DNA from: Rhodopseudomonas faecalis
GTDB lineage: Bacteria > Pseudomonadota > Alphaproteobacteria > Rhizobiales > Xanthobacteraceae
NCBI RefSeq assembly: GCF_003217325.1
Contig: NZ_QJTI01000008.1
Location: 44,386 to 108,385 of the forward strand
DNA: 64,000 nucleotides
Direction of reading: 5' to 3'
Part shown: positions 1 to 64,000 of the stretch, piece by piece
How the letters are laid out: the number at the start of each line of letters is the position of its first letter
Position numbering within the stretch: position 1 is the first letter of the stretch
The notes under the pieces: generated by a model
What the model saw: the letters and a program-made list of their open reading frames with translations, nothing else
What the model was told of the DNA's origin: nothing
Databases searched by the model: none
Position numbers and translations under genes: made by a program

Positions 1-1325
1 GGTCACCGAGGTGCCGCCCGCGGTCGAGCCTGCACTCGGCGACACGGAACTGACGGTCGGTGCAGCGGCATAGGTGTAGAGATTGCTGCCGGTGCCGGTG
101 CCGCCCGGGGTGGTGACCGCGACATCGACCACACCCGCCACATGGGCCGGGGTGGTCGCGGTGATGGTGGTGGCATTGACCACGGTGATGCCGGTGGCGG
201 CGCTGCCACCAAAGGTCACGGCGCTCGCGCCGGTGAAATTGCTGCCGGTGATCGTCACCGAGCTGCCGCCCGCGGTCGGCCCGGCCGTCGGCGACACCGA
301 ACTCACTGACGGCGCGGCGGCATAGGTGTAGAGATTGCTGCCGGTGCCGCTGCCTGCGGGCGTGGTCACCACCACATCGACCGTGCCGACGGCATGGGCC
401 GGTGTGGTCGCGGTGATGGTGGTGGCGTTGACCACGGTAATGCCGGTGGCGGCGCTGCCGCCGAAGGTTACTGCGGTGGCGCCGGTGAAGTTGGTGCCGG
501 TAATGGTCACCGAGGTGCCGCCCGCAATCGGCCCGGCATTGGGCGATACCGAACTCACCGCCGGCGTGACGACATAGTCGTACAGATTGCTGCCGGTGCC
601 GGTGCCGCCTGCCGTGGTCACCACCACATTGACCAGCCCCGCCGCATGAGCCGGCGTGGTCGCGGTGATCTGGGTCGCGGAATCGACCGTGTAGCTCGCC
701 GCCGCGCTGCCGCCGAAGGTTACTGCGGTGGCGCCGGTGAAGTTGGTGCCGGTGATGGTCACCGAGGTGCCGCCCGCGGTCGAGCCTGCACTCGGCGACA
801 CGGAACTGACGGTCGGTGCAGCGGCATAGGTGTAGAGATTACTGCCCGTGCCGGTGCCGCCCGGGGTGGTGACCGCGACATCGACGGAACCTGCGGCATG
901 CGCGGGGGTGGTCGCGGTGATGGTGGTGGCATTGACCACGGTGATGCCGGTGGCGGCGCTGCCACCAAAGGTCACGGCGCTGGCGCCGGTGAAATTAGTG
1001 CCGGTGATCGTCACCGAGCTGCCGCCCGCGGTCGGCCCGGCCGTCGGCGACACCGAACTCACTGACGGCGCCGCAGCATAGGTGAACACATTGGTGCCCG
1101 TGCCGGACCCGTCCGGCGTGGTCACCACGACACTCACGGTGCCTGCGCTATGGGCTGGCGTGGTGGCAGTAATCTGAGTCGCCGAGTTGACCGTGAAGCT
1201 TGCCGCGGCCGTGCCACCAAAGGTCACCGCCGTCGCCCCGGTAAAACCGCTACCAGTGATGGTCACCGAGGTGCCACCCGAGGTCGGGCCGGCGCTCGGC
1301 GACACCGAGCTGATCGTCGGACCGC
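1..1325. repeat. Tandem 252-bp coding repeats with a 756-bp higher-order period
   Basis: The TIG units repeat every 252 bp at DNA level. Every third unit is nearly identical: bases from position 1 onward match bases from 757 onward almost without change, so a 756-bp (3 x 252) block has been duplicated. The outermost unit (about 1070-1325) is the most diverged. The array continues past the left edge. Confidence 0.85.
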
Positions 1326-1815
1326 TCAGCGGGATGTTGTTGATGGTGATCGGATAGGCTGTGTCAGTGATGCCGTAGAGTAGATTGGGAGGGTTTCGGG
1401 CGAGCGGACAGGAACCTGTCACAGGGCAACTGGTCGAGGCGTAGTACAGGGTAATGGAGGTCGAGGTCGACGAACCTAGTCCGGTGAGCTTGAACTGGTA
1501 GCGCACATAGGTCAAACCGAGATCGTCAGTCCCCGGCGTGATCAGAAAGGTCGCACCATTACTGCCGGTCACCGTCGCCGAGGTGACGTTGACGCCGTCC
1601 CCCATTGGCGGCGAAGGATAAGAATCGTGGCCGTTGTAGATGTACAGACCGCCCAGCAGATTCTCGCCGCAGCTCGACACGTCGAGCGTCACGGTGTCGT
1701 TGAGAACTTTCCCCGTAAAATCAACCGTTTGATTACAAGCGGCGGACACCGCGATCACCGTGGCCAGATAAACAACGGCGCTCAGCGCCACCAGTCGCGC
1801 AGCGCGCATCGCCAT
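1..1815 (-). CDS. Secreted IPT/TIG-repeat protein (3' end outside window)
   Basis: The reverse strand is open for 605 codons, from the ATG at 1815 to the window edge. The first 25 or so residues are a signal peptide (MAMRAARLVALSAVVY..., then a small-residue site before ACNQ). Residues about 27-165 form a unique region. From about residue 165 the protein is a string of IPT/TIG (immunoglobulin-like) units of 84 residues, each starting with a motif like PTISSVSPSAGPTSGG and containing GTNFTGATAVTFGG. Six units are visible, at 252-bp spacing. The family suggests an extracellular or cell-surface adhesion or scaffold protein; no enzyme motif is seen. It is divergent from the tail-collar genes at 2169. 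The long + strand frames over this region are shadows. The exact start is moderately sure (a second ATG lies 6 bp downstream). Confidence 0.85.
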   Translation of the reverse strand, partial: MAMRAARLVALSAVVYLATVIAVSAACNQTVDFTGKVLNDTVTLDVSSCGENLLGGLYIYNGHDSYPSPPMGDGVNVTSATVTGSNGATFLITPGTDDLGLTYVRYQFKLTGLGSSTSTSITLYYASTSCPVTGSCPLARNPPNLLYGITDTAYPITINNIPLSGPTISSVSPSAGPTSGGTSVTITGSGFTGATAVTFGGTAAASFTVNSATQITATTPAHSAGTVSVVVTTPDGSGTGTNVFTYAAAPSVSSVSPTAGPTAGGSSVTITGTNFTGASAVTFGGSAATGITVVNATTITATTPAHAAGSVDVAVTTPGGTGTGSNLYTYAAAPTVSSVSPSAGSTAGGTSVTITGTNFTGATAVTFGGSAAASYTVDSATQITATTPAHAAGLVNVVVTTAGGTGTGSNLYDYVVTPAVSSVSPNAGPIAGGTSVTITGTNFTGATAVTFGGSAATGITVVNATTITATTPAHAVGTVDVVVTTPAGSGTGSNLYTYAAAPSVSSVSPTAGPTAGGSSVTITGSNFTGASAVTFGGSAATGITVVNATTITATTPAHVAGVVDVAVTTPGGTGTGSNLYTYAAAPTVSSVSPSAGSTAGGTSVT

Positions 1816-2168
1816 CGAAAAGCACACAGCTATCCCGCCCAGCCGACACAGCGCGGCTGAGTACTTCCCCTGCCCGTCCTGCATATTTGCCTGTCCGCTG
1901 TCGCGGCACTGCCAGCGCCCATTGCAGCGCAGCAGTCACCTGTTCGCTTAGCAGACAATTACTCCCGGACTGATTGCAAGCAGAACGATACGCAATCAAA
2001 ACTGAATCCGGATTCTTCTACCTAGTGTTGCGACTCCGCCACGGTATCACCTAGTAGTAGTACGAGGCTGGCACGTTAAAGTATTTTTACGAGCAGAAAT
2101 TAGCGTAATACGCGAAATACTCCCCTGATTAGCGATCGATTCCTCGTTTTCAACCCAAGGACGTCGCC
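1816..2168. other. Divergent intergenic region, no gene seen
   Basis: This 353-bp region between the divergent TIG-protein and tail-collar genes is AT-richer than its flanks. It should hold both promoters, but I could not fix -35/-10 boxes with confidence. A CCTAGT hexamer occurs twice, near 2020 and 2050. An AAGGACG ribosome-binding site precedes the ATG at 2169. No credible coding frame is present. Confidence 0.5.
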
Positions 2169-2699
2169 ATGCCTTCAGACCCCTATCTCGGACAAATCAT
2201 GATGACCGCGCTCAACTTCGCCCCGCCGGGCTGGGCGCTGTGCAATGGAGCACTCCTCACGATCGCGCAAAACCAAGCGCTCTATTCGTTGCTAGGCACC
2301 ACCTATGGCGGCGACGGCCGGACCAATTTTGCGCTGCCCAATCTATGCGGCCGCGCGGTACTTGGTAGCGACATCAACGGCAGCTACCGATTGGGACAGG
2401 CCACCGGCGACGAGGCGGTCAGGCTGCAAACCAATCAGTTGCCTGCTCACGATCACGGTCTCCAGGCGACCACCACCGCAGGTGGAACGCGCGTCACAAA
2501 TCCGGCGAACCGGTTGTTCGGCACCAATACCGCGCCGGTGCTGTCGATTTTCGGCCCGCCAACGCCGCCGATCAATTTGCCTTCCGAAACCAATATTGCT
2601 CCCGGCGGCGGCGGTCAGCCGCACAACAACATGCAACCGTTTCTGGTGCTCAACTACGTGATCGCAGTGAACGGCGTTTATCCGCCAAGGCCCAACTAA
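2169..2699 (+). CDS. Phage tail collar domain protein, copy 1 (MdpB-like)
   Basis: This 176-aa protein belongs to the tail-collar / microcystin-dependent-protein family (COG4675). It has the typical N-terminal pattern DPYLGQIMMTALNFAPPGWALCNG, followed by a YSLLGTTYGGDGRTNFALPNL collar motif at about residues 38-60. The C-terminal part has QPHNNMQPFLVLNYVIAVNG. The start has a clear AAGGACG site. It is the first of three tandem paralogues of 176-178 aa. In phages these domains sit in tail fibres; many bacteria carry chromosomal clusters of them with no other phage genes, as here. The cellular role of such clusters is not established. I see no holin, terminase or tail-tube genes nearby. Confidence 0.9.
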   Translation: MPSDPYLGQIMMTALNFAPPGWALCNGALLTIAQNQALYSLLGTTYGGDGRTNFALPNLCGRAVLGSDINGSYRLGQATGDEAVRLQTNQLPAHDHGLQATTTAGGTRVTNPANRLFGTNTAPVLSIFGPPTPPINLPSETNIAPGGGGQPHNNMQPFLVLNYVIAVNGVYPPRPN

Positions 2700-2763
2700 G
2701 CGGATAGCCAACGCAGATCAGCGCCTCCCTCTCCTGCTGTTTGCAACAAGGATTTCCAGCATC

Positions 2764-3297
2764 ATGTCCGATTGTTTCATAGGCGAAATCCGCCTGTTTG
2801 GCTTTCCACGCATCCCGAACGGCTGGGCTGTCTGCGACGGCTCTACCCTCCCGATCAGAGGCAACGAAGCGCTCTATTCGCTGATCGGCATCAGCTATGG
2901 CGGGGATGGCATCAACAATTTCAAACTGCCCGATTTGCGCGGCCGGGTGCCGATTGCGCAAGGCACGGGTCCGGGTCTCAGCGCACGGACGATTGCCCAA
3001 CAGGGCGGCGAGGAAGCCCACACATTGACCGAGAACGAATTGCCGGCGCACAGCCATCCGCTGATCGCAAGCACGGCGCCTGCCACCACCGCGACCCCGG
3101 GCGACAATGTCCAGCTCGCCACCGCCAGTCCGGCCACCGCAAAACTCTTCGCGCCGCAGGCCAGTATCACTGGCTACATGGTGATGGCACCGTCCGTGCT
3201 GCCGTCCGGTGGATCGCAGCCGCACCCCAACATGATGCCGAGCCAGGCCGGCAATTACTGCATCGCCCTCACTGGAATTTATCCGGACCGGCCCTGA
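2764..3297 (+). CDS. Phage tail collar domain protein, copy 2 (MdpB-like)
   Basis: This 177-aa paralogue of the preceding gene lies 64 bp downstream. It shares the GEIRLFGFPRIPNGWAVCDG opening, the YSLIGISYGGDGINNFKLPDL collar motif and the C-terminal QPHPNMMPSQAGNYCIAL block. The central 60 residues, rich in A/T/P, diverge most between the copies, which suggests a variable presentation segment on a conserved frame. No signal peptide is visible. It is probably co-transcribed with the flanking copies. Confidence 0.9.
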   Translation: MSDCFIGEIRLFGFPRIPNGWAVCDGSTLPIRGNEALYSLIGISYGGDGINNFKLPDLRGRVPIAQGTGPGLSARTIAQQGGEEAHTLTENELPAHSHPLIASTAPATTATPGDNVQLATASPATAKLFAPQASITGYMVMAPSVLPSGGSQPHPNMMPSQAGNYCIALTGIYPDRP

Positions 3298-3424
3298 CGC
3301 CACCAGTTCGTAAGCGCGGCCGGCCGCGCCACGCGGGCGCCGCGGGTCACGCTGACTTTGATCATGCCTTGAACTGATTGATCACAAAGGCGCATCGCGA
3401 TGCGCCGACAGATTGCGAGGAACC

Positions 3425-3949
3425 ATGTCCGATCCTTTCATCGGTGAAATCCAGGCTTTTCCGATCATCTTCATCCCAGACGGCTGGCTGCCCTGCGATG
3501 GCCGCACCCTGGCGGTGCAACTCTATCAGCCGCTGTTCTCATTGATCGGCAAGATCTATGGCGGCGACGGCGTCAGCAACTTCAAACTGCCGAATCTGAT
3601 CGGCCGGGTGGTGATGGGCCAGGGCCAGGGACCGGGGCTGACCGCTCGCGCATTCGCATCACAGGTTGGCGCGTCAACCGTGACGCTTTCGACCACGCAG
3701 ATGGCGTCGCATAGCCACGATATGCAGATCGGTAACAAGAATGCCGCCAATGCCACGCCCGGCCCGACTGCGACCTCCAATGTCGTGATCGATCCGGGTT
3801 TCAGCGGTTTCCTGCCGCCACCGGTCAACACCGAATTTGCGCCATCGATCGGCCCAACCGGCAATAACGCCGCCCATGGCAACATGCAGCCGACCTTGGC
3901 GCTGGTCTATTGCATCGCCTATCAGGGCGAATACCCCTATTTCAACTGA
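3425..3949 (+). CDS. Phage tail collar domain protein, copy 3 (MdpB-like)
   Basis: This is the third tandem paralogue, about 174 aa. I chose the ATG at 3425 because a GCGAGG site lies just before it; a TTG four codons upstream is less likely. It begins SDPFIGEIQAFPIIFIPDGWLPCDG, carries FSLIGKIYGGDGVSNFKLPNL and ends with a HGNMQPTLALVYCIAY block. The divergent middle (about residues 95-140) again separates it from its sisters. A GNAT acetyltransferase follows within 21 bp. Confidence 0.9.
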   Translation: MSDPFIGEIQAFPIIFIPDGWLPCDGRTLAVQLYQPLFSLIGKIYGGDGVSNFKLPNLIGRVVMGQGQGPGLTARAFASQVGASTVTLSTTQMASHSHDMQIGNKNAANATPGPTATSNVVIDPGFSGFLPPPVNTEFAPSIGPTGNNAAHGNMQPTLALVYCIAYQGEYPYFN

Positions 3950-3969
3950 TCGGCCGAAGGCTCTGGCCC

Positions 3970-4554
3970 ATGACGCCGCCCCATGACGACAGCATCATGG
4001 CCGCGTTGATCGCTGCTGATCGGTCGCTGAGCTGGCGGCCGATCACCTGCCACGATCAGGTGTTTTGCCGCGAGATGTTTGCCGCCGATCGCAGCGCAAT
4101 GTTCGCGCCGCTCGGTCTGCCGCCCGCGATGCTGAACGCGCTGCTCGATCATCAATGGGCGGCGCAGCATCTCGGCTTCGCCGACAGATATCCAGACGCC
4201 GAACATCTGTTGATCATCCGATGCGAGGTTGCGGTCGGCCGGCTGATCGCGGCGCGCCGGGCACACCGCGACGGGCCACGCGCTCTGGTGGTGGTCGATA
4301 TTCTGATCAGCCAGGCGGCGCGCAATGCCGGCATCGGCAGTGCGGTGCTGCGCAGCCTGGAACGCGCCGCGCTCGCGCAAGGCGCCAGCCAGATCGAGCT
4401 GTCAGTGCTGGCCAGCAATGCCGGCGCCCGCCGGCTCTATCAGCGGCTCGGCTATATCGAGGGCGACGGCGATGCGCATCTGCCGCTGGTCAAGCCGCTG
4501 ACCGCAGCACCGGCTTCAGCCAGCGCCGCCGCCAATCGCGCCAGCCCGGCCTGA
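3970..4554 (+). CDS. GNAT-family N-acetyltransferase
   Basis: This is a 194-aa GNAT enzyme. The acetyl-CoA-binding stretch reads ILISQAARNAGIGSAVLRSL (the R/Q-x-x-G-x-G/A type A-motif lies around NAGIGSAVL), followed by ASNAGARRLYQRLGY, the usual motif B ending. The ATG at 3970 has a GAAGG site upstream; an in-frame start at 3910 would overlap the preceding gene. It directly follows the three tail-collar genes and is likely in their operon, so it may modify them, but the substrate is unknown. Its last 103 bp overlap the convergent cobD gene. Confidence 0.85.
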   Translation: MTPPHDDSIMAALIAADRSLSWRPITCHDQVFCREMFAADRSAMFAPLGLPPAMLNALLDHQWAAQHLGFADRYPDAEHLLIIRCEVAVGRLIAARRAHRDGPRALVVVDILISQAARNAGIGSAVLRSLERAALAQGASQIELSVLASNAGARRLYQRLGYIEGDGDAHLPLVKPLTAAPASASAAANRASPA

Positions 4555-5519
4555 TCGGCGGGCAGCCCGAACCGCAGCAGTTCCGCCGACCAGTCGAAGC
4601 AGCGGCACCAGATCTGCTGCCGCGCCAGCGCGGCGTGCAGGTCCAAGGCTCGCGGACAGCGCACTAGGCGATACAGCGAGGTGCCACCGACCAGCTCAAG
4701 GCCCGCGCCTCCTAACACTTGATCAAGCGCAGCGGCCTCGACCCGCAGCCGCGCCCTGGTCTGCTCGGCCCACGCTTGATCGCGCAGCGCCGCAGCGCCG
4801 ATCACCAGCGCCGGCCCCGAACAGCTCCACGGACCGAGCGCCAGAGCCAGCCGGTCCGCAATCGCCGCCGGCGCCAATGCAAAGCCAAGCCGCACGCCGG
4901 CAAGGCCGTAGAATTTGCCGAACGAGCGCAGGATCACCACCGGCCATTGCTCGGCCAGCGAGGCGGCGCTGATCGCCGGATCGACATCGGCAAATGCTTC
5001 GTCGATCACCAGCCAGCCGCCGCGCGCCGCCAGCTTCTGCGCGGCCGCAGCCAGTTCGTTATGGCTGGCGATCCGGCCATCGGGATTGTTGGGATTGACG
5101 ATCAGCACATGACGAGCGTCATCGGGCAGCTGATCCAGCGATGCGATGGTGACCACCTCGCGGCCGGCGTTGCGCCAGGCCTGCTGATGTTCGGCATAGG
5201 TAGGGCCGACGATCGCAATCGCCCCGGCCGGCGCCAGATGAGGCAGCCATTGGATCAGCGCCTGCGTGCCGGGCGCGGCGACCAGCGCCACCTGCTCGGG
5301 CACGCCATAGGCCGCGCGGGCCGCTTCCTGCAGCGCCAGCTCATCGCTGCGCGACGGCAGCCGCTGCCACAGCCCATCATCGAAATTTGCGATGGACCAG
5401 GGCCGCGGATTGATGCCAGTAGATAAATCAAGCCACTGTTCGCGCGCCCCGCCATGGCGCGCAACGGCTTCTGCGAGATCCCCGCCATGTTTCATCGTCA
5501 TCTCCAAAACCTGCTGCAC
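4452..5519 (-). CDS. cobD: L-threonine-O-3-phosphate decarboxylase (CobD; CobC in Pseudomonas naming)
   Basis: This PLP enzyme of the class I/II aminotransferase fold makes (R)-1-amino-2-propanol phosphate, the linker of the nucleotide loop. The 355-aa frame starts at its first codon or at the ATG 18-24 bp further in (MTMKHGGDLAEAV). It has the HGG...DLSTGINP opening, VNPNNPDGR near residue 140, the DEAFADVDP block, and the PLP lysine in RSFGKFYGLAGVRLGF. It is divergent from cbiB (about 12 bp between starts), matching their consecutive reactions. It ends inside the convergent acetyltransferase gene. Confidence 0.92.
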   Translation of the reverse strand: MQQVLEMTMKHGGDLAEAVARHGGAREQWLDLSTGINPRPWSIANFDDGLWQRLPSRSDELALQEAARAAYGVPEQVALVAAPGTQALIQWLPHLAPAGAIAIVGPTYAEHQQAWRNAGREVVTIASLDQLPDDARHVLIVNPNNPDGRIASHNELAAAAQKLAARGGWLVIDEAFADVDPAISAASLAEQWPVVILRSFGKFYGLAGVRLGFALAPAAIADRLALALGPWSCSGPALVIGAAALRDQAWAEQTRARLRVEAAALDQVLGGAGLELVGGTSLYRLVRCPRALDLHAALARQQIWCRCFDWSAELLRFGLPADQAGLARLAAALAEAGAAVSGLTSGRCASPSPSI

Positions 5520-5530
5520 GGAGTTGCCGC

Positions 5531-6502
5531 GTGCTGATTGCAGACCATGCGTTGTTGATCGTTCTGATCGCGCTCGCCGCCGATGCGCTGATCGGCGATC
5601 CGGATTGGCTGTGGCGCCGGCTGCCGCATCCGGTGGTGCTGATCGGCGCGCAGATCGACTGGCTCGACCGTCATCTCAATCGTGACGCCTGGCCGGCGGC
5701 GCGGCGCAAGGCGGCCGGCATCGTCGCTCTGCTGGCGCTGATCGTGACCGCGGGCGCAATCGGCGCGGTGCTGCAATGGCTGCTGCTGGGAAGCCTGATC
5801 GGCTCGCTGCTGCTCGGCGTGCTGGCCTCGGTGCTGATCGCGCAGCGCAGCCTCTATCAGCACGTCGCACGGGTGCGCGACGCCTTCGCCAGCGGCGGGC
5901 TGGAGGGCGCGCGCAGCGCGGTGACCATGATCGTCGGCCGCGATCCGGCACAGCTCGATCAGGCCGGCGTGTCCCGCGCCGCGATCGAATCCAGCGCCGA
6001 GAATTTTTCCGATGGCATTGTGGCGCCGGTGTTCTGGCTGGCGCTGCTCGGCCTGCCGGGGCTGTTGATCTACAAGGCAGTCAACACCGCCGACTCGATG
6101 ATCGGCCATCGTAATGCGCGTTATGAATCGTTCGGCTGGGCCTCGGCGCGCTTCGATGATCTCCTTAACCTCGCGCCGGCCCGGCTGTCCGGCGTGCTGC
6201 TGGCGCTGGCCGCGCCGCTCGCTGGCGGCAGCGTGAGCCGTGCCTTGCAGGTGATGCGCCGCGACGCGCCAAAACATCGTTCGCCCAATGCCGGTTGGCC
6301 GGAAAGCGCGATGGCCGGCGCGCTCGATCTGGCGCTGGCCGGGCCGCGCGTCTATGGCGGCCAGCGCGTCGAGGATCCGTTCCTCAATGCCGAGGCGCGG
6401 CGCGAGGCGACGCCCGACGACATCGGCCGCGCGCTCAAAGTGATGCTCGGGGGCTGCGGGCTGCAAGCGATCCTCTATGCCGCGGCCTGGCCGCTGCTGT
6501 GA
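5531..6502 (+). CDS. cbiB: Adenosylcobinamide-phosphate synthase (CbiB; CobD in Pseudomonas naming)
   Basis: This integral membrane protein of 323 aa joins aminopropanol (phosphate) to adenosylcobyric acid. Diagnostic features are [25 protein letters not shown] at the N-terminus, several hydrophobic helices, [21 protein letters not shown] around residue 160, and the [10 protein letters not shown] block. The start is a GTG at 5531 with a GGAG site. It converges on cobyric acid synthase with a 28-bp 3' overlap. Confidence 0.93.
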
Positions 6503-7962
6503 CGGCTGCGCGCGATCTGCAACAGCCGCTCGATATCGACATGCTGTTCGAGATGATCGGCGAGCGCATCGAGCGCGGCATCGACGCGCGCTTCATAGGC
6601 CAATGACGACGCAATGCCGAATTGCGCCAAGAACGCGCGGCGGAACCCATCGCTGCTGAACAGGCCGTGCACGTAGCAGCCCTGCACCCGGCCATCGGCC
6701 GAGATCGCGCCATCGAACCGGCCATGCAGATCCAGCAGCGGCCGGGCGCAATCAGGCCCATCGCTGCGGCCGATGTGAATCTCATAGCCTTCGATCGGCA
6801 AGCCGCTGCCGACATGGCTGCCGCGCACCTGCACGGTCGATTTATCGCCGGTCATCACGGTGTCGATCGCAAGCAGACCCAAGCCCGGGGCGGTGCCAGC
6901 CGGCCCGTCGATGCCGTCCGGATCGGCGATGGTGCGGCCGAGCAGCTGATAACCGCCGCAGATGCCGAGCAGATGGCCGCCGCGGCGATGATGGGCGCGG
7001 ATATCGACGTCCCAGCCTTGCGCACGCAGGAAGGCGAGATCGGCGATGGTCGATTTGCTGCCCGGCAATATCACCAGATCGGCCTCAGCCGGGATCACCT
7101 CCCCCGGCCGCACGAACAACAGCCGCACGCCGGGCTCCTGCGCCAGCGGATCGAGATCATCGAAATTGGCGATGCGTGACAACAGCGGCACCGCGATCAG
7201 TTTGGTGGCCGCCGAGGGCGCGGCGCATTCGAGATCGACGGCATCTTCGGCGGGCAGCGCCGCCACGTCCGGCAGCCACGGCACCACGCCGAGCGACGGC
7301 CAGCCGGTCAGTTCGGTGATCGCGCTCAGCCCATCTTTGAACAGCGCGGCATCGCCGCGAAATTTGTTGATCAGAAAACCGTGCACCCGCGCGCGCTCCT
7401 GCTCGGATAGCACGAGGTGCGTGCCGGCCAGGCTGGCGATCACGCCGCCACGGTCGATATCACCGGCGATCACCACCGGCACATCGGCGGCTTCGGCAAA
7501 GCCCATATTGGCGATGTCGCCCTGGCGCAGATTGATCTCGGCCGGGCTGCCCGCGCCTTCGACCAACACGATATCGGCATCACCTGCGAGCCGCGCAAAA
7601 CTATCGAGTACGAACGGCAGCAGCGCCGGCTTCTTGCCGAGGAAATTGTCGGCGCCGAGCATGCCGTGGCGCTGGCCCTGCACGATCAGCTGCGCGCCGA
7701 CATCGCTCTGCGGTTTCAGCAGCACCGGATTCATATGCACGCTGGGCGGCAGCCGCGCCGCGCGCGCCTGGGTGGCCTGGGCGCGGCCGATCTCGCCGCC
7801 ATCGACCGCGACCGCGGCGTTGTTGGACATGTTTTGCGGCTTGAACGGCGCGACTTTCAAACCGCGCCGCACCAAAGCGCGCGCCAGCCCCGCCACCAGC
7901 GTCGATTTGCCGGCGTTGGAACAAGTGCCCTGGATCATCAAGGCCGGCGTGATGCGCGTCAT
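6475..7962 (-). CDS. cobQ: Cobyric acid synthase
   Basis: This glutamine amidotransferase performs the four amidations giving adenosylcobyric acid. The 495-aa protein has the P-loop [16 protein letters not shown] at residues 10-25, then [13 protein letters not shown], the nucleophile cysteine in [10 protein letters not shown] and the triad histidine in CYVHGLF. The ATG at 7962 has a GAGGA site; an in-frame start 15 bp upstream lacks one. It lies 46 bp downstream of cobP, probably under the same upstream riboswitch. Confidence 0.95.
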
Positions 7963-8008
7963 CGGCAATCCTCGCAAGGCTTGATCGCGGCGGCGGCGAC
8001 AGCGCGTG

Positions 8009-8563
8009 TCACGCGCCCGCTCCGGTCCGTCCCTTCAGCCACAGCGGCAGCCCGGCGGCAACGAACGCGACATGCGGCACCGCAGCGGCGACCATCTGAT
8101 TGAGCCGGCCCTGCGCATCGCGAAAGGCACGGCCGAGCGGCGTCTCCGGCACGAGGCCCATGCCGACCTCGTTCGATACCAGCACAATCGGATGACGCGC
8201 GGTGCGCAAATGATCAGCCAACGCGGCGGACTGCGCATCGACATCGCCGCCGCTCAGCATGACATTGGTCAGCCACAGCGTCAGGCAATCAACGAGAATG
8301 GCACTGCCGGGCTGCGCCTCGCGCTTAAGCGTCTCGACCAGCGCCAGCGGCTCCTCGACCGTATGCCAGTTAGGACCGCGGCTGTGGCGGTGATGCGCGA
8401 TACGCTCAGCCATCTCATCATCGCTGATGGTGGCGGTCGCGACGTAGACGCGGCGCAGCGCGCTATCCACGATCAGTCGTTCGGCAAAGTTCGATTTGCC
8501 GGAGCGCGCGCCGCCCAGCACCAGCACCGGCGCGGTCAGATTGCAGCTGCTTGAGTGCGGCAT
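8009..8563 (-). CDS. cobP: Bifunctional adenosylcobinamide kinase / adenosylcobinamide-phosphate guanylyltransferase
   Basis: This enzyme (CobU in Salmonella) phosphorylates adenosylcobinamide and transfers GMP to it. The P-loop [13 protein letters not shown] is near residue 15, the presumptive guanylylated histidine is in [19 protein letters not shown], and the Walker-B-like [12 protein letters not shown] follows. The ATG at 8563 gives 184 aa, the family's usual length; an ATG at 8587 is also in frame and neither has a strong ribosome-binding site. The gene lies downstream of the - strand cobalamin riboswitch (8723-8890) and upstream of cobQ. Confidence 0.92.
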
Positions 8564-8722
8564 CGTGGTCGAATGTTCGCGGTCCATCATCGGCTCAACA
8601 CCGGCCGCAACGGGCCGAAACAGCTTGCGAGCTTTGTCGGATCGCGCGCGATGGCTGTGCGCCATCACCCTCGCTTCCGCCCGGGGCACCCCGCCCCGAC
8701 GCCTTCAAAGCACTGCTGCGAT

Positions 8723-8890
8723 GGCAGGTCTCCTGGCTCGCGGGTCGCCGCCGTTTCGCCGCCTTCCCAGGACCATTTTCGTGGTTTCGGCCCCAGTGGC
8801 TTTCGGCGATGGCTCGTCGCTTACAGTTGCGGGGGCAGCGCCGGCTTAAACGATGTCGCACCGGCTTCCCTTTTCACCTTCCCGAAGGAA
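8723..8890 (-). ncRNA. Cobalamin riboswitch upstream of cobP-cobQ
   Basis: Read on the - strand, the element has the GAAGGTGAAAAGGGAA opening, the B12 box GCTGCCCCCGCAACTGTAAG, GCCACTGG, GGGAAGGCGG, and the closing GACCCGCGAGCCAGGAGACC. All conserved blocks of the class are present in order. The leader runs about 160 nt to cobP, so control by B12-dependent termination or start-site occlusion of cobP-cobQ is expected. Confidence 0.95.
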
Positions 8891-8905
8891 AGACCATCGC
8901 GGCGG

Positions 8906-8934
8906 ACGCTAGCCGCGCCGGCGTGCCCGGTCAA
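8906..8934 (-). promoter_or_regulatory. Putative sigma70 promoter for the cobP riboswitch
   Basis: On the - strand, TTGACC (8934-8929) and TAGCGT (8911-8906) are separated by 17 bp. The start would fall a few bases before the riboswitch. Confidence 0.45.
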
Positions 8935-8947
8935 CCGCGCCCGGCCG

Positions 8948-8976
8948 TTGACAGCCTCGGCGCATCGCGCCTAACA
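8948..8976 (+). promoter_or_regulatory. Putative sigma70 promoter for the bluB riboswitch
   Basis: TTGACA (8948-8953) and CTAACA (8971-8976) are 17 bp apart, followed directly by the + strand riboswitch. It lies back to back with the - strand promoter; only 13 bp separate the two -35 boxes. Confidence 0.5.
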
Positions 8977-8989
8977 AAGCCACTCGATG

Positions 8990-9175
8990 GTCCTTCCTTC
9001 TAGGAAGGTGAAAAGGGAATGTGGACGGCCAAGCGCTGATGCGCCGCGCTGATCAAGCCACAGCTGCCCCCGCAACTGTAAGTGGGTAGCCGACCGCCAA
9101 TGGACCACTGGATTCGGCAATTGCCGGTCCGGGAAGGTGGCGCGAGGCAACGACCCATCAGCCAGGAGACCTGCC
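8990..9175 (+). ncRNA. Cobalamin riboswitch upstream of bluB
   Basis: The + strand carries GGAAGGTGAAAAGGGAAT, the B12 box AGCTGCCCCCGCAACTGTAA, a CCACTGG, GTCCGGGAAGGTGG, and CAGCCAGGAGACCTGCC in the order of the class. It is divergent from the cobP riboswitch. It stands about 155 bp before the chosen bluB start. Confidence 0.95.
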
Positions 9176-9329
9176 ATCTACGAACGCATCATCCATGCTT
9201 CGGGCGGGGTGCCCTGAAGCGATGTCGGCCAAGCTGACGAGAGGTCAGCCAACGCCGAGGCGATCTTTGGTCGGATCGCCGGATCACAGCACCCGTTCGC
9301 GCGCAAGCGCCGATGGAGCACGGCTGCAG

Positions 9330-10022
9330 ATGACCGGTCTCACGACAGACAACGTCACGACAGACAACGTCACGACACAGAATGCGACGCCGCCGATCTT
9401 TGATCATCGCTTTCACGCCCAATTGGCCGAACTGATTGCCTGGCGCCGCGACGTGCGCCGGTTCCGTCCCGATCCGGTGCCCGACGAGCTGATCGATCAT
9501 TTGCTCGATCTTGCGCAATTATCGCCGTCGGTTGGCAACAGCCAGCCCTGGCGCTTTGTCAGCGTCGACAGCCCGGCGCTACGCGGCCGCATCCATGACA
9601 ATTTCGCGCGCTGCAACCAAAAGGCCGAAGGCTTGTATGATGGCGATCGTGCCACACTCTATGCGCAGCTCAAGCTGGAAGGCATCGCGATCGCGCCGCG
9701 GCAGTTTGCCGTGTTCTGCGATCGCAGCACCCGCCAGGGTGCTGGCGTCGGCTGCCAGACCATGCCCGAAACGCTCGATTATTCCGTGGTGGTGATGATC
9801 GAGACTTTTTGGCTGGCGGCGCGCGCCCACGGACTCGGCGTTGGCTGGGTGTCGATCCTCGATCCGGTCGAGGCCAAGACTGATCTCGACGTGCCCGAGC
9901 CGTGGAAGTTCATCGCCTATCTATGCGTCGGCTGGCCGGAGGAAGAACACGTCGATCCGGAACTGGTGCGCTGCGGCTGGCAGCCGCGCACGCATGCCGG
10001 CCGCGTGGTGATCCAGCGCTGA
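9330..10022 (+). CDS. bluB: 5,6-dimethylbenzimidazole synthase
   Basis: BluB is a nitroreductase-fold enzyme that fragments FMNH2 with O2 to give the lower ligand dimethylbenzimidazole. The core starts at AELIAWRRDVRRFRPDPVPD and has SPSVGNSQPWRFV, RQFAVFCDRSTRQGAGVGCQTMPE and GLGVGWVSIL, all typical. I placed the start at the ATG at 9330 (230 aa). In-frame codons back to 9195 and an ATG at 9222 exist but would translate the riboswitch-to-gene leader. Just inside the start a 15-bp sequence (CACGACAGACAACGT) is repeated at 9341 and 9356, encoding TTDNVTTDNVTTQN, a non-conserved tail. Confidence 0.93.
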   Translation: MTGLTTDNVTTDNVTTQNATPPIFDHRFHAQLAELIAWRRDVRRFRPDPVPDELIDHLLDLAQLSPSVGNSQPWRFVSVDSPALRGRIHDNFARCNQKAEGLYDGDRATLYAQLKLEGIAIAPRQFAVFCDRSTRQGAGVGCQTMPETLDYSVVVMIETFWLAARAHGLGVGWVSILDPVEAKTDLDVPEPWKFIAYLCVGWPEEEHVDPELVRCGWQPRTHAGRVVIQR

Positions 10023-10042
10023 GGCGAGCGTGAGCTGATCGC

Positions 10043-10810
10043 TCAGCGCGGGCGGCGCAGCAGGTAGCTATCCATGATCCAGCCATTGCTGTGCCGGGCC
10101 GCTTCGCGCGTGGACGCGATCTTATCCGCCACCTCGCCGAGCTTGCCGGCGATCAATAGCTGTTCCTTGGTGCCGAGATAGGCGCCCCAGAAAATCTCCA
10201 CCTCAGGATCGATCCGCGTGAACGCCTGCTCGCCATCCAGCATCACCACCACGCTCTCGCCGCCCAGCGGCTGCTGCGCGCTGAGTTTGCGCCCGGTGGT
10301 GATATGAACCGGCTCGCCGATGGCGTTGAGCGCGATGCGGTGCTGTGCGGCCAGCGCCTGCACTGCGGTGATGCCGGGGATGATCTCGTAGTCGAACGCG
10401 ATCTCGCTTTTGCGATGCAGCGCTTCGATGATGCGCAAGGTGGAATCATAGAGCGAGGGATCGCCCCAGATCAGGAACGCGCCGCACTGCCCGTCCTGCA
10501 ATTCGTCGCGCAGCAGCCGGGCGTAGATCGCTTCGATCTCGCCATGCCAGCTGGCGACATTGGCCTTGTAGTCGGAAAACTCCTTGGCGCGGGTCGGGTA
10601 GTCGAACGGCACCAGCCGATAATGACCACCTTCGATGAAGCGCTCGCAGATCTCGGTGCGCAAATGGCGCAGCGCCTGCTTGTCCTGCCCCTTGTCCTGG
10701 ATGAAGAACACATCGGCCCGGTTCAGCGCCTTGATCGCCTGCAGCGTCAGATAGTCCGGATCACCGGCACCGATGCCGATCAGCAGCAGCGTGCGTCGCG
10801 CGCCGCTCAT
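10043..10810 (-). CDS. cobF: Precorrin-6A synthase (deacetylating)
   Basis: This SAM-dependent C1 methyltransferase of the aerobic pathway removes the acetyl group from precorrin-5. The 255-aa sequence starts RTLLLIGIGAGDPDYLTLQAI, has IQDKGQDKQALRHLR and FLIWGDPSLYDSTLRI, and ends NGWIMDSYLLRR, as in CobF. CobF exists only in the oxygen-dependent route, so it helps set the pathway type. It overlaps cobT upstream by 4 bp (ATGA), so the two are translationally coupled. Confidence 0.94.
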   Translation of the reverse strand: MSGARRTLLLIGIGAGDPDYLTLQAIKALNRADVFFIQDKGQDKQALRHLRTEICERFIEGGHYRLVPFDYPTRAKEFSDYKANVASWHGEIEAIYARLLRDELQDGQCGAFLIWGDPSLYDSTLRIIEALHRKSEIAFDYEIIPGITAVQALAAQHRIALNAIGEPVHITTGRKLSAQQPLGGESVVVMLDGEQAFTRIDPEVEIFWGAYLGTKEQLLIAGKLGEVADKIASTREAARHSNGWIMDSYLLRRPR

Positions 10811-11877
10811 GACACCGCCGCCAGCACGTCGTCGAGATCGGCGATTTCGGTGAGGATGCCGCAGGCGGCGCGCACCAGCGGCACCGCGAGCACCGCGCCG
10901 GTGCCCTCGCCGAGCCGCAGCTTCAGTTCAAGATAGGGCTCGGCATGCATCGCCTGCAGCATCAAACTGTGGCCGCGCTCGGCCGAGCGATGCGAGAACA
11001 CGCAGTAATCGCGCGCCGCGGGCGCGAGCCGCACCGCGAGCAGCGCCGCGGCGCTGGCGATGAAGCCGTCGATCACCACCGGGCGGCGGCAGGCGGCCGC
11101 GCCGAGCACCGCGCCGGCCATCATCGCGATTTCGATGCCGCCGAATTCGGCCAGCACATCGAGCGGCCGCGTGGCGTTGCTGCGCCGCGCGGCGCGTTCG
11201 GTCGCGGACAATTTGCGCGCCACGCCCTCAGGATCGAGCCCGCTGCCGGGACCGACGCAATCAGCAAGCGGCGCCGGCACCAGCCGGTGCATCAACAGCG
11301 CGGCGGAGGCGGTGTTGCCGATGCCCATCTCGCCGATCGCGATGACATCAACGCCCTGCTCGATTGCTTCGCGGACGATCTCGGCGCCGCGGCGCAGCGC
11401 GGTCAGCGCCTCGTGCTGCGTCATCGCCGCTTCGTGCGCGGAATTGCGGGTGCCGCGCCGAATCTTGGCGTCGAGCAGATCCGGATGCGCCGGCATCTCG
11501 GCATCGACGCCGCCATCGATCACCCGCATCGCGACGCCGGCCGCCCGCGCCAGCACATTGGCGCCGGCATGGCCGTCGAGATAGGCGCCGACCATGGCGC
11601 GAGTGACATGGGCCGGATAGCGCGACACGCCCTCGGCGGCGAGGCCGTGATCGGCAGCAAACACGAACAGCGTGGCATTCTCGGTGCGCGGCGGCTCGGG
11701 ATGCCAGATCAGGCCGAGCTGCACTGCCAGATCCTCAAGCCGGCCGAGCGAGCCGAGCGGCTTGCACTTGCCGTCGATTCGGGTGCGCAGCTCCGGCTCG
11801 TGCGAGCGATCAAGCGGCGCGATCGGGAGATCGGCGAAAACGCCGGAGCTGAGCTCCGGATAGTCGGAACCTGTCAT
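10807..11877 (-). CDS. cobT: Nicotinate-nucleotide-dimethylbenzimidazole phosphoribosyltransferase
   Basis: This enzyme activates dimethylbenzimidazole to alpha-ribazole phosphate (CobT in Salmonella, CobU in Pseudomonas). The 356-aa protein has KPLGSLGRLEDLAVQLG near residue 40, VFAADHGLAAEGVS, the IAIGEMGIGNTASAALL block, and the C-terminal AHRSAERGHS-like SHRSAERGHSLML. The ATG at 11877 has a GGAGGAG site. A longer open frame upstream passes through the riboswitch and is not coding. It is followed by cobF and preceded closely by its own riboswitch. Confidence 0.95.
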   Translation of the reverse strand: MTGSDYPELSSGVFADLPIAPLDRSHEPELRTRIDGKCKPLGSLGRLEDLAVQLGLIWHPEPPRTENATLFVFAADHGLAAEGVSRYPAHVTRAMVGAYLDGHAGANVLARAAGVAMRVIDGGVDAEMPAHPDLLDAKIRRGTRNSAHEAAMTQHEALTALRRGAEIVREAIEQGVDVIAIGEMGIGNTASAALLMHRLVPAPLADCVGPGSGLDPEGVARKLSATERAARRSNATRPLDVLAEFGGIEIAMMAGAVLGAAACRRPVVIDGFIASAAALLAVRLAPAARDYCVFSHRSAERGHSLMLQAMHAEPYLELKLRLGEGTGAVLAVPLVRAACGILTEIADLDDVLAAVS

Positions 11878-11925
11878 GACATCTCCTCCGTTCGATCCAC
11901 CGTCGAACGCGTTGGCAGCGTCTGT

Positions 11926-12092
11926 GGCCGGTCTCCTGGCTCGCGGATGATGTCCACAATCGCCTTCCCAGGCGCGACAGCGGCGCCCAGTGGCCCGTTG
12001 ATTGCGGACGATCCGCCTACAGTTGGGGGGGCAGCCGCGGCCAGGCGATCGCTCGCCGTCCCGCGTTCCCGTTTCACCTCCAAGCGGAGGCA
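11926..12092 (-). ncRNA. Cobalamin riboswitch upstream of cobT-cobF
   Basis: On the - strand the GAGGTGAAACGGGAACGC opening, a B12 box, GCCACTGG, TGGGAAGGCG and GCGAGCCAGGAGACCGG follow in order. The B12 box reads CTGCCCCCCCAACTGTAGGC, with C in place of the usual G and G in place of the usual A; this is rarer. The element ends only about 48 nt before the cobT ATG, so it may act on translation start. Confidence 0.9.
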
Positions 12093-12185
12093 CCGCAGAC
12101 CGGGGCACGCAAACCACAATGACCGGCAGCACGCAAGCGCATTGCCGCCAAGGCCCGGCCAAAGGCCGGTGGCGGGAGCGGCAGC

Positions 12186-13571
12186 ATGATCGCGCGCCAG
12201 GATTGCGAAGTGCTGGTGATCGGCGGCGGCTGCGCGGCGCTGTGCGCCGCCATTGCCGCGCGCCGGCGCGGCGCAAACGTGATGATGATCGATCACGCCC
12301 CGTTCACGTGGCGCGGCGGCAATACACGCCATGCGCGCAATTTCCGGATCGCGCATGACGAAGCGGATGATTACGTGCCCGGCCGCTATCCGGCCGCCGC
12401 CTTTGCCGCCGATCTCGCCCGCGTGGCCCCGGACGGCGACGCCGCGCTGGCTGAGCTATTGGCACAGCACTCGCTGACGCTGACGCACTGGCTGAGGGCG
12501 CAGAGCGTGCGGCTGCAGCGCCGCGGCCGCGGCGTGATGCCCTGGTCGCAGCGCACAGCGTTTTTTGCCGGCGGCGGCAAGGCGGCAATGGATACGCTCT
12601 ATGCCACCGCGCGCCGGCTCGGCATCACCATCCTGCACGACGCTGAAGCCTGTGGCATCGAATGGCAGGGCGATCGCGTCACCGCGGTCGAGGTCGTCCA
12701 TCAAGGAGCAATGGTGAAGCTGAGCGCCGCGGCGGTGATCGCCTGCTGCGGCGGCCATCAAGCCAATCGCGACTGGCTGCGCGAAGGTTTTGGCGCCGCC
12801 GCCGACGCGATCGCGGTGCGCGGCATGGGCTATGTGCAGGGCCGGCTGCTGCGCGCGCTGATCGATGCCGGCGCTGTCACGGTCGGCGATCCCGGCCGCG
12901 GCCATATCGTCGCCGTCGACGCCAGAGGTCCCGCGGTCGACGGCGGCATCGTGACAAGGCTGGAATGCATTCCCTATGGCATCGTCGTCGATAGCGACGC
13001 GCAGCGCTTCGCCGACGAGGGCGGCGACACCGCGCGCACTCACTACGCGCGCTGGGGCGAGCGGCTGCTGGCGGCGCCCGGGCAGCGCGCCACCTTAATT
13101 CTTGATCGCAGCGCGCTGGCACGCGCGGCATCGACCGCGTTTGCGCCGCTGCGCGCGCCGACCATCGAAGCGCTGGCCGAACTGATTGATCTCGATAGCG
13201 CAGCGCTGCGCGCTACAGTCGATCGCTACAACGCCGCGATCGTGCCCGCTGATGCCAACGCGCCGGAATCCTGGCGCGCCATGGCGTTGTCGCCGCCGAA
13301 ATCAGCGCAGGCGCTGCCGATCAGCACGCCGCCATTCGCCGCGTTCCCGCTCATACCCGGCATCACCTTCACCCATTATGGCGTCGGCGTTGACCAGGCG
13401 CTGCGGGTGCGGCGCGAAAGTGGTGCGCCCTTCGCCAATCTGTTCGCCGCCGGCATGATCATGGCCGCCAATGTGTTGCCGCGCGGCTATCTCGCCGGAC
13501 TCGGCGTCACCATCAGCGCGGTGTTTGGCCGCCTTGCCGGAGAGGAAGCCGCGCGCCATGCAGGCCGATGA
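12186..13571 (+). CDS. tcuA: CobZ/TcuA-type FAD-dependent dehydrogenase, probable flavoprotein part of precorrin-3B synthase
   Basis: This 461-aa flavoprotein belongs to the FAD-binding 2 (fumarate reductase / tricarballylate dehydrogenase TcuA) family. It has the dinucleotide fold CEVLVIGGGCAALCAAIAARRRG at residues 7-29, then RGGNTRHARNFR, and the C-terminal GLGVTISAVFGRLAGEEAA. In Rhodobacter capsulatus CobZ fuses a TcuA-like and a TcuB-like part and replaces CobG as precorrin-3B synthase. The site inside a cob locus lacking cobG suggests that role rather than tricarballylate use. The downstream TcuB-like gene overlaps by 14 bp. No riboswitch is seen on its strand here. Confidence 0.8.
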   Translation: MIARQDCEVLVIGGGCAALCAAIAARRRGANVMMIDHAPFTWRGGNTRHARNFRIAHDEADDYVPGRYPAAAFAADLARVAPDGDAALAELLAQHSLTLTHWLRAQSVRLQRRGRGVMPWSQRTAFFAGGGKAAMDTLYATARRLGITILHDAEACGIEWQGDRVTAVEVVHQGAMVKLSAAAVIACCGGHQANRDWLREGFGAAADAIAVRGMGYVQGRLLRALIDAGAVTVGDPGRGHIVAVDARGPAVDGGIVTRLECIPYGIVVDSDAQRFADEGGDTARTHYARWGERLLAAPGQRATLILDRSALARAASTAFAPLRAPTIEALAELIDLDSAALRATVDRYNAAIVPADANAPESWRAMALSPPKSAQALPISTPPFAAFPLIPGITFTHYGVGVDQALRVRRESGAPFANLFAAGMIMAANVLPRGYLAGLGVTISAVFGRLAGEEAARHAGR

Positions 13572-14658
13572 TGCGACCGAAGAAGCCGAACGCGCGCTGC
13601 GGCTGTGCTCGGCTTGCATGTTTTGCGACGATTATTGCGCGGTGTTTCCGGCGATTGCCGGCAAGCACGATTTTTCGCTCGCAGACGTCAGCTATCTCGC
13701 CAATCTCTGCCACAATTGCCGCGGTTGCTATCACGCCTGCCAATACGCGCCGCCGCACGAATTGGCAGTGAATCTGCCGCAAGCTTTGGCGCGGGTGCGC
13801 ATCCGCTCCTATGCCGGCTTCGCGCGGCCACGCTGGCTCGGCCGCGCCTTTGCGCACAACGCCACCATCGTGGCGCTGGTGTCGGTGCTATCCGTGCTCG
13901 CGGTGTTGCTGGTTGCCGATCCTGCAAAACTGCTCAGCGCCAATTCCGGCGAAGGCGCGTTCTACCGCGTGGTGCCGCGCGAGATCATGGTCGGCGGCGC
14001 GCTCGCGGCGCTGGCGCTGTCACTGACCACGCTTGCGCTCGGCGTCGCCGCGTTCTGGCGCGCGATTGCGCCGGATGGCAGCCGCGCCGCGCTGCTGCGC
14101 GCTTTGCCGCGCGCGCTCGCCGATACGGTGACGCTGCGCTATCTCGGCGGCGGCGATGGCGGCTGCGGCGATCGTATCGAAGCGCCGTCAAGGCTGCGGC
14201 GGCTGTTCCATCATCTGATGGTCGGCGGGCTCGGGCTCAGTTTCGGCGCTACCGCGGTCGCGGCCTATTATCACCGCTGGCTCGGCTGGGAGGCGCCCTA
14301 CCCGCTGCTCAGCCTGCCGGTCGGGCTCGGCGCCGTCGGCGGCGTGTTGATGCTGCTCGGGGCCGGCGGTCTGATTGTGCAAAAACTGCGCGCCGACCGT
14401 GCGCCAAGCGCCGCCGAAACCTTGCCCGCCGACTACGCGATGCTGGTGCTGATCATCGGCAATGCCGCGAGCGGCCTGGCGCTGCTGGCGTGGCGCAGCA
14501 CCGCGGCGATGGGCTTGCTGCTCACGCTGCATCTGGGGCTGGTGCTGGCGCTGTTCCTGCTGCTGCCGGTCGGCAAGCTGGTGCACGCGCCATTCCGGTT
14601 CGCCGCTTTGTTGCGCGCGGCGTTAGAACGCAACCGCGCCGTTTCGCCAAAACGGTAG
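13558..14658 (+). CDS. tcuB: CobZ/TcuB-type membrane iron-sulfur protein, probable second part of precorrin-3B synthase
   Basis: This 366-aa protein has two cysteine clusters near the N-terminus, CSACMFCDDYC and CHNCRGCYHACQY, expected to bind iron-sulfur centres. Several membrane helices follow (for example VALVSVLSVLAVLLVAD) with histidines (FHHLMVGGLG, TLHLGLVLAL) that could hold haem b. The order matches the C-terminal half of Rhodobacter CobZ. I chose the ATG at 13558, giving a 14-bp overlap with the flavoprotein gene; an upstream in-frame codon at 13471 lies deep inside that gene. Confidence 0.8.
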   Translation: MQADDATEEAERALRLCSACMFCDDYCAVFPAIAGKHDFSLADVSYLANLCHNCRGCYHACQYAPPHELAVNLPQALARVRIRSYAGFARPRWLGRAFAHNATIVALVSVLSVLAVLLVADPAKLLSANSGEGAFYRVVPREIMVGGALAALALSLTTLALGVAAFWRAIAPDGSRAALLRALPRALADTVTLRYLGGGDGGCGDRIEAPSRLRRLFHHLMVGGLGLSFGATAVAAYYHRWLGWEAPYPLLSLPVGLGAVGGVLMLLGAGGLIVQKLRADRAPSAAETLPADYAMLVLIIGNAASGLALLAWRSTAAMGLLLTLHLGLVLALFLLLPVGKLVHAPFRFAALLRAALERNRAVSPKR

Positions 14659-14660
14659 GA

Positions 14661-14666
14661 TTGACA
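14661..14666 (+). promoter_or_regulatory. Possible -35 element before the fourth riboswitch
   Basis: A perfect TTGACA lies 3 bp after the tcuB stop codon and 32 bp before the riboswitch. I could not identify a convincing -10 box at 16-18 bp, so this is a weak call. Confidence 0.3.
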
Positions 14667-14697
14667 GCCCGGACGATCTGTCACACACATCCGCCGC

Positions 14698-14866
14698 CGA
14701 TGGTTTCCCATTTGGGAATAAAAGGGAATCCGGATATGTCGCCGCAGAGCGAGAAGCCGGAGCTGCCCCCGCAACTGTAAGCGGCGAGCCTTCACCAATA
14801 CGCGCCACTGGACCCTCGGTCCGGGAAGGCGGTGACGGCGGCGACCCGCGAGCCAGGAGACCTGCC
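14698..14866 (+). ncRNA. Cobalamin riboswitch upstream of the cobN'-cobH-cobI-cobJ operon
   Basis: The + strand has GGGAATAAAAGGGAATCCGG, the B12 box AGCTGCCCCCGCAACTGTAA, GCCACTGGACC, GTCCGGGAAGGCGG and CCCGCGAGCCAGGAGACCTG. All class blocks are present. It is followed by about 130 nt of leader before the first gene and should govern the large + strand corrin-ring operon. Confidence 0.95.
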
Positions 14867-14995
14867 ATCGCCTGTCTTAGACGCCATTCCCGGCGGGGTG
14901 CTCGGGAGTGAATGTGTCGGCCGATCGGAGTACAGGTCCGTCGCCGCTTGGTTTTGGAACGGCTTGCCGTCGTTCCCAGCGACGGACTGCAGCCA

Positions 14996-15466
14996 ATGCA
15001 AACCACGGCATGGCAACTGCCCCAGGCCGACGAATCGTCTCTGGCGAGCGCCGATCTGATCCTGCTCAGCGCCGATGCCGCCGCGCGCGCACGCTTTGCC
15101 GCGGCCGCCGCGCTGCGCTCTGGCCCGCGTTTGCAGCCCTGCGACTTGCAGCATTTGCGCGATCCCGAAGCGCTGCACCGCGCGATCGGCGCGGCACGCG
15201 GCGTGCTGATTCATCTGCGCGCCGGCCATCACTATCACGCGCAAATCCTGCAACTTGCTGCGCTGCTGGCGCCGCGCGGCGTCGCATTGGCCGTGCTGCG
15301 TGATGACGAGGGCACTGACGAGGCGCTCGATGCGGTCTGCAACCTGCCGCCCTCGACGCTGCGCCGGCTGCGGCAACTGCTCGGCGATCAGCACGGCAAC
15401 CCCAGCGCCTTGATCAACCAGTTCGCGCTGGCCTGCGGGCTATCGCTGCTGCCGGAGCCAAACTGA
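14996..15466 (+). CDS. Stand-alone protein resembling the N-terminal segment of CobN
   Basis: This 156-aa protein resembles only the first 150 or so residues of the cobaltochelatase subunit CobN. Shared features are DLILLSADAAARARFAAA (CobN has LFLSAADTEL), then PRLQPCDLQHLRDPEALHRAI, a GVLIHLRAGHHYHAQIL block at the place of CobN's VVRALGGASYFHYVLE, and ALAVLRDDEGTDEALDAVC. Full CobN is about 1,250 aa. It is the first gene after the riboswitch, and its stop overlaps the cobH start (TGATG), so it looks maintained rather than decaying. The ATG at 14996 was chosen over an upstream frame to 14912. The assignment is by recalled similarity; another fold is possible. Confidence 0.6.
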   Translation: MQTTAWQLPQADESSLASADLILLSADAAARARFAAAAALRSGPRLQPCDLQHLRDPEALHRAIGAARGVLIHLRAGHHYHAQILQLAALLAPRGVALAVLRDDEGTDEALDAVCNLPPSTLRRLRQLLGDQHGNPSALINQFALACGLSLLPEPN

Positions 15467-16104
15467 TGACCGAGATCACCGAGAGTTACGAAAAAGACGG
15501 CGCGGCGATCTATCAGCGCTCGTTTGCCATCATCCGCAGCGAGGCCAATCTGGCGCGCTTTGCGCCCGGCGAGGAACAGGTCGCGGTGCGTCTGATCCAC
15601 GCCTGCGGCATGGTCGATGTCGCCGACGATATCGTGTTCAGCCCCGGCTTTGCCGACGCCGCGCGCAACGCGCTGCGCGCCGGCGCGCCAATCCTGTGCG
15701 ACGCGCAGATGGTGGCTTACGGCGTGACGCGCGCCCGGCTGCCGGCCCACAATGAGGTGATCTGCACGCTGTCCGACCCGATCGTGCCGCAACTGGCGCA
15801 GCGGATTGGCAACACCCGTTCGGCCGCCGCGATCGAATTGTGGCGCGAGCATCTGGATGGCGCGGTGGTCGCGATCGGCAACGCGCCGACCGCGTTGTTT
15901 CATCTGCTCGACATGCTGCGCGATGCCGATCTGCCGCGGCCCGCGGCGATCATCGGCGTGCCGGTCGGCTTTGTCGGCGCGATCGAATCCAAGGAAGCGC
16001 TGCTGGCCGCGGCGCCGGTGCCGTGCATGGTGGTGCGCGGCCGGCGTGGCGGCAGCGCCATGGCGGCGGCAGCGATCAACGCATTGGCGAGTGAGCGCGA
16101 ATGA
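15466..16104 (+). CDS. cobH: Precorrin-8X methylmutase
   Basis: CobH moves the C11 methyl group to C12, giving hydrogenobyrinic acid. The 212-aa protein carries the catalytic histidine in RLIHACGMVD (about residue 43), GAPILCDAQMVAYGVTR, and AIGNAPTALFHLLD, with IIGVPVGFVGAIESKEAL near the end. Its ATG overlaps the upstream stop by one base, and its own stop overlaps cobI by 4 bp. Confidence 0.96.
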   Translation: MTEITESYEKDGAAIYQRSFAIIRSEANLARFAPGEEQVAVRLIHACGMVDVADDIVFSPGFADAARNALRAGAPILCDAQMVAYGVTRARLPAHNEVICTLSDPIVPQLAQRIGNTRSAAAIELWREHLDGAVVAIGNAPTALFHLLDMLRDADLPRPAAIIGVPVGFVGAIESKEALLAAAPVPCMVVRGRRGGSAMAAAAINALASERE

Positions 16105-16832
16105 CCAAGCCTGGCACCATCTATGGCGTCGGGCTCGGCCCCGGCGATCCGGAACTGATCAGCCTGAAGGCGGCACGCCTGATCGGCTCGGCGACCCATA
16201 TCGCGTACTTCCGCAAGGCCGGCCGGCGCGGCCAGGCCCGGCAACTGGCCGATGGCTTGCTGCCGGCGCACGCGGTCGAATTGCCGATGGACTATCCGGT
16301 CACCACCGAGATCGCGCTCGATGACGACGCCTATGCCGCGACGCTCAAGGTGTTTTACGAGCAATGCGTTGAACAGCTGTTGCAGCACGCTGTGCACGGC
16401 GATGACGTGGTGGTGCTGTGCGAAGGCGACCCGTTCCTATACGGCTCGTTCATGCATCTGCATCGTCGCCTGATCGGCCGCGTTGCGGTGGAAGTGGTGC
16501 CGGGCATCACCGGCATGAGCGGCTGCTGGACCGCGAGCGGCACGCCGATCACCTACGGCGACGACGTGCTGCATGTGGTGCCGGCGACGCTCGATGAAGC
16601 GCAGCTGTGCCAGGCGATGCAGGGCGCCGACGCGCTGGTGGTGATGAAGCTCGGCCGCAATCTGCCAAAAGTGCGGCGCGCGCTGCAGACGGTCGGGCTC
16701 GCCGAGCGCGCGGTCTATGTCGAGCACGGCACCATGGCGCAGCAGCAGGTGATCAAGCTGACTGACAAGCGCGACGACAACGCGCCGTATTTCTCAATGA
16801 TCCTGGTGCACGGCCAAGGACGGCGGCCATGA
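16101..16832 (+). CDS. cobI: Precorrin-2 C(20)-methyltransferase
   Basis: This 243-aa SAM-dependent methyltransferase makes precorrin-3A. It has the N-terminal YGVGLGPGDPELISLKAARLI motif, CEGDPFLYGSFMHLHRRL near residue 110, and VVPGITGMSGCWTASGTPI. These match CobI/CbiL among the tetrapyrrole methylases. It is coupled to cobH and cobJ by ATGA overlaps on both sides. Confidence 0.95.
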   Translation: MTKPGTIYGVGLGPGDPELISLKAARLIGSATHIAYFRKAGRRGQARQLADGLLPAHAVELPMDYPVTTEIALDDDAYAATLKVFYEQCVEQLLQHAVHGDDVVVLCEGDPFLYGSFMHLHRRLIGRVAVEVVPGITGMSGCWTASGTPITYGDDVLHVVPATLDEAQLCQAMQGADALVVMKLGRNLPKVRRALQTVGLAERAVYVEHGTMAQQQVIKLTDKRDDNAPYFSMILVHGQGRRP

Positions 16833-17590
16833 GTGGTTCGGTGATCATTGCCGGGCTTGGCCCCGGTGCTTCGCAGTGGATCACGCCGGAAGTCGCGGCC
16901 GCGCTCGATCAGGCCACCGATCTGATCGGCTACGCGCCCTATGTGGCGCGGGTGCCGCTGCGCGCGGGCGTTGAGCGCCACGGCTCCGATAATCGCGTGG
17001 AAATCGACCGCGCCCAGCACGCGCTGCGGCTGGCGACCGAGGGCCGCCGCGTGGTGGTGGTGTCGTCGGGCGATCCCGGCGTGTTCGCGATGGCAGCAGC
17101 GGTGTTTGAAGCCGTCGATCACGGCGATCCGGCCTGGCGCGAGCTTGATATCAAGGTGCTGCCGGGCATCAGCGCGATGTTCGCGGCTGCGGCGCGGGTC
17201 GGCGCCCCGCTCGGCCATGATTTCTGCGCCATCAATCTGTCGGACAATCTCAAGCCGTGGCCGCTGGTCGAGCAGCGGCTGCATCTGGCCGCGCAGGCCG
17301 GCTTTGTGATCGCGCTGTACAATCCGCTGTCGAAGGCGCGGCCCTGGCAGCTTGGCCGGGCGCTCGAGCTGCTGCGCTGCGAGCTGCCGGGCACCGTGCC
17401 GGTGATCTTTGCCAGCGCGGTCGGCGACGCGCGCGAAGCGATCGACATCGTCCGTCTCAGCGACGCCGATCCGCAGCGCGCCGACATGCGCACGCTGCTG
17501 TTGATCGGTTCGGTGCACAGCCGGCTGATTGAACGCGAAGGCGGCGCGCCGTTCGTCTATACGCCGCGTTCCATCGGAGCGACCGCTTGA
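16829..17590 (+). CDS. cobJ: Precorrin-3B C(17)-methyltransferase
   Basis: CobJ methylates C17 and contracts the ring to give precorrin-4. The 253-aa sequence has IAGLGPGASQWITPEV, LIGYAPYVARV, the VSSGDPGVFAMAAAVFE block, LPGISAMFAAAARVGAPLGHDF and LYNPLSKARPWQLGRA, all characteristic. It overlaps cobI by 4 bp. Its 3' end overlaps the convergent cobK gene by 34 bp. Confidence 0.95.
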   Translation: MSGSVIIAGLGPGASQWITPEVAAALDQATDLIGYAPYVARVPLRAGVERHGSDNRVEIDRAQHALRLATEGRRVVVVSSGDPGVFAMAAAVFEAVDHGDPAWRELDIKVLPGISAMFAAAARVGAPLGHDFCAINLSDNLKPWPLVEQRLHLAAQAGFVIALYNPLSKARPWQLGRALELLRCELPGTVPVIFASAVGDAREAIDIVRLSDADPQRADMRTLLLIGSVHSRLIEREGGAPFVYTPRSIGATA

Positions 17591-18354
17591 TCGAGCCAGT
17601 CCAGCACCTCGATGACGCTGGTGACCGTCGGCCGCGGCGGGGTCGCCGGCCGGCGCACCATCACCACCGGCAGGCCGAGGTCGCGCGCGGCTTCGATCTT
17701 GGCCACCGTGGCCTCACCACCGGCGTTCTTGGCGACCACCAGTTCGGCGCCAAAGCGCCGCAGCATGGCGCCGTCATTGGCGCGGGTGAACGGACCACGC
17801 CCGACCACGATTTCGACCTGGGGCAGCGGCAGCGGCGCGCGCGGCGCATCGACCAGCCGCACCAGATAGCTGTGCTGCGGCGCGGCCGCGAACAATTCCA
17901 GCTGCTGGCGGCCGATGCCGAGAAACACCCGGCGCGGCGTGGCGCCGAGCGCGGCCACCGCCTGCTCCATCGTATCGACCTCAATCCAGTGATCGCCGCG
18001 CTGCTTCTGCCACGGCGCCCGGTCGAGCGCCAGCAGCGGCACACCGGCGGCCGCGCAAGCCTCCACCGCATGGGCGCTCATCTGCGCGGCAAAGGGATGC
18101 GTGGCGTCGACCACGCGGTCGATGCGCTCGCTGCGCAGATAGTCGACCAAGCCCTGAACGCCACCAAAGCCACCGATCCGACACGGAATTGGCGGTTTCG
18201 TCGGGTTCTCGGTGCGCCCGGCGTAGGACAGAACGGCATTGATTCGCGGATCACGCGCCAACGCCCCAACCAGGCGATTGGCATCGGCGGAGCCGCCGAG
18301 GATCAGAAGCCGCAACGGTGCGGAAATTCGTGGTGCAGAAGACATTTCACTCAT
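17557..18354 (-). CDS. cobK: Precorrin-6A (6x) reductase
   Basis: CobK reduces precorrin-6A with NADPH. The protein has RLLILGGSADANRLVGAL near its N-terminus, FGGVQGLVDYLRSERIDRVVDATHPFA, and PRRVFLGIGRQQLELF. The start is uncertain: ATGs at 18345, 18354 and 18363 are all in frame without a strong ribosome-binding site; 18354 gives 265 aa. It sits on the opposite strand inside the cobH-cobA gene run, so its promoter must lie in the 5' part of cobL. Confidence 0.92.
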   Translation of the reverse strand: MSEMSSAPRISAPLRLLILGGSADANRLVGALARDPRINAVLSYAGRTENPTKPPIPCRIGGFGGVQGLVDYLRSERIDRVVDATHPFAAQMSAHAVEACAAAGVPLLALDRAPWQKQRGDHWIEVDTMEQAVAALGATPRRVFLGIGRQQLELFAAAPQHSYLVRLVDAPRAPLPLPQVEIVVGRGPFTRANDGAMLRRFGAELVVAKNAGGEATVAKIEAARDLGLPVVMVRRPATPPRPTVTSVIEVLDWLDQAVAPMERGV

Positions 18355-18371
18355 CACCGGCATGCGATGAC

Positions 18372-19577
18372 ATGATGGAGCCGTGGCTGTCCATTGTCGG
18401 ATTGGGGGAGGACGGCATTGACGGGCTGTCCGCCGCCGCGCGCGAAGCGATCGAACAAGCCGATCTGCTCGCCGGCGGCGCCCGCCATCTGAAACTCGCG
18501 GCCGGATTTGGCAAGCCGATGCTGGCCTGGGAAGTGCCGTTCGAGGCATCGATCCCCAAGCTGTTGGCCGAACGCGGCCGCCGCGTCGCGGTGCTGGCCT
18601 CTGGCGATCCGTTCTGGTTCGGTGTCGGCGGCACGCTGGCCGCCCGGCTGCCGCTCGCGGAAATGCGGGTCTGGCCGGCGCCCTCCACTTTCGGTTGGGC
18701 GGCGGCACGGCTCGGCTGGCCGCTGGAGCAAGTCACCACGCTCGGCCTGCACGCCAGGCCGATCACCTTGCTGCGCCCGCATCTCACCCCGCAGGCGAGA
18801 CTGATCGTGCTGCTGCGCGACGGCGCCGCCGCGGCGCTGATTGCCGCCTATCTCGATGGGCTCGGGTTCGGTGCGTCGCGGCTGACCGTGCTGGAAGCGC
18901 TCGGCGGCCCGCGCGAGCGAATTCGGCAAGCTCACGCCCATGCGTTCGCGCTCGACGACATTCAGGCGCCGGTAGCGCTGGCGATCGAAGTACAAGCCGA
19001 AGCGCAGGCCGTGCTGATGCCGCGCACCAGTGGCCTGCCCGATGAGTTGTTCCAGCACGACGGCCAGTTGACCAAGCGCGAAATCCGCGCGGTGACGCTG
19101 TCGTCGCTGGCGCCGCGCGGCAATGAGTTATTGTGGGACATCGGCGCCGGCTCCGGCGCGATCGGCATCGAATGGCTGCTCGCCGACGCGCGCAATCGCG
19201 CGATCGGCATCGAACCGCGCGCCGACCGGCTGCAAGTCGCGCGCGCCAATGCGGCGGCGCTCGGCGTGCCGCATCTCGATATCCGCCATGGCCGCGCGCC
19301 AGAGGCGCTGGCCGGCCTGCCGACCCCCGATGCGGTGTTCATCGGCGGCGGCGGCACTGAACCCGGATTGTTCGAAGCGGTGTGGCAGGCGCTACGCCCC
19401 GGCGGCCGGCTGGTCGCTAACGCCGTGACGCTGGAAACCGAAGCGCTGCTGATCGCATGGCACAGGCGCCATGGCGGGTCGCTGCTGCGGCTCGCCGTCG
19501 AGCGCGCTTCCGCCGTCGGTGGTTTCACCGCCTGGCGCGCGGCCATGCCGATCGTGCAATGGAGCGTGCGCAAATGA
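18372..19577 (+). CDS. cobL: Precorrin-6Y C5,15-methyltransferase (decarboxylating)
   Basis: CobL is a fusion of CbiE (C5 methylase) and CbiT (C15 methylase and decarboxylase). The 401-aa sequence has LSIVGLGEDGIDGLSAAARE and LASGDPFWFGVGGTLAARL in the N-terminal half. A Rossmann SAM site, LLWDIGAGSGAIGIEWLL, lies at about residue 255, preceded by QLTKREIRAVTLSSL. The ATG is at 18372 or 18375; only about 17 bp separate it from the divergent cobK start. It is coupled to cobE by an ATGA overlap. Confidence 0.94.
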   Translation: MMEPWLSIVGLGEDGIDGLSAAAREAIEQADLLAGGARHLKLAAGFGKPMLAWEVPFEASIPKLLAERGRRVAVLASGDPFWFGVGGTLAARLPLAEMRVWPAPSTFGWAAARLGWPLEQVTTLGLHARPITLLRPHLTPQARLIVLLRDGAAAALIAAYLDGLGFGASRLTVLEALGGPRERIRQAHAHAFALDDIQAPVALAIEVQAEAQAVLMPRTSGLPDELFQHDGQLTKREIRAVTLSSLAPRGNELLWDIGAGSGAIGIEWLLADARNRAIGIEPRADRLQVARANAAALGVPHLDIRHGRAPEALAGLPTPDAVFIGGGGTEPGLFEAVWQALRPGGRLVANAVTLETEALLIAWHRRHGGSLLRLAVERASAVGGFTAWRAAMPIVQWSVRK

Positions 19578-19969
19578 ACCGGCTGATCATTGGCGTCGGT
19601 TTCCAGAAGCACGCCAGTTCGGACTCGGTCGCCGACGCGATCGACACTGTGCTGCAAGCGCTGCCCGACCATGACGTGACCGCGATTGCCGTCCCCACCG
19701 ACAAAGCGCGTAGCCCAGCGCTGCTGGCCGCGGCCGGCGAGCGCGGCTGGCCGGTGATGACGATTTCTGCGGCATCGCTGCGCGCCGTCGATGCCCAGGT
19801 CGTGACGCGCTCCACCGTCAGTATCGCCCAGCGCGGCGTCGGCAGCGTGTGCGAGGCCGCAGCGCTGGCCGGCGCCGGCAGCGGCGCACAGCTAGTTGTC
19901 CCCCGGGTGTTTTCCGCCGATCGCCGCGCCACCGCGGCCGCCGCCCGTTGCCAGGAGTTTTTGCCATGA
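19574..19969 (+). CDS. cobE: Cobalamin biosynthesis protein CobE (CbiG C-terminal type)
   Basis: This 131-aa protein starts [22 protein letters not shown], has [22 protein letters not shown], and ends with [14 protein letters not shown] and [16 protein letters not shown], the CobE/CbiG C-terminal pattern. Its exact step is not fully defined. It overlaps cobL by 4 bp and cobM by 4 bp. Confidence 0.88.
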
Positions 19970-20745
19970 CCGTCCATTTCATTGGTGCCGGCCCCGGCGC
20001 CCCCGATCTGATCACGGTGCGTGGCCAGAATCTGGTGCAGCGCTGTCCGGTGTGCCTCTATGCCGGCTCGCTGGTGCCGCGCGAGATCGTCGCGCTGTGC
20101 CCGCAAGGCGCGCGGGTGATCGACACCGCGCCGCTTGATCTTGACGCCATCACCGCGGAGTTCGTCGCGGCCCATCAGGCCGGCCATGACGTCGCGCGGC
20201 TGCATTCCGGCGACCTGTCGGTGTGGAGCGCGATGGGCGAACAGATCCGCCGTCTCGAAGCCCACGGCATCGACTACACGGTGACGCCGGGCGTGCCGTC
20301 ATTCGCCGCTGCGGCAGCCGCGCTGAAGCGCGAGCTGACGCTGCCGGAAGTGGCACAAACGCTGGTGCTGACGCGCACGCCGGGCCGCGCCTCCTCGATG
20401 CCGCCGCGCGAGACACTCGCCGCCTATGCCGCCACCGGCGCGACGCTGGCGATCCATCTGTCGATCCATGCCATCGATGAAGTCGCCGCCGCGCTGCAGC
20501 CGCATTACGGCGCCGACGGCCCGGTCGCGGTGGTGGTGCGCGCCAGCTGGCCGGAGCAGCGCATTCTGCGCGGCACGCTGTCCACCATCGCCGCGATGGT
20601 CCGTGATGAGGCGATCGAACGCACTGCGCTGATCCTGGTCGGGCCGTCGCTGGCCGCGCAGGATTTTCGCGACAGCGCGCTCTACAACGTCAATTACGAC
20701 CGCCGCTTCCGGCGCTCGGCGGAGGATGGTCGTGTCCGCGACTAA
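19966..20745 (+). CDS. cobM: Precorrin-4 C(11)-methyltransferase
   Basis: This 259-aa tetrapyrrole methylase makes precorrin-5. It begins [20 protein letters not shown], followed by [16 protein letters not shown], the [20 protein letters not shown] block, and [21 protein letters not shown], as expected for CobM/CbiF. The ATG at 19966 has a CCAGGAG site. Its 3' end overlaps cobB by 20 bp. Confidence 0.95.
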
Positions 20746-22075
20746 TCCAGCGCATTCGCCGCGCGGCCTGATCATCGCCGCGGCCGGCAGCAGCAGCGGC
20801 AAGACCACGGTGACGCTCGGGCTGTTGGCGGCACTGCGTCGCCGCGGCTGCGCGGTGCAGCCCTACAAGTGCGGCCCCGACTATATCGACCCGGCGTTCC
20901 ACACCGTCGCGGCCGGCCGGCCGTCATTCAATCTCGATTCCTGGGCGCTGCCGCAGGCCGATCTCGCGGCACAGCTGTGCCATGGCCTCGATGCCGATCT
21001 CTGTATCGCCGAGGGCGTGATGGGGCTGTTCGACGGCGTCGCCAAGGTCGGCGCCTGCGGCCATGGCTCGACCGCCGATATCGCCGCCGCGACCGGATGG
21101 CCGGTGGTGCTGGTGATCGACGTCAAAGGCATGGCGCAGTCCGCCGCCGCGATCGCGCTCGGCTGCGCGCGCTATCGCGACGATGTCACGGTGGCGGGCG
21201 TGATCCTCAACAAGGTGGCCGGCAGCCGGCACGCCGCTCTGGCCAATGACGGATTTGCGCGCATCGGCATTCCGGTGATCGGCGCGTTGCAGCGCGATCC
21301 GGCGCTGACCATTCCCGAGCGCCATCTCGGCCTGCTGCAGGCCGAGGAAGACGCCGAATTGGCGCTGCGGCTGGACGCATTGGCCAACGCGATTGCGCGT
21401 GATGTCGATCTCGATGAGCTACAGGCCGCAGCGCAGCCGGCGCAGCTTTCGGCGGTGCCGTCCGCGCGGCCGATGCCGCCGCCGGGGCAACGCATTGCGC
21501 TGGCGCGCGACGCCGCGTTCTCGTTCGTCTATCCGCATCTGCTCGCCGGCTGGCGCGACGCCGGCGCCGAAATCGTGCCGTTCTCGCCGCTCGCCGATCA
21601 GGCGCCCGATCCAAGCTGCGATGTCGCCTGGCTGCCGGGCGGCTATCCGGAGCTGCATGCCGGGCGGCTCGCCGCGGCGACGCGCTTTCTGGGTGGCCTG
21701 CGCCGTTTTGCCGACGACAAGCCGGTGCATGGCGAGTGCGGCGGCTACATGACGCTCGGCGCCGGACTGATCGATGCCGCCGGCCACCGCCACGCGATGG
21801 CCGGGCTGCTTGGGCTGGAAACCGATTTCGCGCAGCGGCGGCTGCATCTTGGCTATCGCACCGCGCGCCTGCTTGCGCCGCTGCCGGGATTTGGCGCGGG
21901 CGGGCGGCTGCGCGGCCACGAATTCCACTATGCGCGGGTGATCGCGCAGCCCGATGACGCGCTCGCCGAAATCCACGATGCCAATGGCGAGCTGACCGCC
22001 GAGACCGGCAGCCGGCGCGGCCACGTCACCGGCAGTTTCTTTCACCTGATTGCTGCAGATCGGAGCGCTGCATGA
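20726..22075 (+). CDS. cobB: Cobyrinic (hydrogenobyrinic) acid a,c-diamide synthase
   Basis: This 449-aa ATP-dependent glutamine amidotransferase amidates the a and c side chains. It has the P-loop [17 protein letters not shown] near residue 18, [33 protein letters not shown], and the amidotransferase cysteine in [11 protein letters not shown]. The start at 20726 has GGAGG immediately upstream inside cobM. It overlaps cobA by 4 bp. Confidence 0.95.
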
Positions 22076-22845
22076 ACGCCGCCAATGACAATGGCAGCTA
22101 TGGTTCGATCGTGTTGATCGGCGCCGGACCTGGCGACACCGACCTGTTGACGTTGCGCGCGGTGGCGCGGCTGCGCGAGGCCGACGTGGTGCTCTATGAT
22201 GACCTTGCCGGCGATGCGATCCTGCTGTTTGCCAATCCGCTGGCCGACCTGATCGCGGTCGGCAAGCGCGCCGGCCATCCCTCGCCCAAGCAATCCGAGC
22301 TGAACCGGCTGATGATCGGCTTTGCGCAGCAGGGCAAGCGCGTGGTGCGATTGAAGGCCGGCGACCCGGCGATCTTCGCGCGCGCCGACGAAGAACTGGT
22401 AGCGGCGCGCGAAGCCGGCATCGCGGTGGAGATCGTGCCCGGCATCACCACGCCGACCGCGGCCGCGGCCTATCTTGGCGCCTCGCTGACCAAGCGCGGC
22501 GTGGCGCGGCGGCTGCAGATGGTCACCGGCCACGACATCGACGGCCAGTTGCCGCGCGACCTCGACCTCAACGCGCTCGCCGATCCCGGCGCCACCACCT
22601 GCGTGTTCATGGGCAAGGCGACATTCGCGACGCTGGCCGCGCAGCTGATCGCGCGCGGCCTGCCCGCAGAGACGCCCACCGTGGTGGTGGAAAGCCTCGG
22701 CACCACGGCGCCGCACAAATACACCGGAACGCTGCAGACCATCGCCAACGCGCTGGCTTTGGTGCGCCCGAGCGGGCCGTGTTTGATCCTCTATGGCGCG
22801 GCGCTGCAGGACGTGGTGGCCGCGGAGCCGCTGCTCAGCAATTGA
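22072..22845 (+). CDS. cobA: Uroporphyrinogen-III C-methyltransferase
   Basis: This 257-aa SUMT makes precorrin-2, the entry step to the corrin branch. Motifs are VLIGAGPGDTDLLTLRAVARL, VLYDDLAGDAIL, VGKRAGHPSPKQSELNRLM, RLKAGDPAIFARADEEL and VPGITTPTAAAAYLGASLT. There is no CysG dehydrogenase/ferrochelatase domain. It is the last gene of the + strand run and overlaps the convergent phosphatase gene by 11 bp. Confidence 0.96.
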   Translation: MNAANDNGSYGSIVLIGAGPGDTDLLTLRAVARLREADVVLYDDLAGDAILLFANPLADLIAVGKRAGHPSPKQSELNRLMIGFAQQGKRVVRLKAGDPAIFARADEELVAAREAGIAVEIVPGITTPTAAAAYLGASLTKRGVARRLQMVTGHDIDGQLPRDLDLNALADPGATTCVFMGKATFATLAAQLIARGLPAETPTVVVESLGTTAPHKYTGTLQTIANALALVRPSGPCLILYGAALQDVVAAEPLLSN

Positions 22846-23398
22846 CCGCGACCACGCGCCAGCTATCGGCGATGCGGTCGATGCGCGTCAGCGACAGCGT
22901 GTCGATCACAAAACGCAGCGCCGGCTCCGGCGCGAGATCGAGCGCGATCGCCAGCGCGGCGCGGATCGTGCCGGAATGCACGACCAGCACCACGTCGCCG
23001 GCCGGCAGCTCGGCCAGCGCCGCGCGCACCCGCGCGATCTGATCGACAAAACTCTCGCCGCCCGGCGGCCGGTTATCCGCCGCGGCCCGCCAGAACGCGG
23101 CATAGGCGTCGCCCATCTCGCGGGCGATATCGTCGTGGCGCCGTCCGGTCCAATCCCCAAAACACTGTTCGCGCAGCCGCGGCTCAGAGCGCGGCGCCAG
23201 CCCCAGCGCTTCAGCGGTCTCAATGGTGCGGCGGCTGGAACTGGCTATGCACGGTGCGCCTTGCGGCAGCCGGGCGCGCAGCGCAGCGAAAGCCGCGTGA
23301 TTGGAGACGTCGGCCGGCGCGTCAGAGCCGTACATCACGCCTTTCGGGCCATCGACCGGGGCGTGCCGGATCAGCCACAGCCGGGTCAGATCGCTCAT
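22835..23398 (-). CDS. Histidine phosphatase family protein, probable alpha-ribazole phosphatase
   Basis: This 187-aa protein is a phosphoglycerate-mutase-like phosphatase. It has the RHG-type site LWLIRHAPVDGPKGVMYGSDAP at residues 7-28, LREQCFGDWTGRRHDDI, and the second histidine in VLVVHSGTIRAAL. Its place next to cobS, which uses alpha-ribazole phosphate, suggests the CobC (Salmonella) step. The ATG at 23398 is preferred to a GTG one codon earlier. It lies 10 bp after cobS on the same strand and was probably co-transcribed. Confidence 0.82.
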   Translation of the reverse strand: MSDLTRLWLIRHAPVDGPKGVMYGSDAPADVSNHAAFAALRARLPQGAPCIASSSRRTIETAEALGLAPRSEPRLREQCFGDWTGRRHDDIAREMGDAYAAFWRAAADNRPPGGESFVDQIARVRAALAELPAGDVVLVVHSGTIRAALAIALDLAPEPALRFVIDTLSLTRIDRIADSWRVVAVNC

Positions 23399-23408
23399 CA
23401 CTAGGCCC

Positions 23409-24203
23409 TCACGCCAGCCGTGCCGCGATCAGCACCAGGATCGCGATCTCGGCGGCCTGCTCGGCGGCGCCAAACACATCGCCGGTGACGCCGCCGATCT
23501 GCCGCCACGCCAGAAACGCCACCGCGGCCACCGCGATCGCCGCGACGATCAGCGCCAACAGCGCGGTGCCGAGCGGCAGCAACAGCAGCGCCAGAATGGC
23601 GCCGATCACAATGGCGACAATGGCATTGGCCTCGGTCGGGCGGCCGGCATTCTTGCCGAGCCCATCGGCGCGCGCGAACGGCATTTTGGCGGCGAGCGCC
23701 GGGATCGCGGCGCGGCCGACGCCATGCGCCACCATCAGGCCAGGAATCGCCAGCGCCGGCGGCAGCGCGGCCAGCGCCGCGAGCTTGGTGGCAAAGCCGA
23801 CCACCAGCACCACCGCGCCATAGGTGCCGAGCCGGCTGTCGCGCATGATGGTCAGCTTGGCGGTGCGGTCGCGGCCGCCGCCAAACCCGTCGCCGACATC
23901 GGCAAGGCCATCCTCATGCAGCGCCCCGGTCAGAGCGGCGCTGGCGCCGAGCGCCAACGCGGCCGCCGCCAGCACCGGCACATGGAGCGCCAGCAGCGCG
24001 GCATAGACCAGCCCGACCACCAGCCCGATCAACGCCCCGATCAGCGGAAAAGCGCGCTGCGAGCGCGTCAGCCCGGACGGCACCGCCCCCTCCGGATGCG
24101 GCATCGGCACCCGGGTCAGCAGCGAGGCGGCGATGCGCAGATCGTCGAACCAGTCGCGCAGATGGCTGGCAAGGCTGGGCGAAGCGTCGGCGGGCGAAGT
24201 CAT
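23409..24203 (-). CDS. cobS: Adenosylcobinamide-GDP ribazoletransferase (cobalamin synthase; CobV)
   Basis: This 264-aa integral membrane enzyme joins the lower-ligand nucleotide to adenosylcobinamide-GDP. It has RIAASLLTRVPMPHPEG, then FPLIGALIGLVVGLVYA, and the acidic signature GALHEDGLADVGDGFGGGRDRTAKLTIMRDS split over the window's residues 95-125, followed by hydrophobic helices. The ATG at 24203 has an AGGAA site. A longer upstream frame would run across the divergent promoter region. Confidence 0.94.
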   Translation of the reverse strand: MTSPADASPSLASHLRDWFDDLRIAASLLTRVPMPHPEGAVPSGLTRSQRAFPLIGALIGLVVGLVYAALLALHVPVLAAAALALGASAALTGALHEDGLADVGDGFGGGRDRTAKLTIMRDSRLGTYGAVVLVVGFATKLAALAALPPALAIPGLMVAHGVGRAAIPALAAKMPFARADGLGKNAGRPTEANAIVAIVIGAILALLLLPLGTALLALIVAAIAVAAVAFLAWRQIGGVTGDVFGAAEQAAEIAILVLIAARLA

Positions 24204-24231
24204 CGGAAATTCCTGAGTTTCTTGAAAGGAG

Positions 24232-24275
24232 CGGTATACAGGGCCCGTCCGATTCCGGCGAAAAAATGTATACCG
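24232..24275. promoter_or_regulatory. Inverted repeat between cobS and the methyltransferase gene
   Basis: CGGTATACA at 24232-24240 and TGTATACCG at 24267-24275 form a perfect 9-bp inverted repeat with a 26-bp spacer. Each arm also contains the palindrome GTATAC. It sits in the divergent intergenic region, so an operator for an unknown regulator is plausible; a weak hairpin is the alternative. Confidence 0.5.
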
Positions 24276-24351
24276 TCGTGAGCTTTTGCCTGTGGGCGGC
24301 GCGCGCCACGGCGCCGGCCGCGCAGGCAACAACCGCAAAGGGGCTTTGGTG

Positions 24352-24969
24352 ATGACTGACGGCAGCGTGCAATTCTGGGATCGGATGGCGGAGCGCTATG
24401 CCGCGCGCCCCATCAAGGACACGGCGGCCTATGAGGCGATGCTGGCCGATGCCGCCGCCAGGCTGTCGCCGAGCGACCGGGTGCTGGAGATCGGCGCCGG
24501 CACCGGCGGCGCGGCGATCAAGCTCGGCGGCGGCGTTGCGGAATGGCGCGCCACCGATGCGTCGGCCGAGATGGTGCGGATCGCGCGCGCCAAACAGGCG
24601 CCGCCCAATGTCAGCTTCGTGGTCGCCGAGGCCGACCAGGCGTTTGCCGGCGCGCCCTATGATGCGATCTGCGCGTTCCTGATCCTGCATCTGGTCGCGG
24701 ACATGGACGCGACGCTGGCGGCCATTCACCGCCATCTCAAGCCCGGCGGACTATTGATCAGCAAGACCTATTGCGTCGGCGACATGAATGCCGCGCTGCG
24801 GCATCTGTTGATCCCGGTGCTGCGCATTGTCGGCTTTGTGCCGCCGCTGAAGATGATCACCGCGCAGCAGCTACACACCAGGATCGCGAAGGCCGGTTTC
24901 TCGATCGAAGCCTCGCGCACCTTCGGCAGCAATCAGCACGCCCATTACATCGTGGCACGGCGGCTTTAG
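24352..24969 (+). CDS. Class I SAM-dependent methyltransferase
   Basis: This 205-aa protein has the Rossmann SAM site RVLEIGAGTGGAAIKLG around residue 45, an acidic residue in WRATDASAEMVRIARAK, and the Methyltransf_11 pattern FLILHLVADMDATLAAIHRHLKPGGLLISKT. The substrate is unknown. It is divergent from cobS and has no obvious link to the cobalamin pathway. The ATG at 24352 was chosen; an upstream frame to 24286 enters the inverted-repeat region. Confidence 0.85.
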   Translation: MTDGSVQFWDRMAERYAARPIKDTAAYEAMLADAAARLSPSDRVLEIGAGTGGAAIKLGGGVAEWRATDASAEMVRIARAKQAPPNVSFVVAEADQAFAGAPYDAICAFLILHLVADMDATLAAIHRHLKPGGLLISKTYCVGDMNAALRHLLIPVLRIVGFVPPLKMITAQQLHTRIAKAGFSIEASRTFGSNQHAHYIVARRL

Positions 24970-25011
24970 TCGAGTGGGGATCGCGGGCCACGGGAATGGG
25001 CCCCGGCCGCT

Positions 25012-25335
25012 TCAGCGCTCCTTCTTCTCCTGCGCTTCGACGTATTCGCGCAACGCTTGATTGATGCAGCGCTGGTAGCCGCGGCCATCCTGGGTTTGCC
25101 GTTTGAACCAGGCAATCACATCCGCGTCCAAGCGCAGCGTGAGCTGCTGTTTGACTGGCCGGTAGTACGGGTTGCGGCGGGCGCTGGTCCAGAAACGCTC
25201 AGGCGTCGGCGGGATGTCGCTGTAATCGATCTGATCGTCCGGCATTGCTTGCAGCGCCTTGAGCTCGGCTCGCTGCGCGTCCGTCAAGGCCGGAGGATCG
25301 GCGGGATCGAACTCACGTTTCACGAGCTTGTTCAT
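25012..25335 (-). CDS. brnA: BrnA-family antitoxin
   Basis: This 107-aa protein has a BrnA-type C-terminal ribbon-helix-helix region: KQQLTLRLDADVIAWFKRQTQ, then GRGYQRCINQALREYVEAQ. It neutralises the partner toxin and represses the pair in known systems. The ATG is at 25335. It overlaps the upstream toxin gene by 23 bp, the usual brnT-brnA order. Confidence 0.88.
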   Translation of the reverse strand: MNKLVKREFDPADPPALTDAQRAELKALQAMPDDQIDYSDIPPTPERFWTSARRNPYYRPVKQQLTLRLDADVIAWFKRQTQDGRGYQRCINQALREYVEAQEKKER

Positions 25336-25603
25336 ATCGGCTCCGTTCAGACCTGTCGGCACGACGGGCGGAGATGATGCGCACAATCTCTTCGCCGCCC
25401 TCCTCACGATCGACATGGGCGACCAGCAACAGCGTGACACCGTTCACCAGACCGATCGTCTGCCAGCGGTATTCGTGGCCTTCGATCCGATCCTGATCCG
25501 TCAGGGCATAGGGATCGGCGAACACCAAGGTCGCCGTCTCGAAGCTGACATGATGCTTCTGCCGGTTGTGCGCGGCCTTCGCCACATCCCATTCAAACCG
25601 CAA
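25313..25603 (-). CDS. brnT: BrnT-family ribonuclease toxin
   Basis: This 96-aa protein has the BrnT pattern RFEWDVAKAAHNRQKHHVSFETATLVFADPYAL, then YRWQTIGLVNGVTLLLVAHVD and EIVRIISARRADRSERSRYEQ. BrnT is a RelE-like mRNA nuclease. I start it at TTG 25603, which has AGGTG just upstream; no ATG fits. The frame continues upstream to 25804 but that part is not conserved-looking. It lies immediately left of the tRNA scar. Confidence 0.85.
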   Translation of the reverse strand: MRFEWDVAKAAHNRQKHHVSFETATLVFADPYALTDQDRIEGHEYRWQTIGLVNGVTLLLVAHVDREEGGEEIVRIISARRADRSERSRYEQARET

Positions 25604-25795
25604 GTTGCACCTGAATTGTAATTGAGAAATGTAACTACAAATCCGGATTACAGCAAGGGACCCGCCTCGTGACGGAACCGCCACTCTTCGCTTAGTTGCA
25701 TCTTTACAGATACACAACCAAATGATCACACCGGAGAATCGCACTGCTCCAGCGACCGCAGACAAGTGGCATTGACTGGCAACTGTCGGGCTAAG

Positions 25796-25866
25796 AGCAA
25801 ACACGAAAAAGCCCGCCAGAGGCGGGCTAAATCATTGATCTTACGATCGAAGTTTGGTTGCGGGAG
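25796..25866 (-). repeat. Attachment-site scar, copy 1 (tRNA terminator plus tRNA 3' end)
   Basis: The 71-bp block recurs at 27404-27474 on the same strand, without length change. The first 35 bp are identical in the two copies; the middle 23 bp diverge; the last 13 bp (TTGGTTGCGGGAG) are identical. It comprises the terminator and the extreme 3' end of an initiator tRNA gene read on the - strand. Confidence 0.8.
25805..25827 (-). terminator. Rho-independent terminator, copy 1
   Basis: On the - strand, GCCCGCC, a 3-base loop and GGCGGGC are followed by five Ts. It lies downstream of the tRNA fragment, as expected for the original tRNA gene. Confidence 0.85.
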
Positions 25867-25900
25867 TTGGATTTGAACCTACGACCTTCAGGTTATGAGC
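25855..25900 (-). pseudogene. 3' fragment of initiator tRNA-Met (CAT), integration scar
   Basis: Read on the - strand, 46 nt run from the anticodon loop (GCTCATAACC) through the T-arm (GGTTCAAATCC) to CCGCAACCA. These match the second half of an alphaproteobacterial fMet tRNA. Upstream the sequence is not tRNA, so the 5' half is absent. This is the classical footprint of a tyrosine-recombinase integration into a tRNA 3' end, the intact gene being expected at the far side. Confidence 0.85.
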
Positions 25901-26013
25901 AGCTTGGGACAATGCGATAAGGCCTTAAACATCAATAATTTAAACAGCTCATGTGCCCTGAATGTGCCCATGACGCTTCAGGCATTTTGAAAAACCCGAA
26001 CAACCTCAGTCAC
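25901..26013. other. Spacer between tRNA scar and fic, no gene seen
   Basis: This short AT-richer stretch belongs to a roughly 410-bp region without a gene (25604-26013). The rest of that region is the scar, the tRNA fragment and an untranslated upstream part of brnT. I see no recombinase gene. Confidence 0.5.
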
Positions 26014-27207
26014 TCAGGTCTCCGGGAACAGGCGCGGAAACAGGATATCCAAAGAGTCTGGGGGAAACTGTAGAGACACCGGTCCCTTTGCGGTGGCCGA
26101 GCCGAGCAGCCCTGCATCCATCGTGTCTTTCAGAATGCGTCGCGCCGAGCGCTCGGGGAGCCTCGTGATCCTGGCAACATCGCCGCGCTCGATTTCACCC
26201 CGAACAAAAGCCTCTTCAAGGAGAAATGCCGCTTCGGGTTTGAGGCTGTCGCTCCGTTCCACGTAAGAGCGCAAGCGTCGCGACAAAGCCTGCACCTCAA
26301 ACAGCTCGGACATGAACGTCACCTGATCGAGGCACACCTTCAGAAACCACAGCACGAACTCGTTCAGTGCGCGCAATGAAAGATTGCCGCGCCCGTCGAG
26401 ATCGCCCTGCCGAGGTGTATCGGCAAGGTCCATCATCGCCTTGTATTCTGTCCGGCTTGCAAGTCCACGAGAGAGGCCGCGGGACACTGACCACAGCCCG
26501 TGCGCTCCAACGCCAGCCTTCAATGCCATGGCATGGCTCATGAGACGGCTGACACGGCCATTGCCGTCCGGAAATGGGTGAATGTAGTTGAAACGATGAT
26601 GGGCCGCGGCCATCGCGATCAGCCGACTGGCACTTCCTAGCGAAGCGAAACGATAGCGTTCCGCGAAATAGTCCATGAAGTCGGAAATCCGCTCGCTGCT
26701 CGGCGGCTGATGCCGCCCAACGGCAACGTCTTGCTCCGGATGCGATCGCCACTCGCCCGGCATCATCTCAAAGGAGCGTCCTGCGCCTGTGATTTGAAGC
26801 ATCTCGACAGGAGCATCCTTGTAGAATTCGGAGTGAAGCCAGCGCAGAAAATCCGGCGACGCTGGCTCTGCCAATTCCTCTGCTTCGGCGCGGCGATCGA
26901 TCTCGGCCTGAACGCGCACATGGGCGGCAGCTTCAAGCTGGAGATTGCGGCGCTCCCGATCCTGATCAAGGTCTCCCGCAAGCGCGCGCGCGATGTCTCT
27001 GGGACGGGTATGGTGCCCTTCGATCAGGTTGCTGTAGTAGGTGTTCATGATCCGCACCAAATCCGCGAGGTTTGCGGCTGTGCGCGGATGGAAGGCGCGG
27101 CCAAGGGTGGCCGAGGCGCTTGCTAGGTCAGCGATGACATCGGAGATCGCCGCATTGACCTCTTCAAGGCGGGCAGGCTCGATCCGCTGAGGAGTTTCGA
27201 GGTTCAT
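26014..27207 (-). CDS. Fic-domain protein (self-inhibited type)
   Basis: Fic enzymes transfer AMP or related groups to protein hydroxyls. The 397-aa protein has the catalytic [12 protein letters not shown] at residues 210-221 with a complete H-P-F-x-x-G-N-G-R. The N-terminal SNLIEGHHT (about 59-67) fits the (S/T)xxxE(G/N) inhibitory helix of class II Fic proteins. A C-terminal winged-helix-like segment ([23 protein letters not shown]) suggests DNA binding. The ATG at 27207 was chosen; a GTG at 27270 is also possible. It lies between the two tRNA scars. Confidence 0.88.
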
Positions 27208-27209
27208 TT

Positions 27210-27296
27210 TTGGCCGATCATTGCCCTTTATAAGCTTCTGATCATACGTCAAAAATAACTGAACTCCCACTGATTTGGCCGATCTTTTGGCCGATC
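27210..27296. promoter_or_regulatory. Three TTGGCCGATC boxes upstream of fic
   Basis: The decamer TTGGCCGATC occurs at 27210-27219, 27275-27284 and 27287-27296. The first abuts the fic start codon and the other two are 12 bp apart. The fic product has a winged-helix-like C-terminus, so self-repression is possible. Confidence 0.5.
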
Positions 27297-27403
27297 TTCT
27301 AAGCGCGCGCCCGACAAGGAGACGTCGCCCCAGTGTTTTCCGGCTGAGCGTTCGCTTCCGCTATTTGATCGCCCTGGCGTGCAGCCACGCGCGCTGAGCC
27401 ATC

Positions 27404-27474
27404 AGCAAACACGAAAAAGCCCGCCAGAGGCGGGCTAATTCGTTGATATCGCTATCAAAGCTTGGTTGCGGGAG
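27404..27474 (-). repeat. Attachment-site scar, copy 2
   Basis: This second 71-bp copy of the terminator plus tRNA 3' end lies 1,608 bp from copy 1. Only about 12 nt of tRNA (27463-27474) are kept. It lies in the 411-bp gene-free stretch 27208-27618; the rest of that stretch holds the fic operator boxes and nothing else I can name. Confidence 0.75.
27413..27435 (-). terminator. Rho-independent terminator, copy 2
   Basis: The hairpin GCCCGCC / GGCGGGC with an AGA-type loop and five Ts on the - strand is identical to copy 1. It could now end the leftward helicase transcript 184 bp after its stop codon. Confidence 0.75.
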
Positions 27475-27618
27475 GCTGCAACCACCATTACTTGCGACCT
27501 ACTAACAGCCATTTTCCTATCAACGCCAAATCCAACGCGGGGAGAATGGTTGCTAAAAATAGCAGCTTTCATTCCGTCCTATTCCGAACAGCAGCGTGAG
27601 TATCGGTTACACTACAAC

Positions 27619-30159
27619 TCAACCGCCACGTTTTCCCGGCGAAAAATCCGGCACTGCGCGCCGAACGCGGTCAGCGCAGGTTCGTTTGTCATCTATCACC
27701 TCTGACCGACCTGGAACGGGACGCAGGACATCGCCATGCAACTGCGCCCTCAGTTCCAGCCAACGCGCCTTGAGAACCTGCCAGTTGTGATCGTCGTATG
27801 TGCCACTGACGACAACAGGGTGAACCCGAATGCGGGGTGGGAGACCATCACCATGATCCCTCCATTTCCGCCATTCGCGAAGCCAAAGACTGTTCTTGCG
27901 ATCCACACGCCCAATCTGCTGCTCGACAATGCCGGGATTCCACTCCGCGTGCAGTAGAATCACTGTGCGACAGGCCTCATGCAGATTCAGGCCCTCACGC
28001 CCGACGCGGGATTGCGCGAGGAGCACCATCGGCCAACTGGACGACCGGTTGAATGCAGATTGCAGCATACGCCGCGTTTGCGGTGCGGTTGCGCCTGACA
28101 TCATCCTGGCGAAGTTGCCCTCGCGCCCGGAATAGTCGTTCAGCCAGGCATCCAGCCGGGCTTTCTGCGTATCGTTGTTCTCTGCTTCATCATCCCCGGC
28201 AAGCTCCAGGAGCAGTTTTTCGAACAGCCCGAGCATTTCCCGCCCCGTCCAGGAAGCGCCCGCAACTTCCCGCCTGCCACCAAGTGCCTCGAGCAAAGCC
28301 CCGAATTGAAGGTCTTGTTTGCCGTCCTCATGGCGCAGAATCTCTGACAGAAATGCAGCAGCTCCTCCCTCCAGCGCAAGGTCTTCCAACTCCCGATGAA
28401 GCCGTGCGAGTTCAGCCCGGCGCTCGCTCGCCCACTCCTGATAGCGGGTTTTCAACATTACATCGATTTCGTCGACCTCACCCGCCACCGCAAGATCAGG
28501 ATCCCTCATCGCCGCAATGACGGCTGCTATATTGCTTTCCCCGATCCCACTGGCAGGCCAGTGCTGTCCGTCTCGCAAACGACGCAGCATCTCACGCGCG
28601 TCCAACAGTCTGGTCAGCACATTCATCGGCGTCAGGAACCTGCCGAAGACGAGCACTTTCTCGCCGGCCCGTGTATAGGCCTCGATTTGTCTCACAGCCG
28701 CCAGGATCGCAGGGTGGCTATAGATGTCGTTGCTCTCAGCGGTGAAAGCTTCCGTCCAAAACCCCGCCGGACCAACGAGGTTTGCATCTGTCATGCCTGA
28801 AGGGCTGTCTTCCTCATCCTCTCCAAAGCCGAACCCATACCCCTGTGCAACGGCGAGCCTGACCCGTTTCACACGCGGATCATCCTGAGGGAGTAACGAC
28901 AGCGCCTCAGCCGCACAAAAGCGGCGCAACCAGTCACGGGTATAACCCTCTGCCTCCGGCGAAACCGGGATATCGGTGACCTCACGATAATCACCATGAC
29001 TGTCTTTGAAGACGCAGAATTCGGGGTCACTGCGTTTGTCCCGGCGCAGGACGTATGGTCGCAATGCTGCGTAGAACTGCCGGGCGGAGGTCTCGAATTC
29101 CCCGGTCAGCGTCTCGTCCAGTTCTTCGGTTTGAATCCGACGAACAACATCCACATAGCCGGTGATCCATTCCGTCAGCTCTGCGAGCGCAGTAATATCC
29201 TGATCGTCATCGCGACCATTGAGCCGCTCCAGCGTGTCGATCCACTGGCTGGAGTCCAGCTCGACCGGGGTTGCGGTCATGCCCAGACGAAAAGGATCAT
29301 CCGCTTCCCAGCTTACCGGGCCGAGAATGCGCGAAAGGCTTGAATCTGCGCCGCGCGCCTTGTGGGCTTCGTCAACGACTATGAGATCAAAACGACCCAG
29401 GCCATAGCCGATCAGCGGCAGGATCCTGTTCTTGTAATCGTCCGCCGAAAGCCATTTCTGATCGCCGTTAATGGCATCGCGCGGCAGTTCGTGGTCCAGA
29501 ATCGTTTGGGCAATGTGCCGCGCCGCACGGCGACTGGCATATACATAGCCCACCTCACCCGAATGGAAATTTTCGCGCATGAAGTTGCGCCGTCGGCCGT
29601 CAATCAGGCGGGCGACGTTGGGTAAGAGTTCCCGGCGCCAGCCTCCAGCGGGGCCTTCTCCACGATTGGGAAACTGCATGTTCGCAAAGGAATGAGAGAT
29701 CATTATGATCTCTTCGGCGGCCCAGCCGTTCTCCGGCAACTCACGCTGCTTGCGGCGATCCGAAAGCCACTCCTTATGGCTGTGTAACCGTCTTGCGCTC
29801 CCCTCCGCATCGGTATCGTGCAAGAAACCGGAGATGAAACCATCATAGCTGCGCAGCGGCAGCAATGTCTTGTCGTCGGCGTTGAACCGTTTCAGTTCCT
29901 GTTGCCATTGTGCCCCAAGGCCCGCGGGCAGAACAATGGCGCTGCGCCCGCCCGCCTCCCGCACCGCTGCGATCAGCGCCGCCGCAATGCGGGTCTTGCC
30001 CATACCCACCTCATCAGCCAGCAGGGCCGAGCGTTGGCCCGCCCGGATACGGCACGCTAATTCTGTGACACTCGCCTTCTGGCCATGATCTAGCAGGGTA
30101 TCATCAGACGTCCCTGCGATACGATCCAGAATCCTCGCGACCTCGTTCCAGTCCACCAT
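27619..30159 (-). CDS. SNF2/SWI2-type superfamily 2 helicase
   Basis: This 846-aa protein has all helicase signatures: motif I LLADEVGMGKTRIAAAL (residues about 46-62), motif II VVDEAHKARG (about 262), motif III GMTATPVE, then VLVFGRFLTPMNVL, LAQSRVGREGLNL, and motif VI EQQIGRVDRKNS. It is a DEAH-box, SNF2-like translocase. The start ATG overlaps the stop of the upstream PLD gene (TGATG). It is the last of five coupled genes following BREX. Some BREX and DISARM types carry SNF2 helicases (BrxHI/BrxHII, DrmD), but I cannot assign it to one of them. Confidence 0.88.
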   Translation of the reverse strand: MVDWNEVARILDRIAGTSDDTLLDHGQKASVTELACRIRAGQRSALLADEVGMGKTRIAAALIAAVREAGGRSAIVLPAGLGAQWQQELKRFNADDKTLLPLRSYDGFISGFLHDTDAEGSARRLHSHKEWLSDRRKQRELPENGWAAEEIIMISHSFANMQFPNRGEGPAGGWRRELLPNVARLIDGRRRNFMRENFHSGEVGYVYASRRAARHIAQTILDHELPRDAINGDQKWLSADDYKNRILPLIGYGLGRFDLIVVDEAHKARGADSSLSRILGPVSWEADDPFRLGMTATPVELDSSQWIDTLERLNGRDDDQDITALAELTEWITGYVDVVRRIQTEELDETLTGEFETSARQFYAALRPYVLRRDKRSDPEFCVFKDSHGDYREVTDIPVSPEAEGYTRDWLRRFCAAEALSLLPQDDPRVKRVRLAVAQGYGFGFGEDEEDSPSGMTDANLVGPAGFWTEAFTAESNDIYSHPAILAAVRQIEAYTRAGEKVLVFGRFLTPMNVLTRLLDAREMLRRLRDGQHWPASGIGESNIAAVIAAMRDPDLAVAGEVDEIDVMLKTRYQEWASERRAELARLHRELEDLALEGGAAAFLSEILRHEDGKQDLQFGALLEALGGRREVAGASWTGREMLGLFEKLLLELAGDDEAENNDTQKARLDAWLNDYSGREGNFARMMSGATAPQTRRMLQSAFNRSSSWPMVLLAQSRVGREGLNLHEACRTVILLHAEWNPGIVEQQIGRVDRKNSLWLREWRKWRDHGDGLPPRIRVHPVVVSGTYDDHNWQVLKARWLELRAQLHGDVLRPVPGRSEVIDDKRTCADRVRRAVPDFSPGKRGG

Positions 30160-31961
30160 CACGCGGCCTCCCGTTCCCAGAGCGATGGGTAAGCGCTGAG
30201 CTCCCACGCGACGGACACTGCCAAAAGCGCATCTCTCAATAGGTCTGGCGAAACCCCTTCCGGGCGCATACGCGGATCTACCAGAGCAGGCAGAGGATTT
30301 GCCCTGGCGTTCCGGAAGAACTCGAGCATCGTTTTTTCGCGAGACGCGATAGCGCAAAGGTTCTGTTGCAACTCCCGACACCACCTTTGCCAGTCCCGCA
30401 GGTCCAACCTTGCCTGTGTCTCACAAAGACGCACCAGAAGTTCCATCATCCTGCGAATGGGATAGGCAGCTGGCGGAGCTTCGGTGGTATCTGAGGCGTC
30501 GGTGAGCGGCTCTTCGCCTTCCTCACCCTCATCTTCGCTGTCAGCATCACCTGGCTCGGGAAATGAGCCAAGGCTGGCAAGGATATCTTCGACCGACATA
30601 TCGGAGGGGCGAGCGACAACAAGTGCTTCGGAAGAAATGACAGGCAGCCGCCAGCCGCCCTCCGCGAGTGTCACAATCGCCGGAGCCGGTGCAGGCCATG
30701 GACAAGGTGTCTGGGCCTGAGCCGCATCGACACCAATCACCATCACCGATTTGTCTTCGGGGGCCGAGAGCACCCCGTCTTGCCATATAAGCCACGCAAC
30801 TGGCGGCTGGGTTTCTGGCTCATCGGGGCGCACAAAGCCTTCCCCTTGCTGCAGGGCCTCGGGCGTCACCACATCAGTGAACTGGATTGGCAAAACAGCG
30901 GCGATACCGTTCCGCGTGTCTCTGCGTCGCGGCCATTTCAGTCCTCCCGGCAGATCGACGATCACACCTGCCTCAAGGTTTCCCCCGACGCTTGCGGCAC
31001 GCTCAAACCCGTTCATGCTCAGATTGCCGGATCCAAGATAAGCCCGTCCCGAGGCCTCGGTCTCGCCCGACGCCAGCACCACAAATTTTGCATGCAGGCA
31101 CCCATCAGTTCCATGCAAGACAGAGCGCGGAGGGCGCAAGTTCCAGCCTGCGTCAATCAAGGCACCGGCCCGGGCAGCAAGCCCCTGACAGGAGGACGGG
31201 TTAAGAAACAGGTCGAGAGCCGCTGTTTTCGTCAGGGATTTCTCCTGCACCAATGCGCGGCGCAGTCGCTCCGGCAGGCCAGCAGCACCATCGCCGTCGC
31301 TCTCGAAATAGCCAGACCCGAGGATGAGACGGTCGGCCTTCTTTTTGGTACCCAGGCGCTCGACCACCTGAGGAAACAGCGCCTGATTGCGGCTGTCGAT
31401 GAAGCGGGGACGCGCGGATGACGTGGGCAAGGCTGTGATCGCGGCCTCCAGCAGGGCGTCTGGCCGGTGTCCGTCAAAACTGCGTTCGATCAGGGCGCAA
31501 TCTGCACGCTCGCGCAGCCATCCAAACATCTCATGCGCAGCGCGGATATCGGCAATGTCCTGTGCGTCAGGCACAGCAGAGTCCAGATCGATCGACCAGA
31601 ACAGGTCGATGCTGCGAGTAAGCGGATCCTGTGTCCAGTTCCCCGTGCTGACAGCGAGGCGAATGACATAGCCATCTCCGCCGCGCTTGCGAAAACCCAG
31701 AAGCGCCACCTTGGCATGGAGAAGGTTGTAGCCGCGTCCCACGAGGTGCATCCACATCCAGGCAAGTCCCGGAACGTCCGAGATCGCATTCACGGTTGGA
31801 TGGATGAAGGCGGCCAGCACCGGGCGCGCCATCTCGCCTGTGAATGTTCGGCGGATCTGCCCCAGGACCTGCCGCGTCGCGGTGAAGCCGCACATAAGGC
31901 CAAAGTCGCCATAACAATTTTCGGGCGGCATGAAGAGGGAGTAGAGCGTCGTGTTCTGCAT
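30159..31961 (-). CDS. Phospholipase D / Tdp1-like nuclease-fold protein
   Basis: This 600-aa protein has two HxK...N signatures. The first is LLHAKVALLGF with H82, K84 and N108 (AVSTGNWTQD). The second is CLHAKFVVLASG with H290, K292 and N313 (YLGSGNLSMNG). The HKN spacing and the aromatic after GN look more like tyrosyl-DNA phosphodiesterase 1 than like classical HKD phospholipase D. A strongly acidic linker (DADSEDEGEEGEEPLTD, about residue 495) precedes a helical C-terminal domain. It is coupled to both neighbours by TGATG overlaps. The predicted role is phosphodiester or DNA-adduct cleavage within the cassette; this is inference. Confidence 0.8.
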   Translation of the reverse strand: MQNTTLYSLFMPPENCYGDFGLMCGFTATRQVLGQIRRTFTGEMARPVLAAFIHPTVNAISDVPGLAWMWMHLVGRGYNLLHAKVALLGFRKRGGDGYVIRLAVSTGNWTQDPLTRSIDLFWSIDLDSAVPDAQDIADIRAAHEMFGWLRERADCALIERSFDGHRPDALLEAAITALPTSSARPRFIDSRNQALFPQVVERLGTKKKADRLILGSGYFESDGDGAAGLPERLRRALVQEKSLTKTAALDLFLNPSSCQGLAARAGALIDAGWNLRPPRSVLHGTDGCLHAKFVVLASGETEASGRAYLGSGNLSMNGFERAASVGGNLEAGVIVDLPGGLKWPRRRDTRNGIAAVLPIQFTDVVTPEALQQGEGFVRPDEPETQPPVAWLIWQDGVLSAPEDKSVMVIGVDAAQAQTPCPWPAPAPAIVTLAEGGWRLPVISSEALVVARPSDMSVEDILASLGSFPEPGDADSEDEGEEGEEPLTDASDTTEAPPAAYPIRRMMELLVRLCETQARLDLRDWQRWCRELQQNLCAIASREKTMLEFFRNARANPLPALVDPRMRPEGVSPDLLRDALLAVSVAWELSAYPSLWEREAA

Positions 31962-33175
31962 CAGACGGCCTCCGATCCCGCGTCACGGCTGCCCGGGTTC
32001 ACCTTTCCGGACAGCTCCGTCACCAGACAATGAAGATTATGCAGCCGGAAAAGCTGCGGCGCGAAGGCCTCGTCCTGAGGGGGCCGGTTCTCGTCCTGGG
32101 TCTCCGAGTTGCTCCGCAACTCGCTCGCAGCCGGCCCGAGAAAAATGTGGCCTTCGCGCTGACAAATCACGGTAGAATCGCGCTCGGCCAGCCTCTGGAT
32201 CAGCTGCTGATCGGACAGATTTCGGACTTCCGCGATAAATCTGCGGCTAGTCTCCTCATTGCCCTGATCGACAAGCGCGCCTTTTGCCGAGGCCAGATCG
32301 CGCAATTGTTTCAGTGGCTCGGCGGCGACTTCAGCTGCGTCTGCTTCTGACAGGCGCACAGGCTGATTATCGTCGCGAAGCTTCAGCAAGTGCTGTTCCA
32401 ACTGGTCCAACACCGACAACGCAGCATCGCGAATATCCATAAAAGCCGCTCCTGCGCGCAAATCCGACCAATGATCCGGCGCCAGCCCCGCCAATGCGGT
32501 TTCCTGGTCCAAATGCGCGGAGCTGGGGCCAGTGCCGAGGCGCGCCAGGGCCCGGCGCCGGGTCGCGCCGGGATCGTTTCCGTCGAGCAATCGGGAAAGG
32601 ATCAGTTTACGCACCGCTTCCGGGACAGCCCCAACCGGGGAAAGCACTGTCAGGGCCTCCTTCAGGCCATGTGGCTGCCTGCCATGCGCCCAGGCACCAA
32701 GCAAACGGCGCGGTTCTTTCATCGCATTCAGCTCCAACAGCTCCCTGCCAGCGCTATGTATGCGAAACGCGCCGTAGCGGCTGCCCTGCACGAACCCGAG
32801 TGCGACCAGAGGCTGCACCATCGCCATGCGGATCGGCTGAACCACATAAGTTCCGCGACGCCTGAGATTATGGAAACTGCTATCCTTCAAGCCCTGCATC
32901 TTCCGCGCCCCTCGCACGCGGCGATCCTGCGGACCCGCGATGACTTCAAGCATGACGCGCGCTTCGACCGCGTTGCCGACAGGCAGTGCCGGCACACCAA
33001 GTTCCTCGGCGATAGAGATCGCAAGAACCGACCAAAGGATGGGCATGGGAAACCACATGCCGCCGATTCCGGGGACCGCCCGATCATTGAAATGACGAAC
33101 CGCCGCCGCAAGCCCGAGGTTCTGCTGGCGCCGTTGCGAAACCACGGTATCGGGCGCAAGTATTCCCCAGGGCAT
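31961..33175 (-). CDS. Unrecognised 404-aa protein of the nuclease cassette
   Basis: I do not recognise a family. The first 60 residues are moderately hydrophobic (GGMWFPMPILWSVLAISIAEELG) but not a clear signal or membrane segment. Residues about 95-150 look like a winged-helix or small DNA-binding domain (FHNLRRRGTYVVQPIRMAMVQPLVALGFVQ then YGAFRIHSAGRELLEL). The middle and C-terminal parts are helical and charged. Its start overlaps the stop of the AddA-like gene and its stop overlaps the PLD start, so it should be made in step with them. It may be a scaffold or DNA-recognition subunit. Confidence 0.75.
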   Translation of the reverse strand: MPWGILAPDTVVSQRRQQNLGLAAAVRHFNDRAVPGIGGMWFPMPILWSVLAISIAEELGVPALPVGNAVEARVMLEVIAGPQDRRVRGARKMQGLKDSSFHNLRRRGTYVVQPIRMAMVQPLVALGFVQGSRYGAFRIHSAGRELLELNAMKEPRRLLGAWAHGRQPHGLKEALTVLSPVGAVPEAVRKLILSRLLDGNDPGATRRRALARLGTGPSSAHLDQETALAGLAPDHWSDLRAGAAFMDIRDAALSVLDQLEQHLLKLRDDNQPVRLSEADAAEVAAEPLKQLRDLASAKGALVDQGNEETSRRFIAEVRNLSDQQLIQRLAERDSTVICQREGHIFLGPAASELRSNSETQDENRPPQDEAFAPQLFRLHNLHCLVTELSGKVNPGSRDAGSEAV

Positions 33176-36100
33176 CAGTTAACTCTGGCCTGTGCGAAAG
33201 CTCCCGCTGACGCGCCCTCATCTGCCAGTTCCAGCCAACCGTGATCGACCCAGAACACCGCCACGCCCTGCAGCGGATGCTGCGGGTATAGTCCGGCCAA
33301 CAGTCCGGCATAGCTGGAAAGCTGTGGCCAATAGGGGCCGAACCCGTCACCGCCGCCGCCGGATTTATGGTCGATCAGCATCGCGCCTGCCGGGCCGATG
33401 GCGAGAAGGTCGAGGGCACCGGGGATCTCTGCACCCTCGGGCGTGTGGCCAAGCACCGGAATCTCGGCGCGCAGATCCGTATAGCCCTGATCGACAAGCC
33501 AGGCTTTCAGCGCCGTGGCGCGCTCGGCCACTAGCGCAAGAGTGGCGTCGTCAAGCCCGGTCGCGAGAGCCAAAGCCGGGGCCAGATCGGGCCGGGTCAG
33601 GTATGTGCGCAGCGCCAGATGCAGTGCTGTGCCGCGGTAGGCATCGTTCAGTGCCTTTGGCCAGGGTGCTCCGATGCTGATACGGCGGGACACGGGCGGC
33701 ACCCCCGCACTACGGGTTTGCGAGGGCTGCAGCCGCCAGGGCGTCAGCGGTGTCACGGGCAACGGCGCAGCGGCACCGAATCGCAGCGCTGAGGCTGCCG
33801 CACCGCCTGCGTACTCGGTAAATCCCGCCTCTTCAGGCAGTTGCGTGATCAGCGCCGGGCAATCCACGCCATTGATGCGCAGGCTGCCCGCCCCGATCTG
33901 CGGCGCGCAAGTATCGGACAGGATATGAAACAGGTTCGTAGCCTCGGGCGCGTCTTCTTCGCGGTCCTTCAGAAAACCCGGCCATTCCAGCACCAGCCGG
34001 TCACGGGCACGGGTCAGGGCGACATAGAGAAGGTTTTTCGCATTGGCTTCAAAATCGGCGCGACGGTCTTCGATGAAACGGCGGGTCGCCTCGGGCGCGG
34101 CAAAGCCGGGCGTGTGGATCAGGCTCGCGGACCCCAGCACCACCGCCATATCGTCGATGCGGTCCAAGGCATCGAAACGGGTCGCAGTGGCCCCCGCACG
34201 TTCCTCGATACCATAGTCGAACTCTGCGACGACAGTGATCGGCCATTCCCGCCCTTTGGAGGCATGCCAGGTGACGATCTCCACGGCCTCGGCGCTGTTG
34301 GCGGAAGGATCGGGATGACGGTCGAAATCGCGCTCGCCTCCACGGGCGTCGAGCCAGCCGAGAAAGACCTTGGCAGTCTCGCCGTGGAACCCCGAGGCGG
34401 ATTTGAGATCGCGATGCGCGGCTTCGAACTCACCCGCCTCAGCCTCTAGCCGCATAAGATCGGCGCGGGATTGGGCGGCGTCAGGCTGACGTTCGGCCCA
34501 GAGGCGCAGGCCGGCGGCATCCAACACCAGATCAAGGGCCGCACCCACCGGCAGGCGGGCCAAAAGGTTCGACAGAGCGGCGAGCCGCATCAGCACCGGG
34601 TCATCCACCAACCGCCCTTCCATTTGGGCGGATAGCGCCTCCTGCAAGGACAGCGGGTCCGGGCCAAGCGTGCGCAAGAGCAGCCCGGCATGGATATCCG
34701 CCGGATTGGCGGCAAAGGCCAGCGCGGCGCGGGCGGCAACAATCACCGGACTTTTCGCCCAGCCATCCTCGGCGATCCGCACCGGAACGCCGCGCGCGCG
34801 CAGTTCCTCGGCATAGCGGGCGGCGGTGGTGTGGCGACAGACCAACAGCGCGATATCCGAGGGCCGAGCCGGTCGGGCGGCCTTCGTGTGGCGGTCGGTG
34901 ATAGTCTCAGTATCAGTCAGGATACGGGCGATGCGCTCGGCGATGTGTTCTGGGGGCTGCGAATACTTTTGTGAGCGCCGTCCCTGCGTAGCGTTCAGCA
35001 CCTCGATCGCGGGACCTGCGACCGCATCGCGGGTCGGCACCAGCGGGTTATAGCCCTGCCCAAAGAGGCCAGCCCCCATCCCATTGACGAATTGCATAAT
35101 GGCTGGGGTCGAGCGCCAGTTGCGGTCCAAAGGCTGGGTTGCATCGGGATTTGCCGCCGCCAGCGCTGTGGACAGGCGCGGATCGGCGCCCTGAAACCCC
35201 ATGATCGACTGTTTGACATCGCCCACCAGCAGTGTGCGCGGCGCGTGCTGGCCCAACTGCCACAAAAGCGCGAATTGCACAGGGTTGGTATCCTGGAATT
35301 CGTCGATGATGACGCAGTCGATCTCGTCCAGCACCGCTTGCCGCACGGCGAGGTCGGTGCGGAGCAGGTGCTCAGCCCCGGTGATCATATCAGCAAAGTC
35401 TATCAGGCCGAGCGCCTTCTTGCGGGTCTCATAGGCCGCCATCACCTCTTGCGCGCAGGCGATCAGGCAGGACAGGTGCAGCTTAGCATCGGCCAGCGGG
35501 CCGGGATGGCAGGGCAGCACATCCGCCGCCGCCATGATCGCCGTGGCAAGGTCGTCATATCCCGCAGGCGTCTTGCTGGAGCGGTTAGAGATGAACAGGC
35601 TGCGCAGATCGTTCCAGACCTGCCAATCCCGATCCAGAAGATCGGGCGCGCGATCAACACGTTTGAAAAGCGCGAGGTTTTTCTCCAGCTTCTCGACATT
35701 GGTTTTGGCGGTGATCCCGGCCATGCCTCCCTCGGGAAAGGCTGCGATCATGACCTGCACGGCCGTCTGCAACGCGGTGGTCGCGGCGATAGGGTCATCC
35801 AGAACCGGCCCGTAAACCGCATCCAGCCGCGTCAGTGCCGGAGCGATCAGGCCAGCGTCACGCCCCTTGTCCCCAAGGCCGCGCAAGAGGTCGATCATCG
35901 ATAGCACCCGGGCGCGCAAACTGTCTTCGACCGTCTCGCCCTTCACGAAGTTCGGGGCGTAACCGAACCGCTCGGGCGCGGCCTTGATCGGGTCCAGCGC
36001 CTTGGCATGTGCCAGTGCCTGACGGATCAGCAGATCCCGCTCGGCATCGCCCAGATGGCGCGGCTGCGGCGAGGCGCCAGCCGCCAGAGCATGTTCGGTC

Positions 36101-36381
36101 AAAAGCCGCAGGCCCAGTCCATGTATGGTCGAGACATAGGCGCGCTCGACCGCCATCGCCTCGGCGACCAGTCCATCGGCCAGAAGGCCGGCACGGATCC
36201 TTTCGCGCAACTCGCCAGCCGCGGCCTCGGTAAAGGTGACGGCAAGGATGCGTTCGGGCCGGACAATGCCGCGTTTCACCCAATCGGACAGCTGGGTCTT
36301 GATGCGGTGGGTCTTGCCCGCGCCGGCACCCGCAGGAACGATGACCAGACCTTGATCTGCATTGACGGGGGCCATGGTCAT
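33175..36381 (-). CDS. AddA-like UvrD helicase with C-terminal PD-(D/E)XK nuclease
   Basis: This 1,068-aa protein has Walker A PAGAGAGKTHRIKTQ (residues 16-30), AVTFTEAAAGELRERI, the Walker B DCVIIDEFQDTNP, GDVKQSIMGFQGADPRL, the late UvrD motif VEIVTWHASKGREWPI, and NLLYVALTRARDRLV. The C-terminus has GALDLLAIGPAGAMLIDHKSG and a Q-containing WPQLSSYAGLLAG, i.e. a PD-(D/E)XK nuclease. This is the AddA architecture, slightly short. It overlaps the AddB-like gene by ATGA. The cell's own AddAB or RecBCD would normally be elsewhere; this copy is island-borne. Confidence 0.85.
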   Translation of the reverse strand: MTMAPVNADQGLVIVPAGAGAGKTHRIKTQLSDWVKRGIVRPERILAVTFTEAAAGELRERIRAGLLADGLVAEAMAVERAYVSTIHGLGLRLLTEHALAAGASPQPRHLGDAERDLLIRQALAHAKALDPIKAAPERFGYAPNFVKGETVEDSLRARVLSMIDLLRGLGDKGRDAGLIAPALTRLDAVYGPVLDDPIAATTALQTAVQVMIAAFPEGGMAGITAKTNVEKLEKNLALFKRVDRAPDLLDRDWQVWNDLRSLFISNRSSKTPAGYDDLATAIMAAADVLPCHPGPLADAKLHLSCLIACAQEVMAAYETRKKALGLIDFADMITGAEHLLRTDLAVRQAVLDEIDCVIIDEFQDTNPVQFALLWQLGQHAPRTLLVGDVKQSIMGFQGADPRLSTALAAANPDATQPLDRNWRSTPAIMQFVNGMGAGLFGQGYNPLVPTRDAVAGPAIEVLNATQGRRSQKYSQPPEHIAERIARILTDTETITDRHTKAARPARPSDIALLVCRHTTAARYAEELRARGVPVRIAEDGWAKSPVIVAARAALAFAANPADIHAGLLLRTLGPDPLSLQEALSAQMEGRLVDDPVLMRLAALSNLLARLPVGAALDLVLDAAGLRLWAERQPDAAQSRADLMRLEAEAGEFEAAHRDLKSASGFHGETAKVFLGWLDARGGERDFDRHPDPSANSAEAVEIVTWHASKGREWPITVVAEFDYGIEERAGATATRFDALDRIDDMAVVLGSASLIHTPGFAAPEATRRFIEDRRADFEANAKNLLYVALTRARDRLVLEWPGFLKDREEDAPEATNLFHILSDTCAPQIGAGSLRINGVDCPALITQLPEEAGFTEYAGGAAASALRFGAAAPLPVTPLTPWRLQPSQTRSAGVPPVSRRISIGAPWPKALNDAYRGTALHLALRTYLTRPDLAPALALATGLDDATLALVAERATALKAWLVDQGYTDLRAEIPVLGHTPEGAEIPGALDLLAIGPAGAMLIDHKSGGGGDGFGPYWPQLSSYAGLLAGLYPQHPLQGVAVFWVDHGWLELADEGASAGAFAQARVN

Positions 36382-38924
36382 TCCTCCTCGAGCGTGCGGA
36401 TGAAGGCGGTGACCATGGCCGAGCCATCGGTCAGCGCATATGGGGTGAAGCCGGCTTCTTTCTTGAAGAAGGCCGCATCCTCAGAGGTGTTCAGCACGAC
36501 CCGTCCTGCACCAAGTTCGGCCAAGCGTTCCGCCAGCTTGGCTACCGCCCCGGCATTCACCGCATCGCCCATGTCGCGGGCGGGCGAGCCCTCGGGCAAG
36601 ACCAGACCCGAAGTCAGCAGCCCGCCATCATTCATCAGGTGATAGGCGACCGCCACCTTGCGGCCGATCAGCGGGTCCATGCCGTCACCCTCGCGCCGCA
36701 TGGGCCTCGCTATCATATCGGCGTAAAGCCCTGCCTGCAGATCCCAGCCCGCCTCCATCCGCTGCCGTCGGCCCTTGGTGCCGCTTTTCTTGTGATCGAC
36801 GATCAAGATCGCACCATCAGGCAGTTCAAGGATCGCGTCGGCCTTGCCATGCAGATTGATGCCATGCGCCTCACCGGCCAGCCAGATTTCATTGCCGATG
36901 ATCTTGGCATTGAGCGCCAGCAAGTGGTCGCGCCAGCGCAGGGCCGCCGCCATGATCTCACGCTCCAAACCGCGGCGCTCCATCTCCCATGACGGGCTGC
37001 GCAGATAGCCCGCGTGACGGGTGAGCGCGCGGTCATAGGCCTCGGGGATCAGTTCTGCCAGCGCCTCGGTTTCCGGGAACGGCTGATCCTTCAGGAAGAC
37101 ATGCTCAAAGACATCATGGGCGATATTGCCCCTTGCCATCACGTCGAGTTCTTCGGTCGACCAAGACATATCCTCGGCCCCAACCTCGGCCAGAAGCCAG
37201 GCGAGCGGGCTGACAAGCAGCGTCTCGAGCCGTGAGGGCGATTGCGGTTTGGCGGTGCCGTCATCGCGCCGACGAAGGGACAGAAGGTCATGCCCCGGGA
37301 AAGCAAGCTCCTCAGGCAATTCCGCGGGTTCCGGCACCGGCATCAGATGGTGATACGCAATCGGCCATTCCGCAGGGCTCTGACGCGACAGATCGGTGAT
37401 CAGATCGCTGGCATCCTCAACGCCCGCCACCGCCCGCGCCACCAGCGACAACCCGGCCGAAGGTTGCAAGCGCCCGCCCGCCAGATCGCGCCATGGGATG
37501 AGGAAGGTGACGCTGCCGGAAACCGCCTGAAGCTGTTGATCAAGTAACGCGAGGCTTTGCGCCAGCCCCTCGGCCCGACCGCGAAGGTGAACGCCGATTC
37601 CCGCGCGTATCGCAGCGATCTCGCTGTCAAGAAACAGCGGATTGGCACGCGGGCGAGTCGGGTAAAGCCCGTCGGTGAAATCGCTGACGATCAGATGGCG
37701 GCATGGGCGCCACGGGCTTTCATGCGCGGACCAAAGGCTGACGCCTTCAAGATTGCGGTCGGGGTCCGCAACCATGGGCGGCGCGATCTGAATGCCACGC
37801 AGGATTATCTCCCAATCCGGCGTGCCTTCGCCGGGGGGGACAGTCAGCCGCGCGCGGACCTGATCGCCTTTTCCGATCCGCTCGCAGATCCGGTCCAGCA
37901 GGAATCGCAGCTGCGGCAAGCTGCCGGCCGAGGCGCGGATATCGTCCCAAAGTTCCTTATGTGCGGGCGTACCCGTGAGGATGGCGCCTCGGAAATCGCC
38001 ACCCATGAGGCTTTCGGCAAGATCGCGCCCGGTCTGTGCCGCCCAAGGCATCAAGGGAGAAAGCGCGAGGCTCGCCAAGACCATGGCCGGAGTTGGCGGT
38101 CGCTTGGCCAGCGCCAGATGTAGCGCGGTCTCGCCAATGACATCTCGCTCGGGTAATTGGCCCGGAAGGCCCGAGAGCGGCACTCCCTGGGCCGAGAAAG
38201 CGCGCGCGATCTGGCGCAGATCATCGCCCGACAGCACGGCGATTTCACGGGCCGAAACGCCGGACTCAATCAGCGCCCGGGCTTGGGCGGCGGCGAAATC
38301 GGCGCAGGCGGCGGGATCGCGCAGGCCATAGAACGCGAGGCTGTCATCCAGAACCCCGGCCTCGATATCCTGCGCTGAAACACCGCCCTGCAGCGCGTGC
38401 AGGCGGCTGCCGATTGCGGCCCGGGGCGTATAGGCGCTTGCGGGAACAGTGCCGAACTCGTCCCGCAACCGGGCAAAAAGCGCCTGCAGCGCCGCAGGAG
38501 CTAGAGGATCGAGCGAACCTTCAACCACCGGCAACGAGCCCAGGAACGACCCATGCGGCAGGGCCAGCACATGGGAAATCGGTGCCAGCCCCTCTGGCAG
38601 CGCATCCCCCAACCTTTGCCACAACGCGACCAGCGCCAAGAGATGCCGCTTGGCGCGGCTGTCTGGCAGGTGATCGACGTTCGGCACCTTCAGATCCGGC
38701 GTGGCCAGCACAAGATCCGTCAGCGCGGCGGTCACCGCCGAGATCGTCTCGACAGGCGCATTGGCAAGACTTTCGGCCCAGACCGGGTCAGGCGCCTCGG
38801 CAATGGCACGCCCCGGCGCCCATTCGGCAGAAATGGGGGCAAGGGACAATTCGGCAAGACCGGTATCGGTCAGGCGGTATTGCAGGCCGGAGCGCGGATC
38901 AGTGACGAGGAAGGGGTAGTGCAT
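36378..38924 (-). CDS. AddB-like inactivated-helicase / PD-(D/E)XK nuclease
   Basis: This 848-aa protein has no Walker A motif but shows degenerate UvrD-like segments (REIAVLSGDDLRQIARAF, SLWSAHESPWRPCRHLIVSDFTDGLYPTR). The C-terminal PD-(D/E)XK domain is GKADAILELPDGAILIVDHKKSG followed by DLQAGLYADM. The iron-sulfur cysteines of classical AddB are not seen near this domain. It starts 124 bp after brxL and is stop-start coupled to the AddA-like gene. AddB is the closest family by layout; sequence assignment is moderate. Confidence 0.8.
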   Translation of the reverse strand: MHYPFLVTDPRSGLQYRLTDTGLAELSLAPISAEWAPGRAIAEAPDPVWAESLANAPVETISAVTAALTDLVLATPDLKVPNVDHLPDSRAKRHLLALVALWQRLGDALPEGLAPISHVLALPHGSFLGSLPVVEGSLDPLAPAALQALFARLRDEFGTVPASAYTPRAAIGSRLHALQGGVSAQDIEAGVLDDSLAFYGLRDPAACADFAAAQARALIESGVSAREIAVLSGDDLRQIARAFSAQGVPLSGLPGQLPERDVIGETALHLALAKRPPTPAMVLASLALSPLMPWAAQTGRDLAESLMGGDFRGAILTGTPAHKELWDDIRASAGSLPQLRFLLDRICERIGKGDQVRARLTVPPGEGTPDWEIILRGIQIAPPMVADPDRNLEGVSLWSAHESPWRPCRHLIVSDFTDGLYPTRPRANPLFLDSEIAAIRAGIGVHLRGRAEGLAQSLALLDQQLQAVSGSVTFLIPWRDLAGGRLQPSAGLSLVARAVAGVEDASDLITDLSRQSPAEWPIAYHHLMPVPEPAELPEELAFPGHDLLSLRRRDDGTAKPQSPSRLETLLVSPLAWLLAEVGAEDMSWSTEELDVMARGNIAHDVFEHVFLKDQPFPETEALAELIPEAYDRALTRHAGYLRSPSWEMERRGLEREIMAAALRWRDHLLALNAKIIGNEIWLAGEAHGINLHGKADAILELPDGAILIVDHKKSGTKGRRQRMEAGWDLQAGLYADMIARPMRREGDGMDPLIGRKVAVAYHLMNDGGLLTSGLVLPEGSPARDMGDAVNAGAVAKLAERLAELGAGRVVLNTSEDAAFFKKEAGFTPYALTDGSAMVTAFIRTLEEE

Positions 38925-39048
38925 GAATGGCCTGCAATCTGCGGATCAGGAAAACTGTAACGAGGATGAGGGCTTGGGCATCGAGGTCGACTTCTTGCTT
39001 CCCGCCGAGCGCGTAGCCGAACCTGCACCGCCAACACGGTCGACGAAG
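38925..39048. other. Gap between brxL and the AddB-like gene
   Basis: This is the longest gap in the 25-kb leftward gene run. I see no hairpin-plus-T terminator and no convincing promoter, so read-through from BREX is possible. Confidence 0.4.
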
Positions 39049-41130
39049 CTAAAGGTTCTCGACATAAGTCACGTAGAAACCACGGACCATCCGGTGCTCC
39101 TGCATCCGTTCTCCCAGCGAGAAACCGTTCATCTTGCGAGGCGTTGGCTGGAAAATATCCAATCCGCGATCCAGAACCATCTTCCAGCCAGTATCCGTCG
39201 TGATGTCGCGTGCATGGAGAGTGCCGCTCCCATCGAAGGCCCATGTGAAATCGACGCCCGTGCCTGTGCAGGCTTCAGCAATCCCGTCCAGGCACTCTCG
39301 CTGCTCCTGAATGTTCCCATCGTCCGGAGCCGTGACAAGATGCACAGCGATCTGATCTTCAGGCTGTTTGCGCCTGATCAGCATCTCGATCAGTTCCATC
39401 ACGTTGCGCGCCTGATGGAACTTCCGGATATAGGGGTCTGTGATGATGATCCGCGTCGCGCCATCCGTCCAAGGACCAAAGATCTTGTCGAAACTGATGC
39501 CCTTGCGGTTTTCTGTGAAAACGACATGTCCGGGAGTTGGGGGTGAGTGCGGGGCAGCGGCAACGGCAGGTGCTGCGGAAGCAGCCACCGTTGAGACCGG
39601 CTCTGCCGGTACCAACCCAATCTCTTGTTGATTCGTACCTTCACTTCCATCGTCGGTTGATCGACGGTGGTAGAACTGGGGGAACTCCTCTTCCTCCAGC
39701 GTGGCGACGGCGCGCTTTGCGCCATCCGATGCGATGTAATGGAAATCTGCTGTCTCAAAGGTGCTGTCGATCCGCAGGAGCTGATCCTTCACCCGCTTTC
39801 GGCATTCAATCGCAAAGCGCAGCAGTTCTTCAACTTCGGCTTCTGTCTCGCCTCCATTCGGGAAGATCAGCTTCAGCAGACCTGACATGGTCTTGTTGAT
39901 CGCCGCACGGTCCCGGATATGGGTCTGAACCGGAATGGTGAAATAGCGATCTGGCCGGTGCGAGAAGTCCTCCGCACGCAGATGGCGCAGGATTTCGGCG
40001 AGATAGTCGACAATGAACCCATAGCCAGATGTGAACATCTCACCCCGGATGATGTCGACCTCCCATCCGGGCAGATAGGCATGCAATCGATCAATAAAGG
40101 CGCTGTCGTGGAACTGCGGCGGCAGAGCTTCGAACAGGTCCGTATTTTTCAGCATCCAAGGCACGTTATGGTCCGTGTTGCCGACGAAGGCGAAGCTGGC
40201 CTCGGCGCCCATCGGATTTACACCACGAGAGAACTGCTTGTTTGCCATGTAGTTCTTCATGATATCGACAAGCGCCTTGTTGGCCGTCTTCTCGCGGCCC
40301 GCAAATTCGTCAAAGGCCACGACATCCCAAAAGCCGACCAATCCGATCCGGCCATTGGAATTGTTCACGAAAAGCTTGGGAACCGTGATTTCACCGCCCG
40401 AGATCAGCTGACCATGTGGCGAAAACTCGGAATAGATATGAGATTTTCCCGTCCCCTTGGGACCAAGCTCGATGAGGTTGTAGTTGCGCTCAACAAATGG
40501 GACCAAGCGCAACAGTTGCAGAAGTTTTGACCGGCGCCCGAACAGTGACGGGTCAAAGCCGATGCTCTGCATCAGGAGATCGATCCATTCCTCGGTGGTG
40601 AACTTGTCCCGCGTCTCGCGATAACCATCATAGTCGACACGGGCGATCTGGATCGGCTTCAGCGTGTCGATGATCCAAGGAGAGATCCGGCTGTCTTCCG
40701 AGAATTCGTACTGCACATCGGCGATGCACCAAATACCCGTAACCAGCAGTTTCGGGTGCGCCTTTACCGTGGCGCTGTCGATGGCAACCCGCTTGATACC
40801 GAGGTTTTCAAAGACCGCCTCATAGGCATCGGTCTTTTCATTCAGCGCCACGCTAACCTGATCGATGACCTTGTAGCGGCCACGCTCCTTGATCGTTGAT
40901 TGTACCAACCCAGCTTCGGAACGATGGACGTAGTGCTTGCGCAGGATGTCCTTGACCGTTTCAATGCCTGTCGCAATCGAGGCTTCGTCATCGGTCGCGC
41001 AATACTGGCCGAGAAGGTATTCGAGCACATAAGTGGGGACAATGGCGTTCCCTTTCACGGCCTTCACCAGGTCCTTACGGACCACGAAACCGGCAAAATG
41101 CTCATTGATCTTGTCATCAAGGGTCGACAT
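39049..41130 (-). CDS. brxL: BREX type 1 protein BrxL (Lon-like AAA+ ATPase)
   Basis: BrxL is the MCM/Lon-related AAA+ effector-type subunit of type 1 BREX. The 693-aa protein starts STLDDKINEHFAGFVVRKDL, has Walker A ELGPKGTGKSHIY at residues 221-233, VVAFDEFAGRE (Walker B region), and a proline/alanine linker (about 540-560). It ends in a domain with HARDITTDTGWKMVLDRGLDIFQ, as BrxL proteins do. I prefer the ATG at 41130 with a GAGGTG site; a GTG 6 bp upstream exists. It lies 7 bp after pglZ. Confidence 0.94.
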   Translation of the reverse strand: MSTLDDKINEHFAGFVVRKDLVKAVKGNAIVPTYVLEYLLGQYCATDDEASIATGIETVKDILRKHYVHRSEAGLVQSTIKERGRYKVIDQVSVALNEKTDAYEAVFENLGIKRVAIDSATVKAHPKLLVTGIWCIADVQYEFSEDSRISPWIIDTLKPIQIARVDYDGYRETRDKFTTEEWIDLLMQSIGFDPSLFGRRSKLLQLLRLVPFVERNYNLIELGPKGTGKSHIYSEFSPHGQLISGGEITVPKLFVNNSNGRIGLVGFWDVVAFDEFAGREKTANKALVDIMKNYMANKQFSRGVNPMGAEASFAFVGNTDHNVPWMLKNTDLFEALPPQFHDSAFIDRLHAYLPGWEVDIIRGEMFTSGYGFIVDYLAEILRHLRAEDFSHRPDRYFTIPVQTHIRDRAAINKTMSGLLKLIFPNGGETEAEVEELLRFAIECRKRVKDQLLRIDSTFETADFHYIASDGAKRAVATLEEEEFPQFYHRRSTDDGSEGTNQQEIGLVPAEPVSTVAASAAPAVAAAPHSPPTPGHVVFTENRKGISFDKIFGPWTDGATRIIITDPYIRKFHQARNVMELIEMLIRRKQPEDQIAVHLVTAPDDGNIQEQRECLDGIAEACTGTGVDFTWAFDGSGTLHARDITTDTGWKMVLDRGLDIFQPTPRKMNGFSLGERMQEHRMVRGFYVTYVENL

Positions 41131-41137
41131 CGGCACC

Positions 41138-43645
41138 TCAGAAATCGAAATCTGTACTGATCCCGCGTTTCAGCAGCAGCGGCTGCGAAGCGTGATCTTC
41201 GAAATGGCTGGTCTTTCCGATGCGCGTTCGCAGCTTCAGGAAGACTGTCTGATTGTTATAGGCGTCTGCCGCCTTGGACAGCAGGAAGCTCCGCGACAAC
41301 TCGCGCTCGCGCGGGTTCTCAGACGTGAAATCGAATTCCAACTCGGCTTCATCTGAGATGAGTGTTTTATCGTCGGCAAAGATGGCTGCATGCACCTGCC
41401 GGGGCTGCTGCTTGTCGGTCACTGGCTCCGCCTGATAGAAGGTGACCTGGATCTGGCCCGTGGTGATCTGAGCACGGGGTGGCGGAATGATCTGCACCGA
41501 AACCTGTCCGACATCCTCCTTGCGCTGCTTGCCGACACGCAGGACCGGCAGGACGATCTCCTGCAGGCTCGCCCCGCCATGGACAAAGCGGCTGCCCGAT
41601 CCTTTGACGCGCAGGCGGTTGATCGAGTTCGGGATCAGAATGTCCTGCTCACCTTCCAGCCCAAGCTGTGCAGCAGAGAACTTCTTCATGCCGCCACTGC
41701 TGTTAAGGCCCCGGCCGATCACGAAGCGCCGGTTTCGTGTAACGATCTCGCCCTCCGGCTCGCTCAGCGCGAAGCCGCTCTCTTCCAGAGCCTTGTGCTG
41801 CCACAAGAAGCCGTGATCGGCGGTGATCAGGATGTTCGAGAAATTGGCCGAAGTCAGCTTCCGCACCAGCTTCACCAGATCCTCGATGGCAGCCTCTGCC
41901 GCAGCTGGGACATTTTCCTCGGTGGTGAGCTTGTCGCCAATCGCGTCGATCTGGTTGTGATACAGATAGAGGACATCATGATCCCGGAAGAGGTCTTTGC
42001 CCTCCGATGATCCCAGATTCATGAAATCCTTAGCCGCGAGAACCTTTACCCGGTCTCCAGCCCGGCCCGCAGCAAGCGCCTTTTCACGCGCAGCGGCCCC
42101 CATGGTGCTTTCACCGTCCAGCAGCACCAGATCATTGTCGTCGCGGATCGCCAGTTGTCGGTGCGGCAACAGCGCCGCCATGCCAAGCTGCGTGTAGCTC
42201 GGCAAAACCCCGATCATCGGCTTCAGTTCAGCATCGAACCGATTGAGCTTGCGTATCTCGCGCAGTGCCTCTTCGGCCACCTCATAGCGCAGCGCATCCG
42301 AGATAATGACAACGACCTTCTGATCCTTGCGCCGGTATTCAGCAGCCTGCCCCCGGTAGAAATCCACCTGACGTGGAAAGCCCGGGACCGCCCAGTCCGT
42401 CAGGCGGGCAACCTCATCCTGCCAGGCATCGTTCAGCTTGAGCACGAAATTCGTAGTGTAACGGTTCTCAACCGCCTCATAGAGCGCGGACAGCAGCCCC
42501 GACTGACCGCTTTTCTGCATGTGATAGATGAACTTGCGATAGAGCTGGTCCAGTCGAAACCAGCTTGCGGAATAGCGCTTCACACCATCGGACAGGCTGG
42601 TCATCGTCAGATCAGCCTCGGCCAGCGCCTGCTGAAACTCGGTCGCATAGCCAATGGCCTGATAGACATCCGCGTAACGGCTATACCAATGGCTCTGGCG
42701 GCGATCGCGCACCCATTTCAGCACATCTGTCGCCGACAGGCTCTGCCGGGCAAGCCCCTCAACGATGGCGACAACGATCCTCCGATCCACTTCCTCGAAG
42801 TGATCATGCGGCATCAGGCTACGGAAATCGCGGGAAGCCAGATCGTCCCTGATCTTCAGCACGTCCTGATAATCGCCCGACAGCTTCTCGAACGTCTCAC
42901 CCCACCGGCGCGAGGCGCTCCAGCGGCGGAACATCAACGCGGCATCAGGATTCAGGCGGGCAGCCTCTCCCATGGCCCGCGCCCAGGCGCTGGAAAACAG
43001 CGTGATGGCGAAATCCTGAAAATCCGGCGCATCCGCCGCATAGCCATAACGCGCTGTCACTTCCTTCCAGAAGAACTCTGACAGCCCGACACGATCCACC
43101 AGCTTCAGCGCCTCATCACGGCCTTCAGCCAGTTCGGCCAGCAACGCCTCGATCACCGTATCGAGATCGCCATCCGCACCGACGCAGACCGCCAGCATCT
43201 TGCGGCGGACATCGTTGGCGCTTTGCGATGGCCGCTCGCGCTCGATCGCGCGAAGCGCTTCCAGCCGCTTGCCGGAACGGTAAAATTCGGCGTGATCGCG
43301 CACGGCGGCTTCATACTTCGCCGGAATGCCGAGATCAGCCACCCAGATCGCCGCCTGATCGGCGCGGAACACGGCGCTGGCCAGTTGCACATCCAGCAGC
43401 CAATTCTCAGGCATCGGCGGCTCGGGGCCGTCCTTATAGAGCAGGAACCGTGCCTTCGGCTCCTGCCGCAGCATGCGGTATTTCAGGCCGAATTCGTTGT
43501 TGGTGATCTCCACCTTGCTGACGCCGGGCAGATCAACCGCATCGAACGCTGCGCGCAGATCGCGGGCAGCGTCATACCAGAAAACTATGCGGTGCCCCTG
43601 ATCCTCATAGAGGCGCATCAGGCCGGCGGTGATGCGGTCAGTCAT
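41138..43645 (-). CDS. pglZ: BREX type 1 protein PglZ (alkaline-phosphatase superfamily)
   Basis: The 835-aa PglZ begins TDRITAGLMRLYEDQGHRIVFWYD. The phosphatase-like metal site is visible as KVVVIISDALRYEVAEE and ILITADHGFLWQH, with FVHGGASLQEIVLPVL later. It is the signature component of all BREX systems. The ATG at 43645 overlaps the pglX end by 8 bp; an upstream frame of 12 codons is less likely. Confidence 0.95.
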   Translation of the reverse strand: MTDRITAGLMRLYEDQGHRIVFWYDAARDLRAAFDAVDLPGVSKVEITNNEFGLKYRMLRQEPKARFLLYKDGPEPPMPENWLLDVQLASAVFRADQAAIWVADLGIPAKYEAAVRDHAEFYRSGKRLEALRAIERERPSQSANDVRRKMLAVCVGADGDLDTVIEALLAELAEGRDEALKLVDRVGLSEFFWKEVTARYGYAADAPDFQDFAITLFSSAWARAMGEAARLNPDAALMFRRWSASRRWGETFEKLSGDYQDVLKIRDDLASRDFRSLMPHDHFEEVDRRIVVAIVEGLARQSLSATDVLKWVRDRRQSHWYSRYADVYQAIGYATEFQQALAEADLTMTSLSDGVKRYSASWFRLDQLYRKFIYHMQKSGQSGLLSALYEAVENRYTTNFVLKLNDAWQDEVARLTDWAVPGFPRQVDFYRGQAAEYRRKDQKVVVIISDALRYEVAEEALREIRKLNRFDAELKPMIGVLPSYTQLGMAALLPHRQLAIRDDNDLVLLDGESTMGAAAREKALAAGRAGDRVKVLAAKDFMNLGSSEGKDLFRDHDVLYLYHNQIDAIGDKLTTEENVPAAAEAAIEDLVKLVRKLTSANFSNILITADHGFLWQHKALEESGFALSEPEGEIVTRNRRFVIGRGLNSSGGMKKFSAAQLGLEGEQDILIPNSINRLRVKGSGSRFVHGGASLQEIVLPVLRVGKQRKEDVGQVSVQIIPPPRAQITTGQIQVTFYQAEPVTDKQQPRQVHAAIFADDKTLISDEAELEFDFTSENPRERELSRSFLLSKAADAYNNQTVFLKLRTRIGKTSHFEDHASQPLLLKRGISTDFDF

Positions 43646-46600
43646 CCGCAGCCTCCAGCCCCTTGATCGGCTTAAGCGCACCGGCGAACAGCGGATAGTT
43701 TCGCTTCACGCCGTCATCCAGATCGATGGCGATCTTCTTCTGCGCCATCGGATAGACGACATCGCGCTCCCATTCGGTCAGCTCAGCGATCTGCTTGATG
43801 ACCGTGGCTGTTTCCTTCTGCGCCTTGGTCTGCTGGGCGGGCGTGGCGGCAGGATCGACGGCCAGCTTTTCCAGCCGGGTGCGCTCCACCTCCAGCTTAT
43901 GGATGAACTCGCGTACATATTGGTTCAACACGACCGAGACAGTGTCGGGCCGGTAGCGGTGCATATAGATCAGCGCGTTGAAGCTGCCCTTGGGGCTGGA
44001 GAACATCCAGTAGATCGGGCGCTTCTTGTAGCGGCGCACATGATAGTCGAAGAAATCCTTCGTGAACCACTTGCGCAGATCCTTGCCGAGGGCAGCTTCG
44101 ATAAAGGCGAGGTTTTCGCGGAACTTCGCCTCGCCAAAGGTGACGCGCAGGAAGTCGCGGGCGCGGGTGACGATGTCATCGGCGAACCAGTCGGCATCCA
44201 GCACCGGGATGACATTGTCGCGGTCAGGCGCGAAGCTGGACTCCGGCACGCGGGCAAGATACTCCTCCACACCCTCGCCCTGATTGGCGAGGACCAGGCC
44301 CGGCGCGTCGAGGCTGTAGCGCCCGAACATGCAGCCCACGGCATAATGGAGAAATTCGGCCACCGTATCCTCGCGTAACCGCGCCTCGCGGTCCTCTTCC
44401 GAACCCTTCACGCCATAGCGATAGGCCGGGTTGCTGGTGAGGGTGATTTCCTCGATCGGCACTTCGGGGGTCAGTTCGTCAGCCAACCCATAGGCATCAA
44501 TGTAGATGCGGTTATTCTCTTCCTCCAGCCGCTGCAACTCATCCGTCATGCCCTGCCAATGGGCGCGGAGATTGGCATAGGTATCCGCCAGCGTCCCGGC
44601 CCGGTGATCGAGCGAGAGCAGCGGAAGCGTCGTGAAATCCCACGAGGTTTCAAAGGCGTCCCAGTCATTGCGTGCCAACTCGATTGCGTTAGCGGCGTTA
44701 TTCCCGACGCGCGTGTCGCTGACCTTAAGAACCGGAAATTTTTCGATATCGCTCGCCTGAAAATTCATGGTTGGGTTCAGCGCGCGTACCAATGTCAAAA
44801 TTTTTGAGTTAAGTAGGGCAATAAATTTTTCCGGTTCAGGAGGAAATATCGCAGTGCATGCGTCCGCATAAATTTCCTGCACATTTTTTGACCTGAAAGA
44901 CAGAGGACCAGTTGTAACGCGTGATGTCAGCAAGCCCTCTGAAAAATAGGTCCCCTCATTTTTAACGACCAGGGCATAGTTTCCATTTAGATATGGATAC
45001 TTTTCCGCGACGTAGGTTTTGATCTCATTGCCATCATTTTCCCAATTTACGACATGTTCGACATTGCCATACCAGCGACGATAGCCGCCGCCTTTTGCAA
45101 AAGGCAGCCAACGCTGACCTACACTCGCAGCATTTACCTCCGGAACAAGACGCAGAAAGCGCTCGCTATCACTTGTTTGTAGCCCTGTTGAACCCTTGGA
45201 AAACTCCGACAATGCTGTGCCGTTAGCGAAAGCTGCATACGCTTCATCGGTCATCCAGTACGAGATCGGACTTCCTGGTATCTGAGAGAATTTGTCCGTC
45301 GCTGCTTTATAAAGGCAGCCTGTCTGCCTTCCATTTATTGATGCGAGAAGCATCGATGACTTTTCAGCTTCTGAGACCCCATCAACCAGACGTATAAACG
45401 TTCCCCGATACCCAGCTAGTGAAGCCTTTTTTAGAATAAATGCGGTTGTGGAAACAACTGCACCGCCAATGGTATCAAATCCCCGCTCCCCGATGTGGGC
45501 CATCGTGAGGATGGTAGAGCGCGATAAAAGCTTTCCACGAAGTTTTTCAAACGTCCCCAAGAACATCCATGACTGCATGTTGATCATCGCCGTCAGTCCG
45601 CCGCTTATAGAAAGATGCAGAGACCTTTCCATGAACATTGCGAATAGATCGGATTTACTGTCTGGGAATATAACCTTGGCGTAGCCTTGAATGGTGGTGT
45701 TCAAATTTTTTAGGCCTGCGTACGGCGGGTTGGCCACTACGACATGATATTTCGGAGACAGCGCCTCGGCCATGCGCAGCACGGCCACAACGCGCTCTTG
45801 CACCTCTTTCAGCAGCAGATCGGCCCCGAAATCCCTCTTCTCCACTACCCGCAGCGCCTCGGCCGGATCGCGCAGTTTCGGGACGATCAGTGAGCCGAAG
45901 TTCTTAGCCTGCTCGAACTGCCCCAGCGTTTCGCGCAAGTCGTCTGTAAACAGATCTTTGCCCACCACGGCGGCCACGTCCTGCATCTCGGCGGGCGTGA
46001 AGCGCACATCCTGCAGTACGACGATGTCGGGCTTTTCCTCCATCCGCAGGAATCGCCGCCGCCCTAGTCTTGCCGCCGCCTTCATCGACAGCGCAAAAGC
46101 CGCCAAGGCACCAGCGCGATCGTCAATCTCGATGCCCGTCAGGTTGTGCTTCAAGATCAGGCCCGGAATTTCGGCCGCGTCATGACCTTCCTCGGCATAG
46201 ATTTCATAAAGCATGTCAAAAGCGTAGGTCAGCATATGGCCCGAGCCGCAGGCCGGATCGCAAATGCGGATATCCTCGGGCCGGGCGATCTTCAGGAAGT
46301 CCGTCTCCGGTTCTTCCGGCGCGATGTAATAATCCATCTTCGCCGCCAGCTTCGATTGCGGGCGGTTCAGCAGCCACAACCGCCCCAGTGAGTTTTCCAC
46401 CAGATAGCGAACGATCCAGTGCGGGGTGAACAGCTGCGTCGCGGCGGGGATATTCTCCGCCGTAATCTTCTGGTTCTTCTTCAGGCCTGCAAAGACCTGA
46501 TCCTTCTTTTCGCTGATGTAGAACTGGTAAAGCCAGCCGATGATCTCAACATCCTGGCAGGCATCTTCGGTCATCACCTCCCGCAGGCGGGCAAGGATGC

Positions 46601-47129
46601 TGTCCGGCGACAGAAGATCGTCGGGCATCAGCAGTTCGGTATAATCCTCGGCCCGGTCGAGCATGTCGGCACGCTCGAACATATAGGGCATGGCGCCATG
46701 CCATTCGTTGCAGGCATGGATCAGCAGCAGCCGATAGGCCTCGGCCTGCCCATCATGGGCGGGGCGTGTACCGTTCAGATATTCGGCAATCTCAGGCCGG
46801 GCGCGATCCGGCAGGTTGCCTGCCATCGCCTCGGCCAGAATCTCGGGCCGGGTAGCACCATCGGCAGGCGATACGACGCGCGGGTTGGTCAGGCCCGTCA
46901 CATCCATGAAGCGCAGCGCGATGAAGCGGTTGAACCAGGTATAAGCGGCCTGCTCGATCACCTGGGCGCGGCTGCTGTTGGCCGCAGCTTCCAGCTTGGC
47001 AATCGCTTTCGGATGTTCGCGGCGGGCCGCTGCGCCCTCGGCCAGCACCATATCCAGCCGGGCGGTGACCTGATCGATCAGCAGGTTGCGCGCGCTTTGC
47101 GCAAATTTCTTGAGCGCGTTGGTATCCAT
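43638..47129 (-). CDS. pglX: BREX type 1 adenine-specific DNA methyltransferase PglX
   Basis: PglX methylates the host's BREX motif at adenine and is needed for self/non-self discrimination. The 1,163-aa protein has motif I ICDPACGSGHMLTYAFD (residues 289-305) and the catalytic NPPY in VVANPPYAGLKN (about 466). The N-terminus (AQSARNLLIDQVTARLD) and C-terminus are typical. The segment after NPPY, about residues 470-810 (45,720-44,700), is clearly AT-richer than the rest and probably holds the target recognition domain. Its ATG overlaps the brxC stop (TGATG). Confidence 0.96.
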   Translation of the reverse strand: MDTNALKKFAQSARNLLIDQVTARLDMVLAEGAAARREHPKAIAKLEAAANSSRAQVIEQAAYTWFNRFIALRFMDVTGLTNPRVVSPADGATRPEILAEAMAGNLPDRARPEIAEYLNGTRPAHDGQAEAYRLLLIHACNEWHGAMPYMFERADMLDRAEDYTELLMPDDLLSPDSILARLREVMTEDACQDVEIIGWLYQFYISEKKDQVFAGLKKNQKITAENIPAATQLFTPHWIVRYLVENSLGRLWLLNRPQSKLAAKMDYYIAPEEPETDFLKIARPEDIRICDPACGSGHMLTYAFDMLYEIYAEEGHDAAEIPGLILKHNLTGIEIDDRAGALAAFALSMKAAARLGRRRFLRMEEKPDIVVLQDVRFTPAEMQDVAAVVGKDLFTDDLRETLGQFEQAKNFGSLIVPKLRDPAEALRVVEKRDFGADLLLKEVQERVVAVLRMAEALSPKYHVVVANPPYAGLKNLNTTIQGYAKVIFPDSKSDLFAMFMERSLHLSISGGLTAMINMQSWMFLGTFEKLRGKLLSRSTILTMAHIGERGFDTIGGAVVSTTAFILKKASLAGYRGTFIRLVDGVSEAEKSSMLLASINGRQTGCLYKAATDKFSQIPGSPISYWMTDEAYAAFANGTALSEFSKGSTGLQTSDSERFLRLVPEVNAASVGQRWLPFAKGGGYRRWYGNVEHVVNWENDGNEIKTYVAEKYPYLNGNYALVVKNEGTYFSEGLLTSRVTTGPLSFRSKNVQEIYADACTAIFPPEPEKFIALLNSKILTLVRALNPTMNFQASDIEKFPVLKVSDTRVGNNAANAIELARNDWDAFETSWDFTTLPLLSLDHRAGTLADTYANLRAHWQGMTDELQRLEEENNRIYIDAYGLADELTPEVPIEEITLTSNPAYRYGVKGSEEDREARLREDTVAEFLHYAVGCMFGRYSLDAPGLVLANQGEGVEEYLARVPESSFAPDRDNVIPVLDADWFADDIVTRARDFLRVTFGEAKFRENLAFIEAALGKDLRKWFTKDFFDYHVRRYKKRPIYWMFSSPKGSFNALIYMHRYRPDTVSVVLNQYVREFIHKLEVERTRLEKLAVDPAATPAQQTKAQKETATVIKQIAELTEWERDVVYPMAQKKIAIDLDDGVKRNYPLFAGALKPIKGLEAADD

Positions 47130-50100
47130 CAGACAATCACTTTCTTGCCCGCGCCGATCTCGGACAGCAGGGTCTTTTTCATCTCATCAAGGTAGCGGGT
47201 CACATCGTCCTCATCTTCGAGATAGGTTTTCGCGAAGGGGACGGTGATCGACTGCGCCTTGATATATTGGGGCTTGACCGGTGCTGGCGGCACATATGGC
47301 GCTGGCTGAGGTTCGGCCACGCCACCCGAAGGTGTGGGCTGAGGCGCGGGAACCGGTGCTGGTGCAGGCGTCAGCTCCGCAATGCGCGTCAGTGTGTCAG
47401 CCAGAAGGTTGGAACGCACCTCGGTCGCCAGATTGCGCAAGGCCGGGATCAGGCTCTGTGCGGCAAGGCCTGACTTCCGCGATACAAGCTCTTCGCGGAT
47501 GCGCGCCTGCTGCTCGGGCGGCAGTGCGCCAAACTCCGAAGTCTGGGCGACTTTTCCGGCAACCTCGTCAATCGCCGTGACGACAGCGTTGCGCTCAGCC
47601 AGAACGGTTTGCTCGATATGCTCCTTCAGGGCGTAGAAATCCGTCTTCAGTTCCTGAATTGCGGTGCCCTTGAAGCACTGCGGATCCTCAAGCACCTGAC
47701 GCAGTTTGTCGGCGGCGGCGCCTTCGGCGTAGCTAAGATTCTGATCCTGCGTGGTCAGGAAGGAGCGCACTTCATCGTAGATGCCTTTTTGCGGCCCGCG
47801 CATGAAGCTGCGGACCTTGTCGAAGACATCCTCTTTTGCATCAAGCAGCTGCTCCTCCTGCCCGGTAGGGCCGGTGATGAACCAGGTGGCAGATTGATCG
47901 CGCATCCCATCCAGCATGGTGCGTAAGGGATCGAGGACGGTGGCAAAGGGATAGGCTGCAATGGCACGGCTCTCCTGCTCGACATCACCAAGCAGCTTGC
48001 GCAGTTGCGTCTGCCATTCCGCTCCCAAACTGCGGGCGTCATTTCCAGAGGCGGGCAGATCGAACAGCTCCTGAAACAGTTCGCGCGATTTGCGGATCTG
48101 TGCGGAAGTGAACTCGATTTGCGGGGAAAGCAGAATGTTGCCAAGGGCATGGCTGTTGCGCAGCCCCTGCACCAGCGCATCCCCTTCCAGCAAAGCACTG
48201 TCGGCCCGAGCCTCAAGCTTGCCGCGTGCGACGAGGCTCGCGGTCAGGCAAAGGACGGCGATGGAAGGCCAGCCATAAGGTTTTGCTCCGAACTTCTCGA
48301 CCAAAGCCTTGACCGAGACCCGCGTCCCAAGGCGCATCTGAGCCTGAGCATGATTCAGCACGTCCTGCTCGGCTTCAGTCAGACCGCTGCCTTCGCCGCC
48401 GAAAAGCCCGCCATCGACGCGTCCGGCTCGCCCAAGATCTGCTTCGGTGTAAGTGGCACCGCGCAGGACAGGCAGGCTGGTATAGACCTTGTCCACCAAG
48501 ACCTGGAAACCTTTGACCAGCCGATCCTGCGGATCTTCGCCACCGATCTCCAGCTCGGCACCGCGCACGAAGAGCCGAGCATCCGCGATAAGGCCGCGCA
48601 GCCGCTGCACCAGTTCCTTTTCGCGCCGCGTATTCTGGTCACGCTTCTCCGCAATGATACGATCACGACCGGGTTGGGCGTCGCCGCTGGTGACCTGACG
48701 CGCAAATTTTACGGTCTGGAGCCAGAGGACGAGATCGCGCGTAAAACGCACATCACGCCCTAGCAGGACAATCATCTCATCGCTTGCCATGCTGTTCGAA
48801 CGAACCACATCCGGTGCGTCGGAATCGTCGCTGAACGGCGAGATGATATTGACGGAAAGCTCATGTTCCCGGTTCAGGCTGTGGCCATCAAGCTTGCGGG
48901 TGAAAGCGTAATCGACACCCGTGCCGGCATGCTTGATCTTGCCGTGACGGAGGATCGCGCCGAACGCCAGTTCATCGAGCTGCCGTTCTATCTCGGCGGG
49001 ATCGACGGCGATTGCCTTGATCTCGGCCTCGACGTCCTTTTCCTCATTGGTGAGGAATTCATAGACTTCGCCGTTGCGCTGGATCAGCGTCTGACGCTCC
49101 AGAAGCGACAAGGCCTCCTCGATATTGCGGCGCTGCTCGGTCTGGTCCGCCTCGAACCGGGACAAAATGAGGATCGATATGTTGCGGGCAGTCGGTTTGA
49201 ATTCCTTGACGTATTTGACAAGGAACAACACCTTCAGCACCCGCACGGCAAAATCATCGCCAAGGTTCTTTTCAGCCAGTTGGATTGACTGCTGAACAGA
49301 TGATTTCAGGGCGGTGCGAATCCCCTCAAACATCAGGTCAAAGGTCGCCAGCCCCCCAACCGGCGTGTCGGCCAGCTTTTTGGCCACCTCCTGAAACACC
49401 CCCAGCATAGAGCGTTCGCCGACCGAGCTGTGCTTACCCTCAAACGCGTTATGCTGCGAGAGGCCCATGATCGCGCGCTGGAACAGGTCATACTGGTAGT
49501 TCGGGAACGGGTAGCTCGCGACGAACTGGTCTTTTCCGGAGAAGTTCCTGAACTTGAAAGAATTATCGCCGAAATCGAACAAAGTGCGCAGGTTATTTTC
49601 CTCAGCATCATAAAGATTGCCAAGGGTGATCTGACCAGCCTCGGTCTTGGCCAGCAGACGGCGCTGGATAACTTCGGCCACATCCTGAGAGTTCAGCGGC
49701 ATCCGGTTGGCAAAGCGCGCCTGGATTTTCGAGAAGTCATTTTCTTGCTGCGCCGTCAGATCCCCGATGACCGAACCCATGTCCTGCTGGGCGGTGACGA
49801 CAATCCAGGCCTGCCCCTTGCACTTCGTGTTCAGGCTTTCGGCAATGGTTTGCAGGTTCGTCATGAGCTTGACGTTGTCGGCGATATACTGCCCCACCTC
49901 ATCGACGAAGAAATTCAGCCGGAACTTCGGCCCCTGCGCATCGATCCACGACTTCACCATATTGGCGAAATCCTCGATCGAAACCTTCGTATCCTTACGA
50001 TACTGGCCAAGAATATCCTTGACCTCATCGCCCGTGACCTCGGCAAAGGCGGCGGCAATGTGCTTACCTTCCATCAGAGCCTGTTCGCGTCCGCGCTCCC

Positions 50101-50668
50101 AAGGCTTTCCGGAAGATTGCGCAAAGGCCGCCTTGAAGGCATCGAGCTTGCCGCGACTGTCCAGATCACGCTCGAACTGCGCGATATGCGGGAGCTTGCC
50201 ATAGTAGCCGCACATCTCGTCAAAGACCTTCTGGAAGACGGCGAGAAGCGCATCGACATCCGCCTTCGAGATCACATCCGCCTTCTGGTCGATATTGAAC
50301 AAGACCGACCGGGATGGAATCGACACTGCCTTGCGCAAAGCGCCCGCCAGCATCGGGTTGCCCGCAAGCTTCCGCTCAAAGATTTCGACGGCACGCTGCC
50401 CTTCGACCTCGTCATTCTCCAGCAGAAGGGCGAGCATCTTCAGCAGGTGAGACTTACCTGACCCGAAGAAGCCAGAAATCCACACGCCGTTCGCGGTATC
50501 ATAATTGTTGTAGGCGTCGAGGAATTGCTCCAGCCGAGCGCCGATCTCATTGGTGATGACATATTCATCGAGCTCGGTCAGGAGGCTGGCCTTGTCGTCA
50601 GCCTTGATCACTCCATCGATCGAACGGTCGACCGGCTTGGCAAAGATATCACGCAGAAAAGTAGCCAT
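47129..50668 (-). CDS. brxC: BREX type 1 P-loop ATPase BrxC
   Basis: BrxC is the large ATPase of BREX. The 1,179-aa protein has Walker A WISGFFGSGKSHLLKML at residues 63-79 and Walker B RLNFFVDEVGQYIADN near 250, then IVVTAQQDMGSV. The opening DIFAKPVDRSIDGVIKADD is typical. The C-terminal 70 residues contain a proline-rich linker (PAPAPVPAPQPTPSGG) before a conserved tail. It is 3 bp downstream of brxB. Confidence 0.95.
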   Translation of the reverse strand: MATFLRDIFAKPVDRSIDGVIKADDKASLLTELDEYVITNEIGARLEQFLDAYNNYDTANGVWISGFFGSGKSHLLKMLALLLENDEVEGQRAVEIFERKLAGNPMLAGALRKAVSIPSRSVLFNIDQKADVISKADVDALLAVFQKVFDEMCGYYGKLPHIAQFERDLDSRGKLDAFKAAFAQSSGKPWERGREQALMEGKHIAAAFAEVTGDEVKDILGQYRKDTKVSIEDFANMVKSWIDAQGPKFRLNFFVDEVGQYIADNVKLMTNLQTIAESLNTKCKGQAWIVVTAQQDMGSVIGDLTAQQENDFSKIQARFANRMPLNSQDVAEVIQRRLLAKTEAGQITLGNLYDAEENNLRTLFDFGDNSFKFRNFSGKDQFVASYPFPNYQYDLFQRAIMGLSQHNAFEGKHSSVGERSMLGVFQEVAKKLADTPVGGLATFDLMFEGIRTALKSSVQQSIQLAEKNLGDDFAVRVLKVLFLVKYVKEFKPTARNISILILSRFEADQTEQRRNIEEALSLLERQTLIQRNGEVYEFLTNEEKDVEAEIKAIAVDPAEIERQLDELAFGAILRHGKIKHAGTGVDYAFTRKLDGHSLNREHELSVNIISPFSDDSDAPDVVRSNSMASDEMIVLLGRDVRFTRDLVLWLQTVKFARQVTSGDAQPGRDRIIAEKRDQNTRREKELVQRLRGLIADARLFVRGAELEIGGEDPQDRLVKGFQVLVDKVYTSLPVLRGATYTEADLGRAGRVDGGLFGGEGSGLTEAEQDVLNHAQAQMRLGTRVSVKALVEKFGAKPYGWPSIAVLCLTASLVARGKLEARADSALLEGDALVQGLRNSHALGNILLSPQIEFTSAQIRKSRELFQELFDLPASGNDARSLGAEWQTQLRKLLGDVEQESRAIAAYPFATVLDPLRTMLDGMRDQSATWFITGPTGQEEQLLDAKEDVFDKVRSFMRGPQKGIYDEVRSFLTTQDQNLSYAEGAAADKLRQVLEDPQCFKGTAIQELKTDFYALKEHIEQTVLAERNAVVTAIDEVAGKVAQTSEFGALPPEQQARIREELVSRKSGLAAQSLIPALRNLATEVRSNLLADTLTRIAELTPAPAPVPAPQPTPSGGVAEPQPAPYVPPAPVKPQYIKAQSITVPFAKTYLEDEDDVTRYLDEMKKTLLSEIGAGKKVIV

Positions 50669-50671
50669 CGG

Positions 50672-51277
50672 TCAGACCTCGTAATTCATGATATTGAACG
50701 CGCGGTAGTATTTGTCGTCATGCAGCAAGCCGAACAATTCCAGCGATGCTCCTGTCGCCAGCGCGTGCGTGTATTTTCCCGGAAAGAACATGACCGTCGG
50801 GCGATCTTTCGCGGTGCTTTGCAGGTTGTTGAGTACGTTGTGCGACCGTAGGTAGGGGTAAACCTCGCCTACGCCTGACAGGAAGATCACGTCGTGCGGG
50901 ACTTCTTCGATGTGCCGCGCAATCTCTGGAATGAGGTGTGCCTGCGGGTCCAGAACCCCCTGCAACAGTTCCTTGAGCTCCGCCTTTTCCGTTTCGGCTT
51001 CAACCTCAAGGATCTGCTCGAAGATACCCCGGTCTTCGAGGATCCTGATCGAAAGATCATAGAGATCAATATCAAGTACGCGCACACCAGCGTGGCTCAG
51101 CCGGGCGATCAGATCCTCGCGATCCTCGCCCAGGCTCAGTCCGTCTTCGGCATCAAAAGCGCAGATAAAAAAGGGAACCTCGTTTCCCAGCCCTTGCTTT
51201 TGCAAGAACCGATCGCTGGAAACTACCCTGAATAGGTGCTCGGCGCGGGCGCGCCGATCAGTTTTCGTGCCCACCAT
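50672..51277 (-). CDS. brxB: BREX protein BrxB (DUF1788)
   Basis: The 201-aa protein matches the DUF1788 pattern: RVVSSDRFLQKQGLGNEVPFFI, VLDIDLYDLSIRILEDRGIF, PHDVIFLSGVGEVYPYLRSH and PTVMFFPGKY, ending YYRAFNIMNYEV. Its function is not defined but it is required in type 1 BREX. The start overlaps the brxA stop (TAATG). Confidence 0.94.
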   Translation of the reverse strand: MVGTKTDRRARAEHLFRVVSSDRFLQKQGLGNEVPFFICAFDAEDGLSLGEDREDLIARLSHAGVRVLDIDLYDLSIRILEDRGIFEQILEVEAETEKAELKELLQGVLDPQAHLIPEIARHIEEVPHDVIFLSGVGEVYPYLRSHNVLNNLQSTAKDRPTVMFFPGKYTHALATGASLELFGLLHDDKYYRAFNIMNYEV

Positions 51278-51879
51278 TACCCCCCATTTCCGGGAAAGAC
51301 CTGCAAGTCCGCCGGATTACTCTCCTCAATCAGCCGCTTCATGCGCCCCGATAACCAAATCGGCTGAATTCTACCCTCGACGCTTATCAAACCAACTTCA
51401 CGTAGTATCCGAAACAAGACCTGACGCAATTTTGCGCAGGTTGAAGCTGAAAGAGCGGCGAGGCCGGGATCGCTTTCAGCCTTCTCCGCGAGAAAGCGGT
51501 CAAAAACCTCATGGCCCAGGTCGAGCCGCCATGATTGGTAGCGTTCGCTGATCACCTCGACTGCGAATTCGTGGACAAAACGATAGGTCCGGCAGACCGC
51601 CAGCCACATCATCGCCTGCTGCTCGGCGCGGTCAGCCTCTACCGACAGGTAATGACGTTCGGCATCAGAGAGATGGCTTATCCGGTCGTACACTTCACGA
51701 AGCGCGCGGGTTTGCGAGGCCAGTTTGGGTAAGGATGACGCGCCCTGGGCCAGCAAACGCTCACGAGCAGATGCCCAGTTCTCACCGGGTTGATAAGCTT
51801 GAGCAATCACGATGCTCTCATTGAGCATCAGCCCGCCCACGCCAAAGGACATCCGATATTTCGCTGCGGCCACCATCAT
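51277..51879 (-). CDS. brxA: BREX protein BrxA (DUF1819)
   Basis: The 200-aa protein matches the DUF1819/BrxA family: KYRMSFGVGGLMLNESIVIAQ at the N-terminus, LREVYDRISHLSDAERHYL, and VHEFAVEVISERYQSWRLDL, then LRQVLFRILREVGLIS. BrxA is a small NusB-like nucleic-acid-binding protein. Its ATG (51879, or 51876) overlaps the end of the regulator gene. Confidence 0.94.
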   Translation of the reverse strand: MMVAAAKYRMSFGVGGLMLNESIVIAQAYQPGENWASARERLLAQGASSLPKLASQTRALREVYDRISHLSDAERHYLSVEADRAEQQAMMWLAVCRTYRFVHEFAVEVISERYQSWRLDLGHEVFDRFLAEKAESDPGLAALSASTCAKLRQVLFRILREVGLISVEGRIQPIWLSGRMKRLIEESNPADLQVFPGNGG

Positions 51880-52778
51880 TTAGGTACCGCCCCGCTTGCT
51901 GTGTCAGCCTCATCGAACTCATGCTGTGCACGCTCAAGGGCGGCGGCAACCTCGTCTTCGTCAGCCGCAACGATATGCTGGGTCCGGGGATCACGCAGCC
52001 TAGCCCCATCAAGGAGTCCTAGCCGCTTGAGCACATAGAACAGCATGGCGTAGCGAACTGTCAGCACAGCGCGCCCGTCCGCCATGTTGTAATCCTTTGC
52101 GACCACCGCCTGCTGACCGACCGACAGATCAGGATGCGGCACAAGGGTGATATCGAAGGTTTCCTGCCACAGCCGGTCCTGTGCCGCAGCAGCACCTGGC
52201 TCGCCGAACTCGCCGAATCCAAGGACACGCGAAAGCAGGAAATCCTTGAAGCGCTCCGTCTCATGGCACCAGGCCCGCACATGCCAGCGCAGACCATCAA
52301 AGCCGAAGGCATGCGGGGTAATCCGCCGCCATGCCGGATCGGGCCGATCGCGGTTCATGGATTGGTAGTGAAGGTCCAGCGACCTTTCCTCCCGCACTGC
52401 CGCCAGAACTGAACGCAGAACTTCGGTATCGACCTTACGGCGCAAAGTCAGAGCGATATCCATGTCAGGCGGGGCAGCGAGCCAGTTCGCCCCCGCGTCG
52501 GCGAAACCTTCCGCCATCGATCGGAGCCGCATGAGATAGGCGTCCGGGTCCGGGTCTAGAAACACCGGCTGAAATTCCGGGCCGGCTACGTAGCGGCGAG
52601 CGCTTTTGTCATAGACCGCATTCTGCGGCGCACGCTCCTGATAATGGGTCAAGTCCTTTGACGCCTGCGGAACGGAGACGCCAAACGTATCGATCAGGTC
52701 AGAGCGATTGACACCCCCCTCCCAGAACAGGCGGAATTCGATGAACTCCAACCGCCTCTCGACACCCCATTTCAGCAT
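51876..52778 (-). CDS. brxR: BREX transcription regulator BrxR (WYL domain)
   Basis: This 300-aa WYL-domain regulator has an N-terminal winged helix (RRLEFIEFRLFWEGGVNRSDLIDTFGVSVPQASKDL) and a WYL region (TPHAFGFDGLRWHVRAWCHETERFKDFLLSRV). A C-terminal domain follows. BrxR-type proteins repress BREX operons. I chose ATG 52778; a GTG at 52823 would add 15 residues and overlap the inverted repeat. It is the first gene of the BREX operon and overlaps brxA by 3-4 bp. Confidence 0.92.
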   Translation of the reverse strand: MLKWGVERRLEFIEFRLFWEGGVNRSDLIDTFGVSVPQASKDLTHYQERAPQNAVYDKSARRYVAGPEFQPVFLDPDPDAYLMRLRSMAEGFADAGANWLAAPPDMDIALTLRRKVDTEVLRSVLAAVREERSLDLHYQSMNRDRPDPAWRRITPHAFGFDGLRWHVRAWCHETERFKDFLLSRVLGFGEFGEPGAAAAQDRLWQETFDITLVPHPDLSVGQQAVVAKDYNMADGRAVLTVRYAMLFYVLKRLGLLDGARLRDPRTQHIVAADEDEVAAALERAQHEFDEADTASGAVPK

Positions 52779-52817
52779 TGCTCGTCCCGCCGCACTTGAA
52801 AGGATAAAAAGTATATG

Positions 52818-52835
52818 GGACACCTTGCGATGTCC
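52818..52835. promoter_or_regulatory. Inverted repeat upstream of brxR, putative BrxR operator
   Basis: GGACA (52818-52822), 8 bp, TGTCC (52831-52835) form a short inverted repeat set in AT-rich sequence 40 bp before the brxR start. BrxR proteins bind inverted repeats at this place in studied systems. Confidence 0.55.
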
Positions 52836-53044
52836 GTATATTTTCTATTCTAACAAACCTCAAACTGTCAAGCCCGAGGAAGGCCGGATGCGCACCGTGT
52901 CACCGTGCACAAACACGGCGGGGCAAAAGCGCTATCGAAGTCGGTCAGCCTGGACGTGGGCAGGGCCACGACATCTTCGATACCGACACGGTCGATGTCG
53001 ATTGCAGCCAATGCTACGGCGTGATCGTACAGTACCGTCAAACC
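52836..53044. other. Spacer between brxR promoter and the LysR gene
   Basis: The left part (52836-52860) is AT-rich promoter-like DNA. The rest is GC-rich; one + strand frame without a start codon reads HDIFDTDTVDVDCSQCYG near 52970-53030, which could be a remnant of a lost gene. It may mark the cargo insertion boundary. Confidence 0.35.
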
Positions 53045-54016
53045 CTATTTTCGCCGGGCCAGCCCTGTCAGCGATCGTGCCAGGCTCAACAACCGCCGAG
53101 ACGCCGGATTGTCGTTTTGCGCGGACCAGACCATGCTGAACGGCAGCACCTCGTCCGCAAGTTCCCGGTAGGTGATCCCTGGAAACTGGGCGACGGTCGT
53201 TGCTTCGCTCGTCAGAGTGAGGCCGCGACCGAGAGCGACCAGCGATAGGATATTGTCGCGGCCGACCTGCTGAGATTGAATATCGAGGTGGCGGCCGAGA
53301 CCGGCAAGGTGAGCAACCAAATAGTCGTGGATCTCCTGACCCGGCGCAACGTCACTCACAATGAACCGCTCGGAGACCAAATCGCCCCATCCAAGTTCCG
53401 GCTTGCCCGTCAAAGGGTGGTTATCGGGCAGCACCACGAAAACCTTCTCGCACCATAAATGCTCCGCCTCACAGCCATCCCATGCCGCAGTTCCCGTGAT
53501 GAATGCGACGTCCAGACAAAGTTTCCGGACAGCCGCGATGTGCTCGGGCGGATTGCCGTCAATAAGGTCGACCTGCACGTTCGGGTGGCGCGTGCCGAAG
53601 GCACGCAACAGATCGAACAGAAATCCTGACGCAAGGGACGAAAATATCCCGACCTTGATCAGCCCTTGCTCCGCCCGGCCAACCGCCGCCACCTTGGTCA
53701 CCCCAATGTCGATCTGGCGAAGAGCATGGCGAGCGTTGCGCAGGAATTCCCGCCCGGCAACGGTCAACCGCACCCCGCCAGCATGGCGCATGAAAAGCGA
53801 CGCCCCGAGTTCATCTTCGAGATCACGGATTCGTCGGCTGATGGAGGATTCCTGCACAGAAAGCGCGGCAGCAGCCTTGCGAAAACTCCCATAATCGACG
53901 GCGGCCACAAAATATCGCAACTGGTTCAGCCGGACCGCAGATGTGCCGGGTCTCCCCTCAACGACTTTTGTGAGGCTATCATCAGGCGAGGTCTGATTGT
54001 TCCCGATCACAGCCAT
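53045..54016 (-). CDS. LysR-family transcription regulator
   Basis: The 323-aa protein has an N-terminal winged HTH at about residues 30-90 (LRYFVAAVDYGSFRKAAAALSVQESSISRRIRDLEDELG, then LFMRHAGGVRLTVAGREFL) and a LysR substrate-binding domain (QGLIKVGIFSSLASGFLFDLLRAFGTRHPNVQVDL). It is divergent from the TetR gene. LysR genes of this kind often lie beside trb operons of integrative conjugative elements in Alphaproteobacteria. The inducer is unknown. Confidence 0.9.
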   Translation of the reverse strand: MAVIGNNQTSPDDSLTKVVEGRPGTSAVRLNQLRYFVAAVDYGSFRKAAAALSVQESSISRRIRDLEDELGASLFMRHAGGVRLTVAGREFLRNARHALRQIDIGVTKVAAVGRAEQGLIKVGIFSSLASGFLFDLLRAFGTRHPNVQVDLIDGNPPEHIAAVRKLCLDVAFITGTAAWDGCEAEHLWCEKVFVVLPDNHPLTGKPELGWGDLVSERFIVSDVAPGQEIHDYLVAHLAGLGRHLDIQSQQVGRDNILSLVALGRGLTLTSEATTVAQFPGITYRELADEVLPFSMVWSAQNDNPASRRLLSLARSLTGLARRK

Positions 54017-54116
54017 GGTGCATCATCCGAAACAGCGTTCGGTTTCTGACGGGCATCCCGCCATCATCAACGCGAAAATCGATCTGTGTGCGTTCATCGG
54101 CTCTCCGCACGCCCTC

Positions 54117-54196
54117 AAACTAAACGACGTTCAGTTACCGAATGCTGCTTCTTGACTTCCGGCCCGTCAACGAAAAAAATAAATGTCGTTTAGTTT
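54117..54196. promoter_or_regulatory. Pair of TetR-type operator arms in the lysR-tetR intergenic region
   Basis: AAACTAAACGAC (54117-54128) and GTCGTTTAGTTT (54185-54196) are a perfect 12-bp inverted repeat with a 56-bp spacer. The left one is also part of a near-palindrome AACTAAACGACGTTCAGTT. The right arm lies 28 bp before the TetR-type start. Autoregulation by that protein is likely. Confidence 0.65.
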
Positions 54197-54223
54197 TCAC
54201 GACAAGTTGCAACAGGCATCGGA

Positions 54224-54853
54224 ATGGCCCGTCCCCGGAAAGAGCAAGAACTTGATATTGCTCGTCGTGCGATCGACGAAACGATCCGGCTGCTGTCAGA
54301 ACGTGGCGACCTCGACGTACCGCTGACTGCGGTCGCGCACGCCATCGGTTGCACAGCGCCAGCGCTTTACGGCCATTTCCGCAACAAAAGCGCCTTGTTG
54401 CGCGCCGTTCGGGACGAAGGTTTCAACCAGCTCTACAGAGAAAAGCTGGCCGTCTTCCAGCAGATGCGCGGCAATCCATTCGGCTATTTGCGTGATGGCA
54501 GCTATGCCTATGTCCGCTTTGCCCTCGAAAACCCCACGCTGTACCGACTGATGTTCACACCGCCGCCACGGCTCGGAGTCAGCGATGATCCATGGTCGGG
54601 CGAAGCTGGAAGACAGATACTAAATCTATTGCTGACGGGACTTCGCTGCTCTCAGGACCAAGGCTTTTTGCCCGGCATGGATCTGAGCCGTTACAGCTTC
54701 ATGTTCTGGTCAACGGTACACGGCGCGGTGAGCCTCACCCTTCAGAACCGGGAAATGGATCAGACCACCAAATGGGATGCGACACGAAAGGCCGTCGATA
54801 CGTTGATGGAAATCATCGCCGCGACGCGCCATGACTCGCTCGGCACCTCATGA
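54224..54853 (+). CDS. TetR/AcrR-family transcription regulator
   Basis: The 209-aa protein has an N-terminal HTH (PLTAVAHAIGCTAPALYGHFRNKSALLRAV, residues 32-61) preceded by a helix with RRAIDETIRLLSERGDLD. A WHG-like ligand domain follows (YAYVRFALENPTLYRLMFTPPP, then FMFWSTVHGAVSLTL). It converges on the DUF2274 gene with a 6-bp overlap. The inverted repeats upstream fit autorepression. Confidence 0.92.
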   Translation: MARPRKEQELDIARRAIDETIRLLSERGDLDVPLTAVAHAIGCTAPALYGHFRNKSALLRAVRDEGFNQLYREKLAVFQQMRGNPFGYLRDGSYAYVRFALENPTLYRLMFTPPPRLGVSDDPWSGEAGRQILNLLLTGLRCSQDQGFLPGMDLSRYSFMFWSTVHGAVSLTLQNREMDQTTKWDATRKAVDTLMEIIAATRHDSLGTS

Positions 54854-55069
54854 GCGAGACCTTCGGGCGCTGGCAAAGCCCCGATCTGTCGCAATGAACC
54901 GCTCCAGCATCGGCACAATCAGCCTGACAGGATCGGCAGCGGGCTGGCCGGTTTCGCGAGCCAGCACTTCGGCATAGGCGGCAAGATCGCGGTGCAGCGG
55001 CCCGGGCAGTTCCACCGTCACCTTCACGGGCTTGTCTTCGATGAGGGGGCCGAGTTTCAGCTTCGTCAT
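54848..55069 (-). CDS. DUF2274 protein of the trb operon
   Basis: This 73-aa protein (KLKLGPLIEDKPVKVTVELPGPLHRDLAAYAEVLARETG, then DPVRLIVPMLERFIATDRGF) matches DUF2274, a small ribbon-helix-like protein found right after trbI in many conjugative islands. It starts 2 bp after the trbI stop. Confidence 0.9.
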   Translation of the reverse strand: MTKLKLGPLIEDKPVKVTVELPGPLHRDLAAYAEVLARETGQPAADPVRLIVPMLERFIATDRGFASARRSRS

Positions 55070-55071
55070 GG

Positions 55072-56205
55072 TCAGTTCCTATAAGGTTCGAGTACGAGAT
55101 CGCGGGTAACGATGACCCTGACCGGGTAGCCCGGCCGGATCGTCAGGGTCGGCGCGACCTGCAACTGGCGCTGGACGATCTGTTGCCCGGCCTGATTGAT
55201 GGTATCCTGTGCTCCGTCGCGGATGGCGCGGATCAGACGATCCTCGTCGTCGGTCGCCAGTTCCGTGCCGATGCCGAGCAGCGTGGACAGCCCCGCCGCC
55301 TTCATCAGATCCCACCAGTGGTAATCAACGCCATCTTCCAGCCCGGCATAGCCGGAAGCGTCCGCACCGGGCTGGCGCTCCAGCACGATGGAGCGGCCGT
55401 TGGGCAGGATCAGGCGGTTCCAGATCAGCAGCACGCGGCGCTGACCGAATTGCACGCCCGCATCATACTGGCCGATGATGCGGGTTCCTTGCGGGATCAG
55501 CAGCAGACTGCCGGTCGGACTGTCATAGACGTTCTCCGTCACCTGCGCGGTGATCTGCCCCGGCAGATCAGAGCGGATGCCGGTAATCATCGCCGCCGGA
55601 ATCACTGCCCCGGCCTGCAGGATGTAGGGCGAGGCAGGCGCCATGATCCGATCCATGGCAACGGTCTGCCGATCCACAGGACCATTGAGGAAAGCTGTGT
55701 GCCGGTCCTGTGTTGCGGGCTGGCCACCAAGGTCAAGACCAGCAAGGCCCGGCATATTGGAGCCAGGCGTCGTCGCCACTCTTGGCCCGGACTGGAAGAA
55801 CACAGTGCTAAGACGTGCGGCTTCTTCCTCGGCAAGCCGGCGCTCTTCGGCAGGATCGCGGGCAGGCGTCGCCATGGCGGGCGGCGTGACGGGCTGACCC
55901 CGGTTCTGGGCGTCGAGGATCGGGCCACCGAGATCGCCCGGCAATGCCGGCCCCAGGACCGGCCCGGTATAATCCTTCGGCAGACCTGCCAGTCCATCTG
56001 CCGTGGCGCGGTTCTCGGTCGAATAGAGTTCCTCACCGTTTCCGCTCATATCGCGCGTCTGGAGCGCATAGATCAGCGCCCCGCCGATGCCGAGGAGCGC
56101 AACAGCTCCGGCACCGGCCAGCATCTTGCGCGACAGGCGCGTGACGCGCGGCGGCTCGGCACGCAGACGCATCGGCGTTGGGTTGGTGGTAGCCTCTTCA
56201 CTCAT
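55072..56205 (-). CDS. trbI: Conjugal transfer protein TrbI (VirB10 family)
   Basis: TrbI forms the envelope-spanning core channel with TrbG. The 377-aa protein has one N-terminal membrane segment (LAGAGAVALLGIGGALIYAL, about residues 29-48), a proline-rich region, and the VirB10 C-terminal domain (ITAQVTENVYDSPTGSLLLIPQGTRIIGQYDAGVQFGQRRVLLIWNRLI). The start overlaps trbG (ATGA). Confidence 0.95.
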   Translation of the reverse strand: MSEEATTNPTPMRLRAEPPRVTRLSRKMLAGAGAVALLGIGGALIYALQTRDMSGNGEELYSTENRATADGLAGLPKDYTGPVLGPALPGDLGGPILDAQNRGQPVTPPAMATPARDPAEERRLAEEEAARLSTVFFQSGPRVATTPGSNMPGLAGLDLGGQPATQDRHTAFLNGPVDRQTVAMDRIMAPASPYILQAGAVIPAAMITGIRSDLPGQITAQVTENVYDSPTGSLLLIPQGTRIIGQYDAGVQFGQRRVLLIWNRLILPNGRSIVLERQPGADASGYAGLEDGVDYHWWDLMKAAGLSTLLGIGTELATDDEDRLIRAIRDGAQDTINQAGQQIVQRQLQVAPTLTIRPGYPVRVIVTRDLVLEPYRN

Positions 56206-57215
56206 GACGGTTGCCCCCCGGTTTTGACGGGCTGGGCAGCTTGTCTTTGCTCGATGCGAACGATCCTGACCGTCTGCTGCTGCTTGCCGCTACCAAGACG
56301 CAGCTCAGCCGCTCCGAACAGCCGATCGACGATCAAGATGTTCTGGTGAACACGGGAATTGACGATCTGGGTCTCGCCCTCGGAACCGATGACGAAGATC
56401 GGCGGCATCTCTCCCTGCACGATGCCGCGCGGGAAAACGACATAGACACGGCGGCCATCGTCGAAGACGGAAATCGGCCGCCATGGCGGCGTATCTCCGG
56501 TCAGGCCGTAACGATAGTTGCGTGCCGCCTCGACCGGGATGATGGGTGCTGCCGGAACGGTCTGGCGCTGAGCGGCAGGCAGCGCCGGATAAGACCAGGA
56601 TACGGACGGCATGTAGAGCGCCTCACGGGCGCGCAGTTCGATCATGTAGGTGCGCCGATCGGTCGTCACCACGAGATTGGTTGAGATGTCGGATCGGGAT
56701 GGCTTGACGAGAATATGGACCCGGCGCGACGTACCGCTCCCGCTCTCGGTATCGCCAATGATCCAGCGGGCGGTGTCTCCCGCCGCGATCGGTCCCGCGC
56801 CGGTCAGGCTTTCGCCCGGCTCTAGCGCGATATTGGTGATCTGGCCTGGTGCTGCATAGACCTGATAGAGCGCGCCTTCCGACCAGGGATAGATCTGGAT
56901 GGCGTTATAGTAACCCTCGCGGCGCGGCTCGACGCGGGCGGCGGCATTGGCGTTCTCGACGCGGCCTGCCGGTGTTCCGGCAGCAGTACCGCCGCGTGCA
57001 ACCGTCCAGGCCGGCGGCGTGTGAAGCGACCGAGGCCGGTCATCGGTGACAGCGGTCGGCACGACGGGCAACGCCGGCACATCGGCATCATAGCTGAACT
57101 GCGGCGTCTTGTTGGTGGCGCAGCCTGCCAGCATGGTGGCCGAAAGCAACAAAGCCGCGAAGGCGGGCTTACGGAAAACCGGCAAGGCGGAATTGCGGGA
57201 AGACGCGATGGTCAT
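56202..57215 (-). CDS. trbG: Conjugal transfer protein TrbG (VirB9 family), lipoprotein
   Basis: The 337-aa protein has a lipoprotein signal (AALLLSATMLAGC), a VirB9 domain (GYYNAIQIYPWSEGALYQVYAAPGQITNIALEPGE) and a C-terminal part with RPISVFDDGRRVYVVFPRG and NILIVDRLFGAAELRLG. It builds the outer-membrane core. ATG 57215 overlaps the trbF stop; a frame 7 codons longer exists. Confidence 0.94.
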   Translation of the reverse strand: MTIASSRNSALPVFRKPAFAALLLSATMLAGCATNKTPQFSYDADVPALPVVPTAVTDDRPRSLHTPPAWTVARGGTAAGTPAGRVENANAAARVEPRREGYYNAIQIYPWSEGALYQVYAAPGQITNIALEPGESLTGAGPIAAGDTARWIIGDTESGSGTSRRVHILVKPSRSDISTNLVVTTDRRTYMIELRAREALYMPSVSWSYPALPAAQRQTVPAAPIIPVEAARNYRYGLTGDTPPWRPISVFDDGRRVYVVFPRGIVQGEMPPIFVIGSEGETQIVNSRVHQNILIVDRLFGAAELRLGSGKQQQTVRIVRIEQRQAAQPVKTGGQPS

Positions 57216-57901
57216 TGGCTCATCTCCCGCGACCATGAAATTGCATTGACGTAGATGCCGAGAGGATTGGCGCGCAGACGCTCCGCATCGCGCGGCGTCT
57301 GGATCACGATGGTCAGGATCGCGGTCCAGCGCTCGGTCGTGGAAAGCTGCCCGTTCTCATAGTGACGCTCGGTCCAGGCGACGCGGAAGCTGTCGTTCGA
57401 GGCGCGGATGACGCTGGAAACCTCGACTGCGATCTGCTGGCGGCCGACACGGGTGAACGGATCATTGGCGCGGGCATAGTCGTTGAGCGCGGCCGCTCCC
57501 CTATCCGTGGTGAACTCATAGGCGCGCAGCCAGTTCTGGCGCACGATGATGGCGTCCGCCGGGATCGAGCGCGTCTGCTCGATGAAACGGCCGAGGTGGA
57601 AGGCGATCTGCGGATCGGTCGGCCGGTAGTCGGCCGTCGCAGCGGCGACGGTCTGCGCCTGGCCGAGATTATCGACCTGCACCACCCAGGGCACCACGGT
57701 CCCTCGCGCCGATTGCAGGACAAGTGCGGCAGCGAAGCCTGCCGAGAGGATCAGCGAGCCGAAGGCCATATAGCGCCAGTTCTTGGCCTGCACGCGAGCC
57801 GAACCGATGCGCTCGTCCCAGACTTGCGCGGCTTTCTGGTAAGGCGTCTCGGGTTCAGGCGATTTGCCGTAATGGGTCGCTGGACGTCTGAAGATGTTCA
57901 T
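57212..57901 (-). CDS. trbF: Conjugal transfer protein TrbF (VirB8 family)
   Basis: The 229-aa inner-membrane assembly factor has YQKAAQVWDERIGSARVQAKNWRYMAFG, a single membrane helix (LILSAGFAAALVLQSA) and a periplasmic VirB8 domain with WTERHYENGQLSTTERWTAILTI, ending NPLGIYVNAISWSREM. It overlaps trbL by ATGA. Confidence 0.94.
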   Translation of the reverse strand: MNIFRRPATHYGKSPEPETPYQKAAQVWDERIGSARVQAKNWRYMAFGSLILSAGFAAALVLQSARGTVVPWVVQVDNLGQAQTVAAATADYRPTDPQIAFHLGRFIEQTRSIPADAIIVRQNWLRAYEFTTDRGAAALNDYARANDPFTRVGRQQIAVEVSSVIRASNDSFRVAWTERHYENGQLSTTERWTAILTIVIQTPRDAERLRANPLGIYVNAISWSREMSQ

Positions 57902-59262
57902 GAGCGGTCACTTTCGGAGATGTTGACGGAAGAGCCGCCGCCGTGGCTGTCACCGGAGCGGACGGCATGGGCGGCCATGGTCGTGCCGTGATTGAGCGCC
58001 TGGCGGCGGTGCATCTGCTGCGCCCATGCAGGCGGGCTGCCCGTCGGTGCGGAGGCGGGTGCGGCAGCGCCGGCCACCCTCGCACCGCCAATGGTTCCCT
58101 GCGAGGACGACCCACCAGTGACGCCGAGCCCGGCGCGCGCGCCATCGGAGAAGCTGGACTTGACGCTTTCCGCTGCTTTCGAGGTCACCCGTTTCAGGGG
58201 CGATGCGGCGGCGGAGCCTGCCGCGCGGGCAACACCGCCGAGGCCGGAGGCAACACCGGCAGCGCCTGACTGGCCGAGCGATCCGACACTATAGGCGGCG
58301 CTCGCCGCACCTGCGGCAGCAGCACCGCCACGGACGGCAGCAGCTCCACCCGACAGCGCCGCTGCCCCTCCCTTCGCGGCCATGCCTGCGGCAGCGCCAC
58401 CGGCAAGCATCATGCCGCCAGCGGCAAGGCCGGTTCCAACTGCTGCACCTGCGCCAAGCTGCGGGCCGCCAGAAACCAGACCGGAAGCGATGCCGGGACC
58501 GAAGATGCCGAGGCCGAGAAGGGAAAGTGCGGCCAGCACGATCGCCATGGCGTCGTCGATGGTCGGCGTCACGCCGCCGAAACCGGCCGTAAACTGCGAG
58601 AACAATGTCGAGCCGATGCCGATGATGACGGCGAGCACCAGCACCTTGATGCCGGAGGAGACGACATTGCCAAGAACGCGCTCGGCCATGAAGGCGGTCT
58701 TGCCGAAGAGGCCGAAGGGAATGAGGACAAAGCCCGCCAGCGTAGTCAGCTTGAACTCGATCAGCGTGACGAAGAGCTGTACGGCGAGAATGAAGAAGGC
58801 GAGCAGTACCAGCGCCCAGGCGAACATCAGGCAGGCGATCTGGATGAAGTTCTCGAAGAACGACCAATAGCCCATCATGTCCGAGATGGATTCGAGCAGC
58901 GGGCGACCGGCATCGAGGCCGGTCTGCGCTACCTTGCCGGGCCGCAGCAGATCGGCGGCGGAAAAGCTGGTGCCCGAACCTTTCAGACCAAGACCGGCGA
59001 AGCTGTCGAAGATGATCTGGGCGAGATTGTTCCAGTTGCCGATCAGGTATGCGAAGACGCCGACGAAGAGCGTCTTCTTGACGAGGCGTGCGATGATGTC
59101 GTCATCGGCGCCCCAGGACCAGAAGAGTGCGGCCAGCGTCACGTCGATGACGATTAGCGTGGTGGCGATGAAGGCGACCTCGCCACCGAGCAGGCCGAAG
59201 CCGCTGTCGATATAGCTGGTGAAGACGCCCAGGAAATTGTCGATGACGCCGGTGCCGCCCAT
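57898..59262 (-). CDS. trbL: Conjugal transfer protein TrbL (VirB6-like membrane protein)
   Basis: The 454-aa polytopic protein has about six helices in the first 290 residues (for example VALVIGIGST-type segments and LVLLAFFILAVQLFVTLIEFKLTTLAGFVLIPFGLFG). It continues into a glycine/alanine-rich tail (AAGGMMLAGGAAAGMAAKGG) of low complexity, typical of TrbL. It lies 3 bp after trbK. Confidence 0.94.
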   Translation of the reverse strand: MGGTGVIDNFLGVFTSYIDSGFGLLGGEVAFIATTLIVIDVTLAALFWSWGADDDIIARLVKKTLFVGVFAYLIGNWNNLAQIIFDSFAGLGLKGSGTSFSAADLLRPGKVAQTGLDAGRPLLESISDMMGYWSFFENFIQIACLMFAWALVLLAFFILAVQLFVTLIEFKLTTLAGFVLIPFGLFGKTAFMAERVLGNVVSSGIKVLVLAVIIGIGSTLFSQFTAGFGGVTPTIDDAMAIVLAALSLLGLGIFGPGIASGLVSGGPQLGAGAAVGTGLAAGGMMLAGGAAAGMAAKGGAAALSGGAAAVRGGAAAAGAASAAYSVGSLGQSGAAGVASGLGGVARAAGSAAASPLKRVTSKAAESVKSSFSDGARAGLGVTGGSSSQGTIGGARVAGAAAPASAPTGSPPAWAQQMHRRQALNHGTTMAAHAVRSGDSHGGGSSVNISESDRS

Positions 59263-59265
59263 GGT

Positions 59266-59553
59266 TCACTGTCCCCCGTTCTGATGCGGAGCGGCGGGCA
59301 CCGGCGTCCGGCCGAGGAACCGGTCGCGGTTCTCGGCCCAGGTGGCGAGGCAGCCGGGATCGTTCACGGCGGCCTCGCCTAACTGCTGGCAGTGGCGCAG
59401 GCTCTGGCGCAGCGGATCGGCAGGTGTCTGAAGCGCCGGCGTCGCACGGGGCTGTGCTGGTTCGTCCTCGCGTGTCATTTCGATCACCGTCGCGGTGATG
59501 GCGATGGCCACGAATATGATCGCGCCCAGCCGGGCCAGCATCTTGCCGTCCAT
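59266..59553 (-). CDS. trbK: Putative entry exclusion protein TrbK (alternative type)
   Basis: This 95-aa protein has one N-terminal membrane helix (LARLGAIIFVAIAITATVIEM) and two cysteines in LRHCQQLGEAAVNDPGCLATWAENRDRFLG, the TrbK-alt pattern. Entry-exclusion proteins block redundant transfer into a donor. It lies between trbJ and trbL. Confidence 0.88.
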   Translation of the reverse strand: MDGKMLARLGAIIFVAIAITATVIEMTREDEPAQPRATPALQTPADPLRQSLRHCQQLGEAAVNDPGCLATWAENRDRFLGRTPVPAAPHQNGGQ

Positions 59554-59573
59554 GTCGCGCCGCTCCTGTCCGG

Positions 59574-60356
59574 TCAGTTGTTGCCGTTGCCGAACATCCG
59601 GGCATTGCCGGGCTGATAGCCCGATCCCGGCGTCAGGAAACGCTCGCGCTGGATGCGGCCCTGTTCGGCGGCGGTGGCGCGCTCGGCTTCGATCAGCGCC
59701 TCCGAGCGGCCATTGGCCGACATCAGGGCGATCAGATCTGAAAGCTGCTGCGACTGGAGCGCGAGAAGCTGATTGCCCGCCTGTGTGGCCTGCAACGCGC
59801 CGGTGGCGTTCTGGCTCTGCCCGACAAGGGCGGACATTTCAGCGCGATTGGTGTCAATATTTCCGACGACACCGGCCTGCACGCGCATGGCGTCCTGCAA
59901 GCCGCCAACCGTATTCTGCCAACGGGACCGTGCATCGGCGACGAGCTGGGCGTCGGTCGCGGATAGCGAAACCTTGCCGTATTTCTGTTGGAACATTTGA
60001 TCGACGTTCTGCACGTCGAAGGCAATGTTCTGCGCCTGGGCCAGAAGCTGCTGCGTGCGCTGGACGTTCTGCTGCAAAGTCTGGAGCGAGGAATATGGCA
60101 GACTGGCGAGATTCTTCGCCTGATTGATGAGCATCTGCGCTTCATTCTGAAGCGAGGTGATCTGGTGGTTGATCTGCTCCAGCGTACGGGCGGCGGTCAG
60201 AAGGTTCTGCGCATAGTTGGTCGGATCATAGACGATGCGGCCGAAGCCAAAAGCGTGAGCGGGGCTTGTCAGCATGGGCGACAGTGCAACAGGCATGGCG
60301 AGCGTCAGCGCCAGCACGGATGCACTGACATATCGGGAGACGGGGATACGGATCAT
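59574..60356 (-). CDS. trbJ: Conjugal transfer protein TrbJ (VirB5-like)
   Basis: The 260-aa protein has a signal peptide (SVLALTLAMPVALSPMLTSPAHA) and long amphipathic helices (NYAQNLLTAARTLEQINHQITSLQNEAQMLINQ). It is a periplasmic/pilus-tip type protein in the P-type system. It overlaps trbE by ATGA. Confidence 0.93.
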   Translation of the reverse strand: MIRIPVSRYVSASVLALTLAMPVALSPMLTSPAHAFGFGRIVYDPTNYAQNLLTAARTLEQINHQITSLQNEAQMLINQAKNLASLPYSSLQTLQQNVQRTQQLLAQAQNIAFDVQNVDQMFQQKYGKVSLSATDAQLVADARSRWQNTVGGLQDAMRVQAGVVGNIDTNRAEMSALVGQSQNATGALQATQAGNQLLALQSQQLSDLIALMSANGRSEALIEAERATAAEQGRIQRERFLTPGSGYQPGNARMFGNGNN

Positions 60357-62860
60357 GGCAGGGGCTCCTTTTCTTGGCTGTCATCTGGATGGATTTGATC
60401 TGGCGCGACCGGCCGAGCAGGCTCTGTCCGTTCGACAAGATTGGTAAGGTTCGGGATCAGATCGACGGCCCATTCGACGCCGCGATCGCGCAGCCAGGCC
60501 GCGAGAAAACCGTCCTGCCCATGCTCGGAGACGAGTTCGGCGATACGGGTCTGATCGGATTTGGATGATGCGGCGCAGAGCGCGAGACCGACTTCGCTGA
60601 GGCCAAGCTCGAACAGGCGATTGCCGCGCCGCGATTGGCAGTAATAGTCCCGCTTGGGCGTGGCCCGCGCGAGGATCTCGATTTGCCGGTCATTGAGGCC
60701 GAAGCGGCGGTAGATTGCCGTGATCTGCGGCTCGATGGCGCGTTCATTCGGGAGAAGCAGCCGCGTCGGGCAGCTTTCGATGATGGAGGGCGCGATATTG
60801 CTGCCGTCAATGTCCGAGAGCGACTGCGTGGCGAAGATGACGGAAGCGTTCTTCTTCCTGAGTGTCTTCAGCCATTCGCGGAGCTGGTTGGCGAACCCCT
60901 CATCATCGAGCGCCAGCCAGCCTTCGTCGATGATGAGCAGGGTTGGCCGACCGTCGAGCCGGTCGCCGATCCGATGAAACAGATAGGACAGGACGGCAGG
61001 CGCAGCCCCAGTGCCGACCAGCCCCTCGATCTCGAAGGCCTGTACATCGGCTGATCCGAGATGTTCGGCCTCGGCGTCGAGCAACCGGCCATAGGCGCCG
61101 CCAATGCAGTAAGGGCGCAACGCCTGTTTCAGATCGTTGGATTGCAGCAGCACGGCAAGGCCGGTGATGGTCCGTTCCCCCGCCGGGGCGGATGCCAGCG
61201 ATGTCAGCGCCGTCCAGATGTGCTCCTTCACCTCCGGCGTGATGCTCATGCCTTCACGCATCAGGATCGCGGCGATCCAGTCAGCGGCCCATGACCGTTC
61301 ATAGGCATCATCGATCCGCGCCAGCGGTTGCAGGGAAACGGAAACCTCCGATCCCTCGGTCAATCCACCGCCGAGATCATGCCAGTCGCCACCCATGGCG
61401 AGCGCGGATGCCCGGATCGATCCTCCGAAATCGAAAGCGAAAATCTGGCTGCGATCATAGCGGCGAAATTGCAACGCCATCAGCGCCAGCAGCACGGACT
61501 TGCCCGCGCCGGTCGGGCCGACGACGAGGGTATGGCCCACGTCGCCGACATGAAGGGAAAGCCGGAACGGAGTCGAACCTTCGGTCTTGCCGTATAGCAA
61601 GGGGGGCGCTCCGAGATGCTCGTTCCGTTCCGGCCCCGCCCACACGGCCGATAGAGGGATCATGTGGGCGAGGTTGAGCGTCGAGATCGGCGGCTGCCGG
61701 ACATTGGCGTAGGCATGTCCGGGGATCGAGCCTAGCCAGGCATCGACGGCATTGACGGTTTCCGGCATAACCGTGAAGTCACGGCCCTGAATGATCTTCT
61801 CGACCAGACGCAGCTTCTCGTCGGCGATACGGGGATCGGCGTCCCAGACGGTGACGGTTGCTGTGACATAGGCCATGCCGGCGACGTCAGCGCCCAGTTC
61901 CTGCAAGGCCATGTCGGCATCGAGCGCCTTGTTGGACGCATCGGTGTCCACCAGCGCCGATTGCTCGTTGGTCATCACCTCTTTCAGGATCGCGGCGATG
62001 CTCTTGCGCTTGGCGAACCACTGGCGGCGGATTTTGGTGAGGAGCTTCGTCGCGTCCGTCTTGTCCATCAGGATGGCGCGGGTGGACCAGCGATACGGGA
62101 ACGCGAGCCGGTTCATCTCGTCGAGCAGGCCGGGCGTGGTCGCAGTCGGAAAGCCTATGATGGTCAGGATCCGCAGATGCTGATCGCCCAGGCGCGGCTC
62201 AAGTCCGCCGGTCAGGGGCTGGTCGGCGAGCATCGCGTCGAGGTGCATGGGCACTTCGGGCACGCGCACGCGATGGCGGTTGGTCGAGATTGTGGAATGC
62301 AGATAGGTCAGCGTGCCCGCGTCATCGAGCCAGCGGCATTCCGGCATGAAGCCGTCCAGCAACGCCAGCACGCGGTCGGTGCGGTCGATGAAGCCGCGCA
62401 GCAGCTCATGCGGATTGACGCCGGATTGCTCACGGCCTTCATAAAGCCAAGTCTCGGCGCGTGCGGCATCTTCGGCGGGCGGAAGCCAGAGGAAGGTCAG
62501 GAAATAGCCCGACACGAAATGCGTGCCCGCTTCCTCGAAGGCAGCTTTGCGCTCGGCATCGACCAGAGCGGAGGCCGGATCAGGAAATTGGTTGCCGGGA
62601 TAGGTCGCGGCTTCGCTTCGTTGTGCCTCAACAAAGATCGACCAGCCGGAACCGAGGCGGCGCACAGCGTTGTTGATACGCCCGGCGACCGCGACCAGTT
62701 CGGCGGCAACAGCGGAATCCAGATCCGGCCCGCGAAACTTCGCAGTCCTCTGGAAACTGCCGTCCTTGTTCAGTACGACGCCCGAGCCAACCAGCGCGGC
62801 CCAGGGCAAGAAATCCGCGAGGCGGGTGGCGGTACGGCGATATTCTGTGAGGTTCATCAT
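60353..62860 (-). CDS. trbE: Conjugal transfer ATPase TrbE (VirB4 family)
   Basis: The 835-aa ATPase starts MMNLTEYRRTATRLADFLPWAALVG. Walker A VVGPTGAGKSVLLALMAL is near residue 450, Walker B RPTLLIIDEGWLALDDEGF near 630, and VIFATQSLSDIDGSNIAPSI follows. It powers pilus biogenesis and transfer. A 63-residue longer frame (to 63049) runs into trbD and was rejected. The trbD stop is 10 bp upstream. Confidence 0.95.
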   Translation of the reverse strand: MMNLTEYRRTATRLADFLPWAALVGSGVVLNKDGSFQRTAKFRGPDLDSAVAAELVAVAGRINNAVRRLGSGWSIFVEAQRSEAATYPGNQFPDPASALVDAERKAAFEEAGTHFVSGYFLTFLWLPPAEDAARAETWLYEGREQSGVNPHELLRGFIDRTDRVLALLDGFMPECRWLDDAGTLTYLHSTISTNRHRVRVPEVPMHLDAMLADQPLTGGLEPRLGDQHLRILTIIGFPTATTPGLLDEMNRLAFPYRWSTRAILMDKTDATKLLTKIRRQWFAKRKSIAAILKEVMTNEQSALVDTDASNKALDADMALQELGADVAGMAYVTATVTVWDADPRIADEKLRLVEKIIQGRDFTVMPETVNAVDAWLGSIPGHAYANVRQPPISTLNLAHMIPLSAVWAGPERNEHLGAPPLLYGKTEGSTPFRLSLHVGDVGHTLVVGPTGAGKSVLLALMALQFRRYDRSQIFAFDFGGSIRASALAMGGDWHDLGGGLTEGSEVSVSLQPLARIDDAYERSWAADWIAAILMREGMSITPEVKEHIWTALTSLASAPAGERTITGLAVLLQSNDLKQALRPYCIGGAYGRLLDAEAEHLGSADVQAFEIEGLVGTGAAPAVLSYLFHRIGDRLDGRPTLLIIDEGWLALDDEGFANQLREWLKTLRKKNASVIFATQSLSDIDGSNIAPSIIESCPTRLLLPNERAIEPQITAIYRRFGLNDRQIEILARATPKRDYYCQSRRGNRLFELGLSEVGLALCAASSKSDQTRIAELVSEHGQDGFLAAWLRDRGVEWAVDLIPNLTNLVERTEPARPVAPDQIHPDDSQEKEPLP

Positions 62861-62870
62861 GGCCGCGCCC

Positions 62871-63152
62871 TCACACCGACAGATGACCGGGGATGCGCAG
62901 ATGCCTACGCCCGACCTCGACGAAGAGCGGATCGCGTTTGGCAGCCCATACCGCGAGGAAATGACCGACTGCCCAGATGGCGATGCCAACCAGCCAGAGA
63001 CGGAGGCCGAGGCCGACGGCGCCGGCCAGTGTGCCGTTGACAATGGCAATCGAACGCGGTGCGCCGCCGAGCAGGATATGCTCGGTCAGCGCCCGGTGAA
63101 CCGGGATGGAGAAGCCCGGCACCGTATCGAGCTGTTCAAACCCGCCCGCCAT
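62871..63152 (-). CDS. trbD: Conjugal transfer protein TrbD (VirB3 family)
   Basis: The 93-aa protein has FEQLDTVPGFSIPVHRALTEHILLGGAPRS followed by two helices (IVNGTLAGAVGLGL, WLVGIAIWAVGHFLAVWAAKRDP), as VirB3/TrbD proteins do. The ATG at 63152 overlaps the trbC stop (TGATG). A much longer frame in the same register is out-of-frame trbC and was cut off. Confidence 0.92.
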   Translation of the reverse strand: MAGGFEQLDTVPGFSIPVHRALTEHILLGGAPRSIAIVNGTLAGAVGLGLRLWLVGIAIWAVGHFLAVWAAKRDPLFVEVGRRHLRIPGHLSV

Positions 63153-63484
63153 CAGATGAGCGCCCCGCCGCCGAACGAGAAGAACGACAGGAAGAAGCTC
63201 GACGCGGCGAAGGCGATCGACAGACCGAAGACGATCTGGATCAGGCGGCGGAAGCCGCCGGAGGTATCGCCGAAGGCCAGCGCCAGGCCGGTGGCGATGA
63301 TGACGATGACGGCGATGATCTTGGCGACAGGACCTTCGATCGACTGGAGGATCGACTGAAGCGGGGCCTCCCAGGGCATGGAGGAGCCGGAGGCGTGTGC
63401 GGCAGGCGCCAGCATCAAACTGATGGAAACAGTGGCAGCGGCGGTTGCCATGATGCGGCAGCCGCGTGAAATCGTGCGGATCAT
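63152..63484 (-). CDS. trbC: Conjugal transfer pilin TrbC (VirB2 family)
   Basis: The 110-aa prepilin has a long signal peptide (MATAAATVSISLMLAPAAHASG) and two hydrophobic segments (IIAVIVIIATGLALAFGD; IVFGLSIAFAASSFFLSFF). It overlaps trbB by ATGA. Confidence 0.93.
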   Translation of the reverse strand: MIRTISRGCRIMATAAATVSISLMLAPAAHASGSSMPWEAPLQSILQSIEGPVAKIIAVIVIIATGLALAFGDTSGGFRRLIQIVFGLSIAFAASSFFLSFFSFGGGALI

Positions 63485-64000
63485 GAAGGGTTCCCTTTCG
63501 AGGTGGTGGCCAAAGTGATGGGATGCGTGATGGCGTAGTCGCCGTCCGGTCCCAGCCCATCGACGCGGGCGAGTTCGACCAGGCGGCGGGACGATCCACG
63601 TCCGGCAAGAACGGCGACAAGGTCGATGGTCTCGGCGATCAGGGCCCGCGGGACGGTGATGACGGCTTCCTGGATGAGCTGTTCGAGGCGGCGCAGCGCA
63701 CCAATACCGGAACCGGCATGGATGGTGCCGATCCCGCCGGGATGTCCCGTCCCCCAGGCTTTGAGCAGATCGAGGGCTTCGGACCCGCGCACCTCCCCGA
63801 CCGGGATGCGATCAGGACGCAGGCGCAGCGAGGAGCGCACCAGATCGGAGAGCGTCGCCACGCCATCCTTGGTGCGCATGGCGACGAGATTGGGCGCGGC
63901 GCATTGCAGTTCGCGCGTGTCTTCAATGATCACGACGCGATCCGAAGTCTTGGCGACTTCTGCCAGCAGCGCGTTGGTCAGCGTGGTTTTTCCGGTCGAG
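63481..64000 (-). CDS. trbB: Conjugal transfer ATPase TrbB (VirB11 family), 5' part outside window
   Basis: Only the C-terminal 173 residues are inside. The frame enters at the P-loop end STGKTTLTNALLAE and continues with VVIIEDTRELQCAAPN, MRTKDGVATLSDLVRSSLRLRPDRI, GEVRGSEALDLLKAWGTGHPGGIGTIHA: all VirB11 signatures (Asp box, Walker B, His box). It is the first gene of the trb operon seen here. Confidence 0.94.
   Translation of the reverse strand, partial: STGKTTLTNALLAEVAKTSDRVVIIEDTRELQCAAPNLVAMRTKDGVATLSDLVRSSLRLRPDRIPVGEVRGSEALDLLKAWGTGHPGGIGTIHAGSGIGALRRLEQLIQEAVITVPRALIAETIDLVAVLAGRGSSRRLVELARVDGLGPDGDYAITHPITLATTSKGNPS

Follow-up and report, generated by a model that had tools for sequence, protein, structure and literature searches.

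Five leftward open reading frames occupy positions 27619–38924 of the window, the whole 64,000-nucleotide stretch of Rhodopseudomonas faecalis DNA that was analysed (contig NZ_QJTI01000008.1), and encode in order an AddB-like protein, an AddA-like protein, a 404-residue protein, a Tdp1/PLD-like protein and a SNF2 helicase (Table 1). When the junctions were read directly, the AddB and AddA genes were found to overlap in ATGA, and the AddA/404 aa, 404 aa/PLD and PLD/SNF2 genes each to overlap in TGATG, which confirms the place, the strand and the unbroken series of stop-start overlaps described in the first-pass annotation, made from the sequence alone. The mechanically called SNF2 frame begins at a GTG at 30384; relatives of 65% identity align only from residue 77 of this frame, and the true start is very likely the ATG of the TGATG overlap at 30159, to judge from the alignment, giving a protein of 846 residues.

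Table 1. Features of the cassette and of the neighbouring BREX operon (positions in the window)
Feature	Position	Strand	Basis
Common right border of cassette loci	27463..27618	.	End of homology, 15 loci compared
SNF2-type helicase/translocase, 846 aa from ATG in TGATG	27619..30159	-	PF04851, PF00271, PF00176
Tdp1/PLD-like protein, 600 aa, two HxK motifs	30159..31961	-	ZacB match, motifs
404-aa protein, family unrecognised	31961..33175	-	Relatives only, no family match
AddA-like subunit, 1068 aa, UvrD helicase and C-terminal nuclease motifs	33175..36381	-	PF00580, motifs
AddB/AdnA-like subunit, 848 aa, C-terminal PD-(D/E)XK nuclease	36378..38924	-	PF12705, motifs, Foldseek
brxL/AddB-like spacer, 124 nt	38925..39048	-	Coordinates
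brxL (BREX partner gene in this clade)	39049..41136	-	PADLOC BrxL, 1167 bits
pglZ	41138..43681	-	PADLOC profile
pglX	43638..47129	-	PADLOC profile
brxC	47129..50668	-	PADLOC profile
brxB	50672..51277	-	PADLOC profile
brxA	51277..51879	-	PADLOC profile
WYL regulator heading BREX operon	51876..52823	-	PADLOC WYL, 6.2e-16

The first two proteins resemble the subunits of AddAB and AdnAB in that a UvrD motor carrying a nuclease is paired with a nuclease-bearing partner, and nuclease motifs (DHKS, DHKK) are present in both. The AddA-like protein matches the UvrD helicase profile PF00580 (E 3.8e-44) and contains a Walker A sequence, GAGAGKT, a DEFQD sequence and the C-terminal nuclease motifs GTALH...DHKS...QL; among solved structures, phmmer related it to AddA of AddAB (3u44, E 3.1e-14), and RecB was also among its solved relatives. 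The AddB-like protein matches the PD-(D/E)XK profile PF12705 (E 1.3e-17) through the motifs GNIAH...GKAD...DHKK...QAGLY. Its AlphaFold model is weak (mean pLDDT 47), and the best Foldseek matches of this model, AdnA (9np6, 7.4e-8) and AddB (4cei, 2.5e-5), both with low TM-scores, serve for that reason as support only; searches of PDB sequences with the AddB alignment, and likewise with the PLD alignment, returned nothing at E 0.1. AddB carries cysteines for an Fe-S cluster. The cassette protein differs from AddB in having no GxxxxGK[ST] (Walker A) motif in its sequence and no cysteine near the nuclease, its only cysteines being Cys 207, 347 and 408, and both cassette proteins fall far under the NCBIfam cut-offs for AddA (148.4 versus 860.75 bits) and AddB (21.2 versus 486.5 bits). 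Because the host encodes its own full housekeeping AddB elsewhere, on a different contig (1167.8 bits), the cassette pair is extra. It is probably a mobile relative of AddAB/AdnAB that has two nucleases but a single motor.

The PLD protein carries HxK motifs at H82 and H290, followed by STGN and GSGN, and both HxK...GN motifs are unchanged in all six aligned sequences, the window protein among them. It gives a partial, low-scoring match to the PADLOC profile for ZacB (E 2.4e-8, 31 bits; E 6.6e-9 in a global profile alignment) and a weak one to DrmC (E 0.017); its relative in Pantoea matches PLDc_2 and Tyr-DNA_phospho, both just under the cut-offs. The SNF2 protein contains the Pfam domains ResIII (PF04851), Helicase_C (PF00271) and SNF2-rel_dom (PF00176), and its matches in PADLOC and NCBIfam (PDC-M27C, DrmD, BrxHI, ZacC and DpdE) are all partial, with PDC-M27C, DrmD (3.1e-17) and BrxHI outscoring ZacC (1.5e-14). 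The earlier description of two nuclease subunits of AddAB layout, a PLD protein and a SNF2 helicase is confirmed, the PLD assignment scoring low by profile.

The third protein, described from the outset as unrecognised, had no match at E 0.1 in any of four profile collections (PADLOC, Pfam, NCBIfam and PHROGs). Its relatives diverge to as little as 21–31% identity, and its gene precedes the PLD gene in every compared locus that has both. The AlphaFold model of this protein is weak (mean pLDDT 57) and mainly helical, and Foldseek found no fold match for it at E 0.001; a helix-strand-strand element at residues ~98–147 of this weak model may be winged-helix-like.

The cassette is directly preceded by a complete type 1 BREX operon, as first reported, in the order WYL-brxA-brxB-brxC-pglX-pglZ-brxL, with a PADLOC match for every gene. 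A simple consensus scan of the spacer between brxL and the AddB gene found no terminator and no sigma-70-like promoter, and BREX and the cassette are likely to share a transcript in this clade. On the other side of the cassette, homology among 15 compared loci ends at 27463 in eight (L006, L007, L008, L009, L011, L014, L025 and L026) and at 27637 in L004, L010 and L013, the remaining loci ending elsewhere. Beyond the cassette, the shared stretch continues through BREX into trb genes in L056–L059, L061 and L062; on this trb side, L060 has an insert at the head of BREX and L063 is cut at a contig end.

When 84,980 species genomes were scanned by sequence pattern, a method that detects close relatives only, 16 cassette loci were found, 13 of them with the five-gene order, counting L019, in which a contig end cuts the AddB gene. 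Of the other three, L006 and L008 are truncated by contig ends within AddA; in the metagenome assembly L013, the whole sequence between the interior of the 404-aa gene and the trb genes is missing through a deletion or misassembly. The same order is present on plasmids of Haematobacter, Novosphingobium, Leisingera and Fuscovulum, and a scan of viral contigs produced one locus. The genes are otherwise rare: the 404-aa protein occurs in 3 of 200 relatives, the PLD profile matches one of 385 genomes of the class and two of 398 of the phylum, and the AddB profile one of the 385 class genomes, the host's own genome being included in these profile counts. Of 72,556 plasmid records, 7 carry PLD and 11 carry AddB, with five in common, where by simple arithmetic independent assortment would predict ~0.001 plasmids with both. 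The five genes recur together elsewhere, and they do so both with and without BREX.

The cassettes closest to that of the window (clade 1) are 93–99% identical, and BREX is directly upstream in L004, L005, L007, L009, L010, L011, L014, L025, L026 and the window, although in the first seven of these only pglZ and brxL fall inside the compared stretch; this arrangement in ten loci would also fit a functional link to BREX. L004 comes from Rhizobium rosettiformans and L007 from Paracoccus binzhouensis. The clade 2 cassettes (genome loci L015, L016, L017 and L018 and plasmid locus L023) are 63–80% identical to that of the window, have no adjoining BREX and are preceded by a double-AAA ATPase, a WYL protein and a phosphatase-ADP-ribosylglycohydrolase, so that their entire front end differs from that of clade 1. 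When 15 host genomes were searched for BrxC (the host of L010 not being included), seven had a full protein, one a 43-residue scrap and seven none. The eight genomes without full-length BrxC are those of L008, L012, L013 and L019 in clade 1 and L015–L018 in clade 2, the scrap belonging to one of the latter four. Since the BREX-less loci of clade 1 are contig ends (L008 and L019), a locus preceded by transposase-like sequence (L012) and the deletion-like L013, the absence of BREX there probably reflects secondary loss or an assembly gap.

All five genes are under purifying selection, the ratio of mean dN to mean dS in clade 1 being 0.145 for AddB (11 of the 13 named copies), 0.166 for AddA (10), 0.191 for the 404-aa gene (11), 0.258 for PLD (12) and 0.236 for SNF2 (13), with partial and broken copies dropped and L013, L019 and clade 2 outside the set. 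In the 63–80% relatives L015, L017 and L023, the first three junctions are likewise overlaps and the PLD and SNF2 genes are spaced by one base; such conservation of junctions, together with dN/dS values of 0.15–0.26, indicates that the cassette is more than a chance assembly. Because copies from hosts as distant as Rhizobium, Haematobacter and Novosphingobium are 93–99% identical, the recurrence of clade 1 appears to reflect largely recent common descent by transfer. Some copies are broken, by internal stops in the 404-aa gene (L009 and L011) and in AddA (L011), by division of the 404-aa gene into two pieces (L019) or by an insertion in the PLD gene (L025), which suggests that the cassette is not strictly needed in those hosts.

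The cassette had been presented as a single five-gene unit; the five genes do stand together, but as judged from comparison of the loci it is a composite of two reassorting modules, AddBA and a core formed by the 404-aa, PLD and SNF2 genes, behind a front end that is itself swappable. In Fuscovulum, AddB and AddA are 88 and 89% identical to those of the window but the core only 29–35%, whereas in L024 (P. versutus) and L046 (an IMG/VR contig) the core is 63–69% identical and AddBA, lying after rather than before it, is more distant (AddB 39–40%, AddA 48%). An AU test on AddB rejected a tree separating Fuscovulum and Agrobacterium from a group made up of the window clade, clade 2, L046 and P. 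versutus (p 0.0018), and a tree joining Fuscovulum to the window clade alone was rejected for PLD (p 0.0004) and SNF2 (p 2e-6), these values being rough, as the trees were quick, the branches long and the groups named after the identities were known. One shared history of AddBA and core thus appears to be rejected by the tree tests. AddBA occurs without the core, near WYL, AAA or HEPN genes, in Sinorhizobium, N. humi, Agrobacterium and Ochrobactrum, where AddBA-HEPN lies ~8 kb from a BREX operon. Conversely, Pantoea (L020), Desulfosarcina (L022) and L042 have the core but not this AddBA, and in the first two no BREX lies within 15 kb of it; in L068 it has no AddBA upstream, and the contig ends inside SNF2. 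In L041, another pair lies ~2.4 kb beyond the core on the same strand, its second protein 29% identical to AddA and its first AddB-like by eye only. Within clade 1, the AddBA DNA of L007 and L026 is only 90–93% identical compared with 97–99% for the core, which indicates that exchange of modules is still under way. The AddBA genes of Komagataeibacter (L050) were considered as a free module and set aside, homology entering the next gene by a few bases; they are more likely a remnant.

No described defence or repair system matches all five proteins. The nearest known layout is that of Azaca, reportedly first described by Millman and colleagues in 2022, whose ZacA we take to be the DUF6361 protein, an assignment that fits L039 and L040, two loci with strong ZacB matches and the layout DUF6361-PLD-SNF2. 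The core resembles Azaca in the order and sizes of its genes (a ~400-aa protein, a ~600-aa PLD protein and a SNF2 helicase), and differs in that its first protein has no DUF6361 match, in its coupling to AddBA and in its AAA-WYL or BREX front end. The DUF6361 profile PF19888 had no match in the window 404-aa protein or in three scanned relatives. An LG...VR...PG resemblance between the 404-aa protein and ZacA (E 0.49) came from a ZacA set that held one PLD protein and was lost in the corrected set, where profile-profile alignment was not significant (E 0.14 local, 0.93 global), and the identification with ZacA was rejected. Because the ZacB and ZacC profiles give partial matches but the ZacA test failed, the core would best be termed Azaca-like, not Azaca. 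Azaca is named in PMC10952713 and PMC12278908.

DISARM had been excluded in the first-pass annotation, and within the matches listed this exclusion holds; Azaca, to which the PADLOC matches for ZacB and ZacC point, had been overlooked. The cassette shares PLD and SNF2 proteins with DISARM, and DrmD is among the best SNF2 matches. Membership of DISARM was nevertheless rejected, since no DrmB was among the matches listed for 15 window proteins (the best 25 for three of them) and DrmA was represented by a generic helicase match only (4.9e-11). Similarly, the AddA-like motor matches GajB profiles of Gabija (1.5e-34), but it is much longer and has its own nuclease motifs, and no GajA was among the matches listed for the five proteins. 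Literature searches among open-licence papers listed none whose title or abstract opening describes AddBA combined with a 404 aa-PLD-SNF2 core.

We propose that the cassette is independent of BREX and unites an Azaca-like core with a helicase-nuclease of the AddAB/AdnAB type in one translationally coupled defence operon, a reading to which we would give about an even chance. The first-pass annotation had envisaged a co-translated machine for processing DNA ends that was either an arm of BREX or independent; the outline stands, and independence is to be favoured because complete cassettes free of BREX exist and 8 of 15 genomes have no full-length BrxC. BREX itself is most likely one of several interchangeable partners, as comparison of the front ends suggests. 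It seems doubtful, if still worth weighing, that the cassette instead serves type 1 BREX as an accessory nuclease arm, BREX marking or stalling phage DNA for the five proteins to degrade. Such a role would suit the ten loci with BREX directly upstream, the 124-nt gap without a detected terminator, the Ochrobactrum AddBA-HEPN genes near BREX and the recurrence of auxiliary nucleases at BREX loci, including PD-(D/E)XK enzymes with SF2 helicases, described in a section of PMC12839542. An AddAB-type pair is not among the auxiliary nucleases in the first part of that section, and the words UvrD, RecB, AddA, RecBCD and Tdp1 are absent from the main text. The five proteins, however, are not BREX components; the same order stands without BREX in L015–L018 and L023, the genomes of L015–L018 having no full-length BrxC, and the Pantoea and Desulfosarcina cores likewise have no BREX within 15 kb.

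That the cassette is a divergent Azaca with AddBA as a chance neighbour is improbable. The layout shared with L039 and L040 and the ZacB and ZacC profile matches are in keeping with this explanation, but the first protein is not DUF6361 by Pfam scan or by profile-profile alignment, the AddBA and core genes are joined by a stop-start overlap, and AddBA is found on either side of the core in different lineages. Least probable is an operon for DNA repair or for maintenance of a mobile element, acting on protein-linked or broken ends of a conjugative element, for although the cassette adjoins trb conjugation genes and rides conjugative plasmids, and Tdp1-type enzymes act on protein-DNA links, which they repair, the core stands away from trb genes in L020 and L068, and the neighbours of the modules include BREX, WYL, HEPN and TIR genes, as is typical of defence islands.

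For the independent, Azaca-like operon that we favour, the defence function, the enzyme activities and the division of labour among the proteins are inferred from sequence, and might be as follows. The SNF2 motor and the 404-aa protein would load on infection-linked DNA, which could be ends or phage DNA that is branched or replicating. The PLD enzyme would cut the loaded DNA or free blocked ends, and AddBA, serving defence and not chromosome repair, would then unwind and degrade the duplex from those ends. Self would probably be distinguished from non-self by the state of the DNA and by switched-on expression through the WYL/AAA front end, not by sequence marks; the existence of cassettes with no adjoining methyltransferase makes discrimination by methyl marks less likely. 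In the clade of the window, BREX, standing in place of the AAA-WYL front end, may add another line of attack against the same DNA; its contribution could be stalled DNA or no more than joint expression.

According to a recent preprint (PMC13192584), Druantia III and Zorya II act in synergy only if the RecBCD of the host, a DNA-processing hub that both share, is intact, and phage proteins block this hub. This requirement led us to the speculative idea, which we consider possible though unlikely, that AddBA is a transferable, private hub of the RecBCD/AddAB type, able to plug into cores as different as 404 aa-PLD-SNF2, AAA-WYL, HEPN and BREX. If this is true, these cores would no longer have to rely on the host for end processing or be exposed to phage inhibitors of its enzyme, and AddBA, with a Tdp1-like partner, could also destroy phage genomes with protein-capped ends. 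A mobile operon with its own AddAB-type enzyme beside an Azaca-like core would be a natural test of the hub idea, and the replacement of another front end by BREX as one swappable module bears on how defence islands are assembled. The locus, a real, recurrent and modular composite, is of more interest for the exchange of its modules than for a new enzyme.

In the P. versutus locus, the 404-aa and PLD proteins are encoded in a single open reading frame; its frame differs from that of a relative and may represent a sequencing error.

Defence genes stand next to conjugation genes in several relatives of the window. In six of its close relatives (L056-L059, L061 and L062), the defence cargo adjoins trb-type conjugation genes, and genes of this type are also present in the window, where TetR and LysR genes adjoin them (Table). 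In another close relative, L013, the trb genes are abutted directly, at ~10000, by a truncated copy of the gene for the 404-aa protein; this locus is without BREX and the AddB-like and AddA-like pair (AddBA), while the PLD and SNF2 genes are kept. Because the source is a metagenome assembly, the gap at this position is possibly a misassembly.

AddBA is also found in other settings. An Ochrobactrum plasmid (L052) carries an AddB-AddA-HEPN group ~8 kb from a BREX operon in which the start of BrxC is 98% identical to BrxC of the window, and is another AddBA-BREX arrangement. A HEPN-type gene near AddBA recurs in Fuscovulum (L021), P. versutus (L024), this plasmid and L053, with 46-47% identity to the Fuscovulum copy. 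Near the 404 aa-PLD-SNF2 core of L041, a further, distantly related AddBA-type pair precedes a gene whose product, judged by eye, looks like a metallophosphoesterase.

Features in the window and in related loci
Feature	Locus	Coordinates	Strand	Remark
Fic-domain protein	window	26014-27270	-	SoFic match 3.2e-29
trb-type conjugation genes	window	54972-64000		TrbI, CagX, VirB8, TrbL, TrbE-like
AddB-AddA-HEPN and BREX operon	L052	15001-32541		
Second AddBA-type pair	L041	11955-18887		near core
Reverse transcriptase to UvrD helicase	L026	27264-33168		adjoining cassette
Repeated ORF peptides	L042	16981-19880		beside core

The Fic gene of the window lies immediately beyond the right border that the cassette shares with related loci; in Fuscovulum a Fic gene also follows the SNF2 gene, but on the opposite strand. 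Short repeats of the CCCGCAACCATCTTTAC type, which could be mobile-element ends, occur at this border, directly beyond the SNF2 gene, in the close relatives L007 and L025. The cassette site of L026 looks like a defence hotspot. Next to the cassette there, a reverse transcriptase gene is followed first by an ATP-dependent endonuclease and then by a UvrD helicase, the latter two being Gabija-like, going by annotation. Beside the core of L042, the peptides of the ORFs, on which this observation is based, repeat in the manner of a translated CRISPR array.
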